DNA from: Streptomyces armeniacus
Lineage (GTDB): Bacteria > Actinomycetota > Actinomycetes > Streptomycetales > Streptomycetaceae
Direction: 5' to 3'
NCBI RefSeq assembly: GCF_003355155.1
Contig: NZ_CP031320.1
Location: 186,001 to 250,000 of the forward strand
DNA: 64,000 nucleotides
The notes below the pieces were generated by a model, which saw nothing but the letters and a program-made list of their open reading frames with translations, was not told the origin of the DNA and searched no databases. Shown one piece after another: positions 1-64,000 of this stretch. The translations under genes and the position numbers were made by a program. Position 1 is the first letter of the stretch; every line of letters begins with the position of its first letter.

Positions 1-2443
1 CTCCCGCGGAGTCCTGCTTCCCGAGGGTGTTCGCGGCCAGCGGTGTCGGTGGCCCTCCCTCGTACGTCACGCGCCACAGCGCGGAGTCGCCGTCCGCGGT
101 GAAGAACCCGCGGCCGTAGTCCTGGACGTACAGCGCGCCGTCGGCGCCGAACTTCCAGTCCATGAGGTTCCGGATGCCGCCCTCGCCCGCGGGCACGATC
201 GCGTCCAGGCTCTCGGCGTGCACCGGGAGTCCGCCGCTGCCCGCGTTGGACGGGTCCATGACGAGCGCGTGGCGCGGCTGGTCACCGTCGTAGAAGTCCC
301 CGGTGAACCACTTGCCGTCCCAGTACGACGGCCACTTGACCGCGCTGTTGCTGCCCTCGTCGAAGCGGTAGACCGGGCCCGTCATGGCCGCCTGGCCGCC
401 GCCCTTCAGCCACGGCAGCCGCAGCTGCTGCTCCTCCAGTTTGTAGCTGGGCACGCCGTCGGCGTTCCGGGGGAAGTCCGGACCGCCGCCCTGCGGCGAG
501 TACCAGATGTTGTTGTCGCGGGCCGGCGGCAGGTTCACCAGCCCGTCGTTGTTGGGGGACTCGTTCTTCAGGTCGCCGCAGTCGTACCAGTCCAGCGGCT
601 GCGTCGGATCGGGCAGATTGCGGTCCCGGTACGGCTGCCTGTTGCCCATGCAGTACGGCCAGCCCTGGTTGCCCGCCGAGGTGATGACGGCGAACGTGTC
701 GTACTTCGCGGGACCCCACGTGGTGCTGGGCTCGCCCGCGTCGGGCCCGACCCAGCCCGCGTACAGCCAGTCCGTCTCCTGGTCGACGGCGATGCGCGCC
801 GGGTTGCGTACGCCCATCACGTAGATCTCGGGCCGCGTCTTGCCGCCGCCCTCCTCGTTCCCGGTGAACAGGTTGCCCTCGGGGACGGTGTACGTGCCGT
901 CGGCCTCCGGGTGGATGCGGAGGATCTTGCCGTTGAGGTTGTTGGTGTTGCCCGCGGTGCGGCGCGCGTCGGCGAACGAGACGCCGCCGAAGTCGGGCTC
1001 CGGGTTGTTGCCCGAGTAACCGTCGCTGAACCGCGAGGAGTTGTTGTCCCCGGTGGCGATGTACAGGTTGCCCTTGGAGTCCCAGTCCATGCCGCCGCCC
1101 GCGTGGCAGCAGCTGTGGATCTGCACGGGCCAGCTCAGCAGGACCTTCTCGGAGGCCACGTCGAGCTTGTTGGTCGCCAGGTTCATCTTGAAGCGGGAGA
1201 CGCGCCGTTCGGCCATGTGCGCCGTACGGTCGATCTTCGCGTGCGGCGTCCAGTGCAGGTAGACGAGCCCGTTGGTGAGGAAGTCCGGGTCGAGCGCGAT
1301 GCCGAGCAGCCCCTCCTCGTTCTTGATCAGCTCGTCGCCGCCGCCCTTGTTGCCGAACACGTCGAGCGTGCCGGCCAGCGTGACCTTCCCCGTCTTCGGG
1401 TCCCAGACGTGCAGGGTGCCGTCGCCGAGGCCCATCTTCGGGTCGTTCCAGTCCGTCACCACCGGGGAGTTCGGCATGCCGCCGCCGCGCCCGATGGAGA
1501 ACACCCGGCCGTCGTCCGCGACATCCAGCCCGTGCGGCTCGCCGATCTGGTCGAGCTGGTCCGGCTGGTTGGGCTGGGTGACCCTCGTCGCCTTGTAGTT
1601 GGCGGCGATCGTCGCCTTGCAGTCGGCCTGCGTGAGCCGCGTCGTCCACTGCAGTGCACCGCTCAGGTGCTTGCGGAAGTTGGACTCGCCGAAGCTCGCG
1701 ACCGTGCCGCCCATGCCGGTGTAGAACGACCGGCCGCCCTCGTAGTCGCGGCACCACGAGACGGGGTGGTCCCAGCCGTTGGCGCCCTCGCCGGGGTCGT
1801 AGGTGCTCTCCCGTACGCGGGCGACGGTGTGCACCTTGCCGCTCGGGTTCTCCGCCCAGTTGAACCAGGTGTCGTTGCGCGCCCACTCCAGCGGCAGGCC
1901 CTTCGTGGCCGGATGGACGCGGTCGCCCACCTCGACGGTCGCCTTCTGCGGCGCCGTCGGGCCGCCCTCGGCCGGACGGCTGCCGATGAGGCCGGTGAAC
2001 CACTCGCTGTCCGGCTCGGCGCGGGCCGCGTCGTGCAGCCCGAGGAAGCCGCCGCCGGACTTGATGTACTCCGTGAACGCCGCCTCCTGGTCCGCGTCCA
2101 GCAGATCGCCGTCGGCGGAGAGGAACACGACGGCGTTGAACTTCTCCAGCTTCCCCGGCGTGAACACGCCCGGGTTGTCGCTGACTTCGGTGCTGAAGCG
2201 CTGCTCTTCGGGTGCCTCGCTGCCGATCTGCTCGATCGCCGCGATACCGGCCTGGGTGACGTCGTCCGGCGCGTTCTCGCCATGGAAGACGAGGACCCGG
2301 ACGTCGGCCGAGCCCGGAGGCTCCTGTCTCTTCTCGGCTCCGCCGCCGACATCGTTATCAGTGCGCGCGTTGGCGGGTGCTCCTGCCAGCAGCGACACGA
2401 TCATGGTGGCGGCAAGTGCTAGGACGTGTGCTCGGCGCCGCAT
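1..2443 (-). CDS. Secreted ThuA domain - PQQ-type sugar dehydrogenase fusion (3' end outside window)
   Basis: The ATG at 2443 follows an AGAGG-like ribosome site, and the frame stays open to base 1, so about 814 codons are visible and the C-terminus is missing. It starts with a signal peptide (MRRRAHVLALAATMIV, ending near APANA). A ThuA (trehalose-utilisation, class I glutamine-amidotransferase-like) domain covers roughly residues 45-270, with the motif VLVFHGEN and the later block YEGGRSFYTGMGG. A six-bladed glucose/sorbosone dehydrogenase domain follows from about residue 290, with IHSCCHAGGGMDW, VRNPARIAVD and GWPYCMGN. The protein is therefore exported, and by family it probably oxidises or binds sugars with PQQ. 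The same two domains recur as separate proteins at 33093-36959. It is divergent from the laccase and carries a CTGGACAAAGTT element upstream (2545-2556) that also occurs before 33093. The domains are clear; the substrate is unknown. Confidence 0.88.
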   Translation of the reverse strand, partial: MRRRAHVLALAATMIVSLLAGAPANARTDNDVGGGAEKRQEPPGSADVRVLVFHGENAPDDVTQAGIAAIEQIGSEAPEEQRFSTEVSDNPGVFTPGKLEKFNAVVFLSADGDLLDADQEAAFTEYIKSGGGFLGLHDAARAEPDSEWFTGLIGSRPAEGGPTAPQKATVEVGDRVHPATKGLPLEWARNDTWFNWAENPSGKVHTVARVRESTYDPGEGANGWDHPVSWCRDYEGGRSFYTGMGGTVASFGESNFRKHLSGALQWTTRLTQADCKATIAANYKATRVTQPNQPDQLDQIGEPHGLDVADDGRVFSIGRGGGMPNSPVVTDWNDPKMGLGDGTLHVWDPKTGKVTLAGTLDVFGNKGGGDELIKNEEGLLGIALDPDFLTNGLVYLHWTPHAKIDRTAHMAERRVSRFKMNLATNKLDVASEKVLLSWPVQIHSCCHAGGGMDWDSKGNLYIATGDNNSSRFSDGYSGNNPEPDFGGVSFADARRTAGNTNNLNGKILRIHPEADGTYTVPEGNLFTGNEEGGGKTRPEIYVMGVRNPARIAVDQETDWLYAGWVGPDAGEPSTTWGPAKYDTFAVITSAGNQGWPYCMGNRQPYRDRNLPDPTQPLDWYDCGDLKNESPNNDGLVNLPPARDNNIWYSPQGGGPDFPRNADGVPSYKLEEQQLRLPWLKGGGQAAMTGPVYRFDEGSNSAVKWPSYWDGKWFTGDFYDGDQPRHALVMDPSNAGSGGLPVHAESLDAIVPAGEGGIRNLMDWKFGADGALYVQDYGRGFFTADGDSALWRVTYEGGPPTPLAANTLGKQDSAG

Positions 2444-2544
2444 AGTTCGCACACCTCTCGTGGGTGCTCGTGGATGAACTGCAACGCCCTAGGAAGCTAA
2501 ACGACTTTTGCCGAGCCGCCAATGGCTATGACCGAAACCAACTG

Positions 2545-2556
2545 AACTTTGTCCAG
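2545..2556 (-). promoter_or_regulatory. Candidate shared operator (CTGGACAAAGTT)
   Basis: This 12-mer lies about 100 bp upstream of the ThuA-dehydrogenase start. It matches CTAGACAAAGAT at 32909-32920 upstream of the other sugar dehydrogenase gene, giving the consensus CTRGACAAAGWT. No binding protein can be read from sequence; the ROK regulator at 25464 is a guess. Confidence 0.35.
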
Positions 2557-2560
2557 AGGG

Positions 2561-2589
2561 TGGTCAAACTCTCGGAGGCTTCCTAGCAT
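2561..2589 (+). promoter_or_regulatory. Candidate vegetative promoter for the laccase gene
   Basis: A TGGTCA hexamer at 2561-2566 and a TAGCAT hexamer at 2584-2589 are 17 bp apart. They resemble the -35 and -10 regions of HrdB-type promoters and lie about 65 bp before the laccase start. The -35 match is poor, so this is tentative. Confidence 0.25.
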
Positions 2590-2654
2590 GACTGGCCGTC
2601 AACGTCGTGGAAGACGACCGAGGGTCGTGAGAGACGACCGAGGAAGGTATCCGC

Positions 2655-3617
2655 ATGGCGCGATCACGCTTTTCCCGGCGGACGTTCACCAGCGGCGCGG
2701 CTCTGGCCGCGCTCACCCCGACCGGCCTCGCCACGGCACACGCCGCCGACGCGCGGACCGCCGCGGCGCAGCCCGCGGCCGCGGCGGCCGGCGAGACACG
2801 CCTCGTCACGATGTACATCGAGGCGCTGCCCGACGGGCAGATGGGCTACGGCCTCAAGCCCGGCGAGGCGACCATCCCCGGACCGCTCCTGGAGATGTAC
2901 GAGGGCGACACGCTGCACATCGAGGTCGTCAACACCCTGGACGTGGCGGCGAGTCTGCACGTGCACGGCGTGGACTACGAGATCGACAGCGACGGCACCC
3001 ATATGACTGACAGCGTTGTCGAACCGGGCCAGAAACGGCTCTACACCTGGAAGTCGCACGAGCCGGGGAAACGCGCGGACGGCACGTACGTACACGGCAG
3101 CGCCGGCTACTGGCACTACCACGACCACGTCGTCGGCACCCACCACGGCACCGGCGGCATCCGCAACGGCCTCTACGGCGGGCTGATCGTACGGCGCAAG
3201 GGGGACCCCGTCCCCGACAAGCAGTTCACCTGCGTCTTCAACGACATGACCATCAACAACCGGACCGGCAAGCCGGGTGACGACACGCCCAACTTCAAGG
3301 TGAAGCAGGGCGAGCGCTGCGAGTTCCTGGTGATCACGCACGGCGAGTTCTACCACACGTTCCACGTGCACGGTCACCGCTGGGCGGACAACCGTACGGG
3401 CATGCTGGCCGGGCCGGACGACCCGAGCATCATCGTCGACAACAAGATCTGCGGCCCCGGCGACTCGTTCGGCTTCCAGGTGATCGCGGGCGAACACGTG
3501 GGCCCCGGGGAGTGGATGTACCACTGCCATGTCCAGAGCCACGCGGACATGGGCATGGCGGGCCTCTTCGTGGTGACGGACGAGAGCGGCAACGTGCCGG
3601 GGGGCGGGGGCCACTGA
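2655..3617 (+). CDS. Small two-domain laccase (multicopper oxidase)
   Basis: This 320-residue protein matches the size and layout of Streptomyces small laccases, which are two-cupredoxin enzymes that act as trimers and oxidise phenols outside the cell. A Tat-like leader ([14 protein letters not shown]) precedes the first domain. Copper-ligand motifs appear in the expected order: HVHG near residue 100, WHYHDH near 153, HTFHVHGH near 235, and [13 protein letters not shown] near 289, which holds the type 1 copper ligands. The ATG is preceded by GAGGAAGG at a good distance. It stands alone, divergent from the ThuA-dehydrogenase gene, and is followed by a cluster of short repeats. The family call is secure; the natural substrate is not known. 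Confidence 0.95.
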
Positions 3618-3642
3618 GCCTTTGCCCCTCGACGGTCGGCCC

Positions 3643-3800
3643 ATCCAGCCCGTCTCTCCGATTGACGACGGGCGTACGGCCGCGCCACCCAGCCGGTCCG
3701 CCGGTTGGCGAGGTCGGGAGGCCGCGGCATCCAGCCCGTCTGCCGGTTGGCGACGGCGGGAGGCCGCGGCATCCAGCCCGACCGGCGTTTGAGGACGGCC
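3643..3800 (+). repeat. Tandem block of four degenerate copies of the interspersed hairpin repeat
   Basis: The laccase-to-aminotransferase gap holds four copies, about 43 bp apart, of a unit built on ATCCAGCCCGTC...GGTTGGCGACGG. The last copy (3771-3800) is the closest to the consensus CAGCCCGTCCGGCGTTTGAGGACGGCC, with one base changed. The two middle units share the flank AGGCCGCGGC, which indicates local duplication. No gene is evident between 3618 and 4099. Short direct repeats of ACGTACGCAC lie at about 4019-4046. Confidence 0.8.
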
Positions 3801-4099
3801 CTCAGCCACGGTGGTGCCGAGGCGGGTCGCACGCCGCGGACCACCCCGCGGGGGCGTGGCCTCGCGCCGCACCGGTGCGCACCGGCGGCGCGGGCCGCCC
3901 ACCGGGCCGTGGGGGCCCGGATGCGTCCTCAGGCGCCGGACGGGCTGGACGGGCGGCACGGGCCGTACGGCGCATGTCGCCCGCCGCCCCGGACACCCGT
4001 CTGCCAGAGTGACCGTGACGTACGCACACGTACGCACACGTACGTATGCGCAGCGCGCCTGAAGAGCGCGAGGGACAGCGGAACGGTGGAGGCAGGCCG

Positions 4100-5455
4100 A
4101 TGCGGCACACCGACGTGGCGACGGCCGCATGCGGCTACTGGCACCGCCGCGGTCTGCACACCGAGCCCGGCCAGGTCGTCACCGCCCCGGGCGCGCCGCT
4201 CCTCCTGCTCGCGCTGCTCGCCGGGGCCGCCGCCACCCCCGCCGGTCCGGCACCGGGCGCGCTCGGGGAACGGGCGGTGCGCCGGGAGGCCGTCACCGGG
4301 GCGACAGCCGCCCCCGGCGTGACCGCGGCCCCCGGTGCGTCCGCCGCCCCCGGCCAGGCCCCCGCGGCGGGCGGGCCACCGGAGGGCGGGGGCCCCGGCG
4401 GCGCGCCGCCCGGCGGCCAGGGCCCGACCGGTCAAGGACCCGGCGCCGTCCTGCTGCCCCGCCCCAGCGCCGCCTGGCACGCCCCGCAGGCGCGGCTCCT
4501 CGGGCGGCCCGTACACCCGGTCCCCGTGCCCGCCGAGTGCGGCGGTGTGCCCGACCCGTTCGCGCTGCTGGAAGCCGTACGACGGGCCCGCGCCGACGGC
4601 GGCGACCCCCGCGTCCTGCTGCTCTCCGTCGCCGACGACCCCACCGGCACCACTGCGCCGCCCGAGCTGCTGCACGAGGTGTGCGAGGCCGCCGTGAACG
4701 AGGGCCTCCTCATCGTCAGCGACGAGAGCTGGCGCGACACCTCCCACAGCACGCGGGACACGGTCGTCGTCAGCCCCGCCGAGATGGTCGGGGACGGCCA
4801 CGCCGACTCGGTCGTCGTCCTCGCCGGACTGAACGCCGCGCTGCTGCCGCCGGGGCTGAGCGCGGGCATCGCCCGCTTCCCGGACAGCGACTACGGCCGT
4901 GCGCTCGGCGACCACGTACGCGAAGTGCTCGGCGCCCTGCACACGGGCCTGCACGGGCCGGACGCCGACGCGGCGGCTGAGGCGCTGGCCGAGCCCGCGC
5001 ACGTACGGGAGCGGCGCGCCGCGGAGGCGGCGCTGCACGGGGCGTACGCGGCGGCCCTGCACGACGAGTTCACGGCGGCCGGGGCGCTGTGCCGTCCGCC
5101 GCAGGTCGGGCGGCACCTGTACGTGGACCTGGAGCAGTCCCGTACGCGGCTCGCGGCACACGGGATCGAGGACGCCGCGGCGCTGGAGGCGGAACTGGTG
5201 CGGCGGCTCGGCCCGTACGCGACCGGCGGGCACCGAGTCGGGGACGATCCGCTGGGGTTGCGGGTACGGATCTCGACGGAGGTGCTGGCGGCGGGTGTGC
5301 CGTCTGCGGACGTACGGGCCGCGGACGTACGGGCCGCGGACGTACGGGCCGCGGACGTACGGGCCCCCGGCGCGCGTCCGATGGAACTGCCCGGCGTGCC
5401 CGAGGCACTTGAGGCTGTGCATACGGCTCTCGCGGAGCTGCTCGCCTCCGACTGA
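4100..5455 (+). CDS. Aminotransferase class I/II-fold protein lacking the PLP lysine
   Basis: I start this at the ATG at 4100, 8 nt after GGAGG, rather than the ATG at 4046, giving 451 residues. The fold-type I core is recognisable. It has a pyridine-binding-type aspartate block (VSDESWRDTSH) and, 45 residues on, the segment VVLAGLNAALLPPGLSAGIARF where normal enzymes have S-x-S-K followed by GLRxG. No lysine occurs there, so ordinary transaminase chemistry is unlikely. A Gly/Pro/Ala-rich insert of about 65 residues sits near residues 45-120. Four exact 15-bp repeats near the C-terminus (5306-5365) encode ADVRA four times. It may be a pseudo-enzyme with a binding or regulatory role. The fold call is good; the function is unknown. 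Confidence 0.75.
   Translation: MRHTDVATAACGYWHRRGLHTEPGQVVTAPGAPLLLLALLAGAAATPAGPAPGALGERAVRREAVTGATAAPGVTAAPGASAAPGQAPAAGGPPEGGGPGGAPPGGQGPTGQGPGAVLLPRPSAAWHAPQARLLGRPVHPVPVPAECGGVPDPFALLEAVRRARADGGDPRVLLLSVADDPTGTTAPPELLHEVCEAAVNEGLLIVSDESWRDTSHSTRDTVVVSPAEMVGDGHADSVVVLAGLNAALLPPGLSAGIARFPDSDYGRALGDHVREVLGALHTGLHGPDADAAAEALAEPAHVRERRAAEAALHGAYAAALHDEFTAAGALCRPPQVGRHLYVDLEQSRTRLAAHGIEDAAALEAELVRRLGPYATGGHRVGDDPLGLRVRISTEVLAAGVPSADVRAADVRAADVRAADVRAPGARPMELPGVPEALEAVHTALAELLASD
5306..5365 (+). repeat. In-frame 15-bp minisatellite, four exact copies
   Basis: The unit GCGGACGTACGGGCC is repeated four times without change inside the aminotransferase-like gene, adding the peptide ADVRA repeatedly near its C-terminus. 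The period is a multiple of three, so copy-number change would keep the frame. The core is CGTACGG, as in other minisatellites of this window. Confidence 0.95.
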
Positions 5456-5545
5456 GGTGCGCTCCGCGCGGTCCGCAGGCGGTGGCGCCGAACGGCGGTC
5501 GTGGTCGGCCGAGCGGCGTGGTCCCGGCCCGACCGTGCTCGCTCC

Positions 5546-5576
5546 GGTCCGTCCTCAAACGCCGGACGGGCTTGAT
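5546..5576 (-). repeat. Interspersed hairpin repeat copy
   Basis: On the plus strand this reads GTCCGTCCTCAAACGCCGGA then CGGGCTTGAT, the reverse complement of the consensus. It lies just past the stop of the DedA gene, between two convergent genes, where its CCGTCC/GGACGG arms could form a hairpin and help end transcripts. Confidence 0.85.
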
Positions 5577-5588
5577 CCGCGCCGGGAC

Positions 5589-6365
5589 TCAGCGCACCGT
5601 GCTGTCCCGGCTGTCCTGCTTGCCCCGGCCATCCTGGCCATCCTGGCCATCCTGGCCGTCGGGCGCCTCGTGCCCTCCGTCCGTACGCCGTGCCGTCCGC
5701 GCCGTACGGCGTTCCGTACGGCCCCCTCCGCGTCGGCCACGGATGCGGCGCCAGACCGTCGGTGCCACGCTCACCAGGACCGTCAGGCCGACCGCCGCCG
5801 CCACGCCCTGCCACGGCTCGGGGAAGAGCGAGCCGCCCGCGACGCCGATGAGCTGGTACGTCGCCGTCCATGCCAGGCATGCCGGAATGTCCCCGCGTAC
5901 GAAGTTCCGCATCCGCATGTGCGACATCAGGCAGGCCAGCATCACGGGAATCCGCCCCGCGGGCACCAGCCTGGACACCACCAGCACCGCCACGCCGTGC
6001 CGGTCGAGCTTCTCGCGGGCCTGGGCGAGCCGTTCCGGCGCCGCCCGTTCGCGCAGCTGCTCCAGCCAGCGGGAGCCGTTGCGGGAGCCCATGCCGCGCT
6101 GTCCCAGCCAGTACAGCCCGAGGTCGCCGAGGAACGCGGCCAGCGCCGCCACGCCGAACACCAGCAGCAGCGACACTGCCGGGACGCTCTGGTGGAACGC
6201 GACCACCGCGGCCCCGCTGACCAGCGCGCCCGTCGGCACCACCGGCACCAGCGAGCCGAAGACCACCAGCAGGAACAGCGACGGATAGCCGATCGCCTGC
6301 TGCGTCGTCTCGGGCGGCACCGCCCGTACCGCCGCGAACAATTCCCCGCCGAGCGCCGTGATCAT
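5589..6365 (-). CDS. DedA/SNARE-associated family membrane protein
   Basis: This 258-residue protein has several hydrophobic helices and the DedA signature region, including the block SRLVPAGRIPVMLACLMSHM. That block resembles the conserved R-x-x-P-x-x-R/G motif of lipid-flipping DedA proteins of the inner membrane. The C-terminal 50 residues are a basic, low-complexity tail (RTERRTARTARRTDGG and GQDGQDGQDG) that looks expendable and locally repetitive. Its start overlaps the stop of the upstream metallo-hydrolase gene by 4 nt, so the two are translationally coupled. By family it could be an undecaprenyl-phosphate or phospholipid transporter; the exact role is unknown. Confidence 0.88.
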   Translation of the reverse strand: MITALGGELFAAVRAVPPETTQQAIGYPSLFLLVVFGSLVPVVPTGALVSGAAVVAFHQSVPAVSLLLVFGVAALAAFLGDLGLYWLGQRGMGSRNGSRWLEQLRERAAPERLAQAREKLDRHGVAVLVVSRLVPAGRIPVMLACLMSHMRMRNFVRGDIPACLAWTATYQLIGVAGGSLFPEPWQGVAAAVGLTVLVSVAPTVWRRIRGRRGGGRTERRTARTARRTDGGHEAPDGQDGQDGQDGRGKQDSRDSTVR

Positions 6366-7138
6366 ACGGACGTCTCCAGCCGCGCGGTTTCCCCGTGCCG
6401 GAGCCGGTGCACCCGTACGTGCGGTGTGAGCTGCGCCGCGAGCCGGGCGAACTCGTCGCCGGGGGAGTGGAACTCGTGCGGTCTGATCGCGTCCATGCCG
6501 ATCGGCCAGTACGTGCCGTAGTGCACCGGTACGGCGCAGCGCGGGCTGATCCGCGTGAGCGCCTGTGCCGCGCCGCCCGCGTCCAGATGCCCGTCACCGA
6601 GGTACGGGCCCCAGCCGCCGACCGGCAGCAGCGCCACGTCCACGGTGCCGACGGCGTCGGCCATGCCGTCGAACAGGCCGGTGTCACCGGCGAAGTACGT
6701 ACGGGCCTCGCCCTCCACCACGTAACCCAGCGCGGGCGCGCGGTGCGTGCCGTACGGGAGGCGGCGGCCGTCGTGCGCCGCGGGCACCGCGCACACCCGT
6801 ACGGGGCCGGTCCGCACCACGTCGCCGGGGACCACCTCCACCAGGTCGAGCAGCGTGCCGAGCCGGCGCAGGCCGGGCACCGCGCGGGGCGCGCCGCGCG
6901 GCACGACGACGCGGGTGCCGGGCGGCAGCCGCGTGAGCGAGCCGACGTGCAGGTGGTCGGCGTGCAGATGGGACACGAGGACGACGTCCGCGAGCGTCGC
7001 GGAGACGGGCGGGAGCGCGCCGCGCCGTCGGCGGAGGTGTGCCATGCGGCGTACGAGAAGCGGGTCCGTGAGCACGGTGACACCCGAGTCCCGGACTGTG
7101 GCGGTGGCGTGACCCCACCACGTGACCTCCACCGGCAC
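6362..7138 (-). CDS. MBL-fold metal-dependent hydrolase (UlaG/NAPE-PLD-like)
   Basis: This 258-residue protein opens with VTWWGHATATV, typical of the UlaG-like metallo-beta-lactamase branch. It carries the metal motif SHLHADHLHVGS (HxHxDH), the central YFAGDTG aspartate and the late histidine in VPVHYGTYW. These predict a two-metal phosphodiesterase or lactonase in the cytoplasm. It is the first gene of a two-gene unit with DedA (4-nt overlap), which suggests a lipid-linked substrate by analogy with NAPE-PLD. The substrate is inferred only. The 423-bp gap upstream contains two inverted copies of the hairpin repeat. Confidence 0.88.
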   Translation of the reverse strand: MPVEVTWWGHATATVRDSGVTVLTDPLLVRRMAHLRRRRGALPPVSATLADVVLVSHLHADHLHVGSLTRLPPGTRVVVPRGAPRAVPGLRRLGTLLDLVEVVPGDVVRTGPVRVCAVPAAHDGRRLPYGTHRAPALGYVVEGEARTYFAGDTGLFDGMADAVGTVDVALLPVGGWGPYLGDGHLDAGGAAQALTRISPRCAVPVHYGTYWPIGMDAIRPHEFHSPGDEFARLAAQLTPHVRVHRLRHGETARLETSV

Positions 7139-7191
7139 GTGTGCTCCTCTCCGCGGCGGGGGCGCCGCCCCTCCTTGAGCGTAGCCGCCCG

Positions 7192-7220
7192 TTCAGCCCG
7201 TCCGGCGTTTGAGGACGGCC
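7192..7220 (+). repeat. Interspersed hairpin repeat copy
   Basis: The sequence CAGCCCGTCCGGCGTTTGA followed by GGACGGCC matches the consensus exactly. The outer arms GCCCGTCC and GGACGGCC pair with one mismatch around a 9-nt loop. Together with the inverted copy at 7342-7371 it brackets about 120 bp of the gap 7139-7561, in which I see no gene. Confidence 0.9.
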
Positions 7221-7341
7221 CGGAGCGGCCACCGGCCGGCGGCGGGCCTGGTGCGCGGCCATTCCGCTGCCGGGTTTCCGGTCACCCGGGCCGTCGCGAC
7301 GGGACCGGCGCGGGGCACAGCGCGCCTCCGCCGTGGCCGGG

Positions 7342-7371
7342 GGCCGTCCTCAATCGCCGGACGGGCTTGAT
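7342..7371 (-). repeat. Interspersed hairpin repeat copy (inverted relative to 7192)
   Basis: The plus strand reads GGCCGTCCTCAATCGCCGGA then CGGGCTTGAT. The preceding GTGGCCGGGG also precedes the copy at 38900, so the true unit is longer than the 27-bp core. Confidence 0.9.
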
Positions 7372-7561
7372 TTTGCTGAGGTCCGCTCCCAGATGACCGG
7401 TGGGCCGCTGGGTCGGAGGGTCCGACCCCTACGGGTCGTATCGGGCGTAAGCCCGAGGCTTCCGGGGCGCGCACTGTGAAAAAGTGGACAATGTCCCGCG
7501 CCCCGACGTGTGCGTCCGCCGCGCGCGGGCGTGCGTGACCGGAACGTGAGGAGACCACAGC

Positions 7562-9706
7562 GTGCGACTGCGTCTGCCACCCTGGCGCGCCGTGGGCAGC
7601 ACCGTCCTCCGCGTGCTCGCGGTGTGGGCGGTAAGCACCGTGACCATGCTGCTGCTCGCGGGCGGCCTGCCGGACTTCCGGCTGCAGTCACCGAGCGGCG
7701 ACAGCGCCACCCGTATCGCCGTCACGGCCGCGTTCGGCGCGGGCGCCTTCGGGGTGCTGAGCGCGCTGGTGTGGCCCGTGCTCGTACGGGCGCTGCTGCT
7801 CGTGCCCGCCCTGGTGCTGGGGCTGCTGGTGTTCTTCCTGAACGGTTCCCTCCTGTGGATCGCCCTCCGCGTCACCCCGGACCGGGGCGACGTCAACGCG
7901 GAGACGGCCGTGGTGGTCGCCGCCGTCATGTCCGCCGCCTCGTCGGCGACGAGCACGTTCCTCGCCGTACGGGACGACGGCGCCTACCGGCGCAGGCTGG
8001 CCCGGCTCGCCGGACGGCGGCGGCGCCGCGAGGGGACGGCGGGTCCCATGGACGAGAGCCCCGGCGTGATCTTCCTGCAGCTCGACGGCGTGGGGTACGA
8101 CGTGCTGCGCGAGGCGATCGAGGGCGAGCAGCCGCTGATGCCGACCGTCGCCGCGCTGCGCGGCAGTACGCACCGGCTGACCCGGTGGCGTACGGACTGG
8201 TCCAGCCAGACCGGTGCCAGCCAGCTCGGGATCCTGCACGGGAGCAACGAGGACGTGCCCGCCTTCCGCTGGTACGAGAAGGAGACCGGCGTCGTCATGG
8301 TCAGCAACCGGCCCAGCGGCGCCGCCGAGCTGCAGCGCCGGGCCGTGGAGCGCACCGGGCGGTACGGGCTGCTGGAGACGGACGGTGCCAGCCGCGGGAA
8401 CCTGTTCAGCGGCGGCGCCCGCCAGCTCGCGCTCGTGCTGTCCGTCTCCGCGCGGCGCGGCCGGGAAACCCGGTCCCGCGCGGGGTACTTCGCGTACTTC
8501 TCCGACCCGGCCAACGCCACCCGCACCGCGGTGTCGTACGTCGCGGATGTGTTCCGCGAGGTGGGCCAGTCCGTGCGGGCGCGGCTGCGCCGCGAGTCGC
8601 CGCGGGTTCCGCGCGGCGGCCTGTACCCGTTCCTGCGGGCCTTCGTGACCGTCGTCCAGCGCGACGTGGTGGTCGCGGCGGTGATCGGCGACGTGCTGGG
8701 CGGGCGGGCCGCGGTGTACGCGGACCTCGTCGCGTACGACGAGGTGGCGCACCACTCCGGGCCGCGCGGCCGGGACACCCGGCAGGTGCTGCGCAGCCTC
8801 GACCGCGCCGTCCGCATGATCGTCAAGGCGACGGACCACGCGCCGCGCCCGTACCGCGTCGTGCTGCTCTCCGACCACGGCCAGAGCACGGGTGAGACGT
8901 TCGCGGGTGCCTTCGGGCTGACGCTGGAGGACCTCGTACGGGCCGGGTGCGGCCTGCCCGTGCCGCGCCGTGCCGGGCGTACGCCCAGCGGGGCCGAGGC
9001 CCGGCAGGCGGCGCGCGCGGCGCTGCACCGCCCGGAGGAACCGCGCCGGGCCGGTCTGCTGGGCCGCCGCCGGCGCAGCCCGGACCGGCCGCCGCGCGGT
9101 ACGGGGCCGGTGGTGCTGGCGTCGGGCAACCTCGCGCTGGTCTCGTTCCCGGACGTGCCCGGACGGATGTCGCGCGAGGCGATCGACGCGCGCCATCCGG
9201 CGCTGCTGCGGGCGCTCGCGGACCATCCGGGCATCGGCTTCCTGCTCGTGCGGAGCGAGGAGCACGGGCCGGTGGTGATCGGCGCGGGGGCGTGCGAACA
9301 CCGGCTGGACACGGGTGAGGTGACGGGGGACCGCGACCCGCTGGCCTGCTTCGGGCCGGGCGCGGTGGCGGCGGTGCGGCGTACGGCCGGGTTCCCGCAC
9401 GCCGCCGACATCATGGTCAACTCAAGCGTCGATCCGGCGACCGGCGAAGTGCACGCGTTCGAGGAGCAGATCGGCTCGCACGGCGGGCTGGGCGGGGAGC
9501 AGAACCAGGCGTTCCTGCTGTCGCCGCTGCGGCTGTCCGCGCCGGTGGTGTCGGGTGAGCTCGTCGGTGCGGAACAGGTGCACCGTGTGCTGCGGCGCTG
9601 GCTGCGCGAGGCACGCGGCGGCGCGGCGCCCGTACGGCACGCGCGCGCTGTCACGGAGCCGCAGGACGGCGACGGCCTGGCGGCGACGCAGCAACGGGTG
9701 GGGTGA
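7562..9706 (+). CDS. Membrane-anchored alkaline phosphatase superfamily protein (holin-like N-terminus)
   Basis: It starts at a GTG 9 nt after GAGGAGA and encodes 714 residues. The first 130 residues carry about four transmembrane helices, of the kind often labelled phage-holin-like in actinobacteria. From about residue 165 an alkaline-phosphatase-superfamily domain begins, with a metal-binding start (VIFLQLDGVGYDVL), a later VYADLVAYDEVAHHSG block and the metal-ligand motif VVLLSDHGQSTGE near residue 440. By family it hydrolyses phosphodiesters or phosphomonoesters of nucleotides, lipids or wall polymers at the membrane. A basic linker (RRRRSPDRPPRG) splits the C-terminal half. It is convergent with the desaturase, with two hairpins between. 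Confidence 0.8.
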   Translation: MRLRLPPWRAVGSTVLRVLAVWAVSTVTMLLLAGGLPDFRLQSPSGDSATRIAVTAAFGAGAFGVLSALVWPVLVRALLLVPALVLGLLVFFLNGSLLWIALRVTPDRGDVNAETAVVVAAVMSAASSATSTFLAVRDDGAYRRRLARLAGRRRRREGTAGPMDESPGVIFLQLDGVGYDVLREAIEGEQPLMPTVAALRGSTHRLTRWRTDWSSQTGASQLGILHGSNEDVPAFRWYEKETGVVMVSNRPSGAAELQRRAVERTGRYGLLETDGASRGNLFSGGARQLALVLSVSARRGRETRSRAGYFAYFSDPANATRTAVSYVADVFREVGQSVRARLRRESPRVPRGGLYPFLRAFVTVVQRDVVVAAVIGDVLGGRAAVYADLVAYDEVAHHSGPRGRDTRQVLRSLDRAVRMIVKATDHAPRPYRVVLLSDHGQSTGETFAGAFGLTLEDLVRAGCGLPVPRRAGRTPSGAEARQAARAALHRPEEPRRAGLLGRRRRSPDRPPRGTGPVVLASGNLALVSFPDVPGRMSREAIDARHPALLRALADHPGIGFLLVRSEEHGPVVIGAGACEHRLDTGEVTGDRDPLACFGPGAVAAVRRTAGFPHAADIMVNSSVDPATGEVHAFEEQIGSHGGLGGEQNQAFLLSPLRLSAPVVSGELVGAEQVHRVLRRWLREARGGAAPVRHARAVTEPQDGDGLAATQQRVG

Positions 9707-9762
9707 CGCGGGCGGTCGGTGCCGGTGCGCGCACTCGTACGCGCAGCGGCATACGCCCGGCG

Positions 9763-9781
9763 CCGCGGCTCAGGGCCGCGG
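9763..9781. terminator. Hairpin between convergent genes
   Basis: CCGCGGC and GCCGCGG pair perfectly around a 5-nt loop, 56 bp after the phosphatase-superfamily gene. It is followed closely by a second, stronger hairpin. Confidence 0.5.
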
Positions 9782-9784
9782 TGA

Positions 9785-9813
9785 CCGACGGGCCCGGGGG
9801 CCTGGCCCGTCGG
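9785..9813. terminator. Bidirectional terminator hairpin
   Basis: CCGACGGGCC and GGCCCGTCGG form a perfect 10-bp stem with a 9-nt loop between two convergent genes. This is a usual position for a rho-independent-like terminator in Streptomyces, where U-tracts are often weak. Confidence 0.65.
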
Positions 9814-9945
9814 CGGCTTTGCGCACAATGCGGGTATTACGGGTATTGCGGGTGTTTACGGGTGCTGGTTGGGACTCGGCGGCGGACCGCACGCGCGCGC
9901 TGAGCGCGGCGCCGGCGGTCCGCCCGCGTGGAGTCGGTTCCGGCG

Positions 9946-11001
9946 TCAGCTCTCCGCGCCGGCGCGCTCCCGGATGGGTGCGCCCACCTCGTTGAGGTGC
10001 CGCAGCGCCTCCCGCCACGACTGGACCAGGCCGGTCTCGTGGTACGGGATGTCGATCTCTTCGCAGTAGTCGCGCACGATCGCCTGGGCGTGCCGCAGGT
10101 GCGGGCTCGGCATGCTCGGGAAGAGGTGGTGCTCGATCTGGTAGTTGAGGCCGCCCATGGCGACGTCGATGAACCAGCCGCCCTTCACGTTCCGCGACGT
10201 GAGCACCTGCTTGCGCAGGAAGTCCGGACGCGCGTTGCCGCGCAGCGTGGGCATGCCCTTGTGGTTCGGGGCGAAGATCGAACCGAGGTAGACGCCGAAG
10301 ACCGCCTGGTGGATGAGGAGGAACGCGACGGCCAGGCCGGGCGGCAGGACGAGGAACAGCGCGACCACGTAGCCGATGATGTGCGCGAACAGCAGCGCGC
10401 CCTCCAGCCAGCGCCGCTTCATGTGCGGCTGGCGCAGCGCCCGTACGCCGGCCACGTGCAGGTTGAAGCCCTCCAGCGTCAGCAGCGGGAAGAACAGCCC
10501 TGCCTGGTGCCGCCCGATGAACCGCGGGAGGCCCTTCGCCTCGCGGGCCTGGTCCGTGGACCAGACGAGGATGTCGGGGGCGACGTCCGGGTCCAGCTCC
10601 TCGTGGTTGGGGTTGGCGTGGTGGCGGGTGTGCTTGTTCATCCACCAGCCGTAGGACATGCCGATGCCGAGGTTGCCGATGATGAGGCCGCCGATCTCGC
10701 TGGGCCGCCGCTTGGTGAACACCTGGCGGTGCGCGAGGTCGTGGGCGAGGAGCGCCAGCTGGCCGAAGATCAGCCCGAGGCCCACCGCGACGGCGAGCTG
10801 CCACCAGCTGTCGCCGAGTGCGAAGAACGCCGTCCAGCCCAGCACGAGCGCGAGCCCGACCAGGGTGAACCGCAGTACGTAGTAGCCAGGCAGCCGCTTC
10901 TGCAGCCCCGCGTCGATGATCCGCCGGGAGAGCCGGGCGAAGTCGCTGCCTTGTGCCGCGTCCGGAGTCCGCACGGGTGGTGCTTCGGTGCTTGTCGTCA
11001 T
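9946..11001 (-). CDS. Membrane fatty-acid/acyl-lipid desaturase
   Basis: This 351-residue protein has the three histidine boxes of membrane di-iron desaturases: HDLAHRQ, HTRHHANPNHEELDPD and the C-terminal QIEHHLFPSMP. Hydrophobic stretches surround the first and second boxes. The third box, beginning with Q, is typical of front-end or DesA3-like acyl-lipid and acyl-CoA desaturases. It inserts a double bond in membrane fatty acids using ferredoxin or an associated reductase; no reductase gene is next to it. The start is the ATG at 11001, although the upstream ribosome site is weak. The 382-bp gap upstream (11002-11383) holds no gene that I can see. Confidence 0.92.
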   Translation of the reverse strand: MTTSTEAPPVRTPDAAQGSDFARLSRRIIDAGLQKRLPGYYVLRFTLVGLALVLGWTAFFALGDSWWQLAVAVGLGLIFGQLALLAHDLAHRQVFTKRRPSEIGGLIIGNLGIGMSYGWWMNKHTRHHANPNHEELDPDVAPDILVWSTDQAREAKGLPRFIGRHQAGLFFPLLTLEGFNLHVAGVRALRQPHMKRRWLEGALLFAHIIGYVVALFLVLPPGLAVAFLLIHQAVFGVYLGSIFAPNHKGMPTLRGNARPDFLRKQVLTSRNVKGGWFIDVAMGGLNYQIEHHLFPSMPSPHLRHAQAIVRDYCEEIDIPYHETGLVQSWREALRHLNEVGAPIRERAGAES

Positions 11002-11383
11002 GCGGTCAGCCTGACTGGCCCGTGGGCATCACAGACAGCCGCGCAGCACGTGTCTTGAAACGGGGGCACGCCACAGTAAGAAGAGGGGACCTGGCTACAC
11101 CCCGAAATCCCTCCGGGCCCGGTATCCTGCCCCGCCTCCTTGGCAGAACCGCACGTCAGCGGGGATCCGGTGCCTCGTACGTCCCCAACCTCCGGCTGTG
11201 CGCGGCTATTCCCACCCTTACGGGGTGTGTACGGGTGTGGTGGCGAATTCCGCACGTGTTTCCGTACACGTAGGGAGGAGTCCATACGTGTATGTGTGCG
11301 TCCGTGCGGGTGTGCGCGAGCGCGTGGGGGCGTGCGCGTACGGTCGCGGGCGCTGCCCGGCACCCGCGCGCGCCCGGCACCGC

Positions 11384-12319
11384 TCAGGCGCGCGGGCCGC
11401 GTACGCCGTCCTGCTCGCCGTCCCGTTCGCCGCCGTGCGCGCCGCCCCAGCGGGCGGCCAGCTCCTCCGGCGTGCGCGGCGGCGCTTCGCCGGCGGCGAG
11501 CAGGCCGTGCGCGCGCAGTGCCGCGGCCACCGCCGCAGCCCACGGCGTACGCAACCCGGCCGCCGTCAACAGCTCCGGGTCGGCGAGGAGCTCCGCGGCC
11601 GGTCCCGTACGCGGCCCGCCGGGAGCCAGTACCGCCGCGTCGTCCGCCCAGCGCAGCGCCAGGTCCACGTCGTGCGTGGCCATCACGACCGTCGTACCCG
11701 CGTCGCGCAGGCCGTCCAGCACCTCGAGCAACTGCTCCTGCCCGTGCGGGTCGAGGCCCGCGGTCGGCTCGTCCAGGATCAGTACGCGCGGCCGCATCGC
11801 CACGGCGCCCGCGATGGCGGCACGCTTGCGCTGCCCGTACGACAGCAGGTGCGTCGGCCGGTCCCGCAGCTCCGTGATGCCCAGTGCCGCGAGCGCGTCC
11901 GCCACGCGGGCGCGTACCTCGTCCTCGGGCAGCCGCAGGTTCAGCGGGCCGAACGACACGTCCTGGCCGACCGAGGCCGCGAACAGCTGGTCGTCCGGGT
12001 CCTGCACCACCAGCTGCACGGTTTCGCGCAGCCGCGTCAGGCCCTTGCGGTCGTACGCCACCGGCGCGCCCGCGAGCCGCAGTTCGCCGGAGGTGCACCG
12101 CAGGCCGCCGCTGAGCAGCCGCAGGAGGGTGGTCTTGCCGCTGCCGTTGCGGCCGAGCAGCGCCAGCGAACGGCCTTCCGGCACCGCGAAGTCCAGGTCG
12201 CGCAGCACGGCGGGGCCGTCGCCGTACGCGTACGCGGCGCCGGCGAGCTCGACCAACGGGGCCGCCGCGGGGCGGGGAGCGGGGGCCGGGACGGCGCCCG
12301 GGGTGGTGCCCGTGGTCAT
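11384..12319 (-). CDS. cbiO: Cobalt ECF/ABC transporter ATP-binding protein
   Basis: The ATG at 12319 overlaps the cbiQ stop by 4 nt and gives 311 residues. All ABC elements are present: Walker A GRNGSGKTT, Q-loop VVQDPDDQ, signature LSYGQ, Walker B RVLILDEPTAGLD and switch histidine ATHDVDLA. The PDDQLF-type Q-loop is characteristic of energy-coupling-factor ATPases such as CbiO and NikO. It powers import of cobalt for corrin synthesis together with CbiM, CbiN and CbiQ, and is the last gene of the operon. The final 35 residues are Gly/Asp/Glu-rich and variable. A longer reading frame upstream is an antisense-strand artefact through cbiQ. Confidence 0.95.
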   Translation of the reverse strand: MTTGTTPGAVPAPAPRPAAAPLVELAGAAYAYGDGPAVLRDLDFAVPEGRSLALLGRNGSGKTTLLRLLSGGLRCTSGELRLAGAPVAYDRKGLTRLRETVQLVVQDPDDQLFAASVGQDVSFGPLNLRLPEDEVRARVADALAALGITELRDRPTHLLSYGQRKRAAIAGAVAMRPRVLILDEPTAGLDPHGQEQLLEVLDGLRDAGTTVVMATHDVDLALRWADDAAVLAPGGPRTGPAAELLADPELLTAAGLRTPWAAAVAAALRAHGLLAAGEAPPRTPEELAARWGGAHGGERDGEQDGVRGPRA

Positions 12320-13083
12320 CGAACGAGCCCTTCCAGTACGAGGGTGAGCGCAGCGACACCCGTCAGCAGTGCGGCGGTGGCGGCGAGGAAGCGGGACGAG
12401 ACGCTCGTATCGGGCACCAGCACCCGGAGCGTCCCGTCGTAACCCCGGCCCGCGAGCCCGGACTGCAGCCGGGCCGCCCGGTCGAAGGCCCGCACGAACG
12501 CCGTGGCGCCCAGGCCCGCGAGCGAACGCCACTGCGCGGCACGGCTGGTGTGCCCGAGCCGCGCCGCCTGCGCCTGGCGCACCCGGGACACGGAGTCGAG
12601 CAGCAGGAAACTCATGCGGTAGGTCACGAGCGCGACGTCCACGACCGCGGGCGGTACCCCCGCCCGTACCAGCCGCGGCACCACGTCCGACACCGGCGTG
12701 GTGAACGCGAACAGCAGCAGCCCGAGCGACGCCGCCGACGTACGCAGCAGCAACTCGCCCGCGTGCACCGGGCCGCCCGGATCCAGCGACACCAGCCCGG
12801 CGGCGCCGCCCTCCCCGCCCGGACCGCCGACACGGAACAGCAGCGGCACCGCGCCCGTGACACAGAAGCCGAGCGGCAGCCGGAACGCCCGCCACAACTG
12901 CCGTACGGGCACCCGCGCCGGGCCCAGCAGCACGGCGAGGGTGGCCCCGGCCACCAGCGGCGCGCCCGGCCACGGCGGCAGGCACACCGCGAGGACGGTC
13001 AGGCCGAGGCCGAGCACGGCCTTCTCCAGCGGATGGCGGCGGCGCCAGCGGCTGCTGTGCGCCGCCGCGTCTATGGGGAGCAC
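12316..13083 (-). CDS. cbiQ: Cobalt transporter transmembrane coupling protein
   Basis: This 255-residue membrane protein belongs to the CbiQ/EcfT family. The charged coupling helix region ends with the A-R-G motif seen here as AGRGYDG near residue 220, which transmits ATP hydrolysis from CbiO to CbiM. Hydrophobic helices lie at about residues 25-60, 70-90 and 110-130 and at the C-terminus. It starts 4 bp after cbiN and overlaps cbiO by 4 nt, so it is firmly within the operon. Confidence 0.93.
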   Translation of the reverse strand: MLPIDAAAHSSRWRRRHPLEKAVLGLGLTVLAVCLPPWPGAPLVAGATLAVLLGPARVPVRQLWRAFRLPLGFCVTGAVPLLFRVGGPGGEGGAAGLVSLDPGGPVHAGELLLRTSAASLGLLLFAFTTPVSDVVPRLVRAGVPPAVVDVALVTYRMSFLLLDSVSRVRQAQAARLGHTSRAAQWRSLAGLGATAFVRAFDRAARLQSGLAGRGYDGTLRVLVPDTSVSSRFLAATAALLTGVAALTLVLEGLVR

Positions 13084-13087
13084 GCGG

Positions 13088-13504
13088 TTACGGGCGGTGG
13101 GTGTCGGCCGCGGCGTCCGTGTCCGCGTCCGGCTGCCCCTCCGCGGTGGCCGCCGCCGCGCGGGCCGCGCCCTGGCGGCGGCCGCGGCGCAGCCCGAAGT
13201 AGTACGCCAGCACGCCCGTGCCCAGTGCCGCCTGGAGCGCGAACAGTGCCGACTCGACCTCCCCGGACGGCGGTTCGTACAGCGGCGTGAACCACGGCTC
13301 GTAGTCCGGGTCGTTCTCCGTGACGGCCGTCTCCGCCTGTGCGTCAGAGCCGGTGAACGGTTCCTTCCTGTCGTCGCCCAGCCCGAGCGCGAGCGGCAGC
13401 ACGGCCAGTGCCGCGACGACGGCCAGCAGCAGAGCGTTGATCTTCGCGTTGCGGCTCATCCTGCGCTTCCCGTTCGTGCTGTTCATGTCGTTCGTCCCGC
13501 GCAT
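13088..13504 (-). CDS. cbiN: Cobalt transporter accessory membrane protein
   Basis: The ATG at 13504 shares its A with the cbiM stop codon and encodes 138 residues; an internal ATG at residue 7 is an alternative start. The protein has two membrane helices (NALLLAVVAALAVLPLALGL and the later ALFALQAALGTGVLAYYFGL) around an extracytoplasmic loop with the CbiN pattern DPDYEPWF. CbiN forms a complex with CbiM and is needed for metal loading. The C-terminus is an Ala/Asp-rich tail. Confidence 0.92.
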   Translation of the reverse strand: MRGTNDMNSTNGKRRMSRNAKINALLLAVVAALAVLPLALGLGDDRKEPFTGSDAQAETAVTENDPDYEPWFTPLYEPPSGEVESALFALQAALGTGVLAYYFGLRRGRRQGAARAAAATAEGQPDADTDAAADTHRP

Positions 13505-14208
13505 CACGCCACCGCCTTCGGCTGGTTGCCGTCCTGGCGGCTCTTGTCCCGAGCGAACACCCCGAGCCGGGTCAGCTCGCCCTCGCTGGACTGCCGCAGC
13601 AGCCGCATCACCAGCACGGTCAGCAGCCCCTCGCTGACCGCCAGCGGGATCTGCGTCACCGCGAAGATGCCGCCGAACTTCGCGAGCGCACCCGGGATTC
13701 CGCTCCCCGGGTCCGGGAACGCCAGCGCCAGCTGCACACTCGTCACGCAGTACGTGCTCAGGTCGGCGGCGAACGCCCCCGCGAACACGCACACCATCAA
13801 CTGCAGTCCGCAGCGCCGCAGCAGCCGGTACAGCCCGTAACCGGCCCACGGGCCGACGACGGCCATCGAGAACACGTTCGCGCCGAGCGTCGTCAGGCCG
13901 CCGTGCGCCAGGAGCAACGCCTGGAACAGCAGCGTGATCGTGCCCAGCACCGCCATCACGGGCGGCCGGAACAGGATCGCCCCCAGTCCTGTGCCGGTCG
14001 GATGGGAACAACTCCCCGTCACGGACGGGATCTTCAGCGCGGACAGTACGAACGTGAAGGCGCCCGAAGCGCCCAGCAGCAGCGTGCTCTCGGGATGCGC
14101 CCGCACCTCACGGGTGAGTACGCGGACACCGTGTGCGACGAACGGAGCGGATGCGGCGCCCCAGGCGACCGCGTGCAACGGGGGCAGATACCCCTCGGCG
14201 ATATGCAT
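13504..14208 (-). CDS. cbiM: Cobalt ECF transporter substrate-binding membrane protein
   Basis: I start at the ATG at 14208 because the sequence [10 protein letters not shown] is the classic CbiM N-terminus, whose second-residue histidine binds the metal. Upstream in-frame starts would bury it. The protein is 234 residues with about seven helices and the HPTGTG motif near residue 70. A GGAGAGG site lies 11 nt upstream. It is the first gene of cbiMNQO and sits directly behind a cobalamin riboswitch, so intracellular B12 should shut the operon down. Confidence 0.95.
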
Positions 14209-14239
14209 GGCAGGGAAGACCTCTCCAGCACCTCGTGGA

Positions 14240-14425
14240 TGGACAGCGCACCCTGGCCGGTCTCCTGGCTGACGGGTCATGCCGCCCTGGACTCCGCCTT
14301 CCCGGACCCCGCGGCTTCCCGCGGCGGTCCAGTGGCCTCCCCGTGGGGATGGAGCCGGACTTCCCGATCACAGTGGCGAGGGCCGCACCGGTTCTGCACC
14401 GGTTTCCCGAACACCAAGGCTCTGT
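14240..14425 (-). promoter_or_regulatory. Cobalamin (AdoCbl) riboswitch
   Basis: On the minus strand, upstream of cbiM, the B12-box AGCCAGGAGACC is present without mismatch (complement of 14259-14270). Before it come the other conserved core elements in order: GGGAAACCGGTGCAGAACCG (about 14388-14407), then GCGG with CCCTCGCCACTGT (about 14370-14386). The order, spacing and proximity to cbiM (about 30 nt between B12 box end and start region) fit a translational-control cobalamin riboswitch. Outer boundaries are approximate. Confidence 0.93.
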
Positions 14426-14572
14426 GACAGTAGTCGGGGCCGGTGGGCCCCACAACCGGGCCCCCTTACGGGACGGTGTCGCCCCGTTTACCCTTTTTAC
14501 GCCTCGGGGAGGCGCCGTTCCCTTCGGCGGCGGTACCCCCCCCGGTGGCCGGGCGCGGGCTCGTCGTGGCCG

Positions 14573-14604
14573 AGGACCGTTCTCAATCGCCGGACGGGCT
14601 TGAT
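14573..14604 (-). repeat. Interspersed hairpin repeat copy
   Basis: The plus strand reads GGACCGTTCTCAATCGCCGG then ACGGGCTTGAT, with one changed base in the upstream arm. It lies 24 bp beyond the stop of the VOC gene on its downstream side, consistent with a transcript-end element. Confidence 0.8.
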
Positions 14605-14627
14605 CGGGCGCGCCTTGAGGGCTGGTT

Positions 14628-15449
14628 TCAAGTGGTCGTTTGCTGGGGTTTGTTCGTCGCGTCGGCGTGGCTGGGCTGGGTCGCGGCCACCGTGAAGAGG
14701 CCGCCGTCCGGGTCGCGGAGGCCCGCCGCGTAACCGAACGGCGTGTCCGTGGGTGGTTCCGTCACCGTGCCGCCCGCCGCCTCCGCCGCGGCCACGGCCG
14801 CCCCCACGTCCTCCACGCGGAAGCACACGTGCCAGCGCGGCCTGATGCGCGGGTCCGGGGCCGACTCGACGGCGCCGCCGCGCAGCGTCGCCACCGTGCG
14901 TCCCGCGGCCCGTACGATCACCGCGCCGTGCTCGTACTCCACATCGCAGCGGTCCGGGCGGCCCGAGGCCCACTCGAAGACCTCCGCGTAGAAGATCGCC
15001 GAGGCGAAGGCGTCCCGCGTACGGAGGTCCAGCTGGGCCGGGGCGTCGTGGTCTCCGGAGCGCCAGCCTGGGCGTACGTCGCCCTCCCAGAAGCCGAAGT
15101 TCGCGCCCGCCGGGTCGGAGGCCAGGCAGGCGCGGCCGTTGCCGAGCTCCACCGGGCCCACCGCGACCGTCGCGCTGCGTTCGCCGATGCGGGCCGCCAC
15201 GGTGTCCGCGCTGGTCACGAAGAAGTACGGGGTCCATGCCACGGCCATGCCCAAGCTGGACGTCACGGCCCCGAGCCCGGCGACGGGCGAGCCGCCGGAC
15301 ATCGCGACGGAGAACTGCTCACCGAGCGAATCGGGCCGGAACGTCCACCCGAGAACCGCGGAGTAGAACTCCTGCGTAGATTCCAGTTCGGGCGTCGCCA
15401 GGCTCACCCAGCATGGCGCTCCGTATACCGGACGCGTTGCCGCCGACAC
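14628..15449 (-). CDS. Two-domain VOC (glyoxalase/bleomycin-resistance fold) protein
   Basis: This 273-residue protein contains two vicinal-oxygen-chelate modules in tandem. The first begins CWVSLATPELESTQEFYSAV and the second LDLRTRDAFASAIFYAEVFEW. Each ends with a D-P-x-G-x-x-F type strand (SDPAGANFGFWE and RDPDGGLFTVA). Such double modules act as single VOC units in hydroxylases, dioxygenases or antibiotic-binding proteins; no catalytic set is clear enough to choose. It is a single gene on the minus strand. Confidence 0.85.
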   Translation of the reverse strand: MSAATRPVYGAPCWVSLATPELESTQEFYSAVLGWTFRPDSLGEQFSVAMSGGSPVAGLGAVTSSLGMAVAWTPYFFVTSADTVAARIGERSATVAVGPVELGNGRACLASDPAGANFGFWEGDVRPGWRSGDHDAPAQLDLRTRDAFASAIFYAEVFEWASGRPDRCDVEYEHGAVIVRAAGRTVATLRGGAVESAPDPRIRPRWHVCFRVEDVGAAVAAAEAAGGTVTEPPTDTPFGYAAGLRDPDGGLFTVAATQPSHADATNKPQQTTT

Positions 15450-15668
15450 ACTGCTCGCCTCGCTTTCCGCAGGTGGGAGCGGGACAGGGCTGCTTCCCCA
15501 GGTCTGTCCCGCTCACTCTGCCACTCTCCCGCAGAGCTTGCCTCCCGGCATTCCGCTTGGATGCCGGTACGGTGGTGGGACGGGGCCGGGGGCCGTCCGG
15601 GGCGGCCGAGCCGGGGGCCTGTCGGAGGCGGCCGGGGGCCGCCCGAGTGAGAGACCAAGAGGGAACGG

Positions 15669-17369
15669 ATGCCCGATCCGTCGTCCGGTGAGCCCGCCGC
15701 CGCCGTGGTGTCGGTGGAGTTCCTGCGCGAGATGTCCGAGAGCGTGGGCGCGGGCATCTACGTCCTCGACGGCGTCGGCCGGATCACCTCCGTCAGCGCC
15801 CGCGCGGCGGAGATGCTCGGGCGTACGGTCGCGCAGCTCGAGGGCGTGGGCGCGCACGGGCTGTTCCACCGGCGGCGCGACGGGTCCCGGATGCCGTACG
15901 CCGAGTGCGAGCTGGCGCGGGTCATCACGCAGGGCCGCCTGGCCACCGGCACCGCGTACTTCCTGCGTGGCGACGGGGAGCTGCTGCCCGTGTCGTGGAC
16001 CTCGCTGCCCGTGCACCGCGAGGGCCACCGGACGGGGGCGGCGGTGGTGTTCACCAGCCGGCCGCGGCCGCTGGCCGGGAAGGCGCCGGAGGTACGGGAG
16101 CTGACCGGGCGTACGGCCGGGCTGTCCATGGTGGCCGACGCCACCACCGTGCTGGCGTCCACGCTGGACGCGGACAAGGCGCTGCGCCGGCTGGCGCGGC
16201 TGGTGGTGCCGCGGTTCGCCGAGTGGGCCGTGTTCGTACGGCTCGCCGCGGGCCTGCCGCACTGCGTCGCCGTGGCGGGGGACGCGGGCGGGAGCCCCGC
16301 GCCGTGGCTGGGCCCGCTGCCGCCGGTGCCGGACGGTTCGCTGCACCCGCTCGTACGGGTGCTGCGCGGGGCGCCCGCGATGCTGCTCGGGCCGGAGGAC
16401 ATCGCGTCGCCGCCCGACACGGAGCTGGCGGCGTGGCAGGAGGAGATGCTGCGGTCGTTCGGCACTGTGTCGGCCATCGCCGCGCCGCTCACCGCCCGCC
16501 ACCAGGTGCTGGGGTCGCTGACGCTGGGCCGTACGGACCCGGCGAAGCCGTTCGACGCACGCGAGCTGGCGCTCGCCGTCGACCTCGCCCGGCGGGCGGG
16601 GCTGGCGATGGACAACGCGCGGCTGTTCAGCCAGCAGCGTGACATCGCCGAGACGATGCAGCGGCACCTGCTCACCGACCTGCCCGAGCACGGCGTGCTC
16701 CAGCTGGCCGCCCGCTACCGGCCGGCGGCGGCCGGCTCCCAGATCGGCGGCGACTGGTACGACGCCTTCCCGCTGCCCGACGACGCGATGGCGTTGGTCA
16801 TCGGCGACATCGCGGGCCACGACATGCAGGCCGCCGCCCGTATGGCGCAGGTACGCAGCATGCTGCGGACGCTTGCCTGGGAGCACCAGGAGCCGCCGGG
16901 GCTGATCGTCGGCCGGATGGACGGCGCGCTGGAACGGCTCACGGACACCCCGCTGGCCACCCTCGTGTACGCCCGCGTCGAGGGCCCGGCGCGCGGGCCC
17001 TGGCAGCTGAACTGGACGTCCGCGGGCCATCCGCCGCCGCTGCTGGTCAGCCGGGACGGCAGCGCCCGCTATCTGGACCAGGGGCACGGCCCGTTCCTCG
17101 GCCTTCCCGAACTCGTCGGACCGCGCACCGACTGCACCGAGCCGCTGCTGCCGAGTAGCACGCTCCTGCTCTACACGGACGGGCTGGTCGAGACCCATGT
17201 GGACCACCTCGACGCGGGGATGCGCAGGCTGCGGCTGCAGGCGGCGGCGCTGGCCCGGGCGCCGGTCGGCGAGTTCTGCGACGGCCTGCTGGCCCGGCTG
17301 CCGGACGTCACCGACGACGACATCGCGCTGCTGGCCGTACGGCTGCCGGAGACGGGCGGCAGCGCGTAG
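15669..17369 (+). CDS. PAS-GAF-SpoIIE PP2C serine phosphatase
   Basis: The 566-residue protein has a PAS domain at about residues 15-125 (IYVLDGVGRITSVSARAAEMLG), a GAF domain at about 150-320 and a SpoIIE-type PP2C phosphatase at about 340-560. The phosphatase shows the metal-binding blocks IGGDWYDAF, VIGDIAGHDMQAA and LLLYTDGLVE. Proteins of this plan dephosphorylate anti-anti-sigma factors and so release alternative sigma factors in Streptomyces stress and development pathways. No anti-sigma kinase gene lies alongside. Start chosen at the ATG after GAGGGAACGG. Confidence 0.92.
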   Translation: MPDPSSGEPAAAVVSVEFLREMSESVGAGIYVLDGVGRITSVSARAAEMLGRTVAQLEGVGAHGLFHRRRDGSRMPYAECELARVITQGRLATGTAYFLRGDGELLPVSWTSLPVHREGHRTGAAVVFTSRPRPLAGKAPEVRELTGRTAGLSMVADATTVLASTLDADKALRRLARLVVPRFAEWAVFVRLAAGLPHCVAVAGDAGGSPAPWLGPLPPVPDGSLHPLVRVLRGAPAMLLGPEDIASPPDTELAAWQEEMLRSFGTVSAIAAPLTARHQVLGSLTLGRTDPAKPFDARELALAVDLARRAGLAMDNARLFSQQRDIAETMQRHLLTDLPEHGVLQLAARYRPAAAGSQIGGDWYDAFPLPDDAMALVIGDIAGHDMQAAARMAQVRSMLRTLAWEHQEPPGLIVGRMDGALERLTDTPLATLVYARVEGPARGPWQLNWTSAGHPPPLLVSRDGSARYLDQGHGPFLGLPELVGPRTDCTEPLLPSSTLLLYTDGLVETHVDHLDAGMRRLRLQAAALARAPVGEFCDGLLARLPDVTDDDIALLAVRLPETGGSA

Positions 17370-17525
17370 CCCGCGCCTTCGCCTCAGCGGTGCCCGCGCC
17401 CTTACCTCAGCGGTAATCGACGCTCCGCCGGGCGCCCGGCAGGGTGAGGTCAGCGGGTCCGGGCCGGCGCACTCCGGTCCGGGCCCGCCCCGCGAACAGC
17501 GCACACTCACCAGGGAGGGCCCGAC

Positions 17526-17891
17526 ATGAGCGCGTACGAGACCGCCGTCAGCCGCTACTTCGAGGCGTGGAACGCCACCGGTGCCGCCGCCCGCGACAAG
17601 GCCGTCGCCGCCGCGTGGACCGAGGACGGGTCGTACACCGATCCCGTCTCCGACGCCCAGGGCCACGAAGGGCTGGCCGCCGTGATCGCCGGAGCGCAGG
17701 AGCAGTTCCCCGGCTGCGTCTTCGCCCTCACCGGGACGGTCGACGGCCACCACCACATCGCGCGGTTCGGCTGGGAGCTGCGCGCCCCCGACGGGTCGGC
17801 GCCCGTCGCGGGCTCCGACGTGATCACGCTGGCCGAGGACGGCCGGATCCGCGCCGTACTCGGCTTCCTGGACCGGGTGCCCGCCGCGTGA
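17526..17891 (+). CDS. NTF2-like / SnoaL-like small protein
   Basis: This 121-residue protein has the nuclear-transport-factor-2-like fold pattern: an N-terminal helix (YFEAWNATG), WTEDGSYTDPVSD, then beta strands with the GHHHIARFGWEL and ITLAEDGRIRAVLGFLD signature. Members bind small hydrophobic ligands or act as cyclases or isomerases. The start follows CAGGGAGGGCCCGAC. It stands alone and convergent with the MmyB-type regulator; no specific function can be assigned. Confidence 0.82.
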   Translation: MSAYETAVSRYFEAWNATGAAARDKAVAAAWTEDGSYTDPVSDAQGHEGLAAVIAGAQEQFPGCVFALTGTVDGHHHIARFGWELRAPDGSAPVAGSDVITLAEDGRIRAVLGFLDRVPAA

Positions 17892-17904
17892 ACGGGCCCC
17901 GCCG

Positions 17905-18726
17905 CTACGGCATGAGCAGCTGAAGGTCCTTCGCCGTCTCCGGGCTCGCCGGGAGGAACGTCTCCACGGCGAGCTCGGAGACCGTCACGTCCATCGGCGT
18001 GTTGAAGGTCGCGATGGTGGAGAAGAAGGACAGGACCCGCCCCTCGTACTCGATCACCATCGGCAGCGCGAACGGGCAGCCCGGTCCGGCGTCCGCCGGC
18101 GGCGCGGGCGCCTCGTCCCGTACGGGTGGGGGTGGGGGCGTCGGATACGCGGACACCTCCTCGTACAGCGCGCGCAGCGGCGCCGACCGCACCAACGCCA
18201 GCTGGCGCTCCATCTGTTCGAGCAGATGGCCCCGCCACTCCGCGAAGTTGCGGATACGCGGGGCCAGTCCGTCCGGGTGCAGCGTGATCCGCATGGCGTT
18301 CTGCGGCGGCTCCAGCAGCTCCGGCGCGACCCCGGACAGCAGCAGGGCGATGCCGCGGTTGGCGGCCAGCACCTCGTACGTGCCGTCGACGACGAGCGCC
18401 GGGTACGGCTCGTACGCCGCCACCATCCGCTCCAGCCCCGCGCGCAGCGGGGACAGGGCGGGGGAGGTCAGCGGGGTCTCGGGGTAGTGGGGCGCGTAAC
18501 CGGCCGCGAGCAGCAGGGCGTTGCGCTCCCGTACGGGGACGTCCAGGTGCTCGGCCAGCCGCCGCACCATCTCGGGGCTGGGGCGGGCGCGGCCGGTCTC
18601 GATGAAGCTGATGTGCCGCGCGGAGGAGTCGGCGCGCAGCGCCAGCTCCAGCTGGCTCAGCCGCGCCCGGTTCCGCCAGCCCCGCAGCAGCGCGCCCACC
18701 GGCACGTCGTCCTCGGTGGTCGTCAT
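17905..18726 (-). CDS. XRE-family regulator with MmyB-like ligand-binding domain
   Basis: The ATG at 18726 gives 273 residues and matches the family start (MTTTEDDVPVGALLRGWRNR). A helix-turn-helix occupies residues 10-70 (LSQLELALRADSSARHISFIETGRARPS). The rest is a PAS-like MmyB ligand-binding domain with ALVVDGTYEVLAANRGIALL and the LHPDGLAPRIRNFAEW block. Such regulators often control a divergent redox or lipid gene. Here the divergent neighbour is the pterin dehydratase at 18839, only 112 bp away. The ligand is unknown. A proline run (PTPPPPP) interrupts the domain. Confidence 0.9.
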   Translation of the reverse strand: MTTTEDDVPVGALLRGWRNRARLSQLELALRADSSARHISFIETGRARPSPEMVRRLAEHLDVPVRERNALLLAAGYAPHYPETPLTSPALSPLRAGLERMVAAYEPYPALVVDGTYEVLAANRGIALLLSGVAPELLEPPQNAMRITLHPDGLAPRIRNFAEWRGHLLEQMERQLALVRSAPLRALYEEVSAYPTPPPPPVRDEAPAPPADAGPGCPFALPMVIEYEGRVLSFFSTIATFNTPMDVTVSELAVETFLPASPETAKDLQLLMP

Positions 18727-18838
18727 GGCTCGAATATATGGCCTCACACGAAACGCCCGGAGAGCGTGGCACGCTGGCCCCGTACCGGGCACCCGCGACC
18801 CGTGGCCCGCGACCGACCGCACCGATGAAGGGACCCTC

Positions 18839-19144
18839 ATGGCACCCGAACCGCTGACGCCGCAGCAGACCGAACAGGCGCTCGCGGAGCTGCCCGGCTG
18901 GGAGGCGGCCGACGACCGGCTCGCGCGGAACTACGTCTTCGGCAAGCATCTGCCCGCCGCCGCGATGGTGATCCACGTGGCCGCGATCCAGGAGGAGCTG
19001 GGGCACCACTCCGACATGACGCTCAGCTACAACACGCTGGGGATCACCGTGAACACGCACAGCGTGGGCGGGAAGATCACGGAGCTGGACGTCGCGCTGG
19101 CCCGCAGGATCGAGGAGATCGCGGCGGGACACGGCGCCGGCTGA
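18839..19144 (+). CDS. Pterin-4a-carbinolamine dehydratase
   Basis: This 101-residue protein matches the PCD/DCoH family in length. It contains the active-site region AAIQEELGHHSDMTLSYNTL, with adjacent histidines, and the C-terminal GGKITELDVALARRI. The enzyme dehydrates 4a-hydroxytetrahydropterin to recycle the cofactor of aromatic amino-acid hydroxylases. No hydroxylase gene is in the window. The ATG at 18839 follows GAAGGGACCCTC. Confidence 0.9.
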   Translation: MAPEPLTPQQTEQALAELPGWEAADDRLARNYVFGKHLPAAAMVIHVAAIQEELGHHSDMTLSYNTLGITVNTHSVGGKITELDVALARRIEEIAAGHGAG

Positions 19145-19186
19145 ACGCCGTACGGCGGCCCGCCTTCCGGGGCGCCGAACGCGGAG

Positions 19187-19217
19187 AGCCGCCCGGAACG
19201 GTGTCGTCCGGGCGGCT
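19187..19217. terminator. Bidirectional terminator hairpin
   Basis: AGCCGCCCGGA and TCCGGGCGGCT pair over 11 bp around a 9-nt loop, midway between the convergent pterin dehydratase and aldo/keto reductase genes. Confidence 0.7.
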
Positions 19218-19265
19218 CCGTACGTACGGCGGGCCGCGCGTGGCGGCAGCCGTGCGGGGTCTCGG

Positions 19266-20108
19266 TCAGCCGAGCCAGTTCATCGTGTCCGGGTCGGCGC
19301 CGAGCCGCGTGTCCGTGTTCAGGCCCGTGACGGCGTCGACGTCCGCCTGCTCCAGCTCGAAGTCGAAGACGTCGATGTTCTCCCTGATCCGGGACGGGGT
19401 CACGGACTTGGGGATCACCACGTTCCCGAGCTGCAGGTGCCAGCGCAGGACGATCTGCGCGACGGTCTTGCCGTACTTCCCGGCGAGGTCGCCCAGCAGC
19501 GGCTCGGCCAGCACGTCCCCGCCCTGCCCGAGCGGCGACCACGCCTCCGTCGCGATGTCGTGGTCCGCGTGGTAGGCGCGGGGGATGGGCTGCTGGAGGT
19601 GCGGGTGCAGCTCGATCTGGTTGAGCGCGGGCACGGTGCCGGTCGTGTCGATCAGCCGCTGGATGTGCGCGGGCTGGAAGTTGGAGACGCCGATGGCCTT
19701 GGCGCGGCCCTCGGCGAGGATCTTCTCGAACGCCTTCCAGCTGTCCACGTACTTGTCGATGCCCGGCATCGGCCAGTGGATGAGATACAGGTCGACGTAG
19801 TCCAGGCCGAGCTTGGCCAGCGAGGCGTCGAAGGCGCGCAGCGTGGTGTCGTGGCCCTGGTCGGCGTTCCACAGCTTCGTGGTGACGAACAGCTCCTCGC
19901 GCGGGACGCCGGCGGCTGCGATGGCCTGGCCGGTGCCCTTCTCGTTCTCGTAGATCGCGGCGGTGTCGATGCTGCGGTACCCGGCCTCGAGCGCGGTGCC
20001 CACCGCGCGCGCCGCCTCGTCGTCCGGCACCTGCCAGACACCGAAGCCGAGCTGCGGCATGGCGACGCCGTTGCTGAGCGTGATGGAGGGGACGCTGCTC
20101 ACGAGCAA
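19266..20108 (-). CDS. Aldo/keto reductase (2,5-diketogluconate reductase type)
   Basis: The 280-residue protein shows the full catalytic tetrad of aldo/keto reductases: D48, Y53, K78 and H111, within GYRSIDTAAIYENEKG, VTTKLW and YLIHWPMP. The strand ALNQIELHPHLQQ and the NADPH-binding VVIPKSVTPSRIREN are also typical of the AKR5 group. It reduces aldehydes and ketones with NADPH in the cytosol; the physiological substrate cannot be told. It is monocistronic. Confidence 0.93.
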   Translation of the reverse strand: MLVSSVPSITLSNGVAMPQLGFGVWQVPDDEAARAVGTALEAGYRSIDTAAIYENEKGTGQAIAAAGVPREELFVTTKLWNADQGHDTTLRAFDASLAKLGLDYVDLYLIHWPMPGIDKYVDSWKAFEKILAEGRAKAIGVSNFQPAHIQRLIDTTGTVPALNQIELHPHLQQPIPRAYHADHDIATEAWSPLGQGGDVLAEPLLGDLAGKYGKTVAQIVLRWHLQLGNVVIPKSVTPSRIRENIDVFDFELEQADVDAVTGLNTDTRLGADPDTMNWLG

Positions 20109-20265
20109 TCGGTCCTTACGTTCTGTCGGGGGATGTCAGGTCCTCGGAATGTAACGGTCCGCGGCTCGGGATCATTCCTCCCCGGGCCAGCGCGGCGAGG
20201 TGCGGCGCCCGTACGGGGGCGGGCGGGGGCACGGCGTACGGTGCGTGGCGTACGGGGCGCGGCCG

Positions 20266-22092
20266 TCACGTGTGGTAGAGCGCCTCGATCTCCACCGCGT
20301 AGGCCTTCTCGATCGCCTTCCGCTTCAGCTTCAGCGACGGCGTGAGCAGCCCCTGCTCCTCGGTGAACTGTGCGGCCAGTATCCGGAACGTACGGATCGA
20401 CTCCGCCTGCGACACCTGCGTGTTCGCGGCCACCACCGCACGCCGGATCTCCGTCTCCAGATCCGCGTCGCACACCAGCTCTGCCTGGCTGAGCTGCGGC
20501 TTCTCCCGCATCGTCAGCCAGTGCGAGACGGCCTCCTGGTCCAGCGTGACAAGCGCGGAGATGTACGGCCGGTCGTTGCCCACCACGACGCACTGCGCGA
20601 CCAACGGGTGCGCGCGCACCCGTTCCTCCAGGGTGGCCGGCGAGACCGTCTTGCCGCTGGACGTCACCAGGATCTCCTTCTTGCGCCCGGTGATCGTCAG
20701 ATAGCCGTCCTCGTCCAGCGAACCGAGGTCGCCGGTCGCCAGCCAGCCGTCGTGCAGCGTCTCGCCGGTGGCCTCGGGGTTGTTGAGGTACCCCTGGAAG
20801 ATCTGGCCGCCGTGCAGCCACACCTCGCTGTCCTCCGCGATGTGCACCGTGGTGCCGGGGATGGGGCGCCCGACGGTGCCGAAACGGGTCTGCTCCGGCG
20901 GGTTGGCCGTGGCGGCGGCGGTCGACTCGGTCAGCCCGTAACCCTCGAAGATCCGCATCCCGGCGCCGTCGAAGAACAGCCCGAGCCGCCGCTCCATCGC
21001 GCTGCCGCCGGACATCGCGTGCCGGCAGCGGCCGCCCATGGCCTCGCGCAGCTTGCCGTACACGAGCTTGTCGAACAGCTGGTGCTGCATCCGCAGCGAC
21101 GCACCCGGGCCCGGCCCCGTGCCGAACGCCTTGTGCTCGGTCGCCTCCGCGTAGCGCACCGCGGCCTCGACGGCCTTGTCGAACGGGCCGAGCTTGCCCT
21201 CGAGTTCGGCCTTGCGGCGGGCGGCGGCGAAGACCTTCTCGAAGATGTACGGCACGGCCAGGATGAAGCTCGGCCGGAATGCCACCAGGTCGGGGAGCAG
21301 CGCGGCGGCGGACAGCTGCGGCTGGTGGCCCAGCTTGACCCGGCCCCGTACGGCCGCGACCTCGACCATCCGCCCGAAGACGTGCGCGAGGGGGAGGAAC
21401 AGCAGCGTCGACGCCTGGTCGCCGGGCTTCGAGTGGAAGACGGGCTCGTACCGGTCGACGATGTTGTCGGCCTCGGCCATGAAGTTGGCGTGCGAGATCA
21501 CGCAGCCCTTGGGGCGGCCGGTGGTGCCGGAGGTGTAGATGACGGTGGCGACGGTGTCCGGGGTGAGCGCGAGCCGGTGCCGGTGCACCACGTCGTCCTC
21601 GATGTGCGCGCCCGCCGCCATCAGTTCGGCCTCGGCGTCCGCGTCGAGCTGCCACAGCCGCTTGAGCTGGGGCAACCGGTCGACGACCGAGCCGATGGTC
21701 ATCGCGTGGTCCTCGTGCTCGACGACGGCCGCGGAGACGCCCGCGTCGTGCAGCATCCAGTAGACCTGCTCGGCGGACGAGGTGGGGTAGAGCGGCACGG
21801 GCTGGGCGCCGATCGCCCACAGGGCGAAGTCGAAGAGGGTCCACTCGTAGCGCGTACGCGACATGATCGCGACGCGGTCGCCGAACCGCACGCCCTCCGC
21901 CAGCATCCCCTTGGCCAGCGCGAGCACCTGGTCGCGGAACTGGCCCGACGTGATGTCCTGCCACTGCCCCTGGGCATCCTTGCGTGCCAGCGCGACCCGG
22001 TCCGGATCATCGGCGGCGTGGTCGAAGACGGCGTCCGCCAGCCCTCCGACCTGGGGCGCCGTCGCCGAGGCGGGAACGGTGAACTCGTGCAA
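20266..22092 (-). CDS. Long-chain acyl-CoA synthetase (AMP-forming)
   Basis: I start at a TTG at 22092, because it lies 8 nt after GGAGGAG and begins LHEFTVP, as homologues do. An upstream ATG at 22452 would add 120 unrelated residues. The 608-residue protein has the adenylate motif YTSGTTGRPKGC, the acyl-adenylate motif GYGLTES, GDLGSLDEDGYLTITGRKKE, and a C-terminal lysine region (LTPSLKLKRKAIEKAY). It activates long-chain fatty acids to acyl-CoA for degradation or lipid synthesis. It is divergent from the sulfotransferase across a 541-bp gap (22093-22633) in which I see no further gene. Confidence 0.93.
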   Translation of the reverse strand: MHEFTVPASATAPQVGGLADAVFDHAADDPDRVALARKDAQGQWQDITSGQFRDQVLALAKGMLAEGVRFGDRVAIMSRTRYEWTLFDFALWAIGAQPVPLYPTSSAEQVYWMLHDAGVSAAVVEHEDHAMTIGSVVDRLPQLKRLWQLDADAEAELMAAGAHIEDDVVHRHRLALTPDTVATVIYTSGTTGRPKGCVISHANFMAEADNIVDRYEPVFHSKPGDQASTLLFLPLAHVFGRMVEVAAVRGRVKLGHQPQLSAAALLPDLVAFRPSFILAVPYIFEKVFAAARRKAELEGKLGPFDKAVEAAVRYAEATEHKAFGTGPGPGASLRMQHQLFDKLVYGKLREAMGGRCRHAMSGGSAMERRLGLFFDGAGMRIFEGYGLTESTAAATANPPEQTRFGTVGRPIPGTTVHIAEDSEVWLHGGQIFQGYLNNPEATGETLHDGWLATGDLGSLDEDGYLTITGRKKEILVTSSGKTVSPATLEERVRAHPLVAQCVVVGNDRPYISALVTLDQEAVSHWLTMREKPQLSQAELVCDADLETEIRRAVVAANTQVSQAESIRTFRILAAQFTEEQGLLTPSLKLKRKAIEKAYAVEIEALYHT

Positions 22093-22633
22093 TGGTCCGG
22101 CTCCTCCTGCAGGGCACAGCGCCGCGACCGTATCTGATACGGAACGCCAGCGGGAGAGGCGTCGGTGCTGGTCAGTGGTGCAATTGCGGTCACAACGGGA
22201 GACCGGAGCCAGGTCGTTGCAGGTCACCCGTGATATCTGCACGGAACCTCCCCCCAGTGATATGGGGGCCCGGAAACGCTTGGCAAGGGCACCCAATTCT
22301 GGACATCGCGCGGCGTCCCGTCCACCACGCCGGGTGCCGCCCGGTTCCGCCGGGCGGCGGTGGGCCGTACGTCTGCCGTACGCCTCCCCGCGCGTCTGTG
22401 CGGTCGTACACCCTGCCGTGGCACGGCGTGACCGTGCGTCAGCGGAACGCACCGACGACAGCCCGGCGATGCCCTTCCGTTACTTTTCCGACACTGCCCG
22501 TTCGTGTCCATCCCCTGGTATGGCCGTTCGGCGACCGCGGGGGACACGGCGGGTACGGCGGTGCGGGCGGGGCACGACGGTGCGGACGGCCACGGGGGCA
22601 CCGGAACGAAATGCACGAGAAAGGGTGTCACCG

Positions 22634-23560
22634 ATGCGCGACCCGCGCATGAAGACCGTCGGCAAGGGACTGCGCCGCCGAGGACGGCTGATCGCCGCGG
22701 CGCTGCGACCCCCGGGCGGCGCGCCGGGAGCGGGCACGGGCGGCGGCGCCGGTGCCGCCGGGACGGTGCCGGCGGTGCCGGACTACGGCCGGACCAGCCA
22801 GGACTACGCCGCCCCGCGCGCGTCGCGGCTCGTCGAGTCGCCCGTCTTCGTACTCTCCCCGGTCCGCTCCGGATCGACCCTGCTGCGCGTCATCCTGAAC
22901 AGCCACCCCGACATCCGCGCCCCGCACGAGATGCACCTGCGCACGCTGAACGTACGCATGGGCCGCGACTTCACGCCCAGCGCGATGCGCGAACTGGAGC
23001 TGGACAAGGACGAACTGGAGCACCTGCTCTGGGACCGCGTCCTCCACCTCGAACTGGAGCGCAGCGGAAAGCGGGTGATCGTCGACAAGACCCCGCCCAA
23101 CACGCTGATCTGGCCCCGGCTGCGGCGCTGCTGGCCCGACGCGCGCTACCTCTTCCTGCTGCGCCACCCGGCGGCGGTCGTCTCCTCCCTCGTCAACCGC
23201 AGGCGAGAGCCGGACCTGGAGCAGATCCACAGCGAGGTCCTGGAGTACGCCGAACGCCTCGAGGACGCGCGCACGGAACTGAACGGGCACACCGTCACGT
23301 ACGAGCACCTCACCGCGGAGCCCGAGAAGGCCACCCGGGACATCTGCCGCTACCTGGACGTGGAATGGGACGCGGCCATGCTCGACTACGGCGAGCAGGA
23401 CCACGGCAGCTTCCGCCCGCACATCGGGGACTGGAGCAGCAACATCAAGTCCGGCCGCATCCAGCCTGCGAGGCAGCCGGGGGACGACGTGGAGCTGCCG
23501 GTGCGGCTCGCGCAGATCGCGGGGGCGTGGGGCTACCACTCGAGCCCGTCCGGCGATTGA
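22634..23560 (+). CDS. PAPS-dependent sulfotransferase family protein
   Basis: The protein is 308 residues from the ATG at 22634. The 5'-phosphosulfate-binding loop is FVLSPVRSGSTLLRVILNS near residues 74-92, with VDKTPPN and FLLRHPAAVVSSL (3'-phosphate binding) following as in prokaryotic sulfotransferase_3-type proteins. It would transfer sulfate from PAPS to an unknown acceptor. About 35 Gly/Ala-rich residues precede the core. Its last codons (SPSGD-stop) and stop codon are encoded by the interspersed repeat at 23542-23568, so the natural C-terminus seems to have been replaced or extended by the repeat. Confidence 0.85.
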   Translation: MRDPRMKTVGKGLRRRGRLIAAALRPPGGAPGAGTGGGAGAAGTVPAVPDYGRTSQDYAAPRASRLVESPVFVLSPVRSGSTLLRVILNSHPDIRAPHEMHLRTLNVRMGRDFTPSAMRELELDKDELEHLLWDRVLHLELERSGKRVIVDKTPPNTLIWPRLRRCWPDARYLFLLRHPAAVVSSLVNRRREPDLEQIHSEVLEYAERLEDARTELNGHTVTYEHLTAEPEKATRDICRYLDVEWDAAMLDYGEQDHGSFRPHIGDWSSNIKSGRIQPARQPGDDVELPVRLAQIAGAWGYHSSPSGD

Positions 23561-23568
23561 GGACGGCC
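23542..23568 (+). repeat. Interspersed repeat supplying a stop codon
   Basis: GAGCCCGTCCGGCGATTGA then GGACGGCC overlaps the 3' end of the sulfotransferase gene. The TGA at 23558-23560 inside the repeat is the stop codon. It faces the inverted copy at 23661 across the convergent gene pair. Confidence 0.92.
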
Positions 23569-23660
23569 CGGATCGGCCATGGTCGGCACTGAGTCCGGCC
23601 GCTGAGCAACGCCGGTGAGACGGCGGTCCGCTGGCCAAGCGTCGCGACATCGTGGCTGAC

Positions 23661-23733
23661 GGCCGTCCTCAAACGCCGGACGGGCTGGGGTCGTGCCCCG
23701 ACGGGCTGGGGTTGTGCCCCGACGGGCTTGATT
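23661..23733 (-). repeat. Interspersed repeat with duplicated arm, supplying the fdhD stop codon
   Basis: The plus strand reads GGCCGTCCTCAAACGCCGGA then CGGGCT. Two further 21-bp copies of the CGGGCT side (GGGTCGTGCCCCGACGGGCT and GGGTTGTGCCCCGACGGGCT) follow. The TCA at 23669-23671 is the fdhD stop on the minus strand. The duplicated arms encode the last residues of FdhD as SPSG repeats. Confidence 0.9.
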
Positions 23734-24580
23734 CGTTCAGGCCAAGGCCAAGGCGCCAGGCGCCCGCGTAGACGTTCATCGAGCCGCCCCGCAGGAAGCC
23801 CACCAGCGTCAGGCCCGTCTCCGTGGCCAGGTCGACGGCGAGCGACGAGGGTGCCGAGACCGCCGCCAGGGCCGGGATGCCCGCCATCACCGCCTTCTGC
23901 GCGAGCTCGAACGAGGCCCGCCCCGACACCATCAGCAGCGCCGACGTGAGCGGCAGCGCGCCGTCCTGGAGCGCGCCGCCGATCAGCTTGTCGACGGCGT
24001 TGTGGCGGCCGACGTCCTCCCGTACGCCGAGCATCGTGCCGTCCGCCGCGAACAGCGCCGCCGCGTGCAGCCCGCCGGTCCGGTCGAAGACGCGCTGCGC
24101 CTCACGGAGCCGGTCGGGCAGCCGCGTCAGTACGTCCGGCTCGACGCGGAACGGGGCGTACACGCCGTCGAGTTCCTCCGCGGGCCAGCGCGTCCGCGTG
24201 CGTACGGCGTCGAGGCTGGTCTTGCCGCACAGGCCGCACGAGGACGTCGTGTAGACGCTGCGTTCCAGCGTGATGTCCGGCAGCGGGACGCCGGGGGCGA
24301 GCCGTACGTCCACGGTGTTGTACGTGTTGGCGCCGTCCGCCGTGGCGCCCGCGCAGTAGACGATGCTCGTGACCTCGTCCTTGGTGCCGACCACGCCCTC
24401 GCTGACGAGGAAGCCGGCGGCGAGCGCGAAGTCGTCGCCGGGGGTGCGCATGGTGATGGCGAGGGGCTTGCCGTTGAGGCGGATCTCCAGCGGCTCCTCG
24501 CCGACGAGGGTGTCGGGGCGTTCGGAGACGGCGCCGTCCCGTACGCGGATGACGCGGCGGCGCTCGGTGACTCGGCCCAT
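23669..24580 (-). CDS. fdhD: Formate dehydrogenase accessory sulfurtransferase
   Basis: The 303-residue protein has the FdhD catalytic loop [12 protein letters not shown] (CxxC) near residue 120. It also has the N-terminal [23 protein letters not shown] and the C-terminal [30 protein letters not shown] blocks. FdhD passes sulfur from IscS to the molybdenum cofactor of formate dehydrogenase. No formate dehydrogenase is in the window. The final 20 residues ([20 protein letters not shown]) are repeat-derived, because the interspersed repeat and two copies of its arm run through the gene end. Activity is probably kept, since all conserved blocks are upstream. Confidence 0.95.
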
Positions 24581-24773
24581 GGACGCTCACTCCCGAGTCG
24601 GAGGGGACGGACGGCGGTGCGGTTGCGGGTCGCCGGTCCATTGTCCCGTACGCGCGGCCGTGGCGCGGCGGCCCTACGCTGCGTAGACGGAGACCGCTCA
24701 GTGCGGAACGAGGAGTGCGGCACGCAGAATGCTGCACGCGGAGCGGTGGTCACGGAAGTGAAGGGGACGGCGG

Positions 24774-25268
24774 ATGACGGAACGGGCGGCGGACCGGCCA
24801 CTCGCGGTGTTCGACCTGGACGGGACGCTGTCCGACACGCGCCACCGGCTGCACTACGTGGAGTCCTCCCCGCGCGACTGGGACGCCTTCTTCCGCGCGG
24901 CGGACGACGATCCGCCGCTGCCCGCCGGGGTGGCGCTGGCCCGCGAGTGGGCCGAGAGCTGCGAGCTCAGCTACGTGACGGGCCGCCCCGAACGGTGCCG
25001 CCGCGCGACCCTCCGCTGGCTCGGCGAGCAGGGGCTGCCGACGGGCGAGCTGTGGATGCGGGGCGCCGCGGACCGCCGTCCGGCGCGGGTCACGAAGCTG
25101 AAGCTGCTGGAGCGGCTGGCGGCCCGCCGTACGGTCGCCGTCGTCGTCGACGACGACGAGCAGGTCTGCGCCGCGTACCGGCGGGCGGGCTTCCGCGTCG
25201 TCCGTGCCGACTGGATGCCGCCGTCCCCGACGCTGGAGCAGGCCCAGGAGGACCGCGGCCGCACCTGA
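24774..25268 (+). CDS. HAD-superfamily phosphatase (polynucleotide-kinase 3'-phosphatase-like)
   Basis: This 164-residue protein has the HAD motif I FDLDGTLSDTRHR, motif II serine or threonine in YVTGRPERCRR, a motif III lysine (VTKLKLLE) and motif IV VVVDDDEQV. It resembles the phosphatase half of T4-like polynucleotide kinases, found as a stand-alone protein in streptomycetes. It follows AAGGGGA at a 6-nt distance and is divergent from fdhD. The substrate is not known. Confidence 0.85.
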   Translation: MTERAADRPLAVFDLDGTLSDTRHRLHYVESSPRDWDAFFRAADDDPPLPAGVALAREWAESCELSYVTGRPERCRRATLRWLGEQGLPTGELWMRGAADRRPARVTKLKLLERLAARRTVAVVVDDDEQVCAAYRRAGFRVVRADWMPPSPTLEQAQEDRGRT

Positions 25269-25304
25269 GAGCACACGGCCGCAGCGGCTTTGTCCTGAGA
25301 CTGG

Positions 25305-25335
25305 AGAAAGTCGGATCGATTTCTGCGCAACTTCT
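25305..25335 (+). promoter_or_regulatory. Candidate ROK operator region
   Basis: Upstream of the ROK gene the interrupted palindrome AGAAA(10 nt)TTTCT at 25305-25324 is followed by CAACTTCT at 25328-25335. The same CAACTTCT is half of the palindrome AGAAGTCAACTTCT at 32871-32884 before the downstream sugar dehydrogenase gene, which is what a shared operator would look like. Confidence 0.35.
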
Positions 25336-25463
25336 TCCCAGCGGTGGGCCACACTGCTACGTTTCCCGTGCAATCCCGGCCTGCGGCGGCATCCGCGCCG
25401 GTGACCGGGATGCATGCCGAGGACCGGTTCCCCGTGCCGGAAGCCAGGGGAGGGAGGGGCAGC

Positions 25464-26654
25464 GTGAGGCGCATGACAGCTCGGCCCGCGAACGCGCATC
25501 AGGCGCGGCTCCTCAGGCTGCTGCGTGACAGCGGTCCCAACTCCCGTGCCCAGCTGGGCGACGAGGTCGACCTCTCGCGGTCGAAGCTCGCCGTCGAGGT
25601 GGACCGGCTGCTGGAGACCGGGCTCGTGGTCGCCGACGGACTGGCGGCCTCACGCGGCGGCCGCAGGTCGCACAACATCAGGCTCGCTCCCGGGCTGCGC
25701 TTTCTCGGCATCGACATCGGTGCGACCTCGGTCGATGTCGCCGTGACCAACGCCGAGTTGGAGATCCTGGGCCATCTCACCCACCCGATGGACGTACGGG
25801 ACGGGCCGGTCGCGGTCTTCGAACAGGTACTGGCCATGGTGGGCAAACTGCGGGATTCGGGCGTCGCGGAGGGCTTCGACGGCGCCGGCATCGGAGTCCC
25901 CGGGCCGGTCCGGTTCCCCGAGGGCGTACCGGTGGCGCCGCCCATCATGCCCGGCTGGGACGGCTTCCCCGTACGGGAGGCACTCAGCCAGGAGCTGGGC
26001 TGCCCGGTCATGGTCGACAACGACGTGAACCTCATGGCCATGGGCGAGCAGCAGGCGGGTGTCGCACGCTCCGTGCAGGACTTCTTCTGCGTGAAGATCG
26101 GCACCGGCATCGGCTGCGGCATCGTCGTCGGCGGCGAGGTCCACCGGGGTACGACCGGCAGCGCGGGCGACATCGGGCACATCCAGGTCGACCCCGACGG
26201 CCGCCAGTGCGCCTGCGGCAACCGGGGCTGTCTGGAGGCGCACTTCAGCGGTGCCGCGCTGGCCCGGGACGCGGAGGCCGCCGCACGTGACGACCGTTCA
26301 CCCGAGCTGTACAGCAGGCTGGAGACGTCCGGCCGGCTGACGGGCGCCGACGTGGCCGCCGCTGCGGCGGCGGGCGACGGCGTGGCACTCGACCTGATCC
26401 GCGAGGGCGGGGCCCGTACGGGCCAGGTCATCGCCGGACTGGTCAGCTTCTTCAACCCAGGGCTGGTGGTGATCGGCGGCGGTGTCACCGGCCTCGGTCA
26501 CACCCTGCTCGCCAGCATCCGCACTCAGGTCTACCGCCAGTCACTTCCGCTGGCGACCGGCAACCTTCCCATCGTGCTCGGTGAGCTGGGCCAGGCCGCC
26601 GGGGTGACCGGCGCGGCGCGGCTCATCAGCGACCACCTCTTCTCCCCGGCCTGA
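25464..26654 (+). CDS. ROK-family transcriptional regulator
   Basis: I take the GTG at 25464, 6 nt after GGAGG, over the GTG at 25344 (no ribosome site) and the ATG at 25473. The 396-residue protein has an N-terminal winged helix (LLRLLRDSGPNSRAQLGDEVDLSRSKLAVEVDRLLE). A sugar-kinase-like ROK domain follows, with ATP/sugar motifs (FLGIDIGATSVDVAVT, VDNDVNLMAMGE, GTGIGCGIVVGG) and the zinc motif CACGNRGCLEAHFSG. Because kinase residues are retained, it may bind or phosphorylate its sugar effector. It precedes a ribose-type ABC importer and sugar-oxidation genes on the same strand, so it probably represses them in the absence of the sugar. Confidence 0.93.
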   Translation: MRRMTARPANAHQARLLRLLRDSGPNSRAQLGDEVDLSRSKLAVEVDRLLETGLVVADGLAASRGGRRSHNIRLAPGLRFLGIDIGATSVDVAVTNAELEILGHLTHPMDVRDGPVAVFEQVLAMVGKLRDSGVAEGFDGAGIGVPGPVRFPEGVPVAPPIMPGWDGFPVREALSQELGCPVMVDNDVNLMAMGEQQAGVARSVQDFFCVKIGTGIGCGIVVGGEVHRGTTGSAGDIGHIQVDPDGRQCACGNRGCLEAHFSGAALARDAEAAARDDRSPELYSRLETSGRLTGADVAAAAAAGDGVALDLIREGGARTGQVIAGLVSFFNPGLVVIGGGVTGLGHTLLASIRTQVYRQSLPLATGNLPIVLGELGQAAGVTGAARLISDHLFSPA

Positions 26655-26776
26655 CGGCCCCGCTTTCCCCGGCCCGACGGCCGGCGGGCCGCCCGCCCCG
26701 CACGCACAGCGCCTCGCGTACCAGCGCCGTACCCGCACCTGCACCAGTACGAGTACCAGCACCGCACGCACCGCAC

Positions 26777-26836
26777 CGCACCGCACACACCGCACCGCAG
26801 CACGTAACGCACCGCACACACCGCACCGCAGCACGT
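26777..26836 (+). repeat. 31-bp direct duplication upstream of the ABC operon
   Basis: A 29-bp unit ending CGCACCGCAGCACGT occurs twice (26777-26805 and 26808-26836) just before the ABC importer genes, after a stretch of shorter CGCACCGCAC and GTACCAGCAC repeats. No gene lies in the 218-bp gap 26655-26872. The tract has unusually little G on this strand. Confidence 0.8.
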
Positions 26837-26872
26837 TCAGCTCCGCTCTGCCCGCACGCACGGAGGCCCGCC

Positions 26873-28417
26873 ATGGCTCCACTGCTCACGATGACAGGCA
26901 TCACCAAGACGTTTCCCGGCGTGCGCGCACTCGACGGCGTCGACCTCGAGGTCGAACCCGGCGAAGTGCACTGCCTTCTCGGCCAGAACGGCGCCGGGAA
27001 GTCCACGCTCATCAAGGTGCTCGCCGGCGCCCACCAGCCCGACGAGGGCGAGATCCGCTGGCAGGGCGAGACCGTACGGCTTGCCACGCCCGTCTCCGCC
27101 ATGCGGCTCGGCATCGCCACCATCTACCAGGAACTCGACCTGGTGGAGCACCTGTCCGTGACCGAGAACGTCTTCCTCGGCCACGAGGTCGCCAGCCGCG
27201 GCTTCATCAGGACACGCGAGGCCCACGCCCGTACGGCCGAACTCCTCGGCCGGCTCGGCCACCCGGAGATCGACTCCGGGACGCTCGTCGGCGCGCTGTC
27301 CGCCGCCGGCCAGCAGATCGTGTCGATGGCCCGCGCGCTCTCGCACGACGTACGGCTGATCGTCATGGACGAGCCGTCGGCCGCGCTCGACCCGGACGAG
27401 GTCGACAACCTCTTCCGCATCGTCGCCGACCTGACCGCCGAGGGCGTCGCCGTCGTCTACATCTCGCACCGGCTGGAGGAGATCCGCCGCATCGGTGACC
27501 GCGTGTCCGTCCTCAAGGACGGCCGCGTCGCCGCCGGCGGACTGCCCGCCCGTACGACCGACACCAGCGAGGTCGTGGCGCTGATGACGGGCCGTGACAT
27601 CCAGTACGCCTTCCCCGAACGGCCGTCCGGCGAGCCGGCCGCCGAGCCCGCCGGGGAACCGGCGCCCGCGAAGGACCCGGTGCTGCGCACCGAAGGCCTC
27701 TCCCGCGAGGGCGAGTTCGCGCCGCTCGACCTCGAGCTGCGGCCGGGCGAGATCGTCGGCCTCGCGGGGCTGGTCGGCTCCGGCCGATCCGAGATCCTGG
27801 AGACCGTCTACGGCGCCCGCCGCCCCACCGCGGGCCGCGTGCTGGTCGACGGCCGCCCGCTGCGCCCCGGTTCGGTGCTGTCCGCCGTACGCGCCGGGGT
27901 CGGGCTCGCGCCCGAGGAACGCAAGTCGCAGGCCCTCCTCATGCTCGAGTCGGTCACCCGCAACGTCTCCGTGTCCTCCCTGCCGCGCTTCTCCCGCGGC
28001 GGCTGGCTGGACCGTACGGCGGAGCGCGCCGCCGCCCGCAGCGGCACCCGCGACCTCTCGCTCAGCCCCGACGACCCGGACCGGCCGGTCCGCACGCTGT
28101 CCGGCGGCAACCAGCAGAAGGTCGTGCTGGCCCGCTGGCTGCTGCGGGACTGCCGCGTGCTGCTGCTCGACGAGCCCACCCGCGGCGTCGACGTCGGCGC
28201 GCGCTCCGAGCTGTACGCCCTGATCCGCCGGCTCGCGGACGAAGGAGTCGCCGTCCTGCTGGTCTCCAGCGAAGTGCCCGAAGTGCTCGGTCTGGCCGAC
28301 CGGGTGCTGGTGCTGCGTGAAGGACGGGTCGTCCACACCGCCCCCGCCCGGGAGCTCGACGAGCACCGGGTACTCGACCTCGTCATGGAAGGCTCCGACA
28401 TGGAAGGAACCCCGTAG
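26873..28417 (+). CDS. Sugar ABC importer ATP-binding protein (RbsA/MglA type, two NBDs)
   Basis: This 514-residue protein has two fused nucleotide-binding domains, as in ribose and galactose importers. NBD1 has Walker A GQNGAGKST, Walker B LIVMDEPSAALD and switch histidine YISHRLEE. NBD2 has the degenerate Walker A typical of this class (GLVGSGRSE), signature TLSGGNQQK and Walker B VLLLDEPTRGVD. It couples ATP hydrolysis to uptake of a monosaccharide or cyclitol through the permease whose start overlaps its stop. It is the first gene of a three-gene importer downstream of the ROK regulator. Confidence 0.95.
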   Translation: MAPLLTMTGITKTFPGVRALDGVDLEVEPGEVHCLLGQNGAGKSTLIKVLAGAHQPDEGEIRWQGETVRLATPVSAMRLGIATIYQELDLVEHLSVTENVFLGHEVASRGFIRTREAHARTAELLGRLGHPEIDSGTLVGALSAAGQQIVSMARALSHDVRLIVMDEPSAALDPDEVDNLFRIVADLTAEGVAVVYISHRLEEIRRIGDRVSVLKDGRVAAGGLPARTTDTSEVVALMTGRDIQYAFPERPSGEPAAEPAGEPAPAKDPVLRTEGLSREGEFAPLDLELRPGEIVGLAGLVGSGRSEILETVYGARRPTAGRVLVDGRPLRPGSVLSAVRAGVGLAPEERKSQALLMLESVTRNVSVSSLPRFSRGGWLDRTAERAAARSGTRDLSLSPDDPDRPVRTLSGGNQQKVVLARWLLRDCRVLLLDEPTRGVDVGARSELYALIRRLADEGVAVLLVSSEVPEVLGLADRVLVLREGRVVHTAPARELDEHRVLDLVMEGSDMEGTP

Positions 28418-29427
28418 TGTTGAGCACCGCGACCAGCCCGGGGAAGGGGAGCACCCCGCCGCCCCCGGTCAAGTCCAGGGCGAGGGCGGCGGCCACGCGC
28501 CTCGACCTGCGCCATGTCTCCCTGATCGCCGTTCTCGCCGTGCTCACGCTGGTCGGCGGCATCACCAAGCCGGACGAGTTCCTGAGCACGGACAACCTCC
28601 AGCTGATCCTCACCCAGGCGTCGGTGATCGGCGTCGTCACGGTCGGCGTCACCTTCGTCATCATCGGCGGCGGCATCGACCTGTCGGTCGGCGCGATCGT
28701 CGCGCTCGCCTCCGTATGGGCCACCACGGTGGCCACCCAGGAGTACGGCATCACCGGCGTGCTGTTCTGCTCCCTACTCGTCGGAGTGGGCTGCGGACTC
28801 GTCAACGGGCTGCTGATCGCGTACGGCCCGATGGTCCCGTTCATCGCCACCCTCGCGATGCTCGCCTCCGCGCGCGGTCTGGCCGAGCAGCTCAGCGACG
28901 GCAAGACGCAGGTGGTCACCGTGGATTCGGTGCTCGACCTGGGTGTCCCCGACTCGTACGTGCTCGGGGTGCCGCCGCTCGTGATGATCTTCGCGGCGGT
29001 CAGCCTGATCGGCTGGCTGGTGCTGAACCGCACCACGTTCGGCCGCCGCACCGTGGCCGTCGGCGGCAACGCCGAGGCGTCCCGGCTCGCCGGGATCGCC
29101 GTGAAGCGCCAGCGGCTGCTGCTCTACCTGCTCTCCGGACTCTGCTGCGGCATCGCCGCGTTCATGCTGATCGTCCTCACCGGCTCCGGCCAGAACACCA
29201 ACGGCAACCTCTACGAGCTTGACGCCATCGCCGCCGCGATCATCGGCGGCACGCTGCTCAGCGGCGGGCGCGGCACGATCACCGGCTCCGTGCTCGGTGT
29301 GCTCGTCTTCACCACCATCACCAACCTCTTCGCTCTCAACAACCTCCAGAGCGACGTCCAGCAGATCGCCAAGGGCGCGATCATCGTCGCTGCCGTACTG
29401 GTACAGAAGGGTCGTAACTCAACATGA
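28417..29427 (+). CDS. Sugar ABC importer permease (RbsC type)
   Basis: The GTG at 28417 shares its first base with the preceding TAG. The 336-residue protein has 8-10 hydrophobic helices and the RbsC-like GGGIDLSVGAIVALAS block and VGGNAEASRLAGIAV cytoplasmic loop with the GxNxxAxxxxGI pattern. It forms the membrane channel with the RbsA-type ATPase and receives substrate from the lipoprotein encoded next. Confidence 0.94.
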   Translation: MLSTATSPGKGSTPPPPVKSRARAAATRLDLRHVSLIAVLAVLTLVGGITKPDEFLSTDNLQLILTQASVIGVVTVGVTFVIIGGGIDLSVGAIVALASVWATTVATQEYGITGVLFCSLLVGVGCGLVNGLLIAYGPMVPFIATLAMLASARGLAEQLSDGKTQVVTVDSVLDLGVPDSYVLGVPPLVMIFAAVSLIGWLVLNRTTFGRRTVAVGGNAEASRLAGIAVKRQRLLLYLLSGLCCGIAAFMLIVLTGSGQNTNGNLYELDAIAAAIIGGTLLSGGRGTITGSVLGVLVFTTITNLFALNNLQSDVQQIAKGAIIVAAVLVQKGRNST

Positions 29428-30479
29428 GAGAGAACTCGCACACGTCCCCGTTCGCCTCCCGCAGAGGACTCCTCTTCGGCAGCGCCGCCGCCGGTGCCCT
29501 GCTCGCCACCGGGTGTACCAGCAACGAGAGCAACGACGACGAGGACACCGGCAAGCAGCCCGCGAACGCCGCCGACAAGCCCGGCAAGAAGGTCACCATC
29601 GGCTTCGCCGGGCCGCAGGCGGACCACGGCTGGCTGAACGCCATCAACGAGCAGGGCAAGCGGCGGGCGAAGGAGTACGAGGACGTCACCCTCGTCAGCA
29701 CCGAGGGCTCCAACGACACGGCGCAGCAGATCGGCCAGATCGAGACGCTGATCAACAAGAAGGTCGACGTCCTGGTCATCCTGCCCGCCGACGGCAAGGC
29801 CCTGACCCGCGTCGGCCTGAAGGCCATGCGCGCGGGCATCCCCGTCGTCAACCTCGACCGGATCTTCAACTCGCCCCAGGCGTACCGCTGCTGGATCGGC
29901 GGTGACAACTACGGCATGGGCCTGAACGCCGGCCGCTACATCGGCGAGCAGCTCAAGAACAAGAAGAACGCCAAGGTCGTCGAGCTGGCCGGGCTGGACA
30001 ACCTCGAGCTCACCGGCGAGCGCACCAAGGGCTTCGACGACGCCCTCAAGAACTACCCGAACATCAAGAAGGTCGCCCGGCAGGCCGCCGAGTTCACGGT
30101 CGAGTCGGGGCAGGAGAAGATGTCGGCGCTGCTCCAGGCCGAGTCCTCGTTCGACGCGCTGTGGAACCACGACGACGACCAGGGCGTCGGCGCCGACCGG
30201 GCCATCAAGCAGGCCGGCCGCGACGAGTTCCTGATGGTCGGCGGCGCCGGCTCGAAGCGCGTCATGGACGCCATCAAGGCCGACAACTCCGTCATCAAGG
30301 CGACCGTCCTGTACCCGCCAACGATGGCGGCGTCCGCCATCGACCTCGCCCGCGCGCTGGGCCAGGGCAAGGGCGTCAGCGGCCTCGCCGAGCTGGAGAT
30401 CCCCGCGTCGATGACGCTCTACTCCGCCGTCGTGACCAAGGACAACGTCGACGAGTACCTGCCCATCGGCTTCAACTGA
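29424..30479 (+). CDS. Sugar ABC importer substrate-binding lipoprotein
   Basis: The ATG overlaps the permease stop by 4 nt. The 351-residue protein has a twin-arginine leader (ASRRGLLFGSAAAGALLATG) with a lipobox cysteine at residue 32. A periplasmic-binding-protein-4 domain of the RbsB type follows: VTIGFAGPQADHGWLNAINEQ, LVILPADG and VVNLDRIF. It should deliver a pyranose or inositol-like ligand to the permease. The position beside Gfo/Idh and TIM-barrel genes suggests a glycoside or a keto-sugar derivative. Confidence 0.94.
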   Translation: MRENSHTSPFASRRGLLFGSAAAGALLATGCTSNESNDDEDTGKQPANAADKPGKKVTIGFAGPQADHGWLNAINEQGKRRAKEYEDVTLVSTEGSNDTAQQIGQIETLINKKVDVLVILPADGKALTRVGLKAMRAGIPVVNLDRIFNSPQAYRCWIGGDNYGMGLNAGRYIGEQLKNKKNAKVVELAGLDNLELTGERTKGFDDALKNYPNIKKVARQAAEFTVESGQEKMSALLQAESSFDALWNHDDDQGVGADRAIKQAGRDEFLMVGGAGSKRVMDAIKADNSVIKATVLYPPTMAASAIDLARALGQGKGVSGLAELEIPASMTLYSAVVTKDNVDEYLPIGFN

Positions 30480-30509
30480 CCGTCCCGTTCCGGGACAGGG
30501 AGGAGCTTC

Positions 30510-31694
30510 ATGCTGAACGACACCGCCGCACCCGCTCTGGGGGTGGGCATGGTCGGCTACGCCTTCATGGGCGCCGCCCACTCCCAGGGCTGGCGCACCG
30601 TGGGCCGGGTCTTCGACCTGCCGCTGAGCCCCGCCATGAGAGCCGTGTGCGGACGCGACCCGGCAGCCGTACGGGAGGCGGCCGTACGGCTGGGCTGGGC
30701 CGCCGCCGAGACCGACTGGCGCTCCCTCCTGGCCCGTGACGACGTACAGCTGGTCGACATCTGCACCCCCGGCGCCAGCCACGCGGAGATCGCCATCGCC
30801 GCACTGGACGCGGGCAAGCACGTGCTGTGCGAGAAGCCGCTGGCCAACTCGGTCGCCGAGGCCGAGGCCATGGCGGACGCGGCGCGGCGCGCGCGGGACC
30901 GCGGGCAGCGGGCGATGGTCGGGTTCAACTACCGCCGTACGCCCGCCCTGGCGCTCGCCCGGCACATGGTGCGGGAGGGCCGGATCGGGACGCTCCGGCA
31001 CGTACGGGTGACGTATCTGCAGGACTGGCTGGTCGACCCGGAGTTCCCGCTCGCCTGGCGGCTCCAGCGCGACCAGGCCGGGTCGGGCGCGCTCGGCGAC
31101 CTGGGGGCGCACGCGATCGACCTGGCGCAGCACCTGGCGGGCGAGGCGCTGACCGGGGTGTCCGCGCAGACCGAGACGTTCGTACGGGAACGGCCGCTGC
31201 CCGGCGGCAAGGACGGCACGGGCGGCGCGGCAGGGGCCGCGTACGGCACGGTCACGGTGGACGACGCGGCGGTGTTCAACGGCCGTCTCGCGTCGGGTGC
31301 GCTGGCCTCGTTCGAGGTCAGCCGGGTCGCCGCGGGCCGCAAGAACGCGCTGTGCGTGGAGCTGAACGGCACGCTCGGGTCGCTCTCGTTCGATCTGGAG
31401 CGCCTCAACGAGCTGCACTTCCACGACCAGACGCAGGACGCCGCCGAGGCGGGCTTCCGCCGTATCCAGGTGACCGAGGAGAACCACCCGTATCTGGAGG
31501 CGTGGTGGCCGCCGGGGCACGGGCTCGGCTACGAGCACACGTTCGTGCACCAGGCCCGCGACCTGCTCCACGCCATCGCCGACGACACCGACCCGAGCCC
31601 GTCGTTCGAGGACGGCCTGCGGGTGCAGCGGGTGCTGGCGGCGGTGGAGGAGAGCGCCGCGAAGAACTGCGTCTACACCCCCGTACTGAACTAG
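30510..31694 (+). CDS. Gfo/Idh/MocA-family oxidoreductase
   Basis: The 394-residue protein has an N-terminal NAD(P) fold (VGMVGYAFMGAAHSQGW) and the family catalytic lysine in HVLCEKPLA. The second domain has SGALGDLGAHAIDLAQHL, whose aspartate and histidine complete the catalytic set. These enzymes oxidise a sugar hydroxyl, often at C3 of a glycoside or at an inositol carbon. It lies 30 bp after the binding protein with a GGGAGGAG site, so it is in the importer operon. Paired with the next TIM-barrel gene it fits oxidation followed by elimination or isomerisation of 3-keto-sugars. Substrate inferred. Confidence 0.92.
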   Translation: MLNDTAAPALGVGMVGYAFMGAAHSQGWRTVGRVFDLPLSPAMRAVCGRDPAAVREAAVRLGWAAAETDWRSLLARDDVQLVDICTPGASHAEIAIAALDAGKHVLCEKPLANSVAEAEAMADAARRARDRGQRAMVGFNYRRTPALALARHMVREGRIGTLRHVRVTYLQDWLVDPEFPLAWRLQRDQAGSGALGDLGAHAIDLAQHLAGEALTGVSAQTETFVRERPLPGGKDGTGGAAGAAYGTVTVDDAAVFNGRLASGALASFEVSRVAAGRKNALCVELNGTLGSLSFDLERLNELHFHDQTQDAAEAGFRRIQVTEENHPYLEAWWPPGHGLGYEHTFVHQARDLLHAIADDTDPSPSFEDGLRVQRVLAAVEESAAKNCVYTPVLN

Positions 31695-31769
31695 CCGAAG
31701 CACACACCGGAAGAGCACCGCCGGACGCACGGAAGCACCGCCGGACGCACAGAGGAGTTGGAGTTCACG

Positions 31770-32780
31770 ATGCCGCGATCCTTCACGCTGTTCACCGGGC
31801 AGTGGGCCGACCTGCCGCTGGAGGAGGTCTGCCGGCTGGCCCGCGACTTCGGCTACGACGGGCTGGAACTGGCCTGCTGGGGTGACCACTTCGAGGTGGA
31901 CCGGGCACTGACCGAGCCGGGCTATCTCGAGGGCCGCCACCAGCTCCTGGACAAGTACGGGCTGCGCTGCTGGGCCATCTCCAACCATCTGGTCGGGCAG
32001 GCCGTGTGCGACGACCCGGTGGACGAGCGGCACCAGGCGATCCTGCCCGCGCGCATCTGGGGCGACGGCGAACCGGAGGGCGTACGGCAGCGTGCCGCGG
32101 CCGAGATGGCCGACACGGCGCGCGCCGCCGCGGCGTTCGGGGTGCGGACGGTGGTCGGGTTCACGGGCTCGTCGATCTGGCACCTGGTGGCGATGTTCCC
32201 GCCGGTGCCGCCGCACATGATCGAGCGCGGCTACGCGGACTTCGCCGAGCGCTGGAACCCGGTCCTGGACGTCTTCGACGCGGAGGGCGTGCGCTTCGCC
32301 CACGAGGTGCACCCCAGCGAGATCGCGTACGACTACTGGACGACGCACCGCGCCCTGGAGGCCATCGGCCACCGGCCCGCGTTCGGGCTGAACTTCGACC
32401 CGAGCCACTTCGTGTGGCAGGACCTCGACCCGACCGGCTTCCTCTACGACTTCCGCGACCGGATCTACCACGTGGACTGCAAGGAGGCCCGCCGCCGGCT
32501 GGACGGCCGCAACGGCCGGCTCGGCTCCCATCTGCCGTGGGGCGACCCGCGGCGCGGCTGGGACTTCGTCTCGGCCGGGCACGGCGACGTGGCGTGGGAG
32601 GACGTGTTCCGGATGCTGCGGTCGATCGGCTACGACGGGCCCGTCTCGGTCGAGTGGGAGGACGCGGGCATGGACCGGCTCCAGGGCGCGCCCGAGGCGC
32701 TGCGGCGGCTGAAGGCGTACGACTACGAGCCGCCCACCGCCTCGTTCGACGCGGCCTTCGGCGGGCCCGAGGACGGCTGA
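31770..32780 (+). CDS. Sugar phosphate isomerase/epimerase-like TIM barrel (putative keto-sugar isomerase or lyase)
   Basis: I start at the ATG at 31770, 6 nt after TTGGAG, giving 336 residues; a TTG at 31758 is possible. The xylose-isomerase-like barrel keeps all four usual metal ligands as E, D, H and [30 protein letters not shown] and SVEWEDAG. In recently studied 3-keto-glycoside pathways, proteins of this fold catalyse elimination or epimerisation after a Gfo/Idh enzyme has made the 3-keto form. The order here matches that plan. No signal peptide is present. Confidence 0.9.
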
Positions 32781-32830
32781 CCGACGGCGGGCGACGGCCG
32801 CCACCGGCTGACCGACGGCTGACCGCACGT

Positions 32831-32846
32831 CACCGGCGTACCGGTG
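32831..32846. terminator. Short hairpin after the importer operon
   Basis: CACCGG and CCGGTG pair around a 4-nt loop, 51 bp after the TIM-barrel stop. The stem is short, so the terminator role is only suggested by position. Confidence 0.35.
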
Positions 32847-32870
32847 CCCGTACTTTGTCCCGGCTCTGGA

Positions 32871-32929
32871 AGAAGTCAACTTCTGGATTTGTGAAAGGGG
32901 TTCACTAACTAGACAAAGATGGCTACGGT
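32871..32929 (+). promoter_or_regulatory. Operator palindrome and candidate promoter before the secreted dehydrogenase
   Basis: The 312-bp gap 32781-33092 holds a perfect 14-bp palindrome-like site AGAAGTCAACTTCT (32871-32884), the element CTAGACAAAGAT (32909-32920) and a possible promoter: TTCACT (32901-32906), 17 bp, TACGGT (32924-32929). The half-site CAACTTCT recurs upstream of the ROK gene and the CTRGACAAAGWT element upstream of the ThuA-dehydrogenase gene at 2443. Together they suggest common control. Confidence 0.4.
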
Positions 32930-33092
32930 CCTTGGTGTGTACGGGTCATGATCCCCCCGCGACCCCCCTCGTACGAGACCCGTACACACCCCTTCGGGCA
33001 CCGCCCCGAACTCCGGCGCGACGGCGCGCGCCTGTGCCAGGCACGACGGTCACGACACCCCCGTCAACCGTTAACGTCCCAGGAGGACACGC

Positions 33093-35528
33093 GTGCACAG
33101 GAAGAACCGCAAACTGAGAATCCGCCTCGCGGCCTTCGCGAGCGCCCTGCTCGTCGGCGGACTCACCGTCGGCATCAGCCCCACGACGCAAGCCGCCCCC
33201 GCACCCAAGAAGGACAAGCCCGCCGCGGCGGACTTCCAGCAGGTCACCCTGGCGAAGGGCGAGCCCGAGATGGGCGAGCCCATGACCATGGCCGTGCTCC
33301 CGGACAAGTCCGTGCTGCACACCTCGCGCGACGGCACGGTCCGGCTGACCGACGAGGGCGGCACCACCTCGGTCGCCGGGCGGATCCCCGTCTACTCCCA
33401 CGACGAGGAAGGGCTCCAGGGCGTCGGCATCGACCCCGGGTTCAGCGAGAACCGCTTCGTCTACCTCTACTACGCACCGCCGCTGGACACGCCGGCCGGA
33501 GACGCCCCGGAGAGCGGTTCCGCCGCGGACTTCGAGCCGTTCAACGGCGTCAACCGGCTGTCCCGGTTCGTGCTCAAGGAAGACGGCACGCTGGACGCCG
33601 GCAGCGAGACCAAGGTGCTCGACGTACCCGCCAGCCGCGGCATCTGCTGCCATGTCGGCGGTGACATCGCGTTCGACGCCGACGGCAACCTGCTGCTGTC
33701 CACGGGCGACGACGGCAACCCGTTCCAGTCCGACGGGTTCACGCCCATCGACGAACGCGCGGACCGCAACCCCGCGTTCGACTCGCAGCGCTCCTCGGCC
33801 AACACCAACGACCTGCGCGGCAAGATCCTGCGCATCAAGGTCAACGCGGACGGCTCGTACGACGTCCCGGAGGGCAACCTCTTCGCGCCCGGCACCGAGA
33901 AGACCCGGCCGGAGATCTACGCGATGGGCTTCCGCAACCCGTTCCGCATGACGGTCGACAAGCCCACCGGCACCATCTACGTCGGCGACTACGGCCCCGA
34001 CTCGGGCACCGCCGACCCGGCACGCGGGCCCGCCGGGCAGGTCGAGTTCAACCGCGTCACGGAGCCGGGCAACTACGGCTGGCCGTACTGCACGGGCAAG
34101 AACGACGCGTACACCGACTACGACTTCGCCTCCGGCACCTCCGGCGCGGCCTTCGACTGCGCCGCCCCGGTGAACAACTCGCCGAACAACACCGGCCTGG
34201 AGAAGCTGCCGGCCGCCAAGCCCGCCTGGATCCCCTACGACGGCGCCTCCGTGCCGGAGTTCGGCGACGGCTCGGAGTCCCCGATGGGCGGCCCGGTCTA
34301 CCGCTTCGACAAGGACCTCGACTCGCCCAAGAAGTTCCCGCAGGAGTACGACGGCGACTTCTTCGCCGGCGAGTTCGGGCGCAAGTGGATCAAGCGCATC
34401 GAGCAGGGTGACGACGGCTCCGTGACCTCCATCAACGACTTCCCCTGGAGCGGCACCCAGGTGATGGACATGGACTTCGGCCCGGACGGCGCCCTCTACG
34501 TGCTCGACTACGGCACCGGCTACTTCGCGGGCGACGAGAACTCCGCGCTGTACCGCATCGAGAACGCCACCGAGGGCCACGCGCCCGTCGCCGAGGCCTC
34601 GGCCGACGTGACGAACGGCCAGGCACCGCTCGACGTCGCGTTCTCAGCCAAGGGCACGGACGCCGACGGCGACGAACTCACCTACTCCTGGGACTTCGGC
34701 GACGGCAGCACCGGCGAGGGCACCGAGCCCACGCACACGTACCAGGAGAACGGCACGTACAGCGCCACCGTGACCGCGACCGACCCCTCGGGGCTCACCG
34801 GCACCGCCTCGGTCCAGGTCACCGTGGGCAACACCGCGCCGACCGTGGAGATCCAGCAGCCGGTGGACGGCAAGCCGTTCAACTTCGGTGACGCCATCCC
34901 GTTCGAGGTGAAGGTCAGCGACCCCGAGGACGGCGAGATCGACTGCTCCAAGGTCAAGGTCACGTTCATCATCGGCCACGACTCGCACGGCCACCCGCAG
35001 ACCTCGGCGAACGGCTGCTCCGGCACGCTGCAGACCAAGGCGGACGGTGAACACGACCCCAACGCGAACATCTTCGGCGTCCTCGACGCCGAGTACACCG
35101 ACAACGGTGCCAACGGCCAGCCCGCGCTGACCACGCACGACCAGGGCACCCTGCAGCCCAAGCACCGCCAGGCCGAGCACTTCTCCGAGTCCGCCGAGGG
35201 CGTCACCGTCGGCGACGCGGAAGGAGCCGAGGGCGGCAAGGCCGTCACCGAGATCAAGGACGGCCAGTGGATCTCGTTCAGCCCGTACGCGCTCAGCGGC
35301 GTGACCGAGCTGGCCGCGCGGGTCAACGCGACCGCGGAGGGCTCCATCGAGGTACGCGCGGGTGCCGCGGACGGCACGCTCGTGGGCACCGTTCCGGTCG
35401 CCGCCGGAGACGGCTGGCAGGACCTCGAGGCCGCGCTGGAAGGCGCGCCGGCCGACGCCTCCAGCCTCTACCTGGTGTTCAAGGGCACCGGGTTCAGCCT
35501 CGACAGCTTCACCGTGACCAGCAGCTGA
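33093..35528 (+). CDS. Secreted PQQ-type sugar dehydrogenase with PKD and CBM6-like domains
   Basis: The 811-residue protein has a signal peptide (FASALLVGGLTVGISPTTQA). A glucose/sorbosone dehydrogenase beta-propeller covers roughly residues 55-490, with GICCHVGGDIAFD, AMGFRNPFRMTVD and GNYGWPYC. A PKD repeat lies at about 495-580 (YSWDFGDGSTGEG). A C-terminal region of about 120 residues resembles a carbohydrate-binding module (YALSGVTELAARVNA, IEVRAGAADG). The propeller is the same family as the C-terminal domain of the gene at 1-2443. It probably oxidises a sugar outside the cell using PQQ. The next gene follows by 21 bp, so they form one transcript. Confidence 0.92.
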   Translation: MHRKNRKLRIRLAAFASALLVGGLTVGISPTTQAAPAPKKDKPAAADFQQVTLAKGEPEMGEPMTMAVLPDKSVLHTSRDGTVRLTDEGGTTSVAGRIPVYSHDEEGLQGVGIDPGFSENRFVYLYYAPPLDTPAGDAPESGSAADFEPFNGVNRLSRFVLKEDGTLDAGSETKVLDVPASRGICCHVGGDIAFDADGNLLLSTGDDGNPFQSDGFTPIDERADRNPAFDSQRSSANTNDLRGKILRIKVNADGSYDVPEGNLFAPGTEKTRPEIYAMGFRNPFRMTVDKPTGTIYVGDYGPDSGTADPARGPAGQVEFNRVTEPGNYGWPYCTGKNDAYTDYDFASGTSGAAFDCAAPVNNSPNNTGLEKLPAAKPAWIPYDGASVPEFGDGSESPMGGPVYRFDKDLDSPKKFPQEYDGDFFAGEFGRKWIKRIEQGDDGSVTSINDFPWSGTQVMDMDFGPDGALYVLDYGTGYFAGDENSALYRIENATEGHAPVAEASADVTNGQAPLDVAFSAKGTDADGDELTYSWDFGDGSTGEGTEPTHTYQENGTYSATVTATDPSGLTGTASVQVTVGNTAPTVEIQQPVDGKPFNFGDAIPFEVKVSDPEDGEIDCSKVKVTFIIGHDSHGHPQTSANGCSGTLQTKADGEHDPNANIFGVLDAEYTDNGANGQPALTTHDQGTLQPKHRQAEHFSESAEGVTVGDAEGAEGGKAVTEIKDGQWISFSPYALSGVTELAARVNATAEGSIEVRAGAADGTLVGTVPVAAGDGWQDLEAALEGAPADASSLYLVFKGTGFSLDSFTVTSS

Positions 35529-35549
35529 CCGCAGAGAAAGGAGTAACGC

Positions 35550-36959
35550 ATGCAGCGCACAGCACGCCTGGCGACCATCGCGGCGGCTCTGCTTCTCGGC
35601 TCGGCTGCCCTGCCCGCCGGACACGCCGCGGAGTCCGCGGCGCCGGCCGCAGCAGAGGCCGGAAAGGAAGCCGGGAAAGAGAAGAAGGACAAGAAAGACA
35701 AGAAGGAGGGCGAGAACGTCCTGGTCTTCTCCAAGACCGCCGGCTTCCGCCACGACTCCATCCCCGACGGCATCGCCGCCGTACAGCAGCTCGGCGAGGA
35801 GAACGGCTTCACGGTCGAAGCGACCGAGGACGCCGCCCGGTTCACCCCGGAGAACCTCGCCAAGTACGACGCCGTGGTGTGGCTGTCGACGACCGGCGAC
35901 GTGCTCGACGACGCGCAGCAGACGGCGTTCGAGGAGTACGTGCAGGCCGGCGGCGGCTATGTCGGCGTCCACGCGGCGGCCGACACGGAGTACGACTGGC
36001 CCTGGTACGGGCAGCTCGCAGGCACGTACTTCGACTCGCACCCGGCCATCCAGGAGGCCACGGTGCACGTCGAGGACCACGAGCACCCGGCGACCGAGCA
36101 CCTCGAGGACAGCTGGGTGCGCACGGACGAGCTGTACAACTACCAGTCCAACCCCCGTGCCCGGACGCGGGTGCTGGCCACCCTCGACGAAAGCACCTAC
36201 ACCGGCGGGAACATGGGTGACGACCACCCGATCACCTGGTGCCAGGACTTCGACGGCGGACGGTCGTTCTACACCGGGCTCGGGCACACCAAGGAGTCGT
36301 ACGCCGAGCCCGAGTTCCGGCAGCACCTGCTCGGCGGCATCCAGTACGCGACCGGGGCCGTCGAGGCCACGTGCGCGCCTCCCGGCGGCGGTGACGAACC
36401 GGGCTACACGCCCATCTTCGACGGCACCTCACTGGACGGCTGGCAGCAGGCCGGTCCCGGCTCGTTCGAGCTGAACGACGACGGAACCATGACCTCCACC
36501 GGGGGCATGGGCCTGCTGTGGTACGAGGCCAAGCAGTTCTCCTCGTACTCGCTGAAGCTCGACTGGAAGATGGCCGGGGACGACAACTCCGGTGTCTTCA
36601 TCGGCTTCCCCGCCTCCGACGACCCGTGGTCGGCGGTCGACAACGGCTACGAGATCCAGATCGACGCCACGGACGCCGAGGACAAGACGACGGGCGCCGT
36701 CTACGGCTTCCAGTCCGCCGACATCGAGGCCCGCGACGGCGCGCTCAACCCGCCGGGGGAGTGGAACACGTACGAACTCGTCGTCGAGGGCGAGAACCTG
36801 AAGCTCTACCTCAACGACGTGCTGATCAACGACTTCACGAACACCGACCCCGTCCGCAGCCTCACCGACGGCCACGTCGGTCTGCAGAACCACGGGGACG
36901 GCGACGAGGTTTCGTTCCGGAACGTCCGAGTGAAGGAGCTGACCACACCGGTACCGTAG
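35550..36959 (+). CDS. Secreted ThuA domain - 3-keto-disaccharide hydrolase (DUF1080) fusion
   Basis: The 469-residue protein has a signal peptide (IAAALLLGSAALPAGHA), then a Lys-rich linker. A ThuA domain follows at about residues 55-275 (VLVFSKTAGFRHDSIPDG, VGVHAAADTEYDWPW, GGRSFYTGLGHT). A DUF1080 jelly-roll follows at about 285-465 (YTPIFDGTSLDGWQ, DDNSGVFIGFP, YGFQSADIEARDG). DUF1080 proteins include hydrolases of 3-keto-glycosides, and ThuA occurs with trehalose and 3-keto-sugar use. With the dehydrogenase just upstream this gives an extracytoplasmic oxidise-then-cleave pair. Catalytic residues cannot be confirmed by eye. Confidence 0.92.
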   Translation: MQRTARLATIAAALLLGSAALPAGHAAESAAPAAAEAGKEAGKEKKDKKDKKEGENVLVFSKTAGFRHDSIPDGIAAVQQLGEENGFTVEATEDAARFTPENLAKYDAVVWLSTTGDVLDDAQQTAFEEYVQAGGGYVGVHAAADTEYDWPWYGQLAGTYFDSHPAIQEATVHVEDHEHPATEHLEDSWVRTDELYNYQSNPRARTRVLATLDESTYTGGNMGDDHPITWCQDFDGGRSFYTGLGHTKESYAEPEFRQHLLGGIQYATGAVEATCAPPGGGDEPGYTPIFDGTSLDGWQQAGPGSFELNDDGTMTSTGGMGLLWYEAKQFSSYSLKLDWKMAGDDNSGVFIGFPASDDPWSAVDNGYEIQIDATDAEDKTTGAVYGFQSADIEARDGALNPPGEWNTYELVVEGENLKLYLNDVLINDFTNTDPVRSLTDGHVGLQNHGDGDEVSFRNVRVKELTTPVP

Positions 36960-36974
36960 GTCTGGACCTGCCCT

Positions 36975-37010
36975 GAGGCCGGGTCGGCCGAGCCGGCCGG
37001 TCCCGGCCTC
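36975..37010 (+). terminator. Terminator hairpin after the ThuA-DUF1080 gene
   Basis: GAGGCCGGG and CCCGGCCTC pair over 9 bp, with an inner GGCCGA/GCCGGCC stem. It ends the dehydrogenase-ThuA pair and separates it from the ebo-like operon. The rest of the 526-bp gap to 37485 shows only short CGTACGG and ACGACGGCACGAGGC repeats and no gene. Confidence 0.6.
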
Positions 37011-37485
37011 CCGGCCGGTCCCGGCCCCTCATCCCGCCGCCGGTGGCCCGAGGGGGGCCGCCCGCGGCGCTGGCGGCGGGTGGGGAGAACGCCGACTCCC
37101 CACCCGTTGCCGTACGGGTGCCGTGCGGGCGCCGTACGACCGCTGTGCGGGCGCCGTACGGGGTGCCTGCGGGGTGCCGCGCCACCTGCCGTGCACGTAC
37201 GGGAGGTTGGGCGGGCGGCCGGATGGGCAGTGCGGCTCGTGGGCTGCACGCCGCACAACAGCTGAATCGGGAGCACCACACGGCACACCACAGCCGGTAC
37301 GTGCGCATGCACGGCTCCGGCACGACGGCACGAGGCACCACGTACGACGGCACGAGGCGCCAGGCACGACGGCGCCAGGCACCACGGCACAACCCCCGTA
37401 CGGGCACGGCCCGTACGGCGGCGCTCCAGCCCACTCGACGACAGAGGCCCCCACCACGGCAGAGCAACAACCAGGGAGGCAGGAC

Positions 37486-38595
37486 GTGACCGAGGACCGA
37501 ACAGGCGTGTGGCTCATCGGAGCCCGCGGCTCCGTCGCCACCACCGCGATCGCCGGCTGCGCGGCCGTCGCCGCGGGGCTCCATCCCGCCACGGGAATGG
37601 TCACCGCGACCGACCCCTTCGCCGACAGCGGACTGCCACCCCTGGAGACCCTCGTCTTCGGGGGCCACGACACGGCGCACACCCCGCTGCCCAAACGGGC
37701 CGAGGAACTCGTCACCTCCGGCGCCCTCCCGCACGGCCTGCCCGCCGCACTCCGCGCCGAACTGTCCGCAGCCGACGACGCGTTGCGCCCCGGCGGGCCC
37801 TGCCCCGACGACCCGCGCGGCGAGGAGGAGCTGATCGACGCCTTCGCCGCCGACCTCGACGGCTTCCGGCGCACGCACGGACTCGCCCGTGTCGTCGTGA
37901 TCAACGTCGCCACCACGGAACCCGTTCCCGCCGGGGACGCCGCCCTGCCCGCCAGCTCCCTCTACGCGGCGGCGGCGCTGCGCGCGGGCTGCCCGTACGT
38001 CAACTTCACCCCCTCCGCCGGGCTCCACCACCCGCGGCTGCGGGCAGAGGCGGAGCGCTCGGGGCTCCCGTACGCGGGCCGCGACGGCAAGACGGGGCAG
38101 ACGCTGCTGCGCTCCGTACTGGCGCCGATGTTCGCGCAGCGCGCCCTGTCCGTACGGTCCTGGTCCGGCACGAACCTGCTCGGCGGCGGCGACGGGGCCG
38201 CCCTCACCGACCCCGGCGCGGCCGCGGCGAAGAACGCCGGCAAGGCCCGGGTGCTGTCCGACACCCTCGGCGAACTCCCCGAGGGCGAGCTGCACATCGA
38301 CGACGTACCGGCGCTGGGCGACTGGAAGACCGCCTGGGACCACGTCGCGTTCGACGGCTTCCTCGGCTCACGCATGATCCTCCAGACCATCTGGCAGGGC
38401 TGCGACTCGGCACTCGCCGCGCCCCTCGTACTGGACCTCGCGCGCCTGCTCGCACGCGCCCACGAAGTGGGCCTGGCCGGGCCGGTCGACGGCCTCGGCT
38501 TCTACTTCAAGGACCCTGACACCGGGTCGAGCGCCCTGCCCGAACAGTGGCGCGCACTGCTGTCCCTCGCCGCCCGCCTCGGGGCCCGCCCGTGA
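37486..38595 (+). CDS. Myo-inositol-1-phosphate-synthase-like cyclase at the head of an ebo-type operon
   Basis: The GTG at 37486 follows GGGAGG by 6 nt and gives 369 residues. It has the NAD-binding start VWLIGARGSVATTAIAG, the block VNFTPSAGLHHPRLR, and the synthase signatures DGKTGQTLLRSVLAPMF and SWSGTNLLGGGDGAA. These match the actinobacterial branch of inositol-phosphate synthases, which cyclise glucose-6-phosphate or a related sugar phosphate. Its stop overlaps the eboC start. In classical ebo clusters the cyclase is the dehydroquinate-synthase-like EboD; here this unrelated cyclase seems to fill that place. A product of inositol phosphate or an analogue is inferred, not shown. Confidence 0.9.
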   Translation: MTEDRTGVWLIGARGSVATTAIAGCAAVAAGLHPATGMVTATDPFADSGLPPLETLVFGGHDTAHTPLPKRAEELVTSGALPHGLPAALRAELSAADDALRPGGPCPDDPRGEEELIDAFAADLDGFRRTHGLARVVVINVATTEPVPAGDAALPASSLYAAAALRAGCPYVNFTPSAGLHHPRLRAEAERSGLPYAGRDGKTGQTLLRSVLAPMFAQRALSVRSWSGTNLLGGGDGAALTDPGAAAAKNAGKARVLSDTLGELPEGELHIDDVPALGDWKTAWDHVAFDGFLGSRMILQTIWQGCDSALAAPLVLDLARLLARAHEVGLAGPVDGLGFYFKDPDTGSSALPEQWRALLSLAARLGARP

Positions 38596-40226
38596 ACGGC
38601 CCCACACGGGTGGCCACGCTGGTGGCGGCGGGGGCACTCACGGTCGCGACCGCGTCGGTGGCCGCCGCCCTGGCGCGCCGCGGGGCGCGCCGCCCCGCGC
38701 GCCACCGGGCGGCGGAAGCCGCTCCGGAGGGGGGCCGGTTGGCGGGGCCCGGCAACGTTGCCATGCCGCCCGAGCCGTACGGGCGTACCCCGTCGACTGC
38801 CGCGCTTCGCCCGGCGCGTGCGGGTCGTCAAGGGATGGCGAGGCCACGGCGGGTGGCCGATCGGGGCGCGCGGCCCAGCGCGGGTGCCTCGTGGCCGGGG
38901 GCCGTCCTCAACTGCCGGACGGGCTTGATGTGGCGCGGGTCGTCCCCATGGCGGGCCCGCCAGGAGGGGGCGAGGGACGCCGACACTGTTGGCACCGGGC
39001 CGCCTGGCCGGCCCGCCGGTGCTCCGGCAACGCCCCGGCAAGGCGCCGTGGGCGCTGGGGCGTTCGGGGTTGTCGGGGTCGCCGTGCTCGGTGTGATCGG
39101 GGCCGTTGGGGTGCCCGTACGGCCGCCGCGCACCGGTGCGCCCAGCGAGCCCCGAGCCGTGGACGTTCCCGCTCGCGGAGCCGCCGAGCGTGCCGCCGAC
39201 TGGGCACAACTGCTGCGCGTGTCGGCCGTGTTCACCGTGCCCGGGGACGCCCTCGCGGGCGCGGCAGCCGCAGGCTGCCGACCGAACCGCGGCACCGTGC
39301 TGGCCATGGGCGCCTCGCTCTGCCTGTACGAGGCAGGTATGGCGCTCAACGACTGGGCGGACCGGCACATCGACGCCGTCGAACGCCCCGACCGCCCGCT
39401 GCCCTCGGGCCGCATCAGCCCGCGCGCGGCGCTCACCGCCGCCGCCGCGCTGACCGCGGCGGGCCTCGGGCTCGCGGCCGCGGCGGGGCGTACGGCGTTC
39501 GGTACGGCAACGGCGCTGGCGGGCGCGGTGTGGGCGTACGACCTGGGCTTGAAGCACACCCCGGCGGGCCCGGCGGCAATGGCCACGGCCCGCGCCCTGG
39601 ACCTCCTCCTGGGCGCCACCGCAACCCGAGCAGCGGCCCCCGCCCCCGCCAAGCCCGCCCGGGGCGTGGGGACGGCCCGTAACCCCGATGAGGCAGTCCG
39701 CCTTGGGGAGCACCCGGGCCTCAGCAAGCCCGTCCGGCGTTTGAGGACGGCCCCCGGCCCCGAGGCACCCGCGTGGGGCCGCGCGCCCCGGCCCGCCACC
39801 GGCGGTGGCCGTGCCAGCCACACCGTACGGAGCGCCGCCCCCGCCGCCGCCCTCCTCGGCGCGCACACCCTCGCCGTCACCACCGTGTCGCGGCGCGAGA
39901 CCGTCGGTGAATCGACGGCGTTGCCGCTCGCCGCGCTGGCGGCCGTCGGCGCGATCGCCGCCGTCACAACCCGCGGCGGCCACAGAACCCCCGTACCCAC
40001 CCTCCTCGCCGCCGCCTACGCGGCCACCGCCGCCCGCCCCCTCGCGCACGCCGTGCTCAACCCGTCGCCGCAGCTGTTCCAGCGGGCGGTCGGCGGCGGC
40101 ATTCGCGCCATGATCCCGTTGCAGGCCGCGCTGGCCGCGCGGTCCGGTTCCGTACGTACCGCTGTGCCGCTGCTCGCGCTGCTGCCGCTGGCACGGCGGC
40201 TGTCCAGGAAGGTGAGCCCCACATGA
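38592..40226 (+). CDS. eboC: UbiA-type prenyltransferase EboC, enlarged by repeat insertions
   Basis: The GTG at 38592 overlaps the previous stop and gives 544 residues, far above the usual 290-330 for EboC. The UbiA core is at about residues 195-350 with the aspartate motif NDWADRHIDAVERPDRPLPSG and the second motif region YDLGLKHTPAGPAAMATARALDLLLG. It resumes from about 410 (LLGAHTLAVTTVSRR). Two foreign segments are present. One, around residues 50-190, contains AVLNCRTGLM and another, around 355-405, contains [11 protein letters not shown]. Each is an in-frame translation of an interspersed repeat copy, in opposite orientation. The core motifs are intact, so activity is possible. The expected role is attaching a prenyl chain to a cyclitol-like head group at the membrane. 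Confidence 0.88.
   Translation: MNGPTRVATLVAAGALTVATASVAAALARRGARRPARHRAAEAAPEGGRLAGPGNVAMPPEPYGRTPSTAALRPARAGRQGMARPRRVADRGARPSAGASWPGAVLNCRTGLMWRGSSPWRARQEGARDADTVGTGPPGRPAGAPATPRQGAVGAGAFGVVGVAVLGVIGAVGVPVRPPRTGAPSEPRAVDVPARGAAERAADWAQLLRVSAVFTVPGDALAGAAAAGCRPNRGTVLAMGASLCLYEAGMALNDWADRHIDAVERPDRPLPSGRISPRAALTAAAALTAAGLGLAAAAGRTAFGTATALAGAVWAYDLGLKHTPAGPAAMATARALDLLLGATATRAAAPAPAKPARGVGTARNPDEAVRLGEHPGLSKPVRRLRTAPGPEAPAWGRAPRPATGGGRASHTVRSAAPAAALLGAHTLAVTTVSRRETVGESTALPLAALAAVGAIAAVTTRGGHRTPVPTLLAAAYAATAARPLAHAVLNPSPQLFQRAVGGGIRAMIPLQAALAARSGSVRTAVPLLALLPLARRLSRKVSPT
38860..38929 (-). repeat. Interspersed repeat inside eboC (left copy)
   Basis: The core GGCCGTCCTCAACTGCCGGA then CGGGCTTGAT is at 38900-38929. 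The upstream flank (GGGGCGCGCGGCCC, then CGCGGGTGCCTCG) is shared with the inverted copy at 39726, so the full unit is at least 70 bp. Confidence 0.92.
39726..39795 (+). repeat. Interspersed repeat inside eboC (right copy, inverted)
   Basis: The core AAGCCCGTCCGGCGTTTGA then GGACGGCC is at 39726-39752. Its flank CGAGGCACCCGCG then GGGGCCGCGCGCCCC is the reverse complement of the left copy flank. The frame used here reads through the repeat without meeting its TGA. Confidence 0.92.
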
Positions 40227-41149
40227 CCCCGCCCGCTGCCCTGCGGCGGTTGGCGTTGGCCTACGGCACCAACGGCCTCGCCGACCTCCGGCTCGACGAC
40301 GCCCTCGCCGTCCTCGCCGAACTCGGCTACGACGGCGTCGGCCTGACGCTCGACCACATGCATCTCGACCCGCTCGCACCGGACCTGGCCCGGCGTACGG
40401 CCGCCGTCGCCAGGTCGCTGGAGCGGCGCGGCCTCTCCGTCACCGTCGAGACCGGCGCCCGCTACGTGCTCGACCCGCGCCGCAAGCACGGCCCGACCCT
40501 TCTGGACGCCGAGCCGGAGGGCCGGGCCGCCCGGGTGGGGTTGCTGTGCACGGCCGTACGGGTGGCCGCCGATCTGGGCGCGCACGCGGTGCACTGCTTC
40601 AGCGGCGTGGCCCCGCCGGGCACGCCGCACTACGAGGCGTGGCAGCGGCTGACCGACGGCATGGGGACCGTACTGGACGCGGCCGACGCCGCCGGTGTGC
40701 CGCTGGCGGTCGAACCGGAACCGGGCCATCTCGTGGAGGACCTGGCGGGGTTCCACCGGCTGCGGATGGCCGTCGGCGGTACGCCGGGGCTCGGCCTCAC
40801 GCTGGACCTCGGCCACTGCCAGTGCCTGGAACCGGCGCCGCCGGAGGAGTGCGTACACGCCGCCGCGCCCTGGCTGCGGCACGTACAGATCGAGGACATG
40901 CGGCGCGGCAAGCACGAGCATCTGCCGTTCGGCGAGGGGGAGATGGACTTCCCGCCGATCCTGGCGGCGCTGCGCGACGTGGGCTACGAGGGGCTGGTCA
41001 CCGTCGAGCTGCCCCGCCACTCGCACGCCGGACCGGCCATGGCGGAGACCTCCCTGCGCTTCCTGCGCGCGGCCGAAGCGGCGGCCGCGCACACGCGGTC
41101 CGCAGCAGCGCCCCACCCCGTACGCCCCGTACAGGAGCAGCCGTGCTGA
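40223..41149 (+). CDS. Xylose-isomerase-like TIM barrel of the ebo operon
   Basis: The ATG overlaps the eboC stop by 4 nt. The 308-residue protein has the AP-endonuclease-2/xylose-isomerase barrel with a full metal set: LAVEPEPGH, LTLDLGHCQ, RHVQIEDM and VTVELPRHSH. It starts LALAYGTNGLADLRL and lacks a signal peptide. It is distinct from EboE, which is encoded three genes on, and looks like an extra component of the actinobacterial version of the cluster. It may act on the cyclitol or sugar made by the inositol-phosphate-synthase-like enzyme. Confidence 0.88.
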   Translation: MTPPAALRRLALAYGTNGLADLRLDDALAVLAELGYDGVGLTLDHMHLDPLAPDLARRTAAVARSLERRGLSVTVETGARYVLDPRRKHGPTLLDAEPEGRAARVGLLCTAVRVAADLGAHAVHCFSGVAPPGTPHYEAWQRLTDGMGTVLDAADAAGVPLAVEPEPGHLVEDLAGFHRLRMAVGGTPGLGLTLDLGHCQCLEPAPPEECVHAAAPWLRHVQIEDMRRGKHEHLPFGEGEMDFPPILAALRDVGYEGLVTVELPRHSHAGPAMAETSLRFLRAAEAAAAHTRSAAAPHPVRPVQEQPC

Positions 41150-41946
41150 GGGCCGAGGCGCTGTACGAGGCGCTGCGGCGGCGGCTCGGTGAGGACGCCC
41201 GTACGTGGCTGGACAGCGCGCTGGAGGAGGCGCGGCAGTCCGCCGCGGCCGACCCCGGCACAGGTCCCGGCCCCGATCCCGGCACCGGCCCCGACCCCGG
41301 CACCGGCACCGGCACCGGCGCCGATTCCGGCACGCAGCAGCCGGACGCGGCTCAGGGCGCCCGGCGCCCCATACCCGCCTGGGAGTTGCGGTTCGCGTCG
41401 GCAGGCCGCCACTGCCGCGTCCGCCCGGGAGAAGACCCGGACGGCACCGACGACCCCGACGGCACCGACGACCCCGCCGACGCCGCCCGCGTCCTCCTCC
41501 TGCACGCCGCCCGCCCCGGCCCCGACACCCTCACCCGCCTCTACACCCGCGGCAGCGCCGCCGAACGCCGCGCCGTGCTGCTCGCGCTGCCGCGGCTGCC
41601 GGTCGGCGCCGGTGCCGTGCCGCTCGTCGAGGACGCCCTCCGCGCCAACGACACCCGGCTCGTCGCCGCGGCCGTCGGCCCGTACGCCGCCGCGCACCTC
41701 GGCGCCCACGCGTGGCGGCAGGCCATTCTCAAGTGCCTGTTCACGGGAGTGCCCGTGGCCGCCGTGGCGGAGCTGCCTGAGCGGGCCGCGGGCGACGCCG
41801 AACTCGCCCGGATGCTGCACGACTACGCCGCCGAACGGACCGCCGCGGGCCGCCCCGTACCGGACGACCTCCACCGCGTGCTCGCGCTCACCGCGAAGGA
41901 CGCGCTCACCGCGAAGGACGAGGAGAAGGAGGAGAAGGAGTCCTGA
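41143..41946 (+). CDS. eboA: EboA-domain protein
   Basis: The GTG at 41143 overlaps the previous stop and has AGGAGCAGCC before it. The 267-residue protein begins LRAEALYEALRRRLGEDARTWLDSAL and carries the helical EboA region (RLYTRGSAAERRAVLLALPRLP, AWRQAILKCLFTGVPVAAV). EboA has no known biochemical activity. Two low-complexity segments are inserted: a Pro-Gly-Thr tract near residues 35-62 and repeats of DPDGTD near 95-107. The C-terminus ends in an EEKEEKES tail. The family call rests on the conserved helices and the operon context. Confidence 0.85.
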   Translation: MLRAEALYEALRRRLGEDARTWLDSALEEARQSAAADPGTGPGPDPGTGPDPGTGTGTGADSGTQQPDAAQGARRPIPAWELRFASAGRHCRVRPGEDPDGTDDPDGTDDPADAARVLLLHAARPGPDTLTRLYTRGSAAERRAVLLALPRLPVGAGAVPLVEDALRANDTRLVAAAVGPYAAAHLGAHAWRQAILKCLFTGVPVAAVAELPERAAGDAELARMLHDYAAERTAAGRPVPDDLHRVLALTAKDALTAKDEEKEEKES

Positions 41947-42800
41947 TGCGCATCTTCGACCCCCACATCCACATGACCTCACGGACCACGGACGACTACG
42001 CCGCCATGTACGCGGCCGGTGTCCGCGCCCTGGTCGAGCCGTCCTTCTGGCTCGGCCAGCCCCGTACGGCCCCCGAGACGTTCTACGACTATTTCGACGG
42101 GCTGCTGGGCTGGGAGCCGTTCCGTGCCGCGCAGCACGGCATCGCCCACCACTGCACCCTCGCGCTGAACCCCAAGGAGGCCAACGACCCGCGCTGCCTC
42201 CCCGTCCTGGACGAGCTGCCGCGCTACCTCGTCAAGGACTCCGTCGTCGCCGTCGGCGAGATCGGCTACGACTCGATGACCCCCGCCGAGGACGCCGCGC
42301 TCGCCGTACAGCTGCAACTGGCCGCCGACCACGGCCTCCCGGCGCTCGTGCACACGCCGCACCGGGACAAGGCGGCGGGCCTGGCCCGTACGGTCGACGT
42401 CGTACGCGAGTCCGTGCTCGACCCCGCGCTCGTCCTGCTGGACCACCTCAACGAGACGACGGTGGACGCCGCCGCCGACAGCGGCTGCTGGCTCGGCTTC
42501 TCCATCTACCCCGACACCAAGATGGACGAGCACCGCATGGTCCGCATCCTCCGCTCGCACGGCGGCTGCCTGGACCGCATCCTCGTCAACTCCGCCGCCG
42601 ACTGGGGCAACAGCGACCCCCTCAAGACCCGCGCCGTCGGCGACGCCATGCTCGCCGCCGGCTTCACCGACGACGAGGTGGACCAGGTGCTGTGGCGCAA
42701 CCCCGTCGCGTTCTACGGCCTCAGCGGACGCCTCGACCTGGACGTCGTACGGCCCGAGCCGACCCACGAGGGCAACTCGCTGCTGCGCGGCGGTGAGTGA
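41946..42800 (+). CDS. eboB: TatD-family metal-dependent hydrolase (EboB-like)
   Basis: The ATG shares a base with the eboA stop. The 284-residue barrel has metal-ligand motifs FDPHIHM, VVAVGEIGYD, ALVHTPH, LDHLNE and NSAADW, as in the amidohydrolase-type TatD family. In ebo clusters this gene is EboB. It would hydrolyse an ester, amide or nucleotide-type bond of the pathway intermediate. The following gene overlaps by 4 nt. Confidence 0.88.
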   Translation: MRIFDPHIHMTSRTTDDYAAMYAAGVRALVEPSFWLGQPRTAPETFYDYFDGLLGWEPFRAAQHGIAHHCTLALNPKEANDPRCLPVLDELPRYLVKDSVVAVGEIGYDSMTPAEDAALAVQLQLAADHGLPALVHTPHRDKAAGLARTVDVVRESVLDPALVLLDHLNETTVDAAADSGCWLGFSIYPDTKMDEHRMVRILRSHGGCLDRILVNSAADWGNSDPLKTRAVGDAMLAAGFTDDEVDQVLWRNPVAFYGLSGRLDLDVVRPEPTHEGNSLLRGGE

Positions 42801-43981
42801 CGATGCGGTTCCGGCACCCGGACGGCTCCACCGTCCACCTCTCGTACTGCACCAACGTCCACGCGGCGGAGGATCTCGACGGCGTGCTGGCGCAGTTGGG
42901 CACGTACGCCGAGCCCGTACGGCGGCGGCTGCACCGGGACCGGCTCGGTATCGGCCTGTGGCTGGCGCGCGACGCCGCCCACGCGCTGACCTCCGACCCG
43001 GCGTCGCTGCGCCGCCTGCGCGGCGAGCTCGACGCGCGCGGCCTGGAGGTCGTCACGCTGAACGGCTTCCCCTACCAGGGGTTCGGCGACGAGTACGTCA
43101 AGTACCGCGTGTACCGCCCCGACTGGACCGAGCCCGACCGCCTCGAGCACACCGCCGACCTGGCCCGGCTGCTTGCCGCGCTGCTCCCGGACGACGTCAC
43201 CGACGGCAGCGTCTCCACCCTGCCGCTCGCCTGGCGCACCGGCTTCGACGCGGACCGCCGCCGTACGGCGCTGGGCGCGCTCACCGCGCTCGCCCGGCAG
43301 CTCGACGCGCTGGAGGAGCTGACCGGCCGCAGCATCCGCATCGGCCTCGAACCCGAGCCGGGCTGCACGGTCGAGACCACCGCCGACGCGGTCGCCGCGC
43401 TCACCGGCGACGGGGCGCCGCCCGCGCACCGTATCGGCGTGTGCGTGGACACCTGCCACCTCGCCACCTCCTTCGAGGACCCCGACCGCGCGCTGCCCGC
43501 CCTCGCCCGCGCGGGACTGCCCGTCGTCAAGGCGCAGCTGTCGGCGGCGCTGCACGCCGAGGAGCCGCACCGCCCCGACGTACGTGCCGCCCTGGCCGAC
43601 TTCGCCGAGCCGCGCTTCCTGCACCAGACCCGGGTCCGTACGGGTGCCGGGCTGCGCGCCACCGACGACCTCGACGAGGCCCTCACCTCCGGCGCGCTGC
43701 CCACCGAGGCGCCCTGGCGCGCCCACTTCCACGTGCCGCTGCACGCGCCGCTCCGGCCGCCGCTGACCGCGACGCTGCCGGAACTACGGGCGGCGCTGGG
43801 GCAGTTGGTCGGCGGTACGGAGCCGCTCACGCACCACCTGGAGGTGGAGACGTACACCTGGCAGGCGCTGCCGGACGGGCTGCGCCCCCGCACCCGCGCC
43901 CAGCTCGCCGACGGCATCGCGGCCGAACTGGGCGTCGCCCGCGACCTGCTGACCGACCTCGGGCTCAAGGAGCTGCCATGA
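42797..43981 (+). CDS. eboE: Metabolite traffic protein EboE (TIM barrel)
   Basis: The GTG at 42797 (or the ATG two codons on) starts a 394-residue protein with the EboE pattern LSYCTNVHAAEDLDGVLAQL, LNGFPYQGFGDEYVKYRVY, and the metal site IGLEPEPGCTVET and GVCVDTCHLATSFED. EboE is a xylose-isomerase-like protein needed, with other Ebo proteins, for moving the scytonemin precursor to the periplasm in a cyanobacterium. In actinobacteria its substrate is unknown. Neighbours overlap on both sides. Confidence 0.92.
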   Translation: MTMRFRHPDGSTVHLSYCTNVHAAEDLDGVLAQLGTYAEPVRRRLHRDRLGIGLWLARDAAHALTSDPASLRRLRGELDARGLEVVTLNGFPYQGFGDEYVKYRVYRPDWTEPDRLEHTADLARLLAALLPDDVTDGSVSTLPLAWRTGFDADRRRTALGALTALARQLDALEELTGRSIRIGLEPEPGCTVETTADAVAALTGDGAPPAHRIGVCVDTCHLATSFEDPDRALPALARAGLPVVKAQLSAALHAEEPHRPDVRAALADFAEPRFLHQTRVRTGAGLRATDDLDEALTSGALPTEAPWRAHFHVPLHAPLRPPLTATLPELRAALGQLVGGTEPLTHHLEVETYTWQALPDGLRPRTRAQLADGIAAELGVARDLLTDLGLKELP

Positions 43982-45405
43982 CCGAACCCGCCGGCCCCGA
44001 AGCCGCACCCGCGCATCCCCTGCTCGTGCTCGACGTCGTCGGCCTCACCCCCCGGCTGCTCGCGCACATGCCGCGGCTGCGCGCCCTCGCGGACTCCGGC
44101 TCGTACGCGCCGCTCGGCACCGTCCTGCCCGCCGTCACCTGTGCCGCGCAGTCCACGTTCCTGACCGGGGTGCCACCGGCCGAGCACGGCATCGTCGGCA
44201 ACGGCTGGTACTTCCGCGAGCTCGGCGAAGTCCTCCTGTGGCGCCAGCACAACGCCCTCGTCGGCGGCGAGAAGCTGTGGGACGCCGCCCGCGCCGCGCA
44301 TCCCGGCTACACCGTCGCCAACATCTGCTGGTGGTACGCGATGGGCGCCGACACCGACTGGACCGTCACGCCCCGGCCCGTCTACTACGCCGACGGCCGC
44401 AAGGAACCCGACTGCTACACCCGCCCCCCGGACCTGCACGACGAACTCACCGACGCCCTCGGCACGTTCCCCCTCTTCACCTTCTGGGGCCCGCGCGCCG
44501 GCCTCACCTCCTCGCAGTGGATCATCGACGCCACCCGGCACATTCTCCGCACCCGCAAGCCCGACCTCGCCCTCTGCTACGTCCCCCACCTGGACTACGA
44601 CCTCCAGCGCCACGGCCCCGACGACCCGCGCGCCCGCGCCGCCGCCACCGCCCTGGACGCCGCGCTCGCCCCGCTGCTGGACGACGCGGCCGCGGAGGGC
44701 CGTACGGTCGTCGCCCTGTCCGAGTACGGCATCACGCCCGTCTCCCGCCCCGTGCACATCAACCGCGCGCTGCGCCGCGCGGGACTGCTGGAGGTGCACA
44801 CGCAGGACGGAATGGAGTATCTGGACCCGTGGACCTCGCGGGCGTTCGCCGTCAGCGACCACCAGATCTCGCACGTCTACGTCCGCCGCCCCGAGGACCT
44901 GCCGGCCGTGCGAGAGGCGCTGGACGGGCTCGACGGCATCGCCGAACTCCTCGACGCCGACGGCAAGAAGACCCACGGCCTCGACCACCCCCGCGCCGGC
45001 GAACTCGTGGCCGTCGCCGAGTCCGACGCCTGGTTCACGTACTACTACTGGCTGGACGACGCCCTCGCCCCCGACTTCGCCCAGCTGGTGGAGATCCACC
45101 GGAAGCCCGGCTACGACCCGGCCGAACTGTTCATGGACCCGCTCGACCCGTACGTACGGCTGCGCGCCGCCACCGCACTCGCCCGCAAGAAGTCCGGGAT
45201 GCGCTACCGCATGGCCGTCGTGCCGCTCGACCCCTCTCCCGTACGCGGCAGCCACGGGCGGCTGCCCGACAGCGAGGAGGAGGGGCCGCTGATCCTCTGC
45301 TCCCGACCGGACGCCGTCACCGGCTCCGTCGACGCCACCGAGGTCAAACGGCTCCTGCTGGACCTCGCCCTGAACCCACAACGCACGACAGGAGACGCGT
45401 CATGA
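43978..45405 (+). CDS. eboF: Alkaline phosphatase/nucleotide pyrophosphatase superfamily protein EboF
   Basis: The ATG overlaps the eboE stop. The 475-residue protein has the superfamily pattern LLVLDVVGLTPRLL, the nucleophile region PAVTCAAQSTFLTGVPPAEHG, and the metal blocks YVPHLDYDLQRHG, VVALSEYGI and AVSDHQISHVYV. It is cytoplasmic by lack of a signal. EboF-type enzymes are predicted to hydrolyse a phosphodiester or diphosphate such as an activated prenyl or nucleotide intermediate. Function in the pathway is inferred. Confidence 0.9.
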   Translation: MTEPAGPEAAPAHPLLVLDVVGLTPRLLAHMPRLRALADSGSYAPLGTVLPAVTCAAQSTFLTGVPPAEHGIVGNGWYFRELGEVLLWRQHNALVGGEKLWDAARAAHPGYTVANICWWYAMGADTDWTVTPRPVYYADGRKEPDCYTRPPDLHDELTDALGTFPLFTFWGPRAGLTSSQWIIDATRHILRTRKPDLALCYVPHLDYDLQRHGPDDPRARAAATALDAALAPLLDDAAAEGRTVVALSEYGITPVSRPVHINRALRRAGLLEVHTQDGMEYLDPWTSRAFAVSDHQISHVYVRRPEDLPAVREALDGLDGIAELLDADGKKTHGLDHPRAGELVAVAESDAWFTYYYWLDDALAPDFAQLVEIHRKPGYDPAELFMDPLDPYVRLRAATALARKKSGMRYRMAVVPLDPSPVRGSHGRLPDSEEEGPLILCSRPDAVTGSVDATEVKRLLLDLALNPQRTTGDAS

Positions 45406-46166
45406 GAAAGCACCGCCAGAACGCCTCCCGTTCCACTGACGGCACCGAACTGGACCGCAAGCTGCGCCGCCGCGGCTTCCTCGGCGTCGCCGCCGGCACC
45501 ACCGCGGCCGCCCTGCTGGGCACCGCCGGCACGGCCGCCGCCGCGCCCGCCCCCGCGGGCGCGGGCCTGAGACCGGCGGTGCCGCGCGGGCGGCTCGGCA
45601 TCCAGCTCTACACGCTCCGCGACCAGATCCAGTCCATGGGCTTCGCCCGCGTCTTCGAGGAGCTGGCCCGCTACGAGTACGACGAGGTCGAGTTCGCCGG
45701 CTACACCCAGGGCACCGGCGACATCAGCCTGAAGCAGCTGCGCCGGCTGCTGCGCGACAACGGGCTCGACCCGGTCGGCAGCCACGTCGGCTACCACGCC
45801 GACGGCGGCGACCCGGACTCGTACACCTTCGCCACCCAGCTCGAGAAGGTCCTCGACGACGCGGCGGCACTCGGCGCCCCGCACGTCGGCACGCCCGCCA
45901 GCCCCAACCGGTACGGGAACACGGTCGACGCCTGGAAGAAGGCCGCCGAGGAGTTCAACACGTACGGCGAGGCCGCCCGCGCCCGCGGCCTGAAGTTCTA
46001 CCAGCACAACCACGCCGAAGAGTTCGGCTTCGCCGAGGACCGGCCCGACGTGCGCCTCTACGACATCCTCCTCGCCGAGACCGACCCGCGGCTGGTCTAC
46101 CTGGAGATGGACATCTACTGGGCGTACTGCGGCCAGTACAAGTACTGGCCGCAGTACGCCCAGTAG
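45402..46166 (+). pseudogene. Truncated Tat-exported sugar isomerase/epimerase TIM barrel
   Basis: The ATG overlaps the eboF stop. A twin-arginine leader (RRRGFLGVAAGTTAAALLGTAG) precedes a TIM barrel (LGIQLYTLRDQI, FYQHNHAEEFGFAE, YLEMDIYWAYC). The frame ends at residue 254, whereas family members run about 330-345 residues. The last third, which would carry the HVKD histidine and the final glutamate ligands, is missing. The cut coincides with the perfect 45-bp inverted repeat at 46094-46187, whose right arm supplies the last codons (PQYAQ-stop). The protein is probably inactive. Either a rearrangement or an assembly fold-back error could explain this. Confidence 0.85.
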
Positions 46167-46187
46167 ATGTCCATCTCCAGGTAGACC
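46094..46187. repeat. Perfect 45-bp inverted repeat with 4-nt loop
   Basis: Left arm 46094-46138 and right arm 46143-46187 are exact reverse complements, separated by CAAG. The left arm is native coding sequence of the isomerase gene (starting GGTCTACCTGGAGATGG), so the right arm is the inverted copy. Both strands carry a TAG placed symmetrically (46164-46166 and 46115-46117), so the two convergent proteins end in nearly the same 23 residues. RNA from either side would form a very strong hairpin. Confidence 0.98.
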
Positions 46188-46471
46188 GGGACGCGCCGTC
46201 CCGCCTGGGGGGGAGCGACGGGTGGGTGGACGCGGGGGTCGCCGGTCTGGGTGCCGACGAGTTCGTCCAGGGGTACGCCGTGCGCCTTGGCCAGGGGCAG
46301 CAGGAGCTTCAGGGTGGGCTCGCGCTGCCCCGACTCCAGGCGGGAGAGCGTGCTCGTGGAGATCCCCGTGGAGGCGCTGAGCTGGGTCAGGGTGGCGCCG
46401 CGTGCGTGCCGGAGGGCGCGCAGGCGGGGGCCCACGGCGGTGAGTACGTGTGCGAGGTCGTCGTCGCCCAT
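46115..46471 (-). pseudogene. XRE-family regulator truncated before its cupin domain
   Basis: The reading frame gives 118 residues. Residues 10-70 are a good helix-turn-helix (TLTQLSASTGISTSTLSRLESGQREPTLKLLLPLAKA) followed by LDELVGTQTGDPRVHP, the usual link to a C-terminal cupin domain. After residue 95 the sequence becomes VYLEMDIYWAYCGQY, which is the inverted isomerase fragment, and the cupin (about 90 residues) is absent. Homologues of about 190 residues commonly sit divergent from a thioredoxin-reductase-like gene, as here. DNA binding may survive; ligand sensing should not. Confidence 0.8.
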
Positions 46472-46555
46472 GGAGCCAGTTTGCCGTTATGGCAACAGTC
46501 TTTGTCAATCTCGGGAGTGCGAGCGCACTGTTGCCTCAGAACGGAGGTAACGCAC

Positions 46556-47683
46556 ATGAGCGAGCAGACCGCACAGCACGGAGAGCGTTTTGACGTGGTG
46601 GTGATCGGCGGTGGCGCCGCCGGACTGAGTGGGGCGCTGACGCTGGCCAGGGCGCGGCGTTCGGTGGTGGTCGTCGACGACGGCCGGCCGCGTAACGCCC
46701 CCGCCGACGGCGTGCACGGCTACCTGGGGCGCGAGGGCGTCGCACCCGCCGAACTGCTGGACACCGGGCGCGCGGAAGTACGCGGCTACGGCGGGCAGTT
46801 CCGGCAGGGCACCGTCCTGGCCGTCGAGCAGGAATCCGCAGGCGCGGCGGAGGACGGAGACGTCCCGGGGTTCGCCGTCCGCCTCACCGGCGGCGGGGTG
46901 CTCCGCGCCCGCCGGCTACTGGTCGCGACGGGCCTCGTCGACGAGCTGCCCGACGTCGCCGGTCTGGCCGGGCTGTGGGGCAGCGACGTGCTGCACTGCC
47001 CGTACTGCCACGGCTGGGAGGTACGCGACCAGGCCATCGGCGTGCTGAACACCGGGCCGCTGGCCGTGCACCAGGCGCTGCTGTGGCGGCAGTGGAGCGA
47101 GGACGTCACCCTCTTCCTGCACACGGGTCCCGAGCCGGACGACGAGGAGTACGAGCAGCTCGCCGCCCGCGGCATCGCGGTCGTGGACGGCGAGGTGAGC
47201 GCGCTGGAACGGGAGGACGGGCGGCTGACCGGCGTACGGCTCGCCGGTGGCACCGTCGTCGGCTGCCGGGCGCTGGCCGTCGCGTCGCGCATGACCGCCC
47301 GCGCCGGCTTCCTGGCGTCCCTCGGTCTGGAACCGGTCGAGCTGGAGAAGGCCGGAGCGGTGCTCGGCAGCCAGATTCCGGCGGATCCCACCGGGTTGAC
47401 CGCCGTACCGGGCGTGTGGATCGCCGGGAACCTCGCCAGCATGACGGAGCAGGTGGCGGGCTCCGCCGCCGCGGGGGTCCGCGCCGCCGGAGCGCTCAAC
47501 GCCGATCTGATCACCGAGGACACACGCCGCGCCGTCGCGGCTCGGCGCAACGTTGCAGCGAGGGCCGGAGCCCCGCGCAACGTTGCCACGGGCATCGGCG
47601 CCGACCCCTCCCCCTTCGGCCCGGCCGGCATGGAGCGGGAGGTGAGCGAACGCGTCCTCGGCACTCGCCGCCACGGCATGTGA
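46556..47683 (+). CDS. NAD(P)/FAD-dependent oxidoreductase, thioredoxin-reductase-like
   Basis: The ATG at 46556 follows CGGAGGTAACGCAC. The 375-residue protein has the FAD site VVVIGGGAAGLSGALTLARARRSVVVVD, a redox-active CxxC in LHCPYCHGWEV, and the late FAD motif GVWIAGNLASM. It belongs to the branch used as thioredoxin-reductase-like or dithiol oxidase enzymes. About 50 residues at the C-terminus (RRNVAARAGAPRNVATGIGA) are an extension with an internal duplication of RNVA. It is divergent from the truncated XRE-cupin regulator, its probable controller. Confidence 0.92.
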   Translation: MSEQTAQHGERFDVVVIGGGAAGLSGALTLARARRSVVVVDDGRPRNAPADGVHGYLGREGVAPAELLDTGRAEVRGYGGQFRQGTVLAVEQESAGAAEDGDVPGFAVRLTGGGVLRARRLLVATGLVDELPDVAGLAGLWGSDVLHCPYCHGWEVRDQAIGVLNTGPLAVHQALLWRQWSEDVTLFLHTGPEPDDEEYEQLAARGIAVVDGEVSALEREDGRLTGVRLAGGTVVGCRALAVASRMTARAGFLASLGLEPVELEKAGAVLGSQIPADPTGLTAVPGVWIAGNLASMTEQVAGSAAAGVRAAGALNADLITEDTRRAVAARRNVAARAGAPRNVATGIGADPSPFGPAGMEREVSERVLGTRRHGM

Positions 47684-47727
47684 AGGCGGCGGCGGGGCCG
47701 GAAGGCGGCCGGACGGCGGTGCCTAAG

Positions 47728-48594
47728 ATGCCCAGCATGACGGGTGACAGCGACACCACCGAGGCGGCGGAGGCGAGACGTACGCGCTGGGAGCGGCGTA
47801 CGGAAGTCCCCCTGCTGTGACTCGCGGCGCTGTTCGCGGTCGCCTACGCCGCGCCCATCGTCGTCGCCGACTCCGCCCCCTGGGTACGGGGTGTGTGCCA
47901 GGCCGTCGAGTGGACGGTGTGGGGCGCGTTCGCGGTGGACTACGGGGCGCGGCTCGTGCTGTCGCGGAGCCGCTGGAAGTTCGTACGCAAGCATCCGTTC
48001 GCACTGCTCGCGGTGGCGCTGCCGCTGGTCCAGCCGCTGCGCCTGCTGCGGCTCGTCGCCGCGCTGCTGCTCGTCGGGCAGCGGGCCCGGCTGGCGTCGC
48101 AGATCCGGGTGACGACGTACGTGGCGGGGGCGTGCGGCGGGCTGCTGATGTTCGGCTCGCTGGCCGTACTGGAGGTGGAGCGGGACGTGCCCGGCTCCAC
48201 CATCCAGTCGACGGGCGACGCGGTGTGGTGGGCGTTCACCACGATGACGACCGTCGGCTACGGCGACATCGCGCCGGTAACCGGGCTCGGCCGGGTGCTG
48301 GCCGTGGGGCTGATGCTGTCCGGGATCGCGCTGCTCGGTGTGGTCACGGCCAACATCGCCGCCTGGTTCATCGCCCGCTTCGAACGGGACGACGAGGAGA
48401 TGGGGCGGCAGACGGCGGCAATCTCCGAACTGACGGCGGAGGTGCGGATGCTCCGCGAGCAGGTGGCCGAACTGACCGCAGAGGGCGCCGGATCGCGGCC
48501 CCTCACACAGGAAGCGCAGCCCGTCGCACAGGAAGCGCGCCGCCTCGTACAGGAGCAGAAGGGCGCCGGCTCGGCCGGCAACCTGGCGACGTGA
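47728..48594 (+). pseudogene. Voltage-independent potassium channel gene interrupted by an in-frame TGA
   Basis: From the ATG at 47728 or 47737 the frame reads MTGDSDTTEAAEARRTRWER and RTEVPLL, meets TGA at 47818-47820, then continues in the same frame as LAALFAVAYAAPIVVADSAPW. The stop falls inside the first membrane helix. The rest is a normal ion-channel protein: helices, the potassium selectivity filter TTMTTVGYGDI, a last inner helix and a coiled-coil-like tail (MGRQTAAISELTAEVRMLREQVAELTAEG). Restart at the GTG at 47893 would give 233 residues without the complete first helix. Nonsense mutation, readthrough or a sequencing error are possible. Confidence 0.85.
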
Positions 48595-48631
48595 CCAGCG
48601 GCACCGTTCTGCGGCGATAGAGCAGTCGGCG

Positions 48632-50011
48632 TTACGCGCTCCTCGCCACCGGGCGCACCAACGCGGCGTACGCAGCCGCCAAGACCAGCGCCGGGGCGAG
48701 CAGGGCCGGGCCGAGGGCGGTCGGCCCGTACTCCTGGATCAGCAGGCCCGTTCCGGAGGGCAGTGCGGCGATGCCGACCTTGGACGCGGCCACACGGAGG
48801 CCGACGGTACGGTCCGCGCGCTCCGGCCCGGCCCGTCCGGCCGTGGTCAGCACCAGCAGCGGAAAAGCGGGCGCCGACGCGAGCCCCAGGATCAGCAGGC
48901 CGCACAGGGCGAGGTACGGAGGACCGGGCACCGGTACGGCCGTCAGCGCCGCGCCGGCCGCGATCCCCGTGACGGCGGCGGCGAGGACGGGCGCCGCGCC
49001 GACGCGTTCGGCGACCGGGCCGAGAACGACGCGGCCGGCGAACATGGTGGCCCAGTAGGCCGATACGGCCACTCCGGCGGCGCCGGGCGAGACGCCGTGC
49101 CCCGTGGTGAGGAAGACGTACATCCACAGGCTCGCGGAGGCCTCGATGCCCGTCTGCAGGAAGAAGACCACCGTGCTGAGCGCCGCTCGCAGAGCGCCGG
49201 AGCGCGGCCCGCCGCGGACGGTGCGTTCCGTACGGGCCGTACGTGCCTTCGCGCGCGCGGCGCGCGTTTCCGCGGGCGGCGCGTCGGGGCGAGGACCCTC
49301 CCGACGGGGGCCGTCCACGGAGGCATCCGCAGGAGACGCGTCCGTGCACGACGCACCCGTACGCGACGCATCCGTACGCGACGCATCCGTACGCGACGCA
49401 TCCGTACGCGACGCATCCGTACGCGACGCATCCGTATGCAACGCGTCCGTATGCAACGCGTCCGTGCGGAGGCCGTCCGCCCAGCGGTGGGCGGAGCGTA
49501 CGAACGCGTACGCCAGCGCCGTCTGCACGGCCGCGATCAGCGCGTATGTCCAGCGCCAGTGGACGCCGGCGCTCAGGGCGGCGGTGGCGATCGCCGGGCC
49601 GGCGACGGCGCCGAGCCCGTAGCTGGCGTGCATCCACGTGAGGTGGCGGGCGCCGAAGTGGCGGGCGGCGTGTGCGTTGAGACCGCCGTCGACCGCGCCG
49701 TTGGCGAGGCCGAGCAGGACGGTCGCCGCGATCACCGCCCACAGGGAGGGGGCGAGGCTGTAGCCGAGGATCGCGGCCGCGGACAGGGCGGTGCTGCCCG
49801 CCAGCAGCCCGCCGATGTGCGTACGGGCGAGTATGCGCCCGGTCATGCTGCTCGACAGGACCGCGGCGCCGAGGCCGAACGGCAGGAGCAGCCCCAACGC
49901 GCCGAGCGGCTGGTGCAGATCGGTTCTCATGGCGGGCCAGACGATGCCCATCACGCTGTCGGGGAGCGCCATGCTGACGTAGGCCAGGCAGGCGAGAACG
50001 GCAAGAGGCAT
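48632..50011 (-). CDS. MFS transporter with in-frame minisatellite
   Basis: The ATG at 50011 starts MPLAVLACLAYVSMALPD and gives 459 residues with about 12 membrane helices in two halves. The block SMALPDSVMGIVWPAMR and the GRILARTHIGG and GRVVLGPVAERVG loops fit the major facilitator superfamily. The cytoplasmic loop between helices 6 and 7 is expanded by about nine 5-residue repeats (RTDAS or HTDAL), encoded by a 15-bp minisatellite. It is convergent with the broken channel gene. The substrate cannot be told. Confidence 0.87.
   Translation of the reverse strand: MPLAVLACLAYVSMALPDSVMGIVWPAMRTDLHQPLGALGLLLPFGLGAAVLSSSMTGRILARTHIGGLLAGSTALSAAAILGYSLAPSLWAVIAATVLLGLANGAVDGGLNAHAARHFGARHLTWMHASYGLGAVAGPAIATAALSAGVHWRWTYALIAAVQTALAYAFVRSAHRWADGLRTDALHTDALHTDASRTDASRTDASRTDASRTDASRTGASCTDASPADASVDGPRREGPRPDAPPAETRAARAKARTARTERTVRGGPRSGALRAALSTVVFFLQTGIEASASLWMYVFLTTGHGVSPGAAGVAVSAYWATMFAGRVVLGPVAERVGAAPVLAAAVTGIAAGAALTAVPVPGPPYLALCGLLILGLASAPAFPLLVLTTAGRAGPERADRTVGLRVAASKVGIAALPSGTGLLIQEYGPTALGPALLAPALVLAAAYAALVRPVARSA
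49336..49470 (-). repeat. In-frame 15-bp minisatellite, about nine units
   Basis: The plus-strand unit is ACGCATCCGTACGCG. Four or five consecutive exact copies lie at 49366-49430, with diverged copies on both sides. It lies in the central loop of the MFS protein and encodes TDAS-type repeats on the minus strand. Confidence 0.95.
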
Positions 50012-50401
50012 GGGGAGGACCCTTCGGGCCACAGGCAGGACCCGTAACCGCCGCGCGGGGCGGGGCGGGTGGGTCCGGCGGGGTACGGGAATCAGGCGGA
50101 CGCCCTCTGGACGCCGCCGCCTCGCCGTGCTGCGAACCGAAAAGACCGGCAGCACGCGATGACAGGTCCGCGACGGCAGGTCGCGGTCATCTCACGTCAG
50201 CGCGTGCGGTGTTACCCGACTTCTCCAACTCCACCCATGTCCGTACCTCCGGCAGGTCACGCTATGCCCGGCCCGCCCGCGCCGCACTCCCTTTTCGCGG
50301 TGGCCGCGGCCGCCGTGCGGCGCGCCGCCCGTCACATCGCGCCCGCCGGACACGTCAGGACAGTGAGGACCAGTCCACCGTGTGCGCAAGGAGGAACTGC
50401 C

Positions 50402-50734
50402 ATGGCACCGATCGTGTCCGAGATCGAGATCGACCGCCCGCCGGAGGCGGTTTTCGCGTACGCCACCGACCCGCTGCGCTTCGCCGAGTGGCAGAACGAC
50501 GTCGTGGAGGTGCGTCTCGCGGGCGGCGGCCCGCCCGGCGTGGGGACGCGGTTCACCACGGTGCGCCGGGTCGGGCGCGGGCCGTCGCGTGTGACCTTCA
50601 CGCTCGACTTCGAGGGGCGGGGGCTCGGCGATCTGCTGACGCCCGTCATCCGCACGATGGCGGCGAAGAGGGCGCCCGCCAGCTACTGGCGTCTGAAGGA
50701 GCGGCCGGAACGCGGCGCCGGCCGCGAGGAGTAG
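50402..50734 (+). CDS. SRPBCC-family protein with probable internal deletion
   Basis: The ATG at 50402 gives only 110 residues; usual members are 145-160. It begins APIVSEIEIDRPPEAVFAYATDP and ends VTFTLDFEGRGLGDLLTPVIRTMAAKRAP, which match the two ends of the lipid-binding SRPBCC fold. The middle (several beta strands) is missing at the join VGRGPSRVT, and the frame is kept. The protein therefore cannot form the full barrel and is likely non-functional or altered. Confidence 0.75.
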   Translation: MAPIVSEIEIDRPPEAVFAYATDPLRFAEWQNDVVEVRLAGGGPPGVGTRFTTVRRVGRGPSRVTFTLDFEGRGLGDLLTPVIRTMAAKRAPASYWRLKERPERGAGREE

Positions 50735-50760
50735 GAGGGCTGCTCCGGGCATCGCGCCGG

Positions 50761-50804
<44 letters not shown>

Positions 50805-50807
50805 GAA

Positions 50808-50878
50808 CGGCTTCCCCGTGACCCGCGGTCCGGCGCACGCGGCAGCGTGCGTTCCGGGCTCCGGTCACGGAGAAGCCG
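50808..50878. terminator. Nested hairpin terminator between convergent genes
   Basis: CGGCTTCCCCGTGACC (50808-50823) pairs with GGTCACGGAGAAGCCG (50863-50878) with one mismatch. Within the loop CGCACGC and GCGTGCG (50834-50851) form a second stem. It sits directly before the snapalysin stop side and should end transcripts from both directions. Confidence 0.7.
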
Positions 50879-50897
50879 CCTGTCAACTCGCGGTGGT

Positions 50898-51482
50898 TCA
50901 GGGTGCGTCGACGATCGTACGGCCGTCGGACGGTGTGCGCCCTGCGGCGCCGTTGCCGTAGTTGGCCTCGACCGAGGCCTGTTCGCGCTCGTCAGGGAGC
51001 GCGTTCTTGCAGCTGGTGCCCGCGGAGGAGCCGGACATCAGCTGAGAACAGGGGCCGGGCTTGGTGTCGGGCAGCCCGAGGTTGTGCCCGAGCTCGTGGG
51101 CGGCGATCCGTATCTTGTCGTGGCCGTCGTCCACAGCCTGCTGGCCGAGTTCGACGCGTGCGCTGCCGCCCGGGCGGACGGGGCCTAGGGTCGCCTGCGG
51201 CCATCCGCTGGTGGCGACGATGGTGATCTCGGCGCGCGAGCCCGGTTCGGCCGGGGCGAGCTTGACGTTCTCGACGGTGCTGTTCCACGACTCGACGCCC
51301 GCCGTCACGGCCTCCTCCCAGCCCTGGGCCTGGCTGTCGTCGTAGTACAGCGTGGTCTGTGCGACGCGGTCGGGCGCTGGCGGCGCCGGTGCGGGTGACG
51401 TCGTGGCGATGGCCGTGGGCGCCGCGACAAGGGCGACCGTGGCGACACCGGCGAGGACGCCGATTCGGACTTTCCTGAGCAT
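50898..51482 (-). CDS. Snapalysin-type secreted zinc metalloprotease
   Basis: The ATG at 51482 follows GAGGAAGGA and gives 194 residues. It has a signal peptide (VRIGVLAGVATVALVAAPTAIA), a short propeptide and a catalytic domain with the snapalysin motif AAHELGHNLGLPD (HExxHxxGxxD), plus a disulfide-type pair in GPCSQLMSGSSAGTSC. Snapalysin is the small neutral protease of Streptomyces and cleaves milk proteins with aromatic preference. The LysR activator often found beside it is absent here. Confidence 0.92.
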   Translation of the reverse strand: MLRKVRIGVLAGVATVALVAAPTAIATTSPAPAPPAPDRVAQTTLYYDDSQAQGWEEAVTAGVESWNSTVENVKLAPAEPGSRAEITIVATSGWPQATLGPVRPGGSARVELGQQAVDDGHDKIRIAAHELGHNLGLPDTKPGPCSQLMSGSSAGTSCKNALPDEREQASVEANYGNGAAGRTPSDGRTIVDAP

Positions 51483-51686
51483 GGGGGGTCCTTCCTCTGG
51501 CTGATACGCGATCACTGACGCGAAATACAGGGCACAAAGGAGCGGGCCGAGCCTAGGGGAGGCATACACGTGCAACAAGGGGCGCCGTTTTCGGCGCGGT
51601 TCACCGGAGCCCGTCCGGCCTGCGCACTTCTACGGGAATGCGCGCGCCGTTATCGGCAAGTGGTATAGCCGCGCGGCAGGGGGCGG

Positions 51687-51776
51687 CGAGCACCGTACGG
51701 TGCTCGAGCGTCCGGCTCGCGCCGTACGGGACGCGCGCACCGTGCCGTACGGGACGCGAGCACCGTACGGTGCTCG
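51687..51776. promoter_or_regulatory. Pair of identical 20-bp perfect palindromes
   Basis: The palindrome with half-site CGAGCACCGT occurs at 51687-51706 and again at 51757-51776, exactly 70 bp apart. CCGTACGGG sequences lie between them. They lie between the epimerase stop and about 205 bp upstream of the snapalysin start. Seventy bp is close to seven helical turns, which suits two operator sites on one face, but a terminator role for the epimerase gene is equally possible. Confidence 0.55.
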
Positions 51777-51796
51777 GGTGGCGCCCGTACGGTGCG

Positions 51797-52747
51797 TCAC
51801 AGTGCGGGTTCCCGCTGCTGTGCGGCCGTCGCCGCCCACAGGTCCGTGAGGGACGTCTTCAGGCCGTGCCGCGGACGCCAGTCCAGTACGCGGTCCGCCG
51901 CCCTGATGTCCGCCTGCTGCCAGGACAGCATCGCGGAACGCTGCGACCTGCCGCCCCGTTCGTCGAATCGGCCGCGGAACTCCCCCGCCCGCGCCAGCCC
52001 TTCGGCGACCGTGCGTACGGGGCGTGCGGCGCCGCTGCCGATGTTCAGCACGCCCGGCAGGCTCCCGGATGAGAGCACGGCCAGCACGACGGCCCGCGCC
52101 ACGTCCCGTACGTCCACGAAGTCCCGGTGCGCCGACAGGTCTCCGACCCGTACGGTGCCCTCCGCGCCCGCTCGCCGCATCTCGGCGGCGAGCCGGCCGG
52201 GCAGCGACGTGGCCGGGGCGCCGGGCCCGACGGGGTTGAACACCCGCAGCACCACCGCGTCCAGGCCGGAAGAGGTGACCGCCAGGGTGCCCGCGAGCTT
52301 GGCGGCGCCGTACACGCTCGCCGGGCACGCCGGGTCGCTCTCCGCGCACGGCTGTCCTGCGAGCCCCGGCCCGTACTCCGCTGCGGAGCCGAGATGGACG
52401 AGCCGCGCGCGCGGTGCCGCCGTACGGAGGGCCTCGCAGAGCACGGCGGGGCCGCGGGCGTTGGTGGAGACGAGCGCGGCGGCGCTGCCGCCGACGGCGC
52501 CGGCGCAGTTGATCACCGCGTCCGGGGCGAGCCGCCGCAGCCGGACCGCGAGGTCCTCCGGGTCGGCGGTCGCCAGGTCCGCCCGCAGCGCGACCTCCGG
52601 CTGCGGCCCGTCGGTGAGCGCGCCGCCGGCGTCCCGTACGCAGCCGTGCCTGCCGCCGCGCAGCACCCGTACCCGGGGGTGGGCGCGCAGGGCGTTGGCG
52701 ACATGGGTGCCGAGATAGCCGCTGTGGCCCAGCAGGAGGATCCGCAT
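51797..52747 (-). CDS. NAD-dependent epimerase/dehydratase (extended SDR)
   Basis: The 316-residue protein has the Rossmann start ILLLGHSGYLGTHVANAL, the catalytic pair YGAAK with an upstream serine in LVHLGSAAEYG, and the mid-protein RVFNPVGPG typical of nucleotide-sugar epimerases. It probably acts on an NDP-sugar, but no glycosyltransferase or other sugar-nucleotide gene is adjacent. It is monocistronic. The 783-bp region upstream (52748-53530) has no convincing gene. Confidence 0.88.
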   Translation of the reverse strand: MRILLLGHSGYLGTHVANALRAHPRVRVLRGGRHGCVRDAGGALTDGPQPEVALRADLATADPEDLAVRLRRLAPDAVINCAGAVGGSAAALVSTNARGPAVLCEALRTAAPRARLVHLGSAAEYGPGLAGQPCAESDPACPASVYGAAKLAGTLAVTSSGLDAVVLRVFNPVGPGAPATSLPGRLAAEMRRAGAEGTVRVGDLSAHRDFVDVRDVARAVVLAVLSSGSLPGVLNIGSGAARPVRTVAEGLARAGEFRGRFDERGGRSQRSAMLSWQQADIRAADRVLDWRPRHGLKTSLTDLWAATAAQQREPAL

Positions 52748-53486
52748 CGTGGTCTCACGCTCCTTTGATCAGCTGTGCGCGCGGGTCGTTGACTCGGCGC
52801 CGGCGAGGGCGCCGCGCGCGGCTCGGTGAGGTCTTTCCGCCAGGTGGGAGCAGTCCGGGTGGCGTGGGGGCCGTACGGGCGTACGGGGCCCGCGTGCGGA
52901 GGGGCGCGGGCGGGGTCGGGCCGGCGTGTCAGGGTGCCGCGGCGGAGGGCCGGGCTCAGCGGTGCGATACGGGGCGCCGTACGGGATGCGGACACCGTAC
53001 GGAGGGCTGTGCGGGCGGTGCGGGCTGTGCGGAGTGCGGTACGGAACGCGGTGCGGGGTGCGGGGGCGCGCCTGCCCGGGGCGCCGGGAACGCCCGCGAC
53101 GCCACCGCGCGGCGCGCGGCGGGCAGGATCGTACGTCTCATGTGTGTCCCCCCAAGGACGCGGGGCGCTTCGGTCGGGGGCCGCCCCGCCATATGGTGCG
53201 TCAATCGGCGGGAGGGGACACGGTGTTCGCGTGAGCGATCCGCCACGGGTGCCTCAACGGTGACCGGAAGCCGTTGTTGACAAGGGGCGCGTCAACCACC
53301 CCACGGGTGCGGCCGGTTGCAGCCGCACCGTCCCAACCAGGCCCGTCATTGGTCTATACCGAGAGTCGGCGCGGGCAGCGAGCTGCACTGCGCCCACACG
53401 TGACCTTCACGAGAAAGTCCAAATAGCGCCTGTCGGAGATGTACGCATTGGACGGCTCTACGGGAAGTGCGCCCCGTACGCCCTGT
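52748..53486. other. Long gene-poor interval
   Basis: Between the epimerase start and the terminator of the GH84 gene I find no frame with both protein-like composition and a good start. A minus-strand frame from the ATG at 53141 (MRRTILPAARRAVASRAFPA) has a GGGGGGA before it, but only proline- and arginine-rich sequence follows. Several CGTACGG words occur. A small secreted peptide or a decayed gene cannot be excluded. Confidence 0.4.
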
Positions 53487-53518
53487 GCCGCGCGCGCAGT
53501 CCTCCGTACGCGCGCGGC
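53487..53518 (-). terminator. Terminator hairpin of the GH84 gene
   Basis: GCCGCGCGCG and CGCGCGCGGC form a perfect 10-bp stem with a 12-nt loop, 13 bp beyond the GH84 stop codon. Confidence 0.7.
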
Positions 53519-53530
53519 CCCTGCGTGTGC

Positions 53531-56524
53531 TCAGAGCGCCCACCGTACGGCGGCGTCGAACAGGCGCAGGCCCTCGTCGGTGGTCACGCCCGGCGCGATG
53601 GCGTCGTCGCCGAGGAAGAGGGCCACGCGTGCGGCCGGTGCCGTCGTGTCCACCATCCGGTCGCCCTTCCTGTAGCCGAACACGGTCGCGTACTCGTCCT
53701 CGTCCGCCGTCACGGCGGCCGTCTCCGCGGTGCGGGCGGGCGTGCCCCAGCGGATGCGGTCCTCGCCGCGATACACGTCGACGTCACCGTCCAGCCCGGC
53801 GGCGAGCGGCGATTCGGGGTCGGCGATCCGCAACCGCGAGACACGGAACGTCTCGCCCGGCTCGGACGCCATCCCCATGTCGTCCAGGATCTGCGCCTCC
53901 CAGGTGACGACCGGCACGGCGGCGTCCCGGAACTTCTCCTCGACCGCGCTGGACGGCAGCGACGAGGAGATCACGACGCCCGCCTTGCCCTTCGCGTCCT
54001 CCGGACCCGTGTCCTCGCCCTGGGCGACGACCACGGGATGGCCGAGGTACTCCAGCCGGTCGCGTACGGCGGCGTCTCCCGCGCTCAGCTCCTCGCCCTC
54101 CGGTACGGGCACGTCGTCACCGACGAGCAGCAGCACCGGCGACGGATCGCCGACCGTCAGCGGCGAGGCGGCGGAGGTGACCGTACTGCCGTCATCCGCG
54201 ACCGCGCGCGCGGTCACCATGTGCCTCCCTACGGGGGCCGATTTCCAGGTGAGTTCGTACGGAGCGGTCGTGTCGGCACCGAGCTTGCGCGGCCCGGCGT
54301 GGAACTCCACACGGTCGACCGCCACGTCGCCGGACCGCACGCGGGCGGTGAGCGGCACGTCGGACTCCGCCGGCGCGCGTTCCGGGCCCTGCGCGGTGAC
54401 CACGCGCTGCGCCTTGGTGGCGTCGGCGAGGAAGCGCGGAACGACGCCGTTCGTCATCGACTCGTAGACCTCGTCGGCCGACTCGGCGGCCTTGACGCTC
54501 GCCGTCCACTCCCGCCAGGCCCTACCGGCGTCGCCGTCCGTCTGCGCGGCCAGCGCCCGCGTCGCGGCGGCGCCCGCGGCACCGTACCGGTGCAGCTTCG
54601 TCAGCCACGGCTTCGCCTGCCGCGTGAACGACGGGTTCCCCATGTGCCGCGTCAACTCGCCCTGCGCGCGCTCCATAGCGGTGAACTCGGCGACGAGCGC
54701 CTCGGCCGCGCCGCCGCTCTCGCGAGTGCCCGCGGCGCTAGCAGCGCCACCGCCCTTCCGCCGCTCCGTCCAGAAGTCCTCGATGAGCGCGGCGAGCCGG
54801 GGCGACTCGGTCGGGTCCAGGTCCGAGGAGCGGGTGTTGCCGGCGAACGCCCGCAGCGCCTCGTGCGCCTGTCCCCCGACGTCGCGCAGGGCGGCGCGCC
54901 AGGACGGCTCGGAACGGTAACCACCGGGGTTCCAGGCGTAGTCGCCCACCGTGGAGAGGGCGATCTTCGACGGCTCGGCCTGCGGCATCGGGTTGGCGGT
55001 GAGGCCGACGATGCCGTGCCGGGTCAGCTCGGGCGAACGGCCGGCCAGCGGGCCGAGGTACAGCTGCCGCGGCAGGTAGTCGTTGACCGGGTAGTTGTCC
55101 CACAGGATGAGGTCGTGCCGGAAGACGTCGGCCGCCGCGTCGGCGTCCGCGTCGGTGATCGTGTCGGAGACGACCTCGGGCCCGGTCCAGTACATCACCA
55201 CGTCGTCGTGGGTGAGTTCGGCGAACCGCTCGCGGTACGTGGAGGTGTCCGTGCCCGAGTACTCGGTCGGCACGGTCAGCAGCCGGCCGGCGCCCTCACG
55301 CGCGTCGAGGAACTCCTTCTGGTACGCGTTCAGCAGGTGCGCCTGCGCCGCCGCGAGGGGGTCCGCGTCGTCTCCGAACCGCTCCTTGTCCCGCGCGCAG
55401 TTCAGCTCGCCGGCTATGTCGTCGAAGAACAGGCCGAAGGTGCGCACCCCGAGGTCCCACACGGCCTCGGATTTGGCGCGCAGGGCGGCGAGATCGTCCG
55501 GATCGGAGTAACACACGTCCAGGCCGGGCGAGATGCTGTACACCATGTCGACGTGCCGCGCCTGCGCACGCCGGTTCAGCGCGCGCAGGTCGTCCAGCCG
55601 GTCGGCGGGGTACGGCTCGCGCCACTTCTCGCGGTGGTACGGGTCGTCCTTGGGCGCGTAGACGTACGTGTTCATCTTGTGCGCGCCGTAGAAGTCGAGC
55701 TGCCTGAGCCGGTCCCGCTGCGTCCACGGGTCGCCGTAGAAGCCCTCGATGGCGCCCCGCCACTGCATCCGCGGCCAGTCGCGGACGGTGAGCGCGGGCA
55801 GTACGGGGGCGTCGTCCCCGCCCTCCGCGCGCGCGGGCCGGCCGCCCTCCGCGCGCGCGGACTCCAGCAGCTGGCGGAAGGTCTGCGCGGCGTAGTACGT
55901 GCCGTCGGCGTCGGCGCCGGAGAGCACGACGCGTGCGCTGCCCCGTACGGAGTCGCCCACGACGGCGGTGTCCGGGGCGGAGGCGGCCTTGCCGGAGGCG
56001 AGCACGTAGCCGCCGGAGGGCAGCCCGCTCGGGCTCTTGGCGCCCAGTTCGCGGAGTGCTCGGACGGAGGCGGCGCCCTGCTGTGGGCCGCCGACGTACA
56101 CGGTGAGGACGGGCGTTCCGGCGGCCCCGGACGGTGCCGCCTCCGTCGCCCCTGCGGGCGCCGTTTCGACCTCTACGTCCGCCGCGCGAAGGGCGGCGGT
56201 GACGGCGGCGCGCGCCGCGCGGTCGGTGCCGTCGGCGGCCACCACCCGCGCGCGGGCCGGGAGCGGGACGCCGTCGCCGCGGCGCTGCACGGACTGCGGC
56301 CGGGGGGTGATCGACGGGAGCGCCGCCTGCTCGCCGCCGGAGGCGGCCGGCCCGGCGCCCGCGGGTGCGTCCGCGGCAGGGCCGTCCGCAGTGGTGGCGG
56401 CCGTTGCCGACGTGGCCGACGGGAGGAGGCCGAGACCGAGGACGGCCGCCAGGCCGGCGGCCGGCAGGCGCGCCCTGCCGCGCGGTTGTGGCGGCTGCGG
56501 AGCAGCCGCGGAGAAGGGGCGCAT
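53531..56524 (-). CDS. Secreted GH84 beta-N-acetylglucosaminidase with C-terminal ThuA-like extension
   Basis: The ATG at 56524, 6 nt after GAAAGG, gives 997 residues. A signal peptide (AAGLAAVLGLGLLPSATSATA) leads to a GH20b-like N-terminal domain at about 70-245. The GH84 catalytic barrel follows (MQWRGAIEGFYGDPWTQRDR, MNTYVYAPKDDPYHREKW) with the catalytic aspartate pair in GLFFDDIAGEL. A helical bundle comes next, then an Ig-like segment (DVPLTARVRSGDVAVDRVEF). The last 200 residues (VLLLVGDDVPVPEG, RLEYLGHPVVVAQ) look like a ThuA/amidotransferase-type fold and are unusual. It should remove GlcNAc from glycans or glycoproteins outside the cell. Confidence 0.92.
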   Translation of the reverse strand: MRPFSAAAPQPPQPRGRARLPAAGLAAVLGLGLLPSATSATAATTADGPAADAPAGAGPAASGGEQAALPSITPRPQSVQRRGDGVPLPARARVVAADGTDRAARAAVTAALRAADVEVETAPAGATEAAPSGAAGTPVLTVYVGGPQQGAASVRALRELGAKSPSGLPSGGYVLASGKAASAPDTAVVGDSVRGSARVVLSGADADGTYYAAQTFRQLLESARAEGGRPARAEGGDDAPVLPALTVRDWPRMQWRGAIEGFYGDPWTQRDRLRQLDFYGAHKMNTYVYAPKDDPYHREKWREPYPADRLDDLRALNRRAQARHVDMVYSISPGLDVCYSDPDDLAALRAKSEAVWDLGVRTFGLFFDDIAGELNCARDKERFGDDADPLAAAQAHLLNAYQKEFLDAREGAGRLLTVPTEYSGTDTSTYRERFAELTHDDVVMYWTGPEVVSDTITDADADAAADVFRHDLILWDNYPVNDYLPRQLYLGPLAGRSPELTRHGIVGLTANPMPQAEPSKIALSTVGDYAWNPGGYRSEPSWRAALRDVGGQAHEALRAFAGNTRSSDLDPTESPRLAALIEDFWTERRKGGGAASAAGTRESGGAAEALVAEFTAMERAQGELTRHMGNPSFTRQAKPWLTKLHRYGAAGAAATRALAAQTDGDAGRAWREWTASVKAAESADEVYESMTNGVVPRFLADATKAQRVVTAQGPERAPAESDVPLTARVRSGDVAVDRVEFHAGPRKLGADTTAPYELTWKSAPVGRHMVTARAVADDGSTVTSAASPLTVGDPSPVLLLVGDDVPVPEGEELSAGDAAVRDRLEYLGHPVVVAQGEDTGPEDAKGKAGVVISSSLPSSAVEEKFRDAAVPVVTWEAQILDDMGMASEPGETFRVSRLRIADPESPLAAGLDGDVDVYRGEDRIRWGTPARTAETAAVTADEDEYATVFGYRKGDRMVDTTAPAARVALFLGDDAIAPGVTTDEGLRLFDAAVRWAL

Positions 56525-56744
56525 GCGGATCCTTTCGGGCACGGCTCGGCACGACGGGGCCGCCCCCGGTACGGCCGTGAGCGGCCCGGGGCGCGTGGTG
56601 ACACGTATGGCATCGATCCCAGATGGGAACGGTGCCAGCCTCCGGACAGCCGGTCAAGACACGTGCACGCACCTCCGGGCCTCTCTCCGCGAAGCACATG
56701 GCACGCGCGACCCGTACGACGCGCATGACCCGTACGACGCGAAG

Positions 56745-56787
56745 GGCCCCGCCCGGTCCCGCTGTGCGCGGGGTACCGGACGGGGCC
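56745..56787 (-). terminator. Strong terminator after the streptogrisin gene
   Basis: GGCCCCG, CCGGT and CCCGC pair with GCGGGG, ACCGG and CGGGGCC to give a long stem with single-base bulges. It is the second of two hairpins after the protease stop. Confidence 0.65.
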
Positions 56788-56804
56788 GTTGTCGTGGCCG
56801 TGGT

Positions 56805-56821
56805 GCCTGCCGTCGGCAGGC
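56805..56821 (-). terminator. Hairpin immediately after the streptogrisin stop
   Basis: GCCTGCC and GGCAGGC form a perfect 7-bp stem with a 3-nt loop, 6 bp past the stop codon. Confidence 0.6.
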
Positions 56822-56827
56822 GCGCGG

Positions 56828-57736
56828 TCAGTAGATGCTCACGCCGTACGCGCTGAGCGCCTCGGGGACGGGCTGGAAGAACGTCGTGCCGCCCGAGCTG
56901 CAGTTGCCGCTGCCGCCGGAGGTCAGCCCGACGGCGCGGGCGCCGGAGCGCAGGGAGCCGCCGCTGTCGCCGGGTTCGGCGCAGACGTTGGTGCGGATCA
57001 TGCCGTAGACGACGTCGCCGCCGCCGTAGTTGACGGTGGCGTTCAGGGCGGTGACCTGCCCGCTGTGGGTGCCGGTGGTGCTGCCGTGCCGGGTGACGCT
57101 CATGCCGACGGTGGCGTTGGCCGCGCTGGTGATGTCCACGCCGCCGGCGGTGCCGGGGTGGCTGACGCTGCCGTCGTAGCGCACGAGGCCGTAGTCGTTG
57201 GTCGGGAAGCTGGAGCCGACGGTCGGGCCGATGAGGGTGGTGCGGCTGGAGTTGGCGTACCAGGTGCCGCCGCCGTCCGTGCAGTGCCCGGCGGTGAGCA
57301 TGTAGTACGTGCTGCCGGAGCGCACGTTGAAGCCGGCGGAGCAGCGGGAGCCGCCCTTGTAGATGGCGTCGCCGCCCTGCACGTAGCGCTGGAAGGTCCC
57401 GCTGGTTCTCTCGATCTTGAGGGCCGACGCGGTGTCTCCGGCTCTCTTCTTGATCTGCGCTATCTCGGCCTTGGAGACGCGCTTGTCGACCGTGAGGACC
57501 ACCTGGCCGGTACGGGCGTCGGTGTGCCATGCGGTGCCGGCCACGTCCGCGGCGAGCACGGCGTCGCTCGCCTGGGAGAGCTGCGTGGCGCTGAACGAGC
57601 CGTTCTCGGCGGCCGGTTCGGCGCTCGCGTTCGTGGCGGCCAGGGTGAGTCCTGCCACCGCCGCGATACCGGTGGCGATGGCGATGAGCCGGGCGCGCCC
57701 GGCGCGGCCACCGTGGGGAGTGCTGCGCTTGGTCAT
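56828..57736 (-). CDS. Streptogrisin-type secreted serine protease (chymotrypsin fold, S1)
   Basis: The ATG at 57736 follows GGGAGGAAGAA and gives 302 residues: a signal peptide ending near NASA, an alpha-lytic-type propeptide of about 75 residues, and a mature enzyme starting near [19 protein letters not shown], as in streptogrisin B. The catalytic triad is in [17 protein letters not shown] and EPGDSGGS, and cysteines sit at the usual disulfide places. It is an extracellular protease made as a self-cleaving zymogen. The 474-bp divergent gap (57737-58210) to the XRE regulator holds both promoters and no other gene. Confidence 0.95.
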
Positions 57737-58210
57737 TTCTTCCTCCCGAGAAGAAAGACGGTCTTGCTCAATGGGGGTGTTGTTTCCGCGTGATGGTGCG
57801 TGGTGTCGCCTGGTGCGGTGTCGCTGTTTCTGCGGTGATGTTCCGGCGGGATGTCGCGTGCATGCCACGCCACTGACCGAAGTGCTCTGGTGCGAACGGC
57901 CTTTTCCTCCGTGGCGGCCGAGTGCGGAAACGGATTCGCCTGCACGTAACGCCCGCTGGACGGATGAACAGTTACATCGGGACGCCGGTGCGTCAACGCG
58001 GCGAGGCCCCGGGCGGCGGGTTGGCAAATCCAGGCAACCAGGGCCGGCGCTCCGCGGTGCGTGGTATGGCGGTCCGCAAGCCGACGCGGTATACAGCAGC
58101 CACGGGATACCCACGCGGAATGCCGCTCCCGCAGAGACGTCTTCCGGCCGCGGCCCGCTCCGGACTCCTTTTCAGTTCCGCTCGGTTCAGAACGCGTCTG
58201 GGAGGGAAGA

Positions 58211-59545
58211 GTGTCCGTCGAAGACGACCGGGACGCGAAGTCGTGGGCGGGATTCAGCCAGCGATTACGGACGTGGCGCCGGCGGCGCGGAATGACGCAG
58301 CGCCAGTTGGCGGCCGTGGTGGGCTACGACCACAGCATGGTCAGCCGCTGGGAGAGCGGCACCCGCGAACCACCCCCGTGGGCAACGGTTCGCCGCCTGG
58401 ACGTGGCACTGAACACCGGCGGCCTGCTGGCCGAATCACTCCGCCTGCGGCAGGCACGGCGCGGCGGGCCGCTGACCCAGCAGGCGCTGTTCCCCGCGAT
58501 GCCCGCCCGGTGGGCGGCGGCGGGCGGCCGTACGGCACTTCCGGCGCCCGGCGGCTGGCCGGACCGGCTGCCCCAGAAGGAGCTGAACTGCCCGCTGCAC
58601 GGCAGCGCCCGCTGCGCCGTCCCGGACATCACCGCCGTCCACACACTGTTCACGAGCGGCGCCTCCTTCCCCGACGGCGAGGACGGCGACCTGATCCACG
58701 GGCTCACCGCACTCCTGGAATGCCTGGTGGTCGAGAACCGTACGGATCTCGACAGCGACGCCACCGCACACGTCGAACGCGTCCTGCGCTCCGTGGTGAG
58801 CTGGGCGGAGTCCGTACACGCCGCCGGCCGGCTGCCGCGCAGCCAGCTGATCCTGAGCGCGCACTACGCCGTCCTGGCCGGGCGGTTGCGGAGGCAGAAC
58901 GGCCAGAGCGCGGCGGCGATGGCCTGGTTCGGCCACGGCACGCGGTGGGCGGAGGCCAGCGGTGACCTCTCCGCGCGCGCGGCGCTGCTCGGCGAGATGT
59001 CCGCCCTCGCGCGCGCGGAGCACGATGTCGACTCGGCGCTCTCGTACGCGCAGGCCCTCACCGCCCTCGCCCCGGACCGCGGCTGGACGGCCGCCCTCTC
59101 GCACATCTTCCAGGCGCGGGCATACGCGCGCGCCTCCGATCTGCGGGAGTGCAGGCGGCACTTGACGCTCGCGCGGCGCCGGCTCGACGTCCTCGACAGG
59201 CGTGATCTGGAGGAGTCTCCGTGCCTCGACGGCACACAGGGGCTGATGCACCTCGAGTCCACCGCGGGCGCCGCGCTGCGCGACCTCGCCGTCTCCACGG
59301 GCGACCGCCGGCTGGCCCGGCAGGCGGTGCGCGCGACGAGTTCGGCGCTGGATTATCTACCGCAGTGGATGCAGCCGATACGGCTCCTGCTCACCGTACG
59401 GCTGGCCGACAGCTACGCCTGCGCGGGCGACCCCGACTCCGCGTGGGAGACCGCCTCGCCCGTACTGCGCCCGGCGGCCCTCTCGCCCCGGACGGTGATC
59501 AGCGAGGAGCTGCGGGGACTGTCCCAGCGGCTCATCCGTACCTGA
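58211..59545 (+). CDS. XRE-family regulator with TPR-like C-terminus
   Basis: The GTG at 58211 follows GGAGGGAAGA and gives 444 residues. Residues 15-70 form a helix-turn-helix (GFSQRLRTWRRRRGMTQRQLAAVVGYDHSMVSRWESGTREPP). The remainder is a long helical, tetratricopeptide-like region with pairs of short helices (AAMAWFGHGTRWAEASGDLSARAALLGEMSALARAEHD). It has two cysteines around NCPLHGSARC. Such Streptomyces proteins are often development or antibiotic pathway regulators responding to peptides or metabolites. It is divergent from the streptogrisin gene and may control it; that is inference. Confidence 0.87.
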   Translation: MSVEDDRDAKSWAGFSQRLRTWRRRRGMTQRQLAAVVGYDHSMVSRWESGTREPPPWATVRRLDVALNTGGLLAESLRLRQARRGGPLTQQALFPAMPARWAAAGGRTALPAPGGWPDRLPQKELNCPLHGSARCAVPDITAVHTLFTSGASFPDGEDGDLIHGLTALLECLVVENRTDLDSDATAHVERVLRSVVSWAESVHAAGRLPRSQLILSAHYAVLAGRLRRQNGQSAAAMAWFGHGTRWAEASGDLSARAALLGEMSALARAEHDVDSALSYAQALTALAPDRGWTAALSHIFQARAYARASDLRECRRHLTLARRRLDVLDRRDLEESPCLDGTQGLMHLESTAGAALRDLAVSTGDRRLARQAVRATSSALDYLPQWMQPIRLLLTVRLADSYACAGDPDSAWETASPVLRPAALSPRTVISEELRGLSQRLIRT

Positions 59546-59734
59546 CGGCGCGGCGGAGTAACCACCCCGCCCCTGCTGCTGATTGCGTACCCCTACCTAT
59601 CGCCCTCCGGATTGTTCCGCCCGCGCCCGCGGCCCATCGTGAGCCTGCCGCCACGGGCCGGTGCTCCCCCACCGCGCCCGGGCGACGGCGACCACCGCCG
59701 ACACAAGTCCGCAGCAGGAGGAGGGGGTTCGCCG

Positions 59735-61723
59735 GTGAACACGTCCCTGCGCGTGAGTACGGTGCGGCTGCCCGCCGCCGCGATCGGTACGGAGGGACAC
59801 CTGCCGCTGCTCGGCCCGCCCGACCCGCCGGCGGATCTGCCCGCCACCGCGGCAAGCCTCGCCGCAGAGGCCGCCTACGGCCGCCCGCGCACCCTCCTGC
59901 CGTACGGCCCGCAGAACGGCCACGCCCGTACGGCACGCCGCCGCGGCCTGCCCGTGGTGGTGCTCGAGAACGACGTCCTCACGGCGACGTTCGTGCCCTC
60001 CCTCGGCGGCCGCCTGTGGTCGCTCGTCCACCGGCCCGCCGAACGGGAGCTGCTGCACCGCCCCGCCGTCCTCCGCCCGGTGAACATGGCGCTGCGCGGC
60101 GCCTGGGTGCCCGGCGGCGTGGAGTGGAACTTCGGCGTGAGCGGCGCCCGCTGGCCGCTCACCTGCGCGCCGCTGCACGCGGTGCGGCTGGCGCTGCGGG
60201 ACGGCACTCCGGTGCTGCGGATGTACGAGTTCGAGCGGCTGCGCCGCGTGCTGCTCGTCATCGACGCCTGGCTGCCGGAGGGTTCGCCGGTGCTCCTCGT
60301 ACGGATCGCGATACGCAATCCGGGCCCCGACACCGTGCCCGTCTCCTGGTGGTCCGCCACGGCGGTCCCGGAACGCCCGGACGTGCGCGTACTCGCGCCC
60401 GCCGACCACGCGTTCCGCCACGACCGGGGCGGGCGGCTGCGACGTGCGCCGTTCGCGCCGCCGGGCGGCGCGGCGGACCGCAGCTACCCGGGCCGCCAAC
60501 GCGCGGCGGGTGAGCACTTCTTCGACATCGGCCGGGACCAGCGCCCGTGGACCGCCGCGCTGGACGGGACCGGACGCGGGCTGGTCCAGCTCTCCACCGG
60601 CCGGTTGCGCGGGCGGAAGCTGTTCCACTGGGGGGCCGACGCGGGCACGGACGCCGCTACGGGAGCCGATGCCCGTACGGAAGCCGGTGGCGGTACGGGA
60701 GCACGTGCCGGTACGGAAGCCGGTCGCCGTACGGAAGCAGACGCCGGTACGAGCCGTACGAGCCGTACGGAAGCGTGCGCGGACCTGTCCGACGGCGGGG
60801 ACGGCCGCTGGCTGGAACTCCAGGCCGGCCTCACCCGCGCCCAGTCCGAACACGCCCCGCTGCCCCCGTACACCGAGTGGATGTGGGCGGAGGCGTACGG
60901 GCCACTGGCCGTCCAGCCCGCGCTCGTACACGGCGACTGGGGCGTGGCCCGGCGCGCCGCCGCCCGCGCCGCGGAGCGTCTCGTGCCGCCCGCGGTGCTC
61001 GACGAGGCCGCCGGGGTGCGGCCCGTCACCGCCGGCGGCCACCCGTACGGTGCGCGCGGCGGACGCGGGCGTGCCGCCCGGCACGGCGGCCCGCGGGTCC
61101 TGTCCACCGGTTCGGGCTGGGGCGCGCTGGAGACGGCGGCCGAGTTCCTCCCCCCGCTGCCGGGGCTGCCGTTCGGGTCCGTCCAGCGCGAGCAGCGCCC
61201 GTGGCTGAAGCTGCTCACCTCCGGGCGGCTGCCCGTACAGGACCCGCCCGCGCGGCCCGTCACCGGACGCGTCTGGCGCACCCTTCTGGAACGGCACCCC
61301 TGCGACTGGCACGCCCGCTACCACCTCGGCCTCGTCCGCCACGCCGACGGCGACACCGACGGCGCCCGCCGCGCCTGGCAGCAGTCCGTGGACGCCGGGC
61401 GCAACCCGTGGTCCCTGCGCTGCCTCGCCGTGCTGGCGGCCCGTACGGGCGACGCCGGAGGTGCCGCCGTACTGCTCACCGAGGCGCACCGGCTGCGCCC
61501 CGCGCTCACGGAGCTGACCGTCGAGACCCTGCGGGCGCTCCTCGACGCGCACCGCCCGGACGAGGCGCTGGACCTCCTGCCCGCGGACGTCGTACACGAC
61601 CGGAACGCCGACCCGCGGCTCCGGCTCCTGGCGGCCGAGGCGGCGCTGCTCACGGGCGGCCGCACGCCCGCCCGTATCCTCCCGGAGGACGGCATCTTCC
61701 TGCGGTCCGGCGGCGCAGGCTGA
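59735..61723 (+). CDS. DUF5107-type protein with C-terminal TPR region
   Basis: The GTG at 59735 is chosen for its AGGAGGAGGGGG site and gives 662 residues. The N-terminal 330 residues match DUF5107 (galactose-mutarotase-like beta-sandwich): PVVVLENDVLTATFVPSLGGRLWSL, GAWVPGGVEWNFGVSG and VSWWSATAVPE. The C-terminal part has TPR-like repeats (LLERHPCDWHARYHLGLVRHADGDTDGARRAWQQSVDAG). Between them a stretch of about 45 residues (GADARTEAGGGTGARAGTEAG) is coded by CGTACGGAAGC-type repeats and is probably an expansion. The family occurs with glycoside use; no activity is known. Confidence 0.85.
   Translation: MNTSLRVSTVRLPAAAIGTEGHLPLLGPPDPPADLPATAASLAAEAAYGRPRTLLPYGPQNGHARTARRRGLPVVVLENDVLTATFVPSLGGRLWSLVHRPAERELLHRPAVLRPVNMALRGAWVPGGVEWNFGVSGARWPLTCAPLHAVRLALRDGTPVLRMYEFERLRRVLLVIDAWLPEGSPVLLVRIAIRNPGPDTVPVSWWSATAVPERPDVRVLAPADHAFRHDRGGRLRRAPFAPPGGAADRSYPGRQRAAGEHFFDIGRDQRPWTAALDGTGRGLVQLSTGRLRGRKLFHWGADAGTDAATGADARTEAGGGTGARAGTEAGRRTEADAGTSRTSRTEACADLSDGGDGRWLELQAGLTRAQSEHAPLPPYTEWMWAEAYGPLAVQPALVHGDWGVARRAAARAAERLVPPAVLDEAAGVRPVTAGGHPYGARGGRGRAARHGGPRVLSTGSGWGALETAAEFLPPLPGLPFGSVQREQRPWLKLLTSGRLPVQDPPARPVTGRVWRTLLERHPCDWHARYHLGLVRHADGDTDGARRAWQQSVDAGRNPWSLRCLAVLAARTGDAGGAAVLLTEAHRLRPALTELTVETLRALLDAHRPDEALDLLPADVVHDRNADPRLRLLAAEAALLTGGRTPARILPEDGIFLRSGGAG
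60641..60775 (+). repeat. In-frame CGTACGGAAGC-type minisatellite
   Basis: Imperfect units containing GTACGGAAGC or GTACGGGAGC recur about every 24 bp inside the DUF5107 gene, ending with GAGCCGTAC repeats. They encode the T-E-A and G-T-A rich insert. Confidence 0.8.
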
Positions 61724-61732
61724 GACCGTACG

Positions 61733-61857
61733 GAAGCGCCACCGTACGGAGGCGCCGTACGCACCGTACGGAGGCGCCGTACGCACCGTACGGAGGCGCC
61801 CGTCGCACCGTACGGAGGTGCCGTAAGCACGCACCGTACGGAGGCGCCGTACGCCGT
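61733..61857 (+). repeat. Intergenic CGTACGG tandem array
   Basis: Six imperfect copies of a unit containing ACCGTACGGAGGCGCCGTAC, with a period of about 22 bp, fill the gap between the DUF5107 and YjbR genes. CCGTACGG and GCGCC are each palindromic, so the array can fold in many ways. Confidence 0.9.
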
Positions 61858-61883
61858 CGACCGCCGCCTGCCGGGAGGAAAGC

Positions 61884-62321
61884 GTGACCGTGGTGGACCG
61901 TGACGTGCCCCTCGACATCCTCGACCGTCTGCGGTCGGTGTGCCTGCGGCTGCCGGAGGCGTACGAGGAGGAAGCCTGGGCGGGCACCCGCTGGCGCGTC
62001 CGCCTGCGCACCTTCGCGCACGTGCTGCGGATCGAGTCGGGCTGGCCGCCCGCGTTCGCGCGCGCGGTGGGCAGCGACGGGCCGGTCACCGTCGTCACGT
62101 TCCGGGCGGGCGGTGCGGAACTCGACGCCCTGCGCCTCCTCGGCCCGCCGTACTTCTACGGCGGCTGGGGCCGCGACGCCGTCGGCATGGTGCTGGACGG
62201 CCCGGAGGGGCGCCAGGGTGCGGACACCGGCTGGGACGAGCTCACCGAACTGCTCATCGAGAGCTACCGCCTGCTGGCCCCGAAGAAGCTCGCCGCGCAG
62301 ATCGCCCACCCGCCGGAATGA
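61884..62321 (+). CDS. MmcQ/YjbR family protein
   Basis: The GTG at 61884 follows GGGAGGAAAGC and gives 145 residues. It has the CyaY-like YjbR fold pattern: LRLPEAYEEEAWAGTRWRVRLRTFAHVLRIE near the start, a middle TVVTFRAGG, and the late PYFYGGWGRDAVGMVLD and ELTELLIESYRLLAPKKLA. Members are often described as DNA-binding, but the evidence for that is thin. It is convergent with the HxlR gene at 28 bp. Confidence 0.88.
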   Translation: MTVVDRDVPLDILDRLRSVCLRLPEAYEEEAWAGTRWRVRLRTFAHVLRIESGWPPAFARAVGSDGPVTVVTFRAGGAELDALRLLGPPYFYGGWGRDAVGMVLDGPEGRQGADTGWDELTELLIESYRLLAPKKLAAQIAHPPE

Positions 62322-62350
62322 CCGGCGGGCGCGCGCCGAGACCCCACCGG

Positions 62351-62731
62351 TCAGGCGTCGAAGCGGCGGCGTGAGCTCTCGATGTGACCGAGGTAGCGGT
62401 GCGTCCAGTCGCACATGCCGTCGACCGTCTTGAGCAGGCCCTGCCCCGGCTCGGTGAGCGCGTACTCGACCCGCGGCGGCACCGTAGGGTGCACGTTCCG
62501 CTCGACGAGGCCGTTGCGCTCCATCATGCGCAGGTTCTGCGTGAGCATCTTGTGGCTGATGCCGTCGATCTCCCTCCGCAGCTCGCTGAAGCGGAGGGTG
62601 CGCTCGTCGAGGACGCTGATGATCAGGAGCGCCCACTTGTTGGCGACGTCCGAGAAGATCTCCCGCGCCAGCGAGTCCGCCCGCCTCAGGTCCGCGTCCT
62701 CGGGCGCGTCGCTGAACTGCTTGGTCACCAT
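62351..62731 (-). CDS. HxlR-family transcriptional regulator
   Basis: The 126-residue winged-helix protein matches the family: IFSDVANKWALLIISVLDE, LRFSELRREIDGISHKMLTQNLRMMERNGLVERNVHPTVPPRVEYALTEPG. It starts at the ATG at 62731 and is divergent from the RidA gene, a common regulator-target pair. A 17-bp direct repeat overlaps its start and recurs 54 bp upstream, which fits autoregulation. Confidence 0.93.
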   Translation of the reverse strand: MVTKQFSDAPEDADLRRADSLAREIFSDVANKWALLIISVLDERTLRFSELRREIDGISHKMLTQNLRMMERNGLVERNVHPTVPPRVEYALTEPGQGLLKTVDGMCDWTHRYLGHIESSRRRFDA

Positions 62732-62801
62732 ACGGTTCCCCAGTCACTGAAAAGTGCGTTCTTCCATGTCAGCGGCCACTCTCCTACGGTTCTCCAGTAA
62801 C
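62731..62801. promoter_or_regulatory. Direct-repeat operator candidate between hxlR and ridA
   Basis: TACGGTTCCCCAGTCAC (62731-62747) and TACGGTTCTCCAGTAAC (62785-62801) match at 15 of 17 positions and are 54 bp apart in the divergent control region. One overlaps the HxlR start codon. Confidence 0.5.
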
Positions 62802-62842
62802 CACAAGAGAGCGGGTGCGTGCCGTACGCGCTCCCTCCGCAC

Positions 62843-62891
62843 AGCCGCACACCCGCACACCCGCACACCCGCACACCCGCACACCCGCACA
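62843..62891 (+). repeat. 9-bp tandem repeat in the ridA leader
   Basis: Five copies of CGCACACCC, with partial units at the edges, lie between the control region and the AAGGAGA ribosome site of the RidA gene. Confidence 0.95.
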
Positions 62892-62905
62892 AGGAGACCC
62901 ACAGC

Positions 62906-63313
62906 ATGGCCATCACCCTGGTGAACCCCGCCGGACTGCCCACCGTCGACGCGTACCGGCAGGTGTCGGTCGCCACCGGGACGAGACTGGTCCACCTCGC
63001 CGGACAGGTCGCCTGGGACGCCGAGGGGACCACCGTCGGCGCGGACGACCTCGCCGCGCAGGTCGAGCAGTGCTACCTCAACGTCGGCACCGCCCTCGCC
63101 GGGGTCGGCGGTTCCTTCGACGACGTCGCGAAACTCACCCTCTACGTCGTCGACTGGATCCCCGACAAGATGCCCCTGGTCCTGGACGGGATCTCCCGGG
63201 CGGCCGCGAAGCTGGGAGCCACCCCGGTGCCGCCGGGCACGTTGCTGGGCGTCGCGGCCCTGGACGTACCCGAGCACCTGGTCGAGGTCGAGGCCACCGC
63301 GGTCCTCGACTGA
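62906..63313 (+). CDS. RidA-family enamine/imine deaminase-like protein
   Basis: The ATG at 62906 follows AAGGAGACCCACAGC; frames starting earlier run through the 9-bp repeat and are rejected. The 135-residue protein has the YjgF/RidA pattern: VHLAGQVAWDAEG, LNVGTALAGVGGSFDDVAKLTLYVVD and PPGTLLGVAALDVPEHLVEVEATAV. The usual substrate-binding arginine of the R-x-A-V-G motif is replaced near TLLGVAAL, so it belongs to a RidA subfamily and may not deaminate 2-aminoacrylate. It is probably regulated by the divergent HxlR protein. Confidence 0.9.
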   Translation: MAITLVNPAGLPTVDAYRQVSVATGTRLVHLAGQVAWDAEGTTVGADDLAAQVEQCYLNVGTALAGVGGSFDDVAKLTLYVVDWIPDKMPLVLDGISRAAAKLGATPVPPGTLLGVAALDVPEHLVEVEATAVLD

Positions 63314-63420
63314 ACGAGCCGCCTAGCTGGCCGTCGGCCGTCGGCTCCCCCGGCTCCCGCCTCCGCCCATGGCTGGATCGCGCCCTTGCTGCAGGCGGGC
63401 CGAGTTCCAGCGCTGAACCG

Positions 63421-63775
63421 CGCTGCTCGCCCGGGAGCCGGACATCGACGCCGTGGCGACTGTGGAGAGCGGCGAACTCATCGTTCGGGAGGCGCTCCGT
63501 ACGGTGCCCGACGTCGCCGTCCCCGACATCGGCCTGCCGGTGGTCGACGGGTTCAGCGCGGCCGGTGAGTTGCGGTCGCGGCTGCCGGAGTGCCGGACAC
63601 TCATCCTCACCAGCGTGGCCCGCCCGGAGCATCCGCGGCGGCCGCTGGCGCCGCGCAGCTGTACATCTCGGTGGGGACCGTACGGAACTACCCTGCTCGG
63701 CGGTCGCCAAGACGTACCCGCAGCCGTGTCGGCGCGATCAGGGTCGCGACCGAGGCGGGCTGGTCGCCTCCGTGA
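63421..63775 (+). pseudogene. Decayed LuxR-type response regulator
   Basis: One frame gives LAREPDIDAVATVESGELIVREALRTVPDVAVPDIGLPVVDGF and then RLPECRTLILTSVARPEH, the middle of a receiver domain with its aspartate in VPDIGLP. From about 63646 a different frame gives AAQLYISVGTVRNY and SRVGAIRVATEAGWSPP-stop, the end of a LuxR helix-turn-helix. The receiver start, the linker and most of the HTH are missing, and small indels disturb the sequence after NY. The neighbouring histidine kinase is also absent. It is a remnant. Confidence 0.85.
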
Positions 63776-63837
63776 GCGCAGGCAGGATCATCGTGACACG
63801 CATGACAGTGCAGACCCCGCGCACGTACGGGCGGTTC

Positions 63838-63875
63838 CGTACGGGAGTGGTTCCGTACGCAACCACTCCCGTACG
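63838..63875 (-). terminator. Terminator hairpin 2 of the end-of-window gene
   Basis: CGTACGGGAGTGGTT and AACCACTCCCGTACG form a perfect 15-bp stem with an 8-nt loop, downstream of the minus-strand gene that ends at 63909. Confidence 0.8.
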
Positions 63876-63907
63876 TTCCGCGCGCTCCGTTCCGCAGCGC
63901 GCGGAAC
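63875..63907 (-). terminator. Terminator hairpin 1 of the end-of-window gene
   Basis: GTTCCGCGCGCT and AGCGCGCGGAAC form a perfect 12-bp stem with a 9-nt loop, directly after the stop codon. Confidence 0.8.
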
Positions 63908-63908
63908 G

Positions 63909-64000
63909 TCAGCCGTCGGCCGAGACGCGCAGCAGCACGGTGCCGTGCGCGGGCACCGTTGCGGAGATGTCGCCCGCGGTGCTGCCGTCCTCGTGCGCCC
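63909..64000 (-). CDS. C-terminal end of a probable secreted glycosidase (partial)
   Basis: Only about 30 codons are in the window, reading DGSTAGDISATVPAHGTVLL and RVSADG-stop on the minus strand. The pattern T-G-x-I-S-A-x-V-P-A-H-G-T-x-L-x-R-V is typical of the last beta-strands of the C-terminal domain of GH27 alpha-galactosidases and similar secreted glycosidases. The identity is tentative because nothing else of the gene is visible. Two strong hairpins follow it. Confidence 0.45.
   Translation of the reverse strand, partial: AHEDGSTAGDISATVPAHGTVLLRVSADG

Follow-up and report, generated by a model that had tools for sequence, protein, structure and literature searches.

The ebo-type operon of Streptomyces armeniacus

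Positions 37486–46166 of the window (the 64,000-nucleotide stretch of the Streptomyces armeniacus genome analysed here) hold an ebo-type operon that lacks EboD and has a myo-inositol phosphate synthase (MIPS)-like cyclase. Eight plus-strand genes are called as ORFs, each abutting or overlapping its neighbour, and all eight members of the overlapping operon proposed in the initial annotation were recovered by ORF calling and by the Pfam and NCBIfam profile searches used for domain assignment. The operon opens with the MIPS-like cyclase that takes the place of EboD (37486..38595; NAD_binding_5, 113 bits; Inos-1-P_synth, 99 bits), followed by a UbiA prenyltransferase in the EboC position (38592..40226), an epimerase/isomerase-type TIM barrel, here termed TIM1 (40223..41149; xylose-isomerase-like TIM barrel, 150 bits), an EboA domain protein (41143..41946), the TatD-like hydrolase EboB (41946..42800; PF01026, 37.7 bits), EboE (42797..43981; NF035939, 425.6 bits against a cut-off of 250), EboF of the type I phosphodiesterase/nucleotide pyrophosphatase family (43978..45405; PF01663 (Phosphodiest), 224 bits) and an exported TIM barrel (45402..46166; PF01261, 41.9 bits). 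EboB and EboF are homologues of the corresponding proteins of EboD-type clusters. EboA, scanned as 41146–41946 but more likely to start at the GTG at 41143, matches the domain model NF035938 (163.7 bits, cut-off 50) and falls below the narrower family model NF035937 (65.3 bits, cut-off 320).

The prenyltransferase belongs to the SCO3242 family (NF045897, 354.6 bits, cut-off 260) and scores below the EboC equivalog (NF035940, 131.7 bits, cut-off 250). Its gene carries a 122-nt dispersed repeat twice, in opposite orientations (84% identity over 122 nt by blastn), the first copy lying in the N-terminal extension (38833..38954) and the second forming an in-frame insertion inside the UbiA domain (39698..39819). 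The exported TIM barrel, which carries a twin-arginine-like signal recognised by eye, is present as proposed in the initial annotation, but it is broken here and lies outside the conserved seven-gene core: a perfect palindrome with 46-nt arms and a 2-nt spacer (46094..46187) ends both this gene and a facing HTH gene, and the seven relatives in our alignment are roughly 100 residues longer.

Upstream on the same strand lie genes for a glucose/sorbosone-dehydrogenase-like protein (33093..35528; GSDH, 133 bits, with PKD and CBM_6) and a ThuA plus 3-keto-disaccharide hydrolase (DUF1080) protein (35550..36959; ThuA, 295 bits; 3keto-disac_hyd, 154 bits). Both proteins are judged by eye from their N termini to be secreted, and neighbourhood counts show that the pair recurs beside MIPS-type ebo operons in many Streptomyces. 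DUF1080 proteins have been described as 3-keto-glycoside hydrolases linked to sugar use (PMC9007349), whereas here the domain is encoded next to a biosynthetic operon.

The operon resembles the eboABCDEF operon (Yurchenko et al. 2016, PMC5133447; Klicki et al. 2018, PMC6282210), which has been tied to export of the scytonemin precursor (PMC6282210), in combining homologues of EboA, EboB, EboE and EboF with a UbiA protein in the EboC position. It differs in lacking EboD, in the addition of MIPS and TIM1, and in having a prenyltransferase from a separate NCBIfam family. An eboD gene elsewhere in the genome, which the initial annotation had named as an observation that would count against replacement, was not found in S. 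armeniacus: the single PF01761 match (C1:1528180, 145 bits) is in the AroB range and lies 1.3 Mb from the operon. Among 80 Actinomycetes genomes tested, seven have an extra DHQ-synthase-family match in or near the EboD range (96–127 bits), none of them within 50 kb of EboE.

The closest solved relative of the cyclase by sequence is the Archaeoglobus fulgidus myo-inositol-1-phosphate synthase (Ino1; PDB 1u1i, 8e-55, 189.9 bits), from which the window enzyme, a putative inositol-phosphate synthase, is set apart by its ebo operon context. Eleven of the 13 positions checked are invariant and identical to those of A. fulgidus Ino1; position 198 varies and position 335 has L in place of V. The lysines of Ino1 are among the key positions conserved in ebo-type MIPS, which accordingly keeps the key catalytic residues of the family. 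The cyclase scores 28 bits against the housekeeping, mycothiol-type Ino1 equivalog TIGR03450 (cut-off 638), and ebo-type MIPS and housekeeping Ino1 form separate clades in the MIPS tree (support 100/100); the grouping with housekeeping inositol synthesis that would have spoken against the initial annotation was not found. TIM1 has a sugar epimerase/isomerase TIM barrel fold with invariant acidic and His residues, and its sequence matches are too weak to name a function.

Exchange of EboD for MIPS and TIM1 in Actinomycetes

Ebo-type MIPS occurs in 84 of 394 Actinomycetes genomes, all 84 of which have EboE, and it is absent from all 304 genomes that have no EboE above its cut-off. Among 157 EboE loci longer than 8 kb, MIPS is present in 70 and EboD in 71, never in the same locus. 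The proposed replacement of EboD by a non-homologous cyclase thereby holds generally in the sampled Actinomycetes. The exchange is not of the cyclase alone, because TIM1, which the initial annotation listed without linking it to the swap, is present in 68 of the 70 MIPS loci and none of the 71 EboD loci. The swapped unit is therefore MIPS plus TIM1.

Departures from this pattern are few. The MIPS operon of G079 (L170) has no TIM1 in place, and extra ebo copies in G057 and G301 have TIM1 and lack MIPS. Only in G028 does an Actinomycetes ebo operon occur in a genome that lacks ebo-type MIPS; G028 has MIPS-2, a MIPS of another clade, and a nearby TIM1-like gene. EboE matches in G040, G068, G177, G256 and G295 are not cyclase-less ebo operons, as tblastn showed no further ebo genes at these sites. 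Judged by eye from the ORFs of four of the five, L039, L040 and L042 resemble sugar-transporter and dehydrogenase operons, and L043 looks like a set of unrelated genes.

Yurchenko et al. mention, as data not shown, TIM barrel–EboA fusion proteins in Actinobacteria (PMC5133447); these are probably the same two neighbouring proteins, fused there. The word 'inositol' does not occur in the main text of that paper and MIPS is not mentioned there. Our literature search, which mostly did not reach subscription papers, found no paper describing the MIPS–EboD swap or linking MIPS with ebo.

The ebo cyclase in Gemmatimonadota and other phyla

The initial annotation placed the swap in actinobacteria, where it is general, but two Gemmatimonadota carry MIPS plus TIM1 as well. 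Their EboC, EboE and EboF are kin to those of EboD-type operons: the MIPS-type Gemmatirosa proteins share 61%, 60% and 74% identity, respectively, with those of L064, an EboD-type gemmatimonadotal locus. No EboA was seen in the Gemmatimonadota MIPS-type clusters, and the EboE of G513 is split across two frames.

Judged by the phylogenies of other Ebo proteins, the cyclase switched at least twice. The EboC tree gives two changes with the MIPS-type Gemmatimonadota rows and one without them, both versions carrying a warning of meeting long branches, and the EboE, EboF and EboC trees all come from quick searches. The count printed for the EboE tree is one, since the short Gemmatirosa locus L249 is labelled there as cyclase-less; we read L249 as MIPS-type because L061 is a longer stretch of the same place. 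In the MIPS tree the Gemmatimonadota enzyme groups with MIPS-2 and MIPS-3 (support 90/77). Topologies that unite the ebo MIPS of Gemmatimonadota and actinobacteria in a single clade are not rejected (p-AU 0.222), so the two may share an origin.

The Gemmatimonadota metagenome-assembled genome G395 has an EboD–EboE contig and a separate MIPS–TIM1–UbiA contig. A single operon joining MIPS and EboD was considered and rejected, because the two UbiA fragments have different sequences and no exact overlap links the ends of the contigs; we therefore take the fragments as two genes. EboD and MIPS may coexist in this genome, unless the bin is mixed. No ebo-type MIPS was found in 400 Chloroflexota genomes (best match 308.9 bits).

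Two alphaproteobacterial loci, L072 and L088, have neither local EboD nor MIPS, and no third type of cyclase was seen by eye among the listed ORFs upstream of EboE. Their genomes (G402 and G415) contain only an AroB-range DHQ synthase, with MIPS-2 on another contig. In G415 MIPS-2 has a TIM1-like gene some 5 kb away; in G402 none was found near MIPS-2 in the 12 of 18.9 kb examined. Supply of the ebo pathway in trans by MIPS-2 in G402, G415 and G028 is a lead. MIPS-2 is not ebo-specific, because G277 and G196 have MIPS-2 clusters in addition to ordinary MIPS-type ebo and G093 has a MIPS-2-range match without EboE. Eleven scan loci have neither cyclase; in the six genomes checked, an EboD-range match lies elsewhere in G396, G426, G437 and G442.

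Possible routes to the ebo head group

The reading we favour, with some reserve, is that two unrelated enzymes, MIPS and TIM1, have taken the place of EboD; they would supply a cyclitol head, probably acting in series. MIPS would form inositol phosphate from glucose 6-phosphate, the phosphate would perhaps be removed by EboF or a housekeeping phosphatase before TIM1 acts, and TIM1 would turn the inositol phosphate or its dephosphorylated form into a cyclitol accepted by EboC. EboC would then attach the prenyl chain, and EboA, EboB and EboE may complete the compound at the membrane for a role in metabolite traffic or similar. In Gemmatimonadota the exchange leaves EboC, EboE and EboF as sister proteins, which makes it probable that both routes arrive at one head group or at two very similar ones. 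The MIPS product has no keto group and keeps its phosphate, whereas the products of characterised EboD-family cyclases differ in both respects; convergence would therefore need further steps, the enzymes for which are only guessed.

The two cyclases could instead serve different products, with MIPS and TIM1 making a C6 inositol-type head for the same downstream machinery that handles a C7 cyclitol in EboD-type operons. Yurchenko et al. proposed a C7 cyclitol as the EboD product, and EboD sits in the part of their published tree that holds sedoheptulose-7-phosphate cyclases (PMC5133447). The Actinomycetes EboE proteins form a deeply separate clade, and those in the EboC position a separate group, as expected if the substrate changed. 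The close relationship of EboC, EboE and EboF between Gemmatirosa and L064 argues against such a change, and we regard it as possible though doubtful. A unifying alternative, on which we are slightly more tentative still, is that EboD makes an inositol-type C6 cyclitol and not C7 valiolone. Every ebo operon considered here would then yield the same membrane lipid or carrier, prenylated and of inositol or inosose type, to which two unrelated pathways lead: a single sugar-phosphate cyclase in some bacteria, and MIPS with an epimerase in others.

The operon MIPS might also make a carbocycle other than inositol phosphate, as happens with Ari2 in the biosynthesis of aristeromycin. Enzymes related to MIPS can form other rings: PDB 6k96, a five-membered-cyclitol-phosphate synthase, is among the matches of the cyclase, and TIM1 resembles sugar isomerases, Art22 among them. 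This is nevertheless unlikely given the conserved Ino1 positions and a score against 6k96 of just 46 bits, compared with that against Archaeoglobus Ino1. Least probable, and in our view improbable by some distance, is that MIPS provides extra inositol for housekeeping lipids or mycothiol and that its place in the operon has nothing to do with EboD. In 7 of 80 Actinomycetes genomes (G007, G117, G131, G204, G239, G289 and G321) PF01658 matches nothing but the ebo MIPS, as such a role might predict, but the other 73 have a PF01658 match outside ebo loci, and the occurrence of ebo-type MIPS only alongside EboE in the 394 genomes, its exclusion from EboD loci and its distance from Ino1 all argue against it.

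Replacement of EboD by MIPS and TIM1 suggests in addition that the SCO3242/SCO3243 pair of Streptomyces coelicolor belongs to the ebo pathway. These genes are listed as a putative transferase and a myo-inositol phosphate synthase of the CDA cluster (PMC3610822); their likeness to the window operon is by name only, in the shared prenyltransferase family and the neighbouring MIPS, and they are counted to an antibiotic cluster, not to ebo.

Although the operon is widespread, the ebo product has no known structure in the literature examined. The repeated appearance, in EboD's place, of a family whose reaction is well understood offers an independent handle on the head group and narrows down what the product may be, since whatever EboD makes, MIPS and TIM1 must make the same or something that EboC accepts instead. 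The swap turns the structural puzzle of the ebo product into a question for enzyme assays.

An ebo operon built on a different cyclase

The ebo operon, defined as six genes by Yurchenko et al. (PMC5133447) and linked to scytonemin-precursor export by Klicki et al. (PMC6282210), usually encodes EboD, a dehydroquinate (DHQ)-synthase-family cyclase placed near the sedoheptulose-7-phosphate cyclases (PMC5133447). Yurchenko et al. considered EboD-less operons possible deletions or draft gaps and mentioned TIM barrel–EboA fusions in actinobacteria without presenting the data; their main text never uses the word 'inositol' (PMC5133447). Our literature search found no paper connecting myo-inositol-phosphate-synthase-like cyclases (MIPS) with ebo.

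The S. armeniacus operon comprises eight consecutive genes with overlapping stops and starts (37486–46166, +). In agreement with the gene order of the initial annotation, Pfam/NCBIfam assignments give MIPS (37486–38595), an SCO3242-family UbiA prenyltransferase (EboC; 38592–40226), a xylose-isomerase-like TIM barrel (TIM1; 40223–41149), an EboA domain, TatD-like EboB, EboE, an EboF-type phosphodiesterase and a second TIM barrel (45402–46166) with an export signal, judged by eye; the operon has no EboD. SCO3242 and SCO3243 have been counted as part of the CDA cluster (PMC3610822). Nor is an EboD-range match seen elsewhere in the genome (8.08 Mb, a single contig, with protein matches that point to Streptomyces; the window is G000:C1:186001-250000), where the sole DHQ-synthase-family match lies 1.3 Mb away and scores 145 bits, in the AroB range. 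Such matches in 13 genomes of other phyla fall mainly into two score groups, ~152–175 and ~112–123 bits, which we read as AroB and EboD, respectively; three of these genomes (G395, G404 and G442) have the lower group only.

Two repeats mark the operon. A perfect palindrome (46094–46187; 46-nt arms, 2-nt spacer), which reflects either fold-back rearrangement or an artefact of sequencing, cuts the exported TIM barrel short by ~100 residues and also terminates the facing HTH gene (46115–46471, −), in the mirrored peptide. A dispersed repeat has two inverted copies in frame within the EboC gene (38833–38954 and 39698–39819), with shorter kin at 3770–3874, 5546–5574, 7195–7221, 7307–7371, 14547–14612 and 23543–23686; further Streptomyces genomes, G182, G208 and G371 among them, likewise show an EboC profile match that is split inside the gene.

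MIPS accompanies EboE across the Actinomycetes

EboE matches occur in 98 of 394 Actinomycetes genomes and exceed the curated cut-off in 90, of which we searched 80 (all but six of genus g37 and four of g1) for MIPS, DHQ synthase and SCO3242 UbiA. Among the matches listed for their 84 EboE loci, at least 71 loci have MIPS and at least 77 have SCO3242 UbiA within 12 kb, and none has a DHQ synthase within 50 kb. Because a later profile search places MIPS within 5 kb of EboE in four more genomes (G039, G123, G225 and G340), MIPS accompanies 75 of the 84 loci. An extra DHQ-synthase-family match of 96–127 bits, distant from EboE, is present in seven of the 80 genomes (G082, G095, G146, G173, G295, G301 and G345). 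Of the nine remaining loci, five are orphan EboE genes that do not belong to an ebo operon, two are second ebo copies, in G057 and G301, and two are those of G028 and G191, the last with a MIPS remnant and an intact MIPS on a different contig.

A profile of five ebo-type MIPS sequences (four from Actinomycetes, including the window's own, and one from Gemmatirosa), with four candidates scored per genome, reaches at least 417 bits in 84 of the 394 genomes, all containing EboE, and in none of the 304 without EboE over the cut-off (Fisher p 2.8e-79, ignoring kinship). MIPS in place of EboD is the rule in Actinomycetes, in line with the co-occurrence that the initial annotation anticipated.

Individual loci add detail. 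The G191 remnant scores 82 bits (L035, L036), and the intact ebo-type MIPS adjoins a gene resembling the exported TIM barrel. One MIPS-less second ebo copy (L033) has as neighbours a gene of the inositol-monophosphatase family and one for a flavin oxidoreductase, and in a Streptomyces camelliae plasmid operon (L054) MIPS is immediately preceded by a gene of the ScyD/ScyE family, whose name comes from scytonemin proteins. In seven of the 80 genomes (G007, G117, G131, G204, G239, G289 and G321) the ebo MIPS is the sole PF01658 match, and any MIPS-made inositol there would therefore come from the ebo operon.

A second switch in the Gemmatimonadota

EboE matches occur in three of 298 Gemmatimonadota genomes (two over cut-off), and the same three are those with ebo-type MIPS among 150 of these genomes (534–612 bits, next best 254, Gemmatirosa's own MIPS being part of the profile). 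In G522 (Gemmatirosa; record of L061) and G513, MIPS and TIM1 are part of the ebo cluster, no EboA was found in either, and DHQ-synthase matches are in the AroB range only; G513 EboE is split across two frames. In trees, the EboE of Gemmatirosa and the EboF proteins of both genomes nest among EboD-type rows, beside L064 (Gemmatimonadota) and L063 (Rokubacteriota), which both have EboD. Their EboC is sister to that of EboD-type L064 (SH-aLRT 100), indicating that the cyclase changed and the prenyltransferase line stayed. Cyclase labels on the EboF and EboC trees need two changes; by these trees, there were at least two switches. The third genome, the MAG G395, has an EboD–EboE contig (L064) and a separate MIPS–TIM1–UbiA contig (L162); the two UbiA fragments differ, so that G395 either possesses both routes or is a mixed bin.

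Phyla outside the actinobacteria use EboD. In an uneven sample of public genomes (the best 80 of 582 EboE loci, ranked by likeness to a Gemmatirosa-led alignment, none titled as an actinobacterium), EboD is present at 69, MIPS at none and neither at 11. We examined ten of 48 plasmid records with EboE. By annotation, Ketogulonicigenium, Deinococcus, Azospirillum, Mycetohabitans and Aureibacter plasmids have a 3-dehydroquinate synthase gene and no MIPS, and on three Streptomyces plasmids the annotated gene is inositol-3-phosphate synthase, with 3-dehydroquinate synthase absent; tblastn finds MIPS and no EboD on unannotated Nonomuraea and Gemmatirosa plasmids. A separate clade, MIPS-2, occurs in three genomes of Actinomycetes and in an alphaproteobacterial MAG (L259, L260, L262 and L159) with a TIM1-like gene (51–52% identity) ~4–6 kb away; glycosyltransferase and PIG-L-like ORFs, assigned by eye, are next in L159.

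Predicted activity and product

The window MIPS has Archaeoglobus Ino1 as its nearest solved relative by sequence (8e-55) and scores 28 bits against the mycothiol-type Ino1 model (cut-off 638). The split between ebo MIPS and Ino1 has 100/100 support in a maximum-likelihood tree, which argues against an origin with housekeeping inositol synthesis; the actinobacterial ebo MIPS group together there (87/77). We compared 13 positions taken to be key in 68 ebo MIPS with the archaeal enzyme. Eleven, including D225, N255, K274, K278, K306, D332 and K367, are identical to the archaeal enzyme and invariant in all 68, and so, judged by sequence, ebo-type MIPS looks active as a MIPS; position 198 is variable and 335 is L, not V. 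The lysine network, N255, K278 and K367 are reported as important in MIPS (PMC11348189).

Two proteins are encoded upstream of the window operon, one with GSDH, PKD and CBM6 domains and one that combines ThuA with a 3-keto-disaccharide hydrolase. With queries taken from MIPS loci, and hence a bias in their favour, 3-keto hydrolase, ThuA and GSDH are all present at 27 of 70 MIPS loci, and 41 have one or more of the three or of the exported TIM barrel; at 71 EboD loci, ThuA or 3-keto hydrolase is found at none and GSDH or the exported barrel at eight. In L162 such neighbour domains are fused into one protein next to MIPS–TIM1–UbiA. Going by gene neighbourhood, an extracellular step that would oxidise and cleave a glycoside of the ebo product is conceivable.

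In the proposed route, MIPS would convert glucose 6-phosphate to inositol phosphate, a phosphatase and TIM1 would yield a cyclitol acceptable to EboC, EboC would prenylate it, and EboA, EboB and EboE would complete the compound. EboC-type enzymes from Maribacter, Zobellia and Algoriphagus ebo clusters farnesylate 8-hydroxyquinoline-2-carboxylic acid in vitro, and the Maribacter enzyme accepted six of 14 aromatic acceptors, phenols and catechols not reacting (PMC9235831). These acceptors are aromatic, and no cyclitol is known to have been among those tried, which tempers the case for the initially proposed prenylated inositol. The non-homologous replacement itself is real: TIM1 is exchanged along with MIPS, the active site of the cyclase is conserved, and MIPS for EboD is regular in Actinomycetes and recurs in Gemmatimonadota. 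Within this known operon the substituted cyclase has a predicted role in forming the product.
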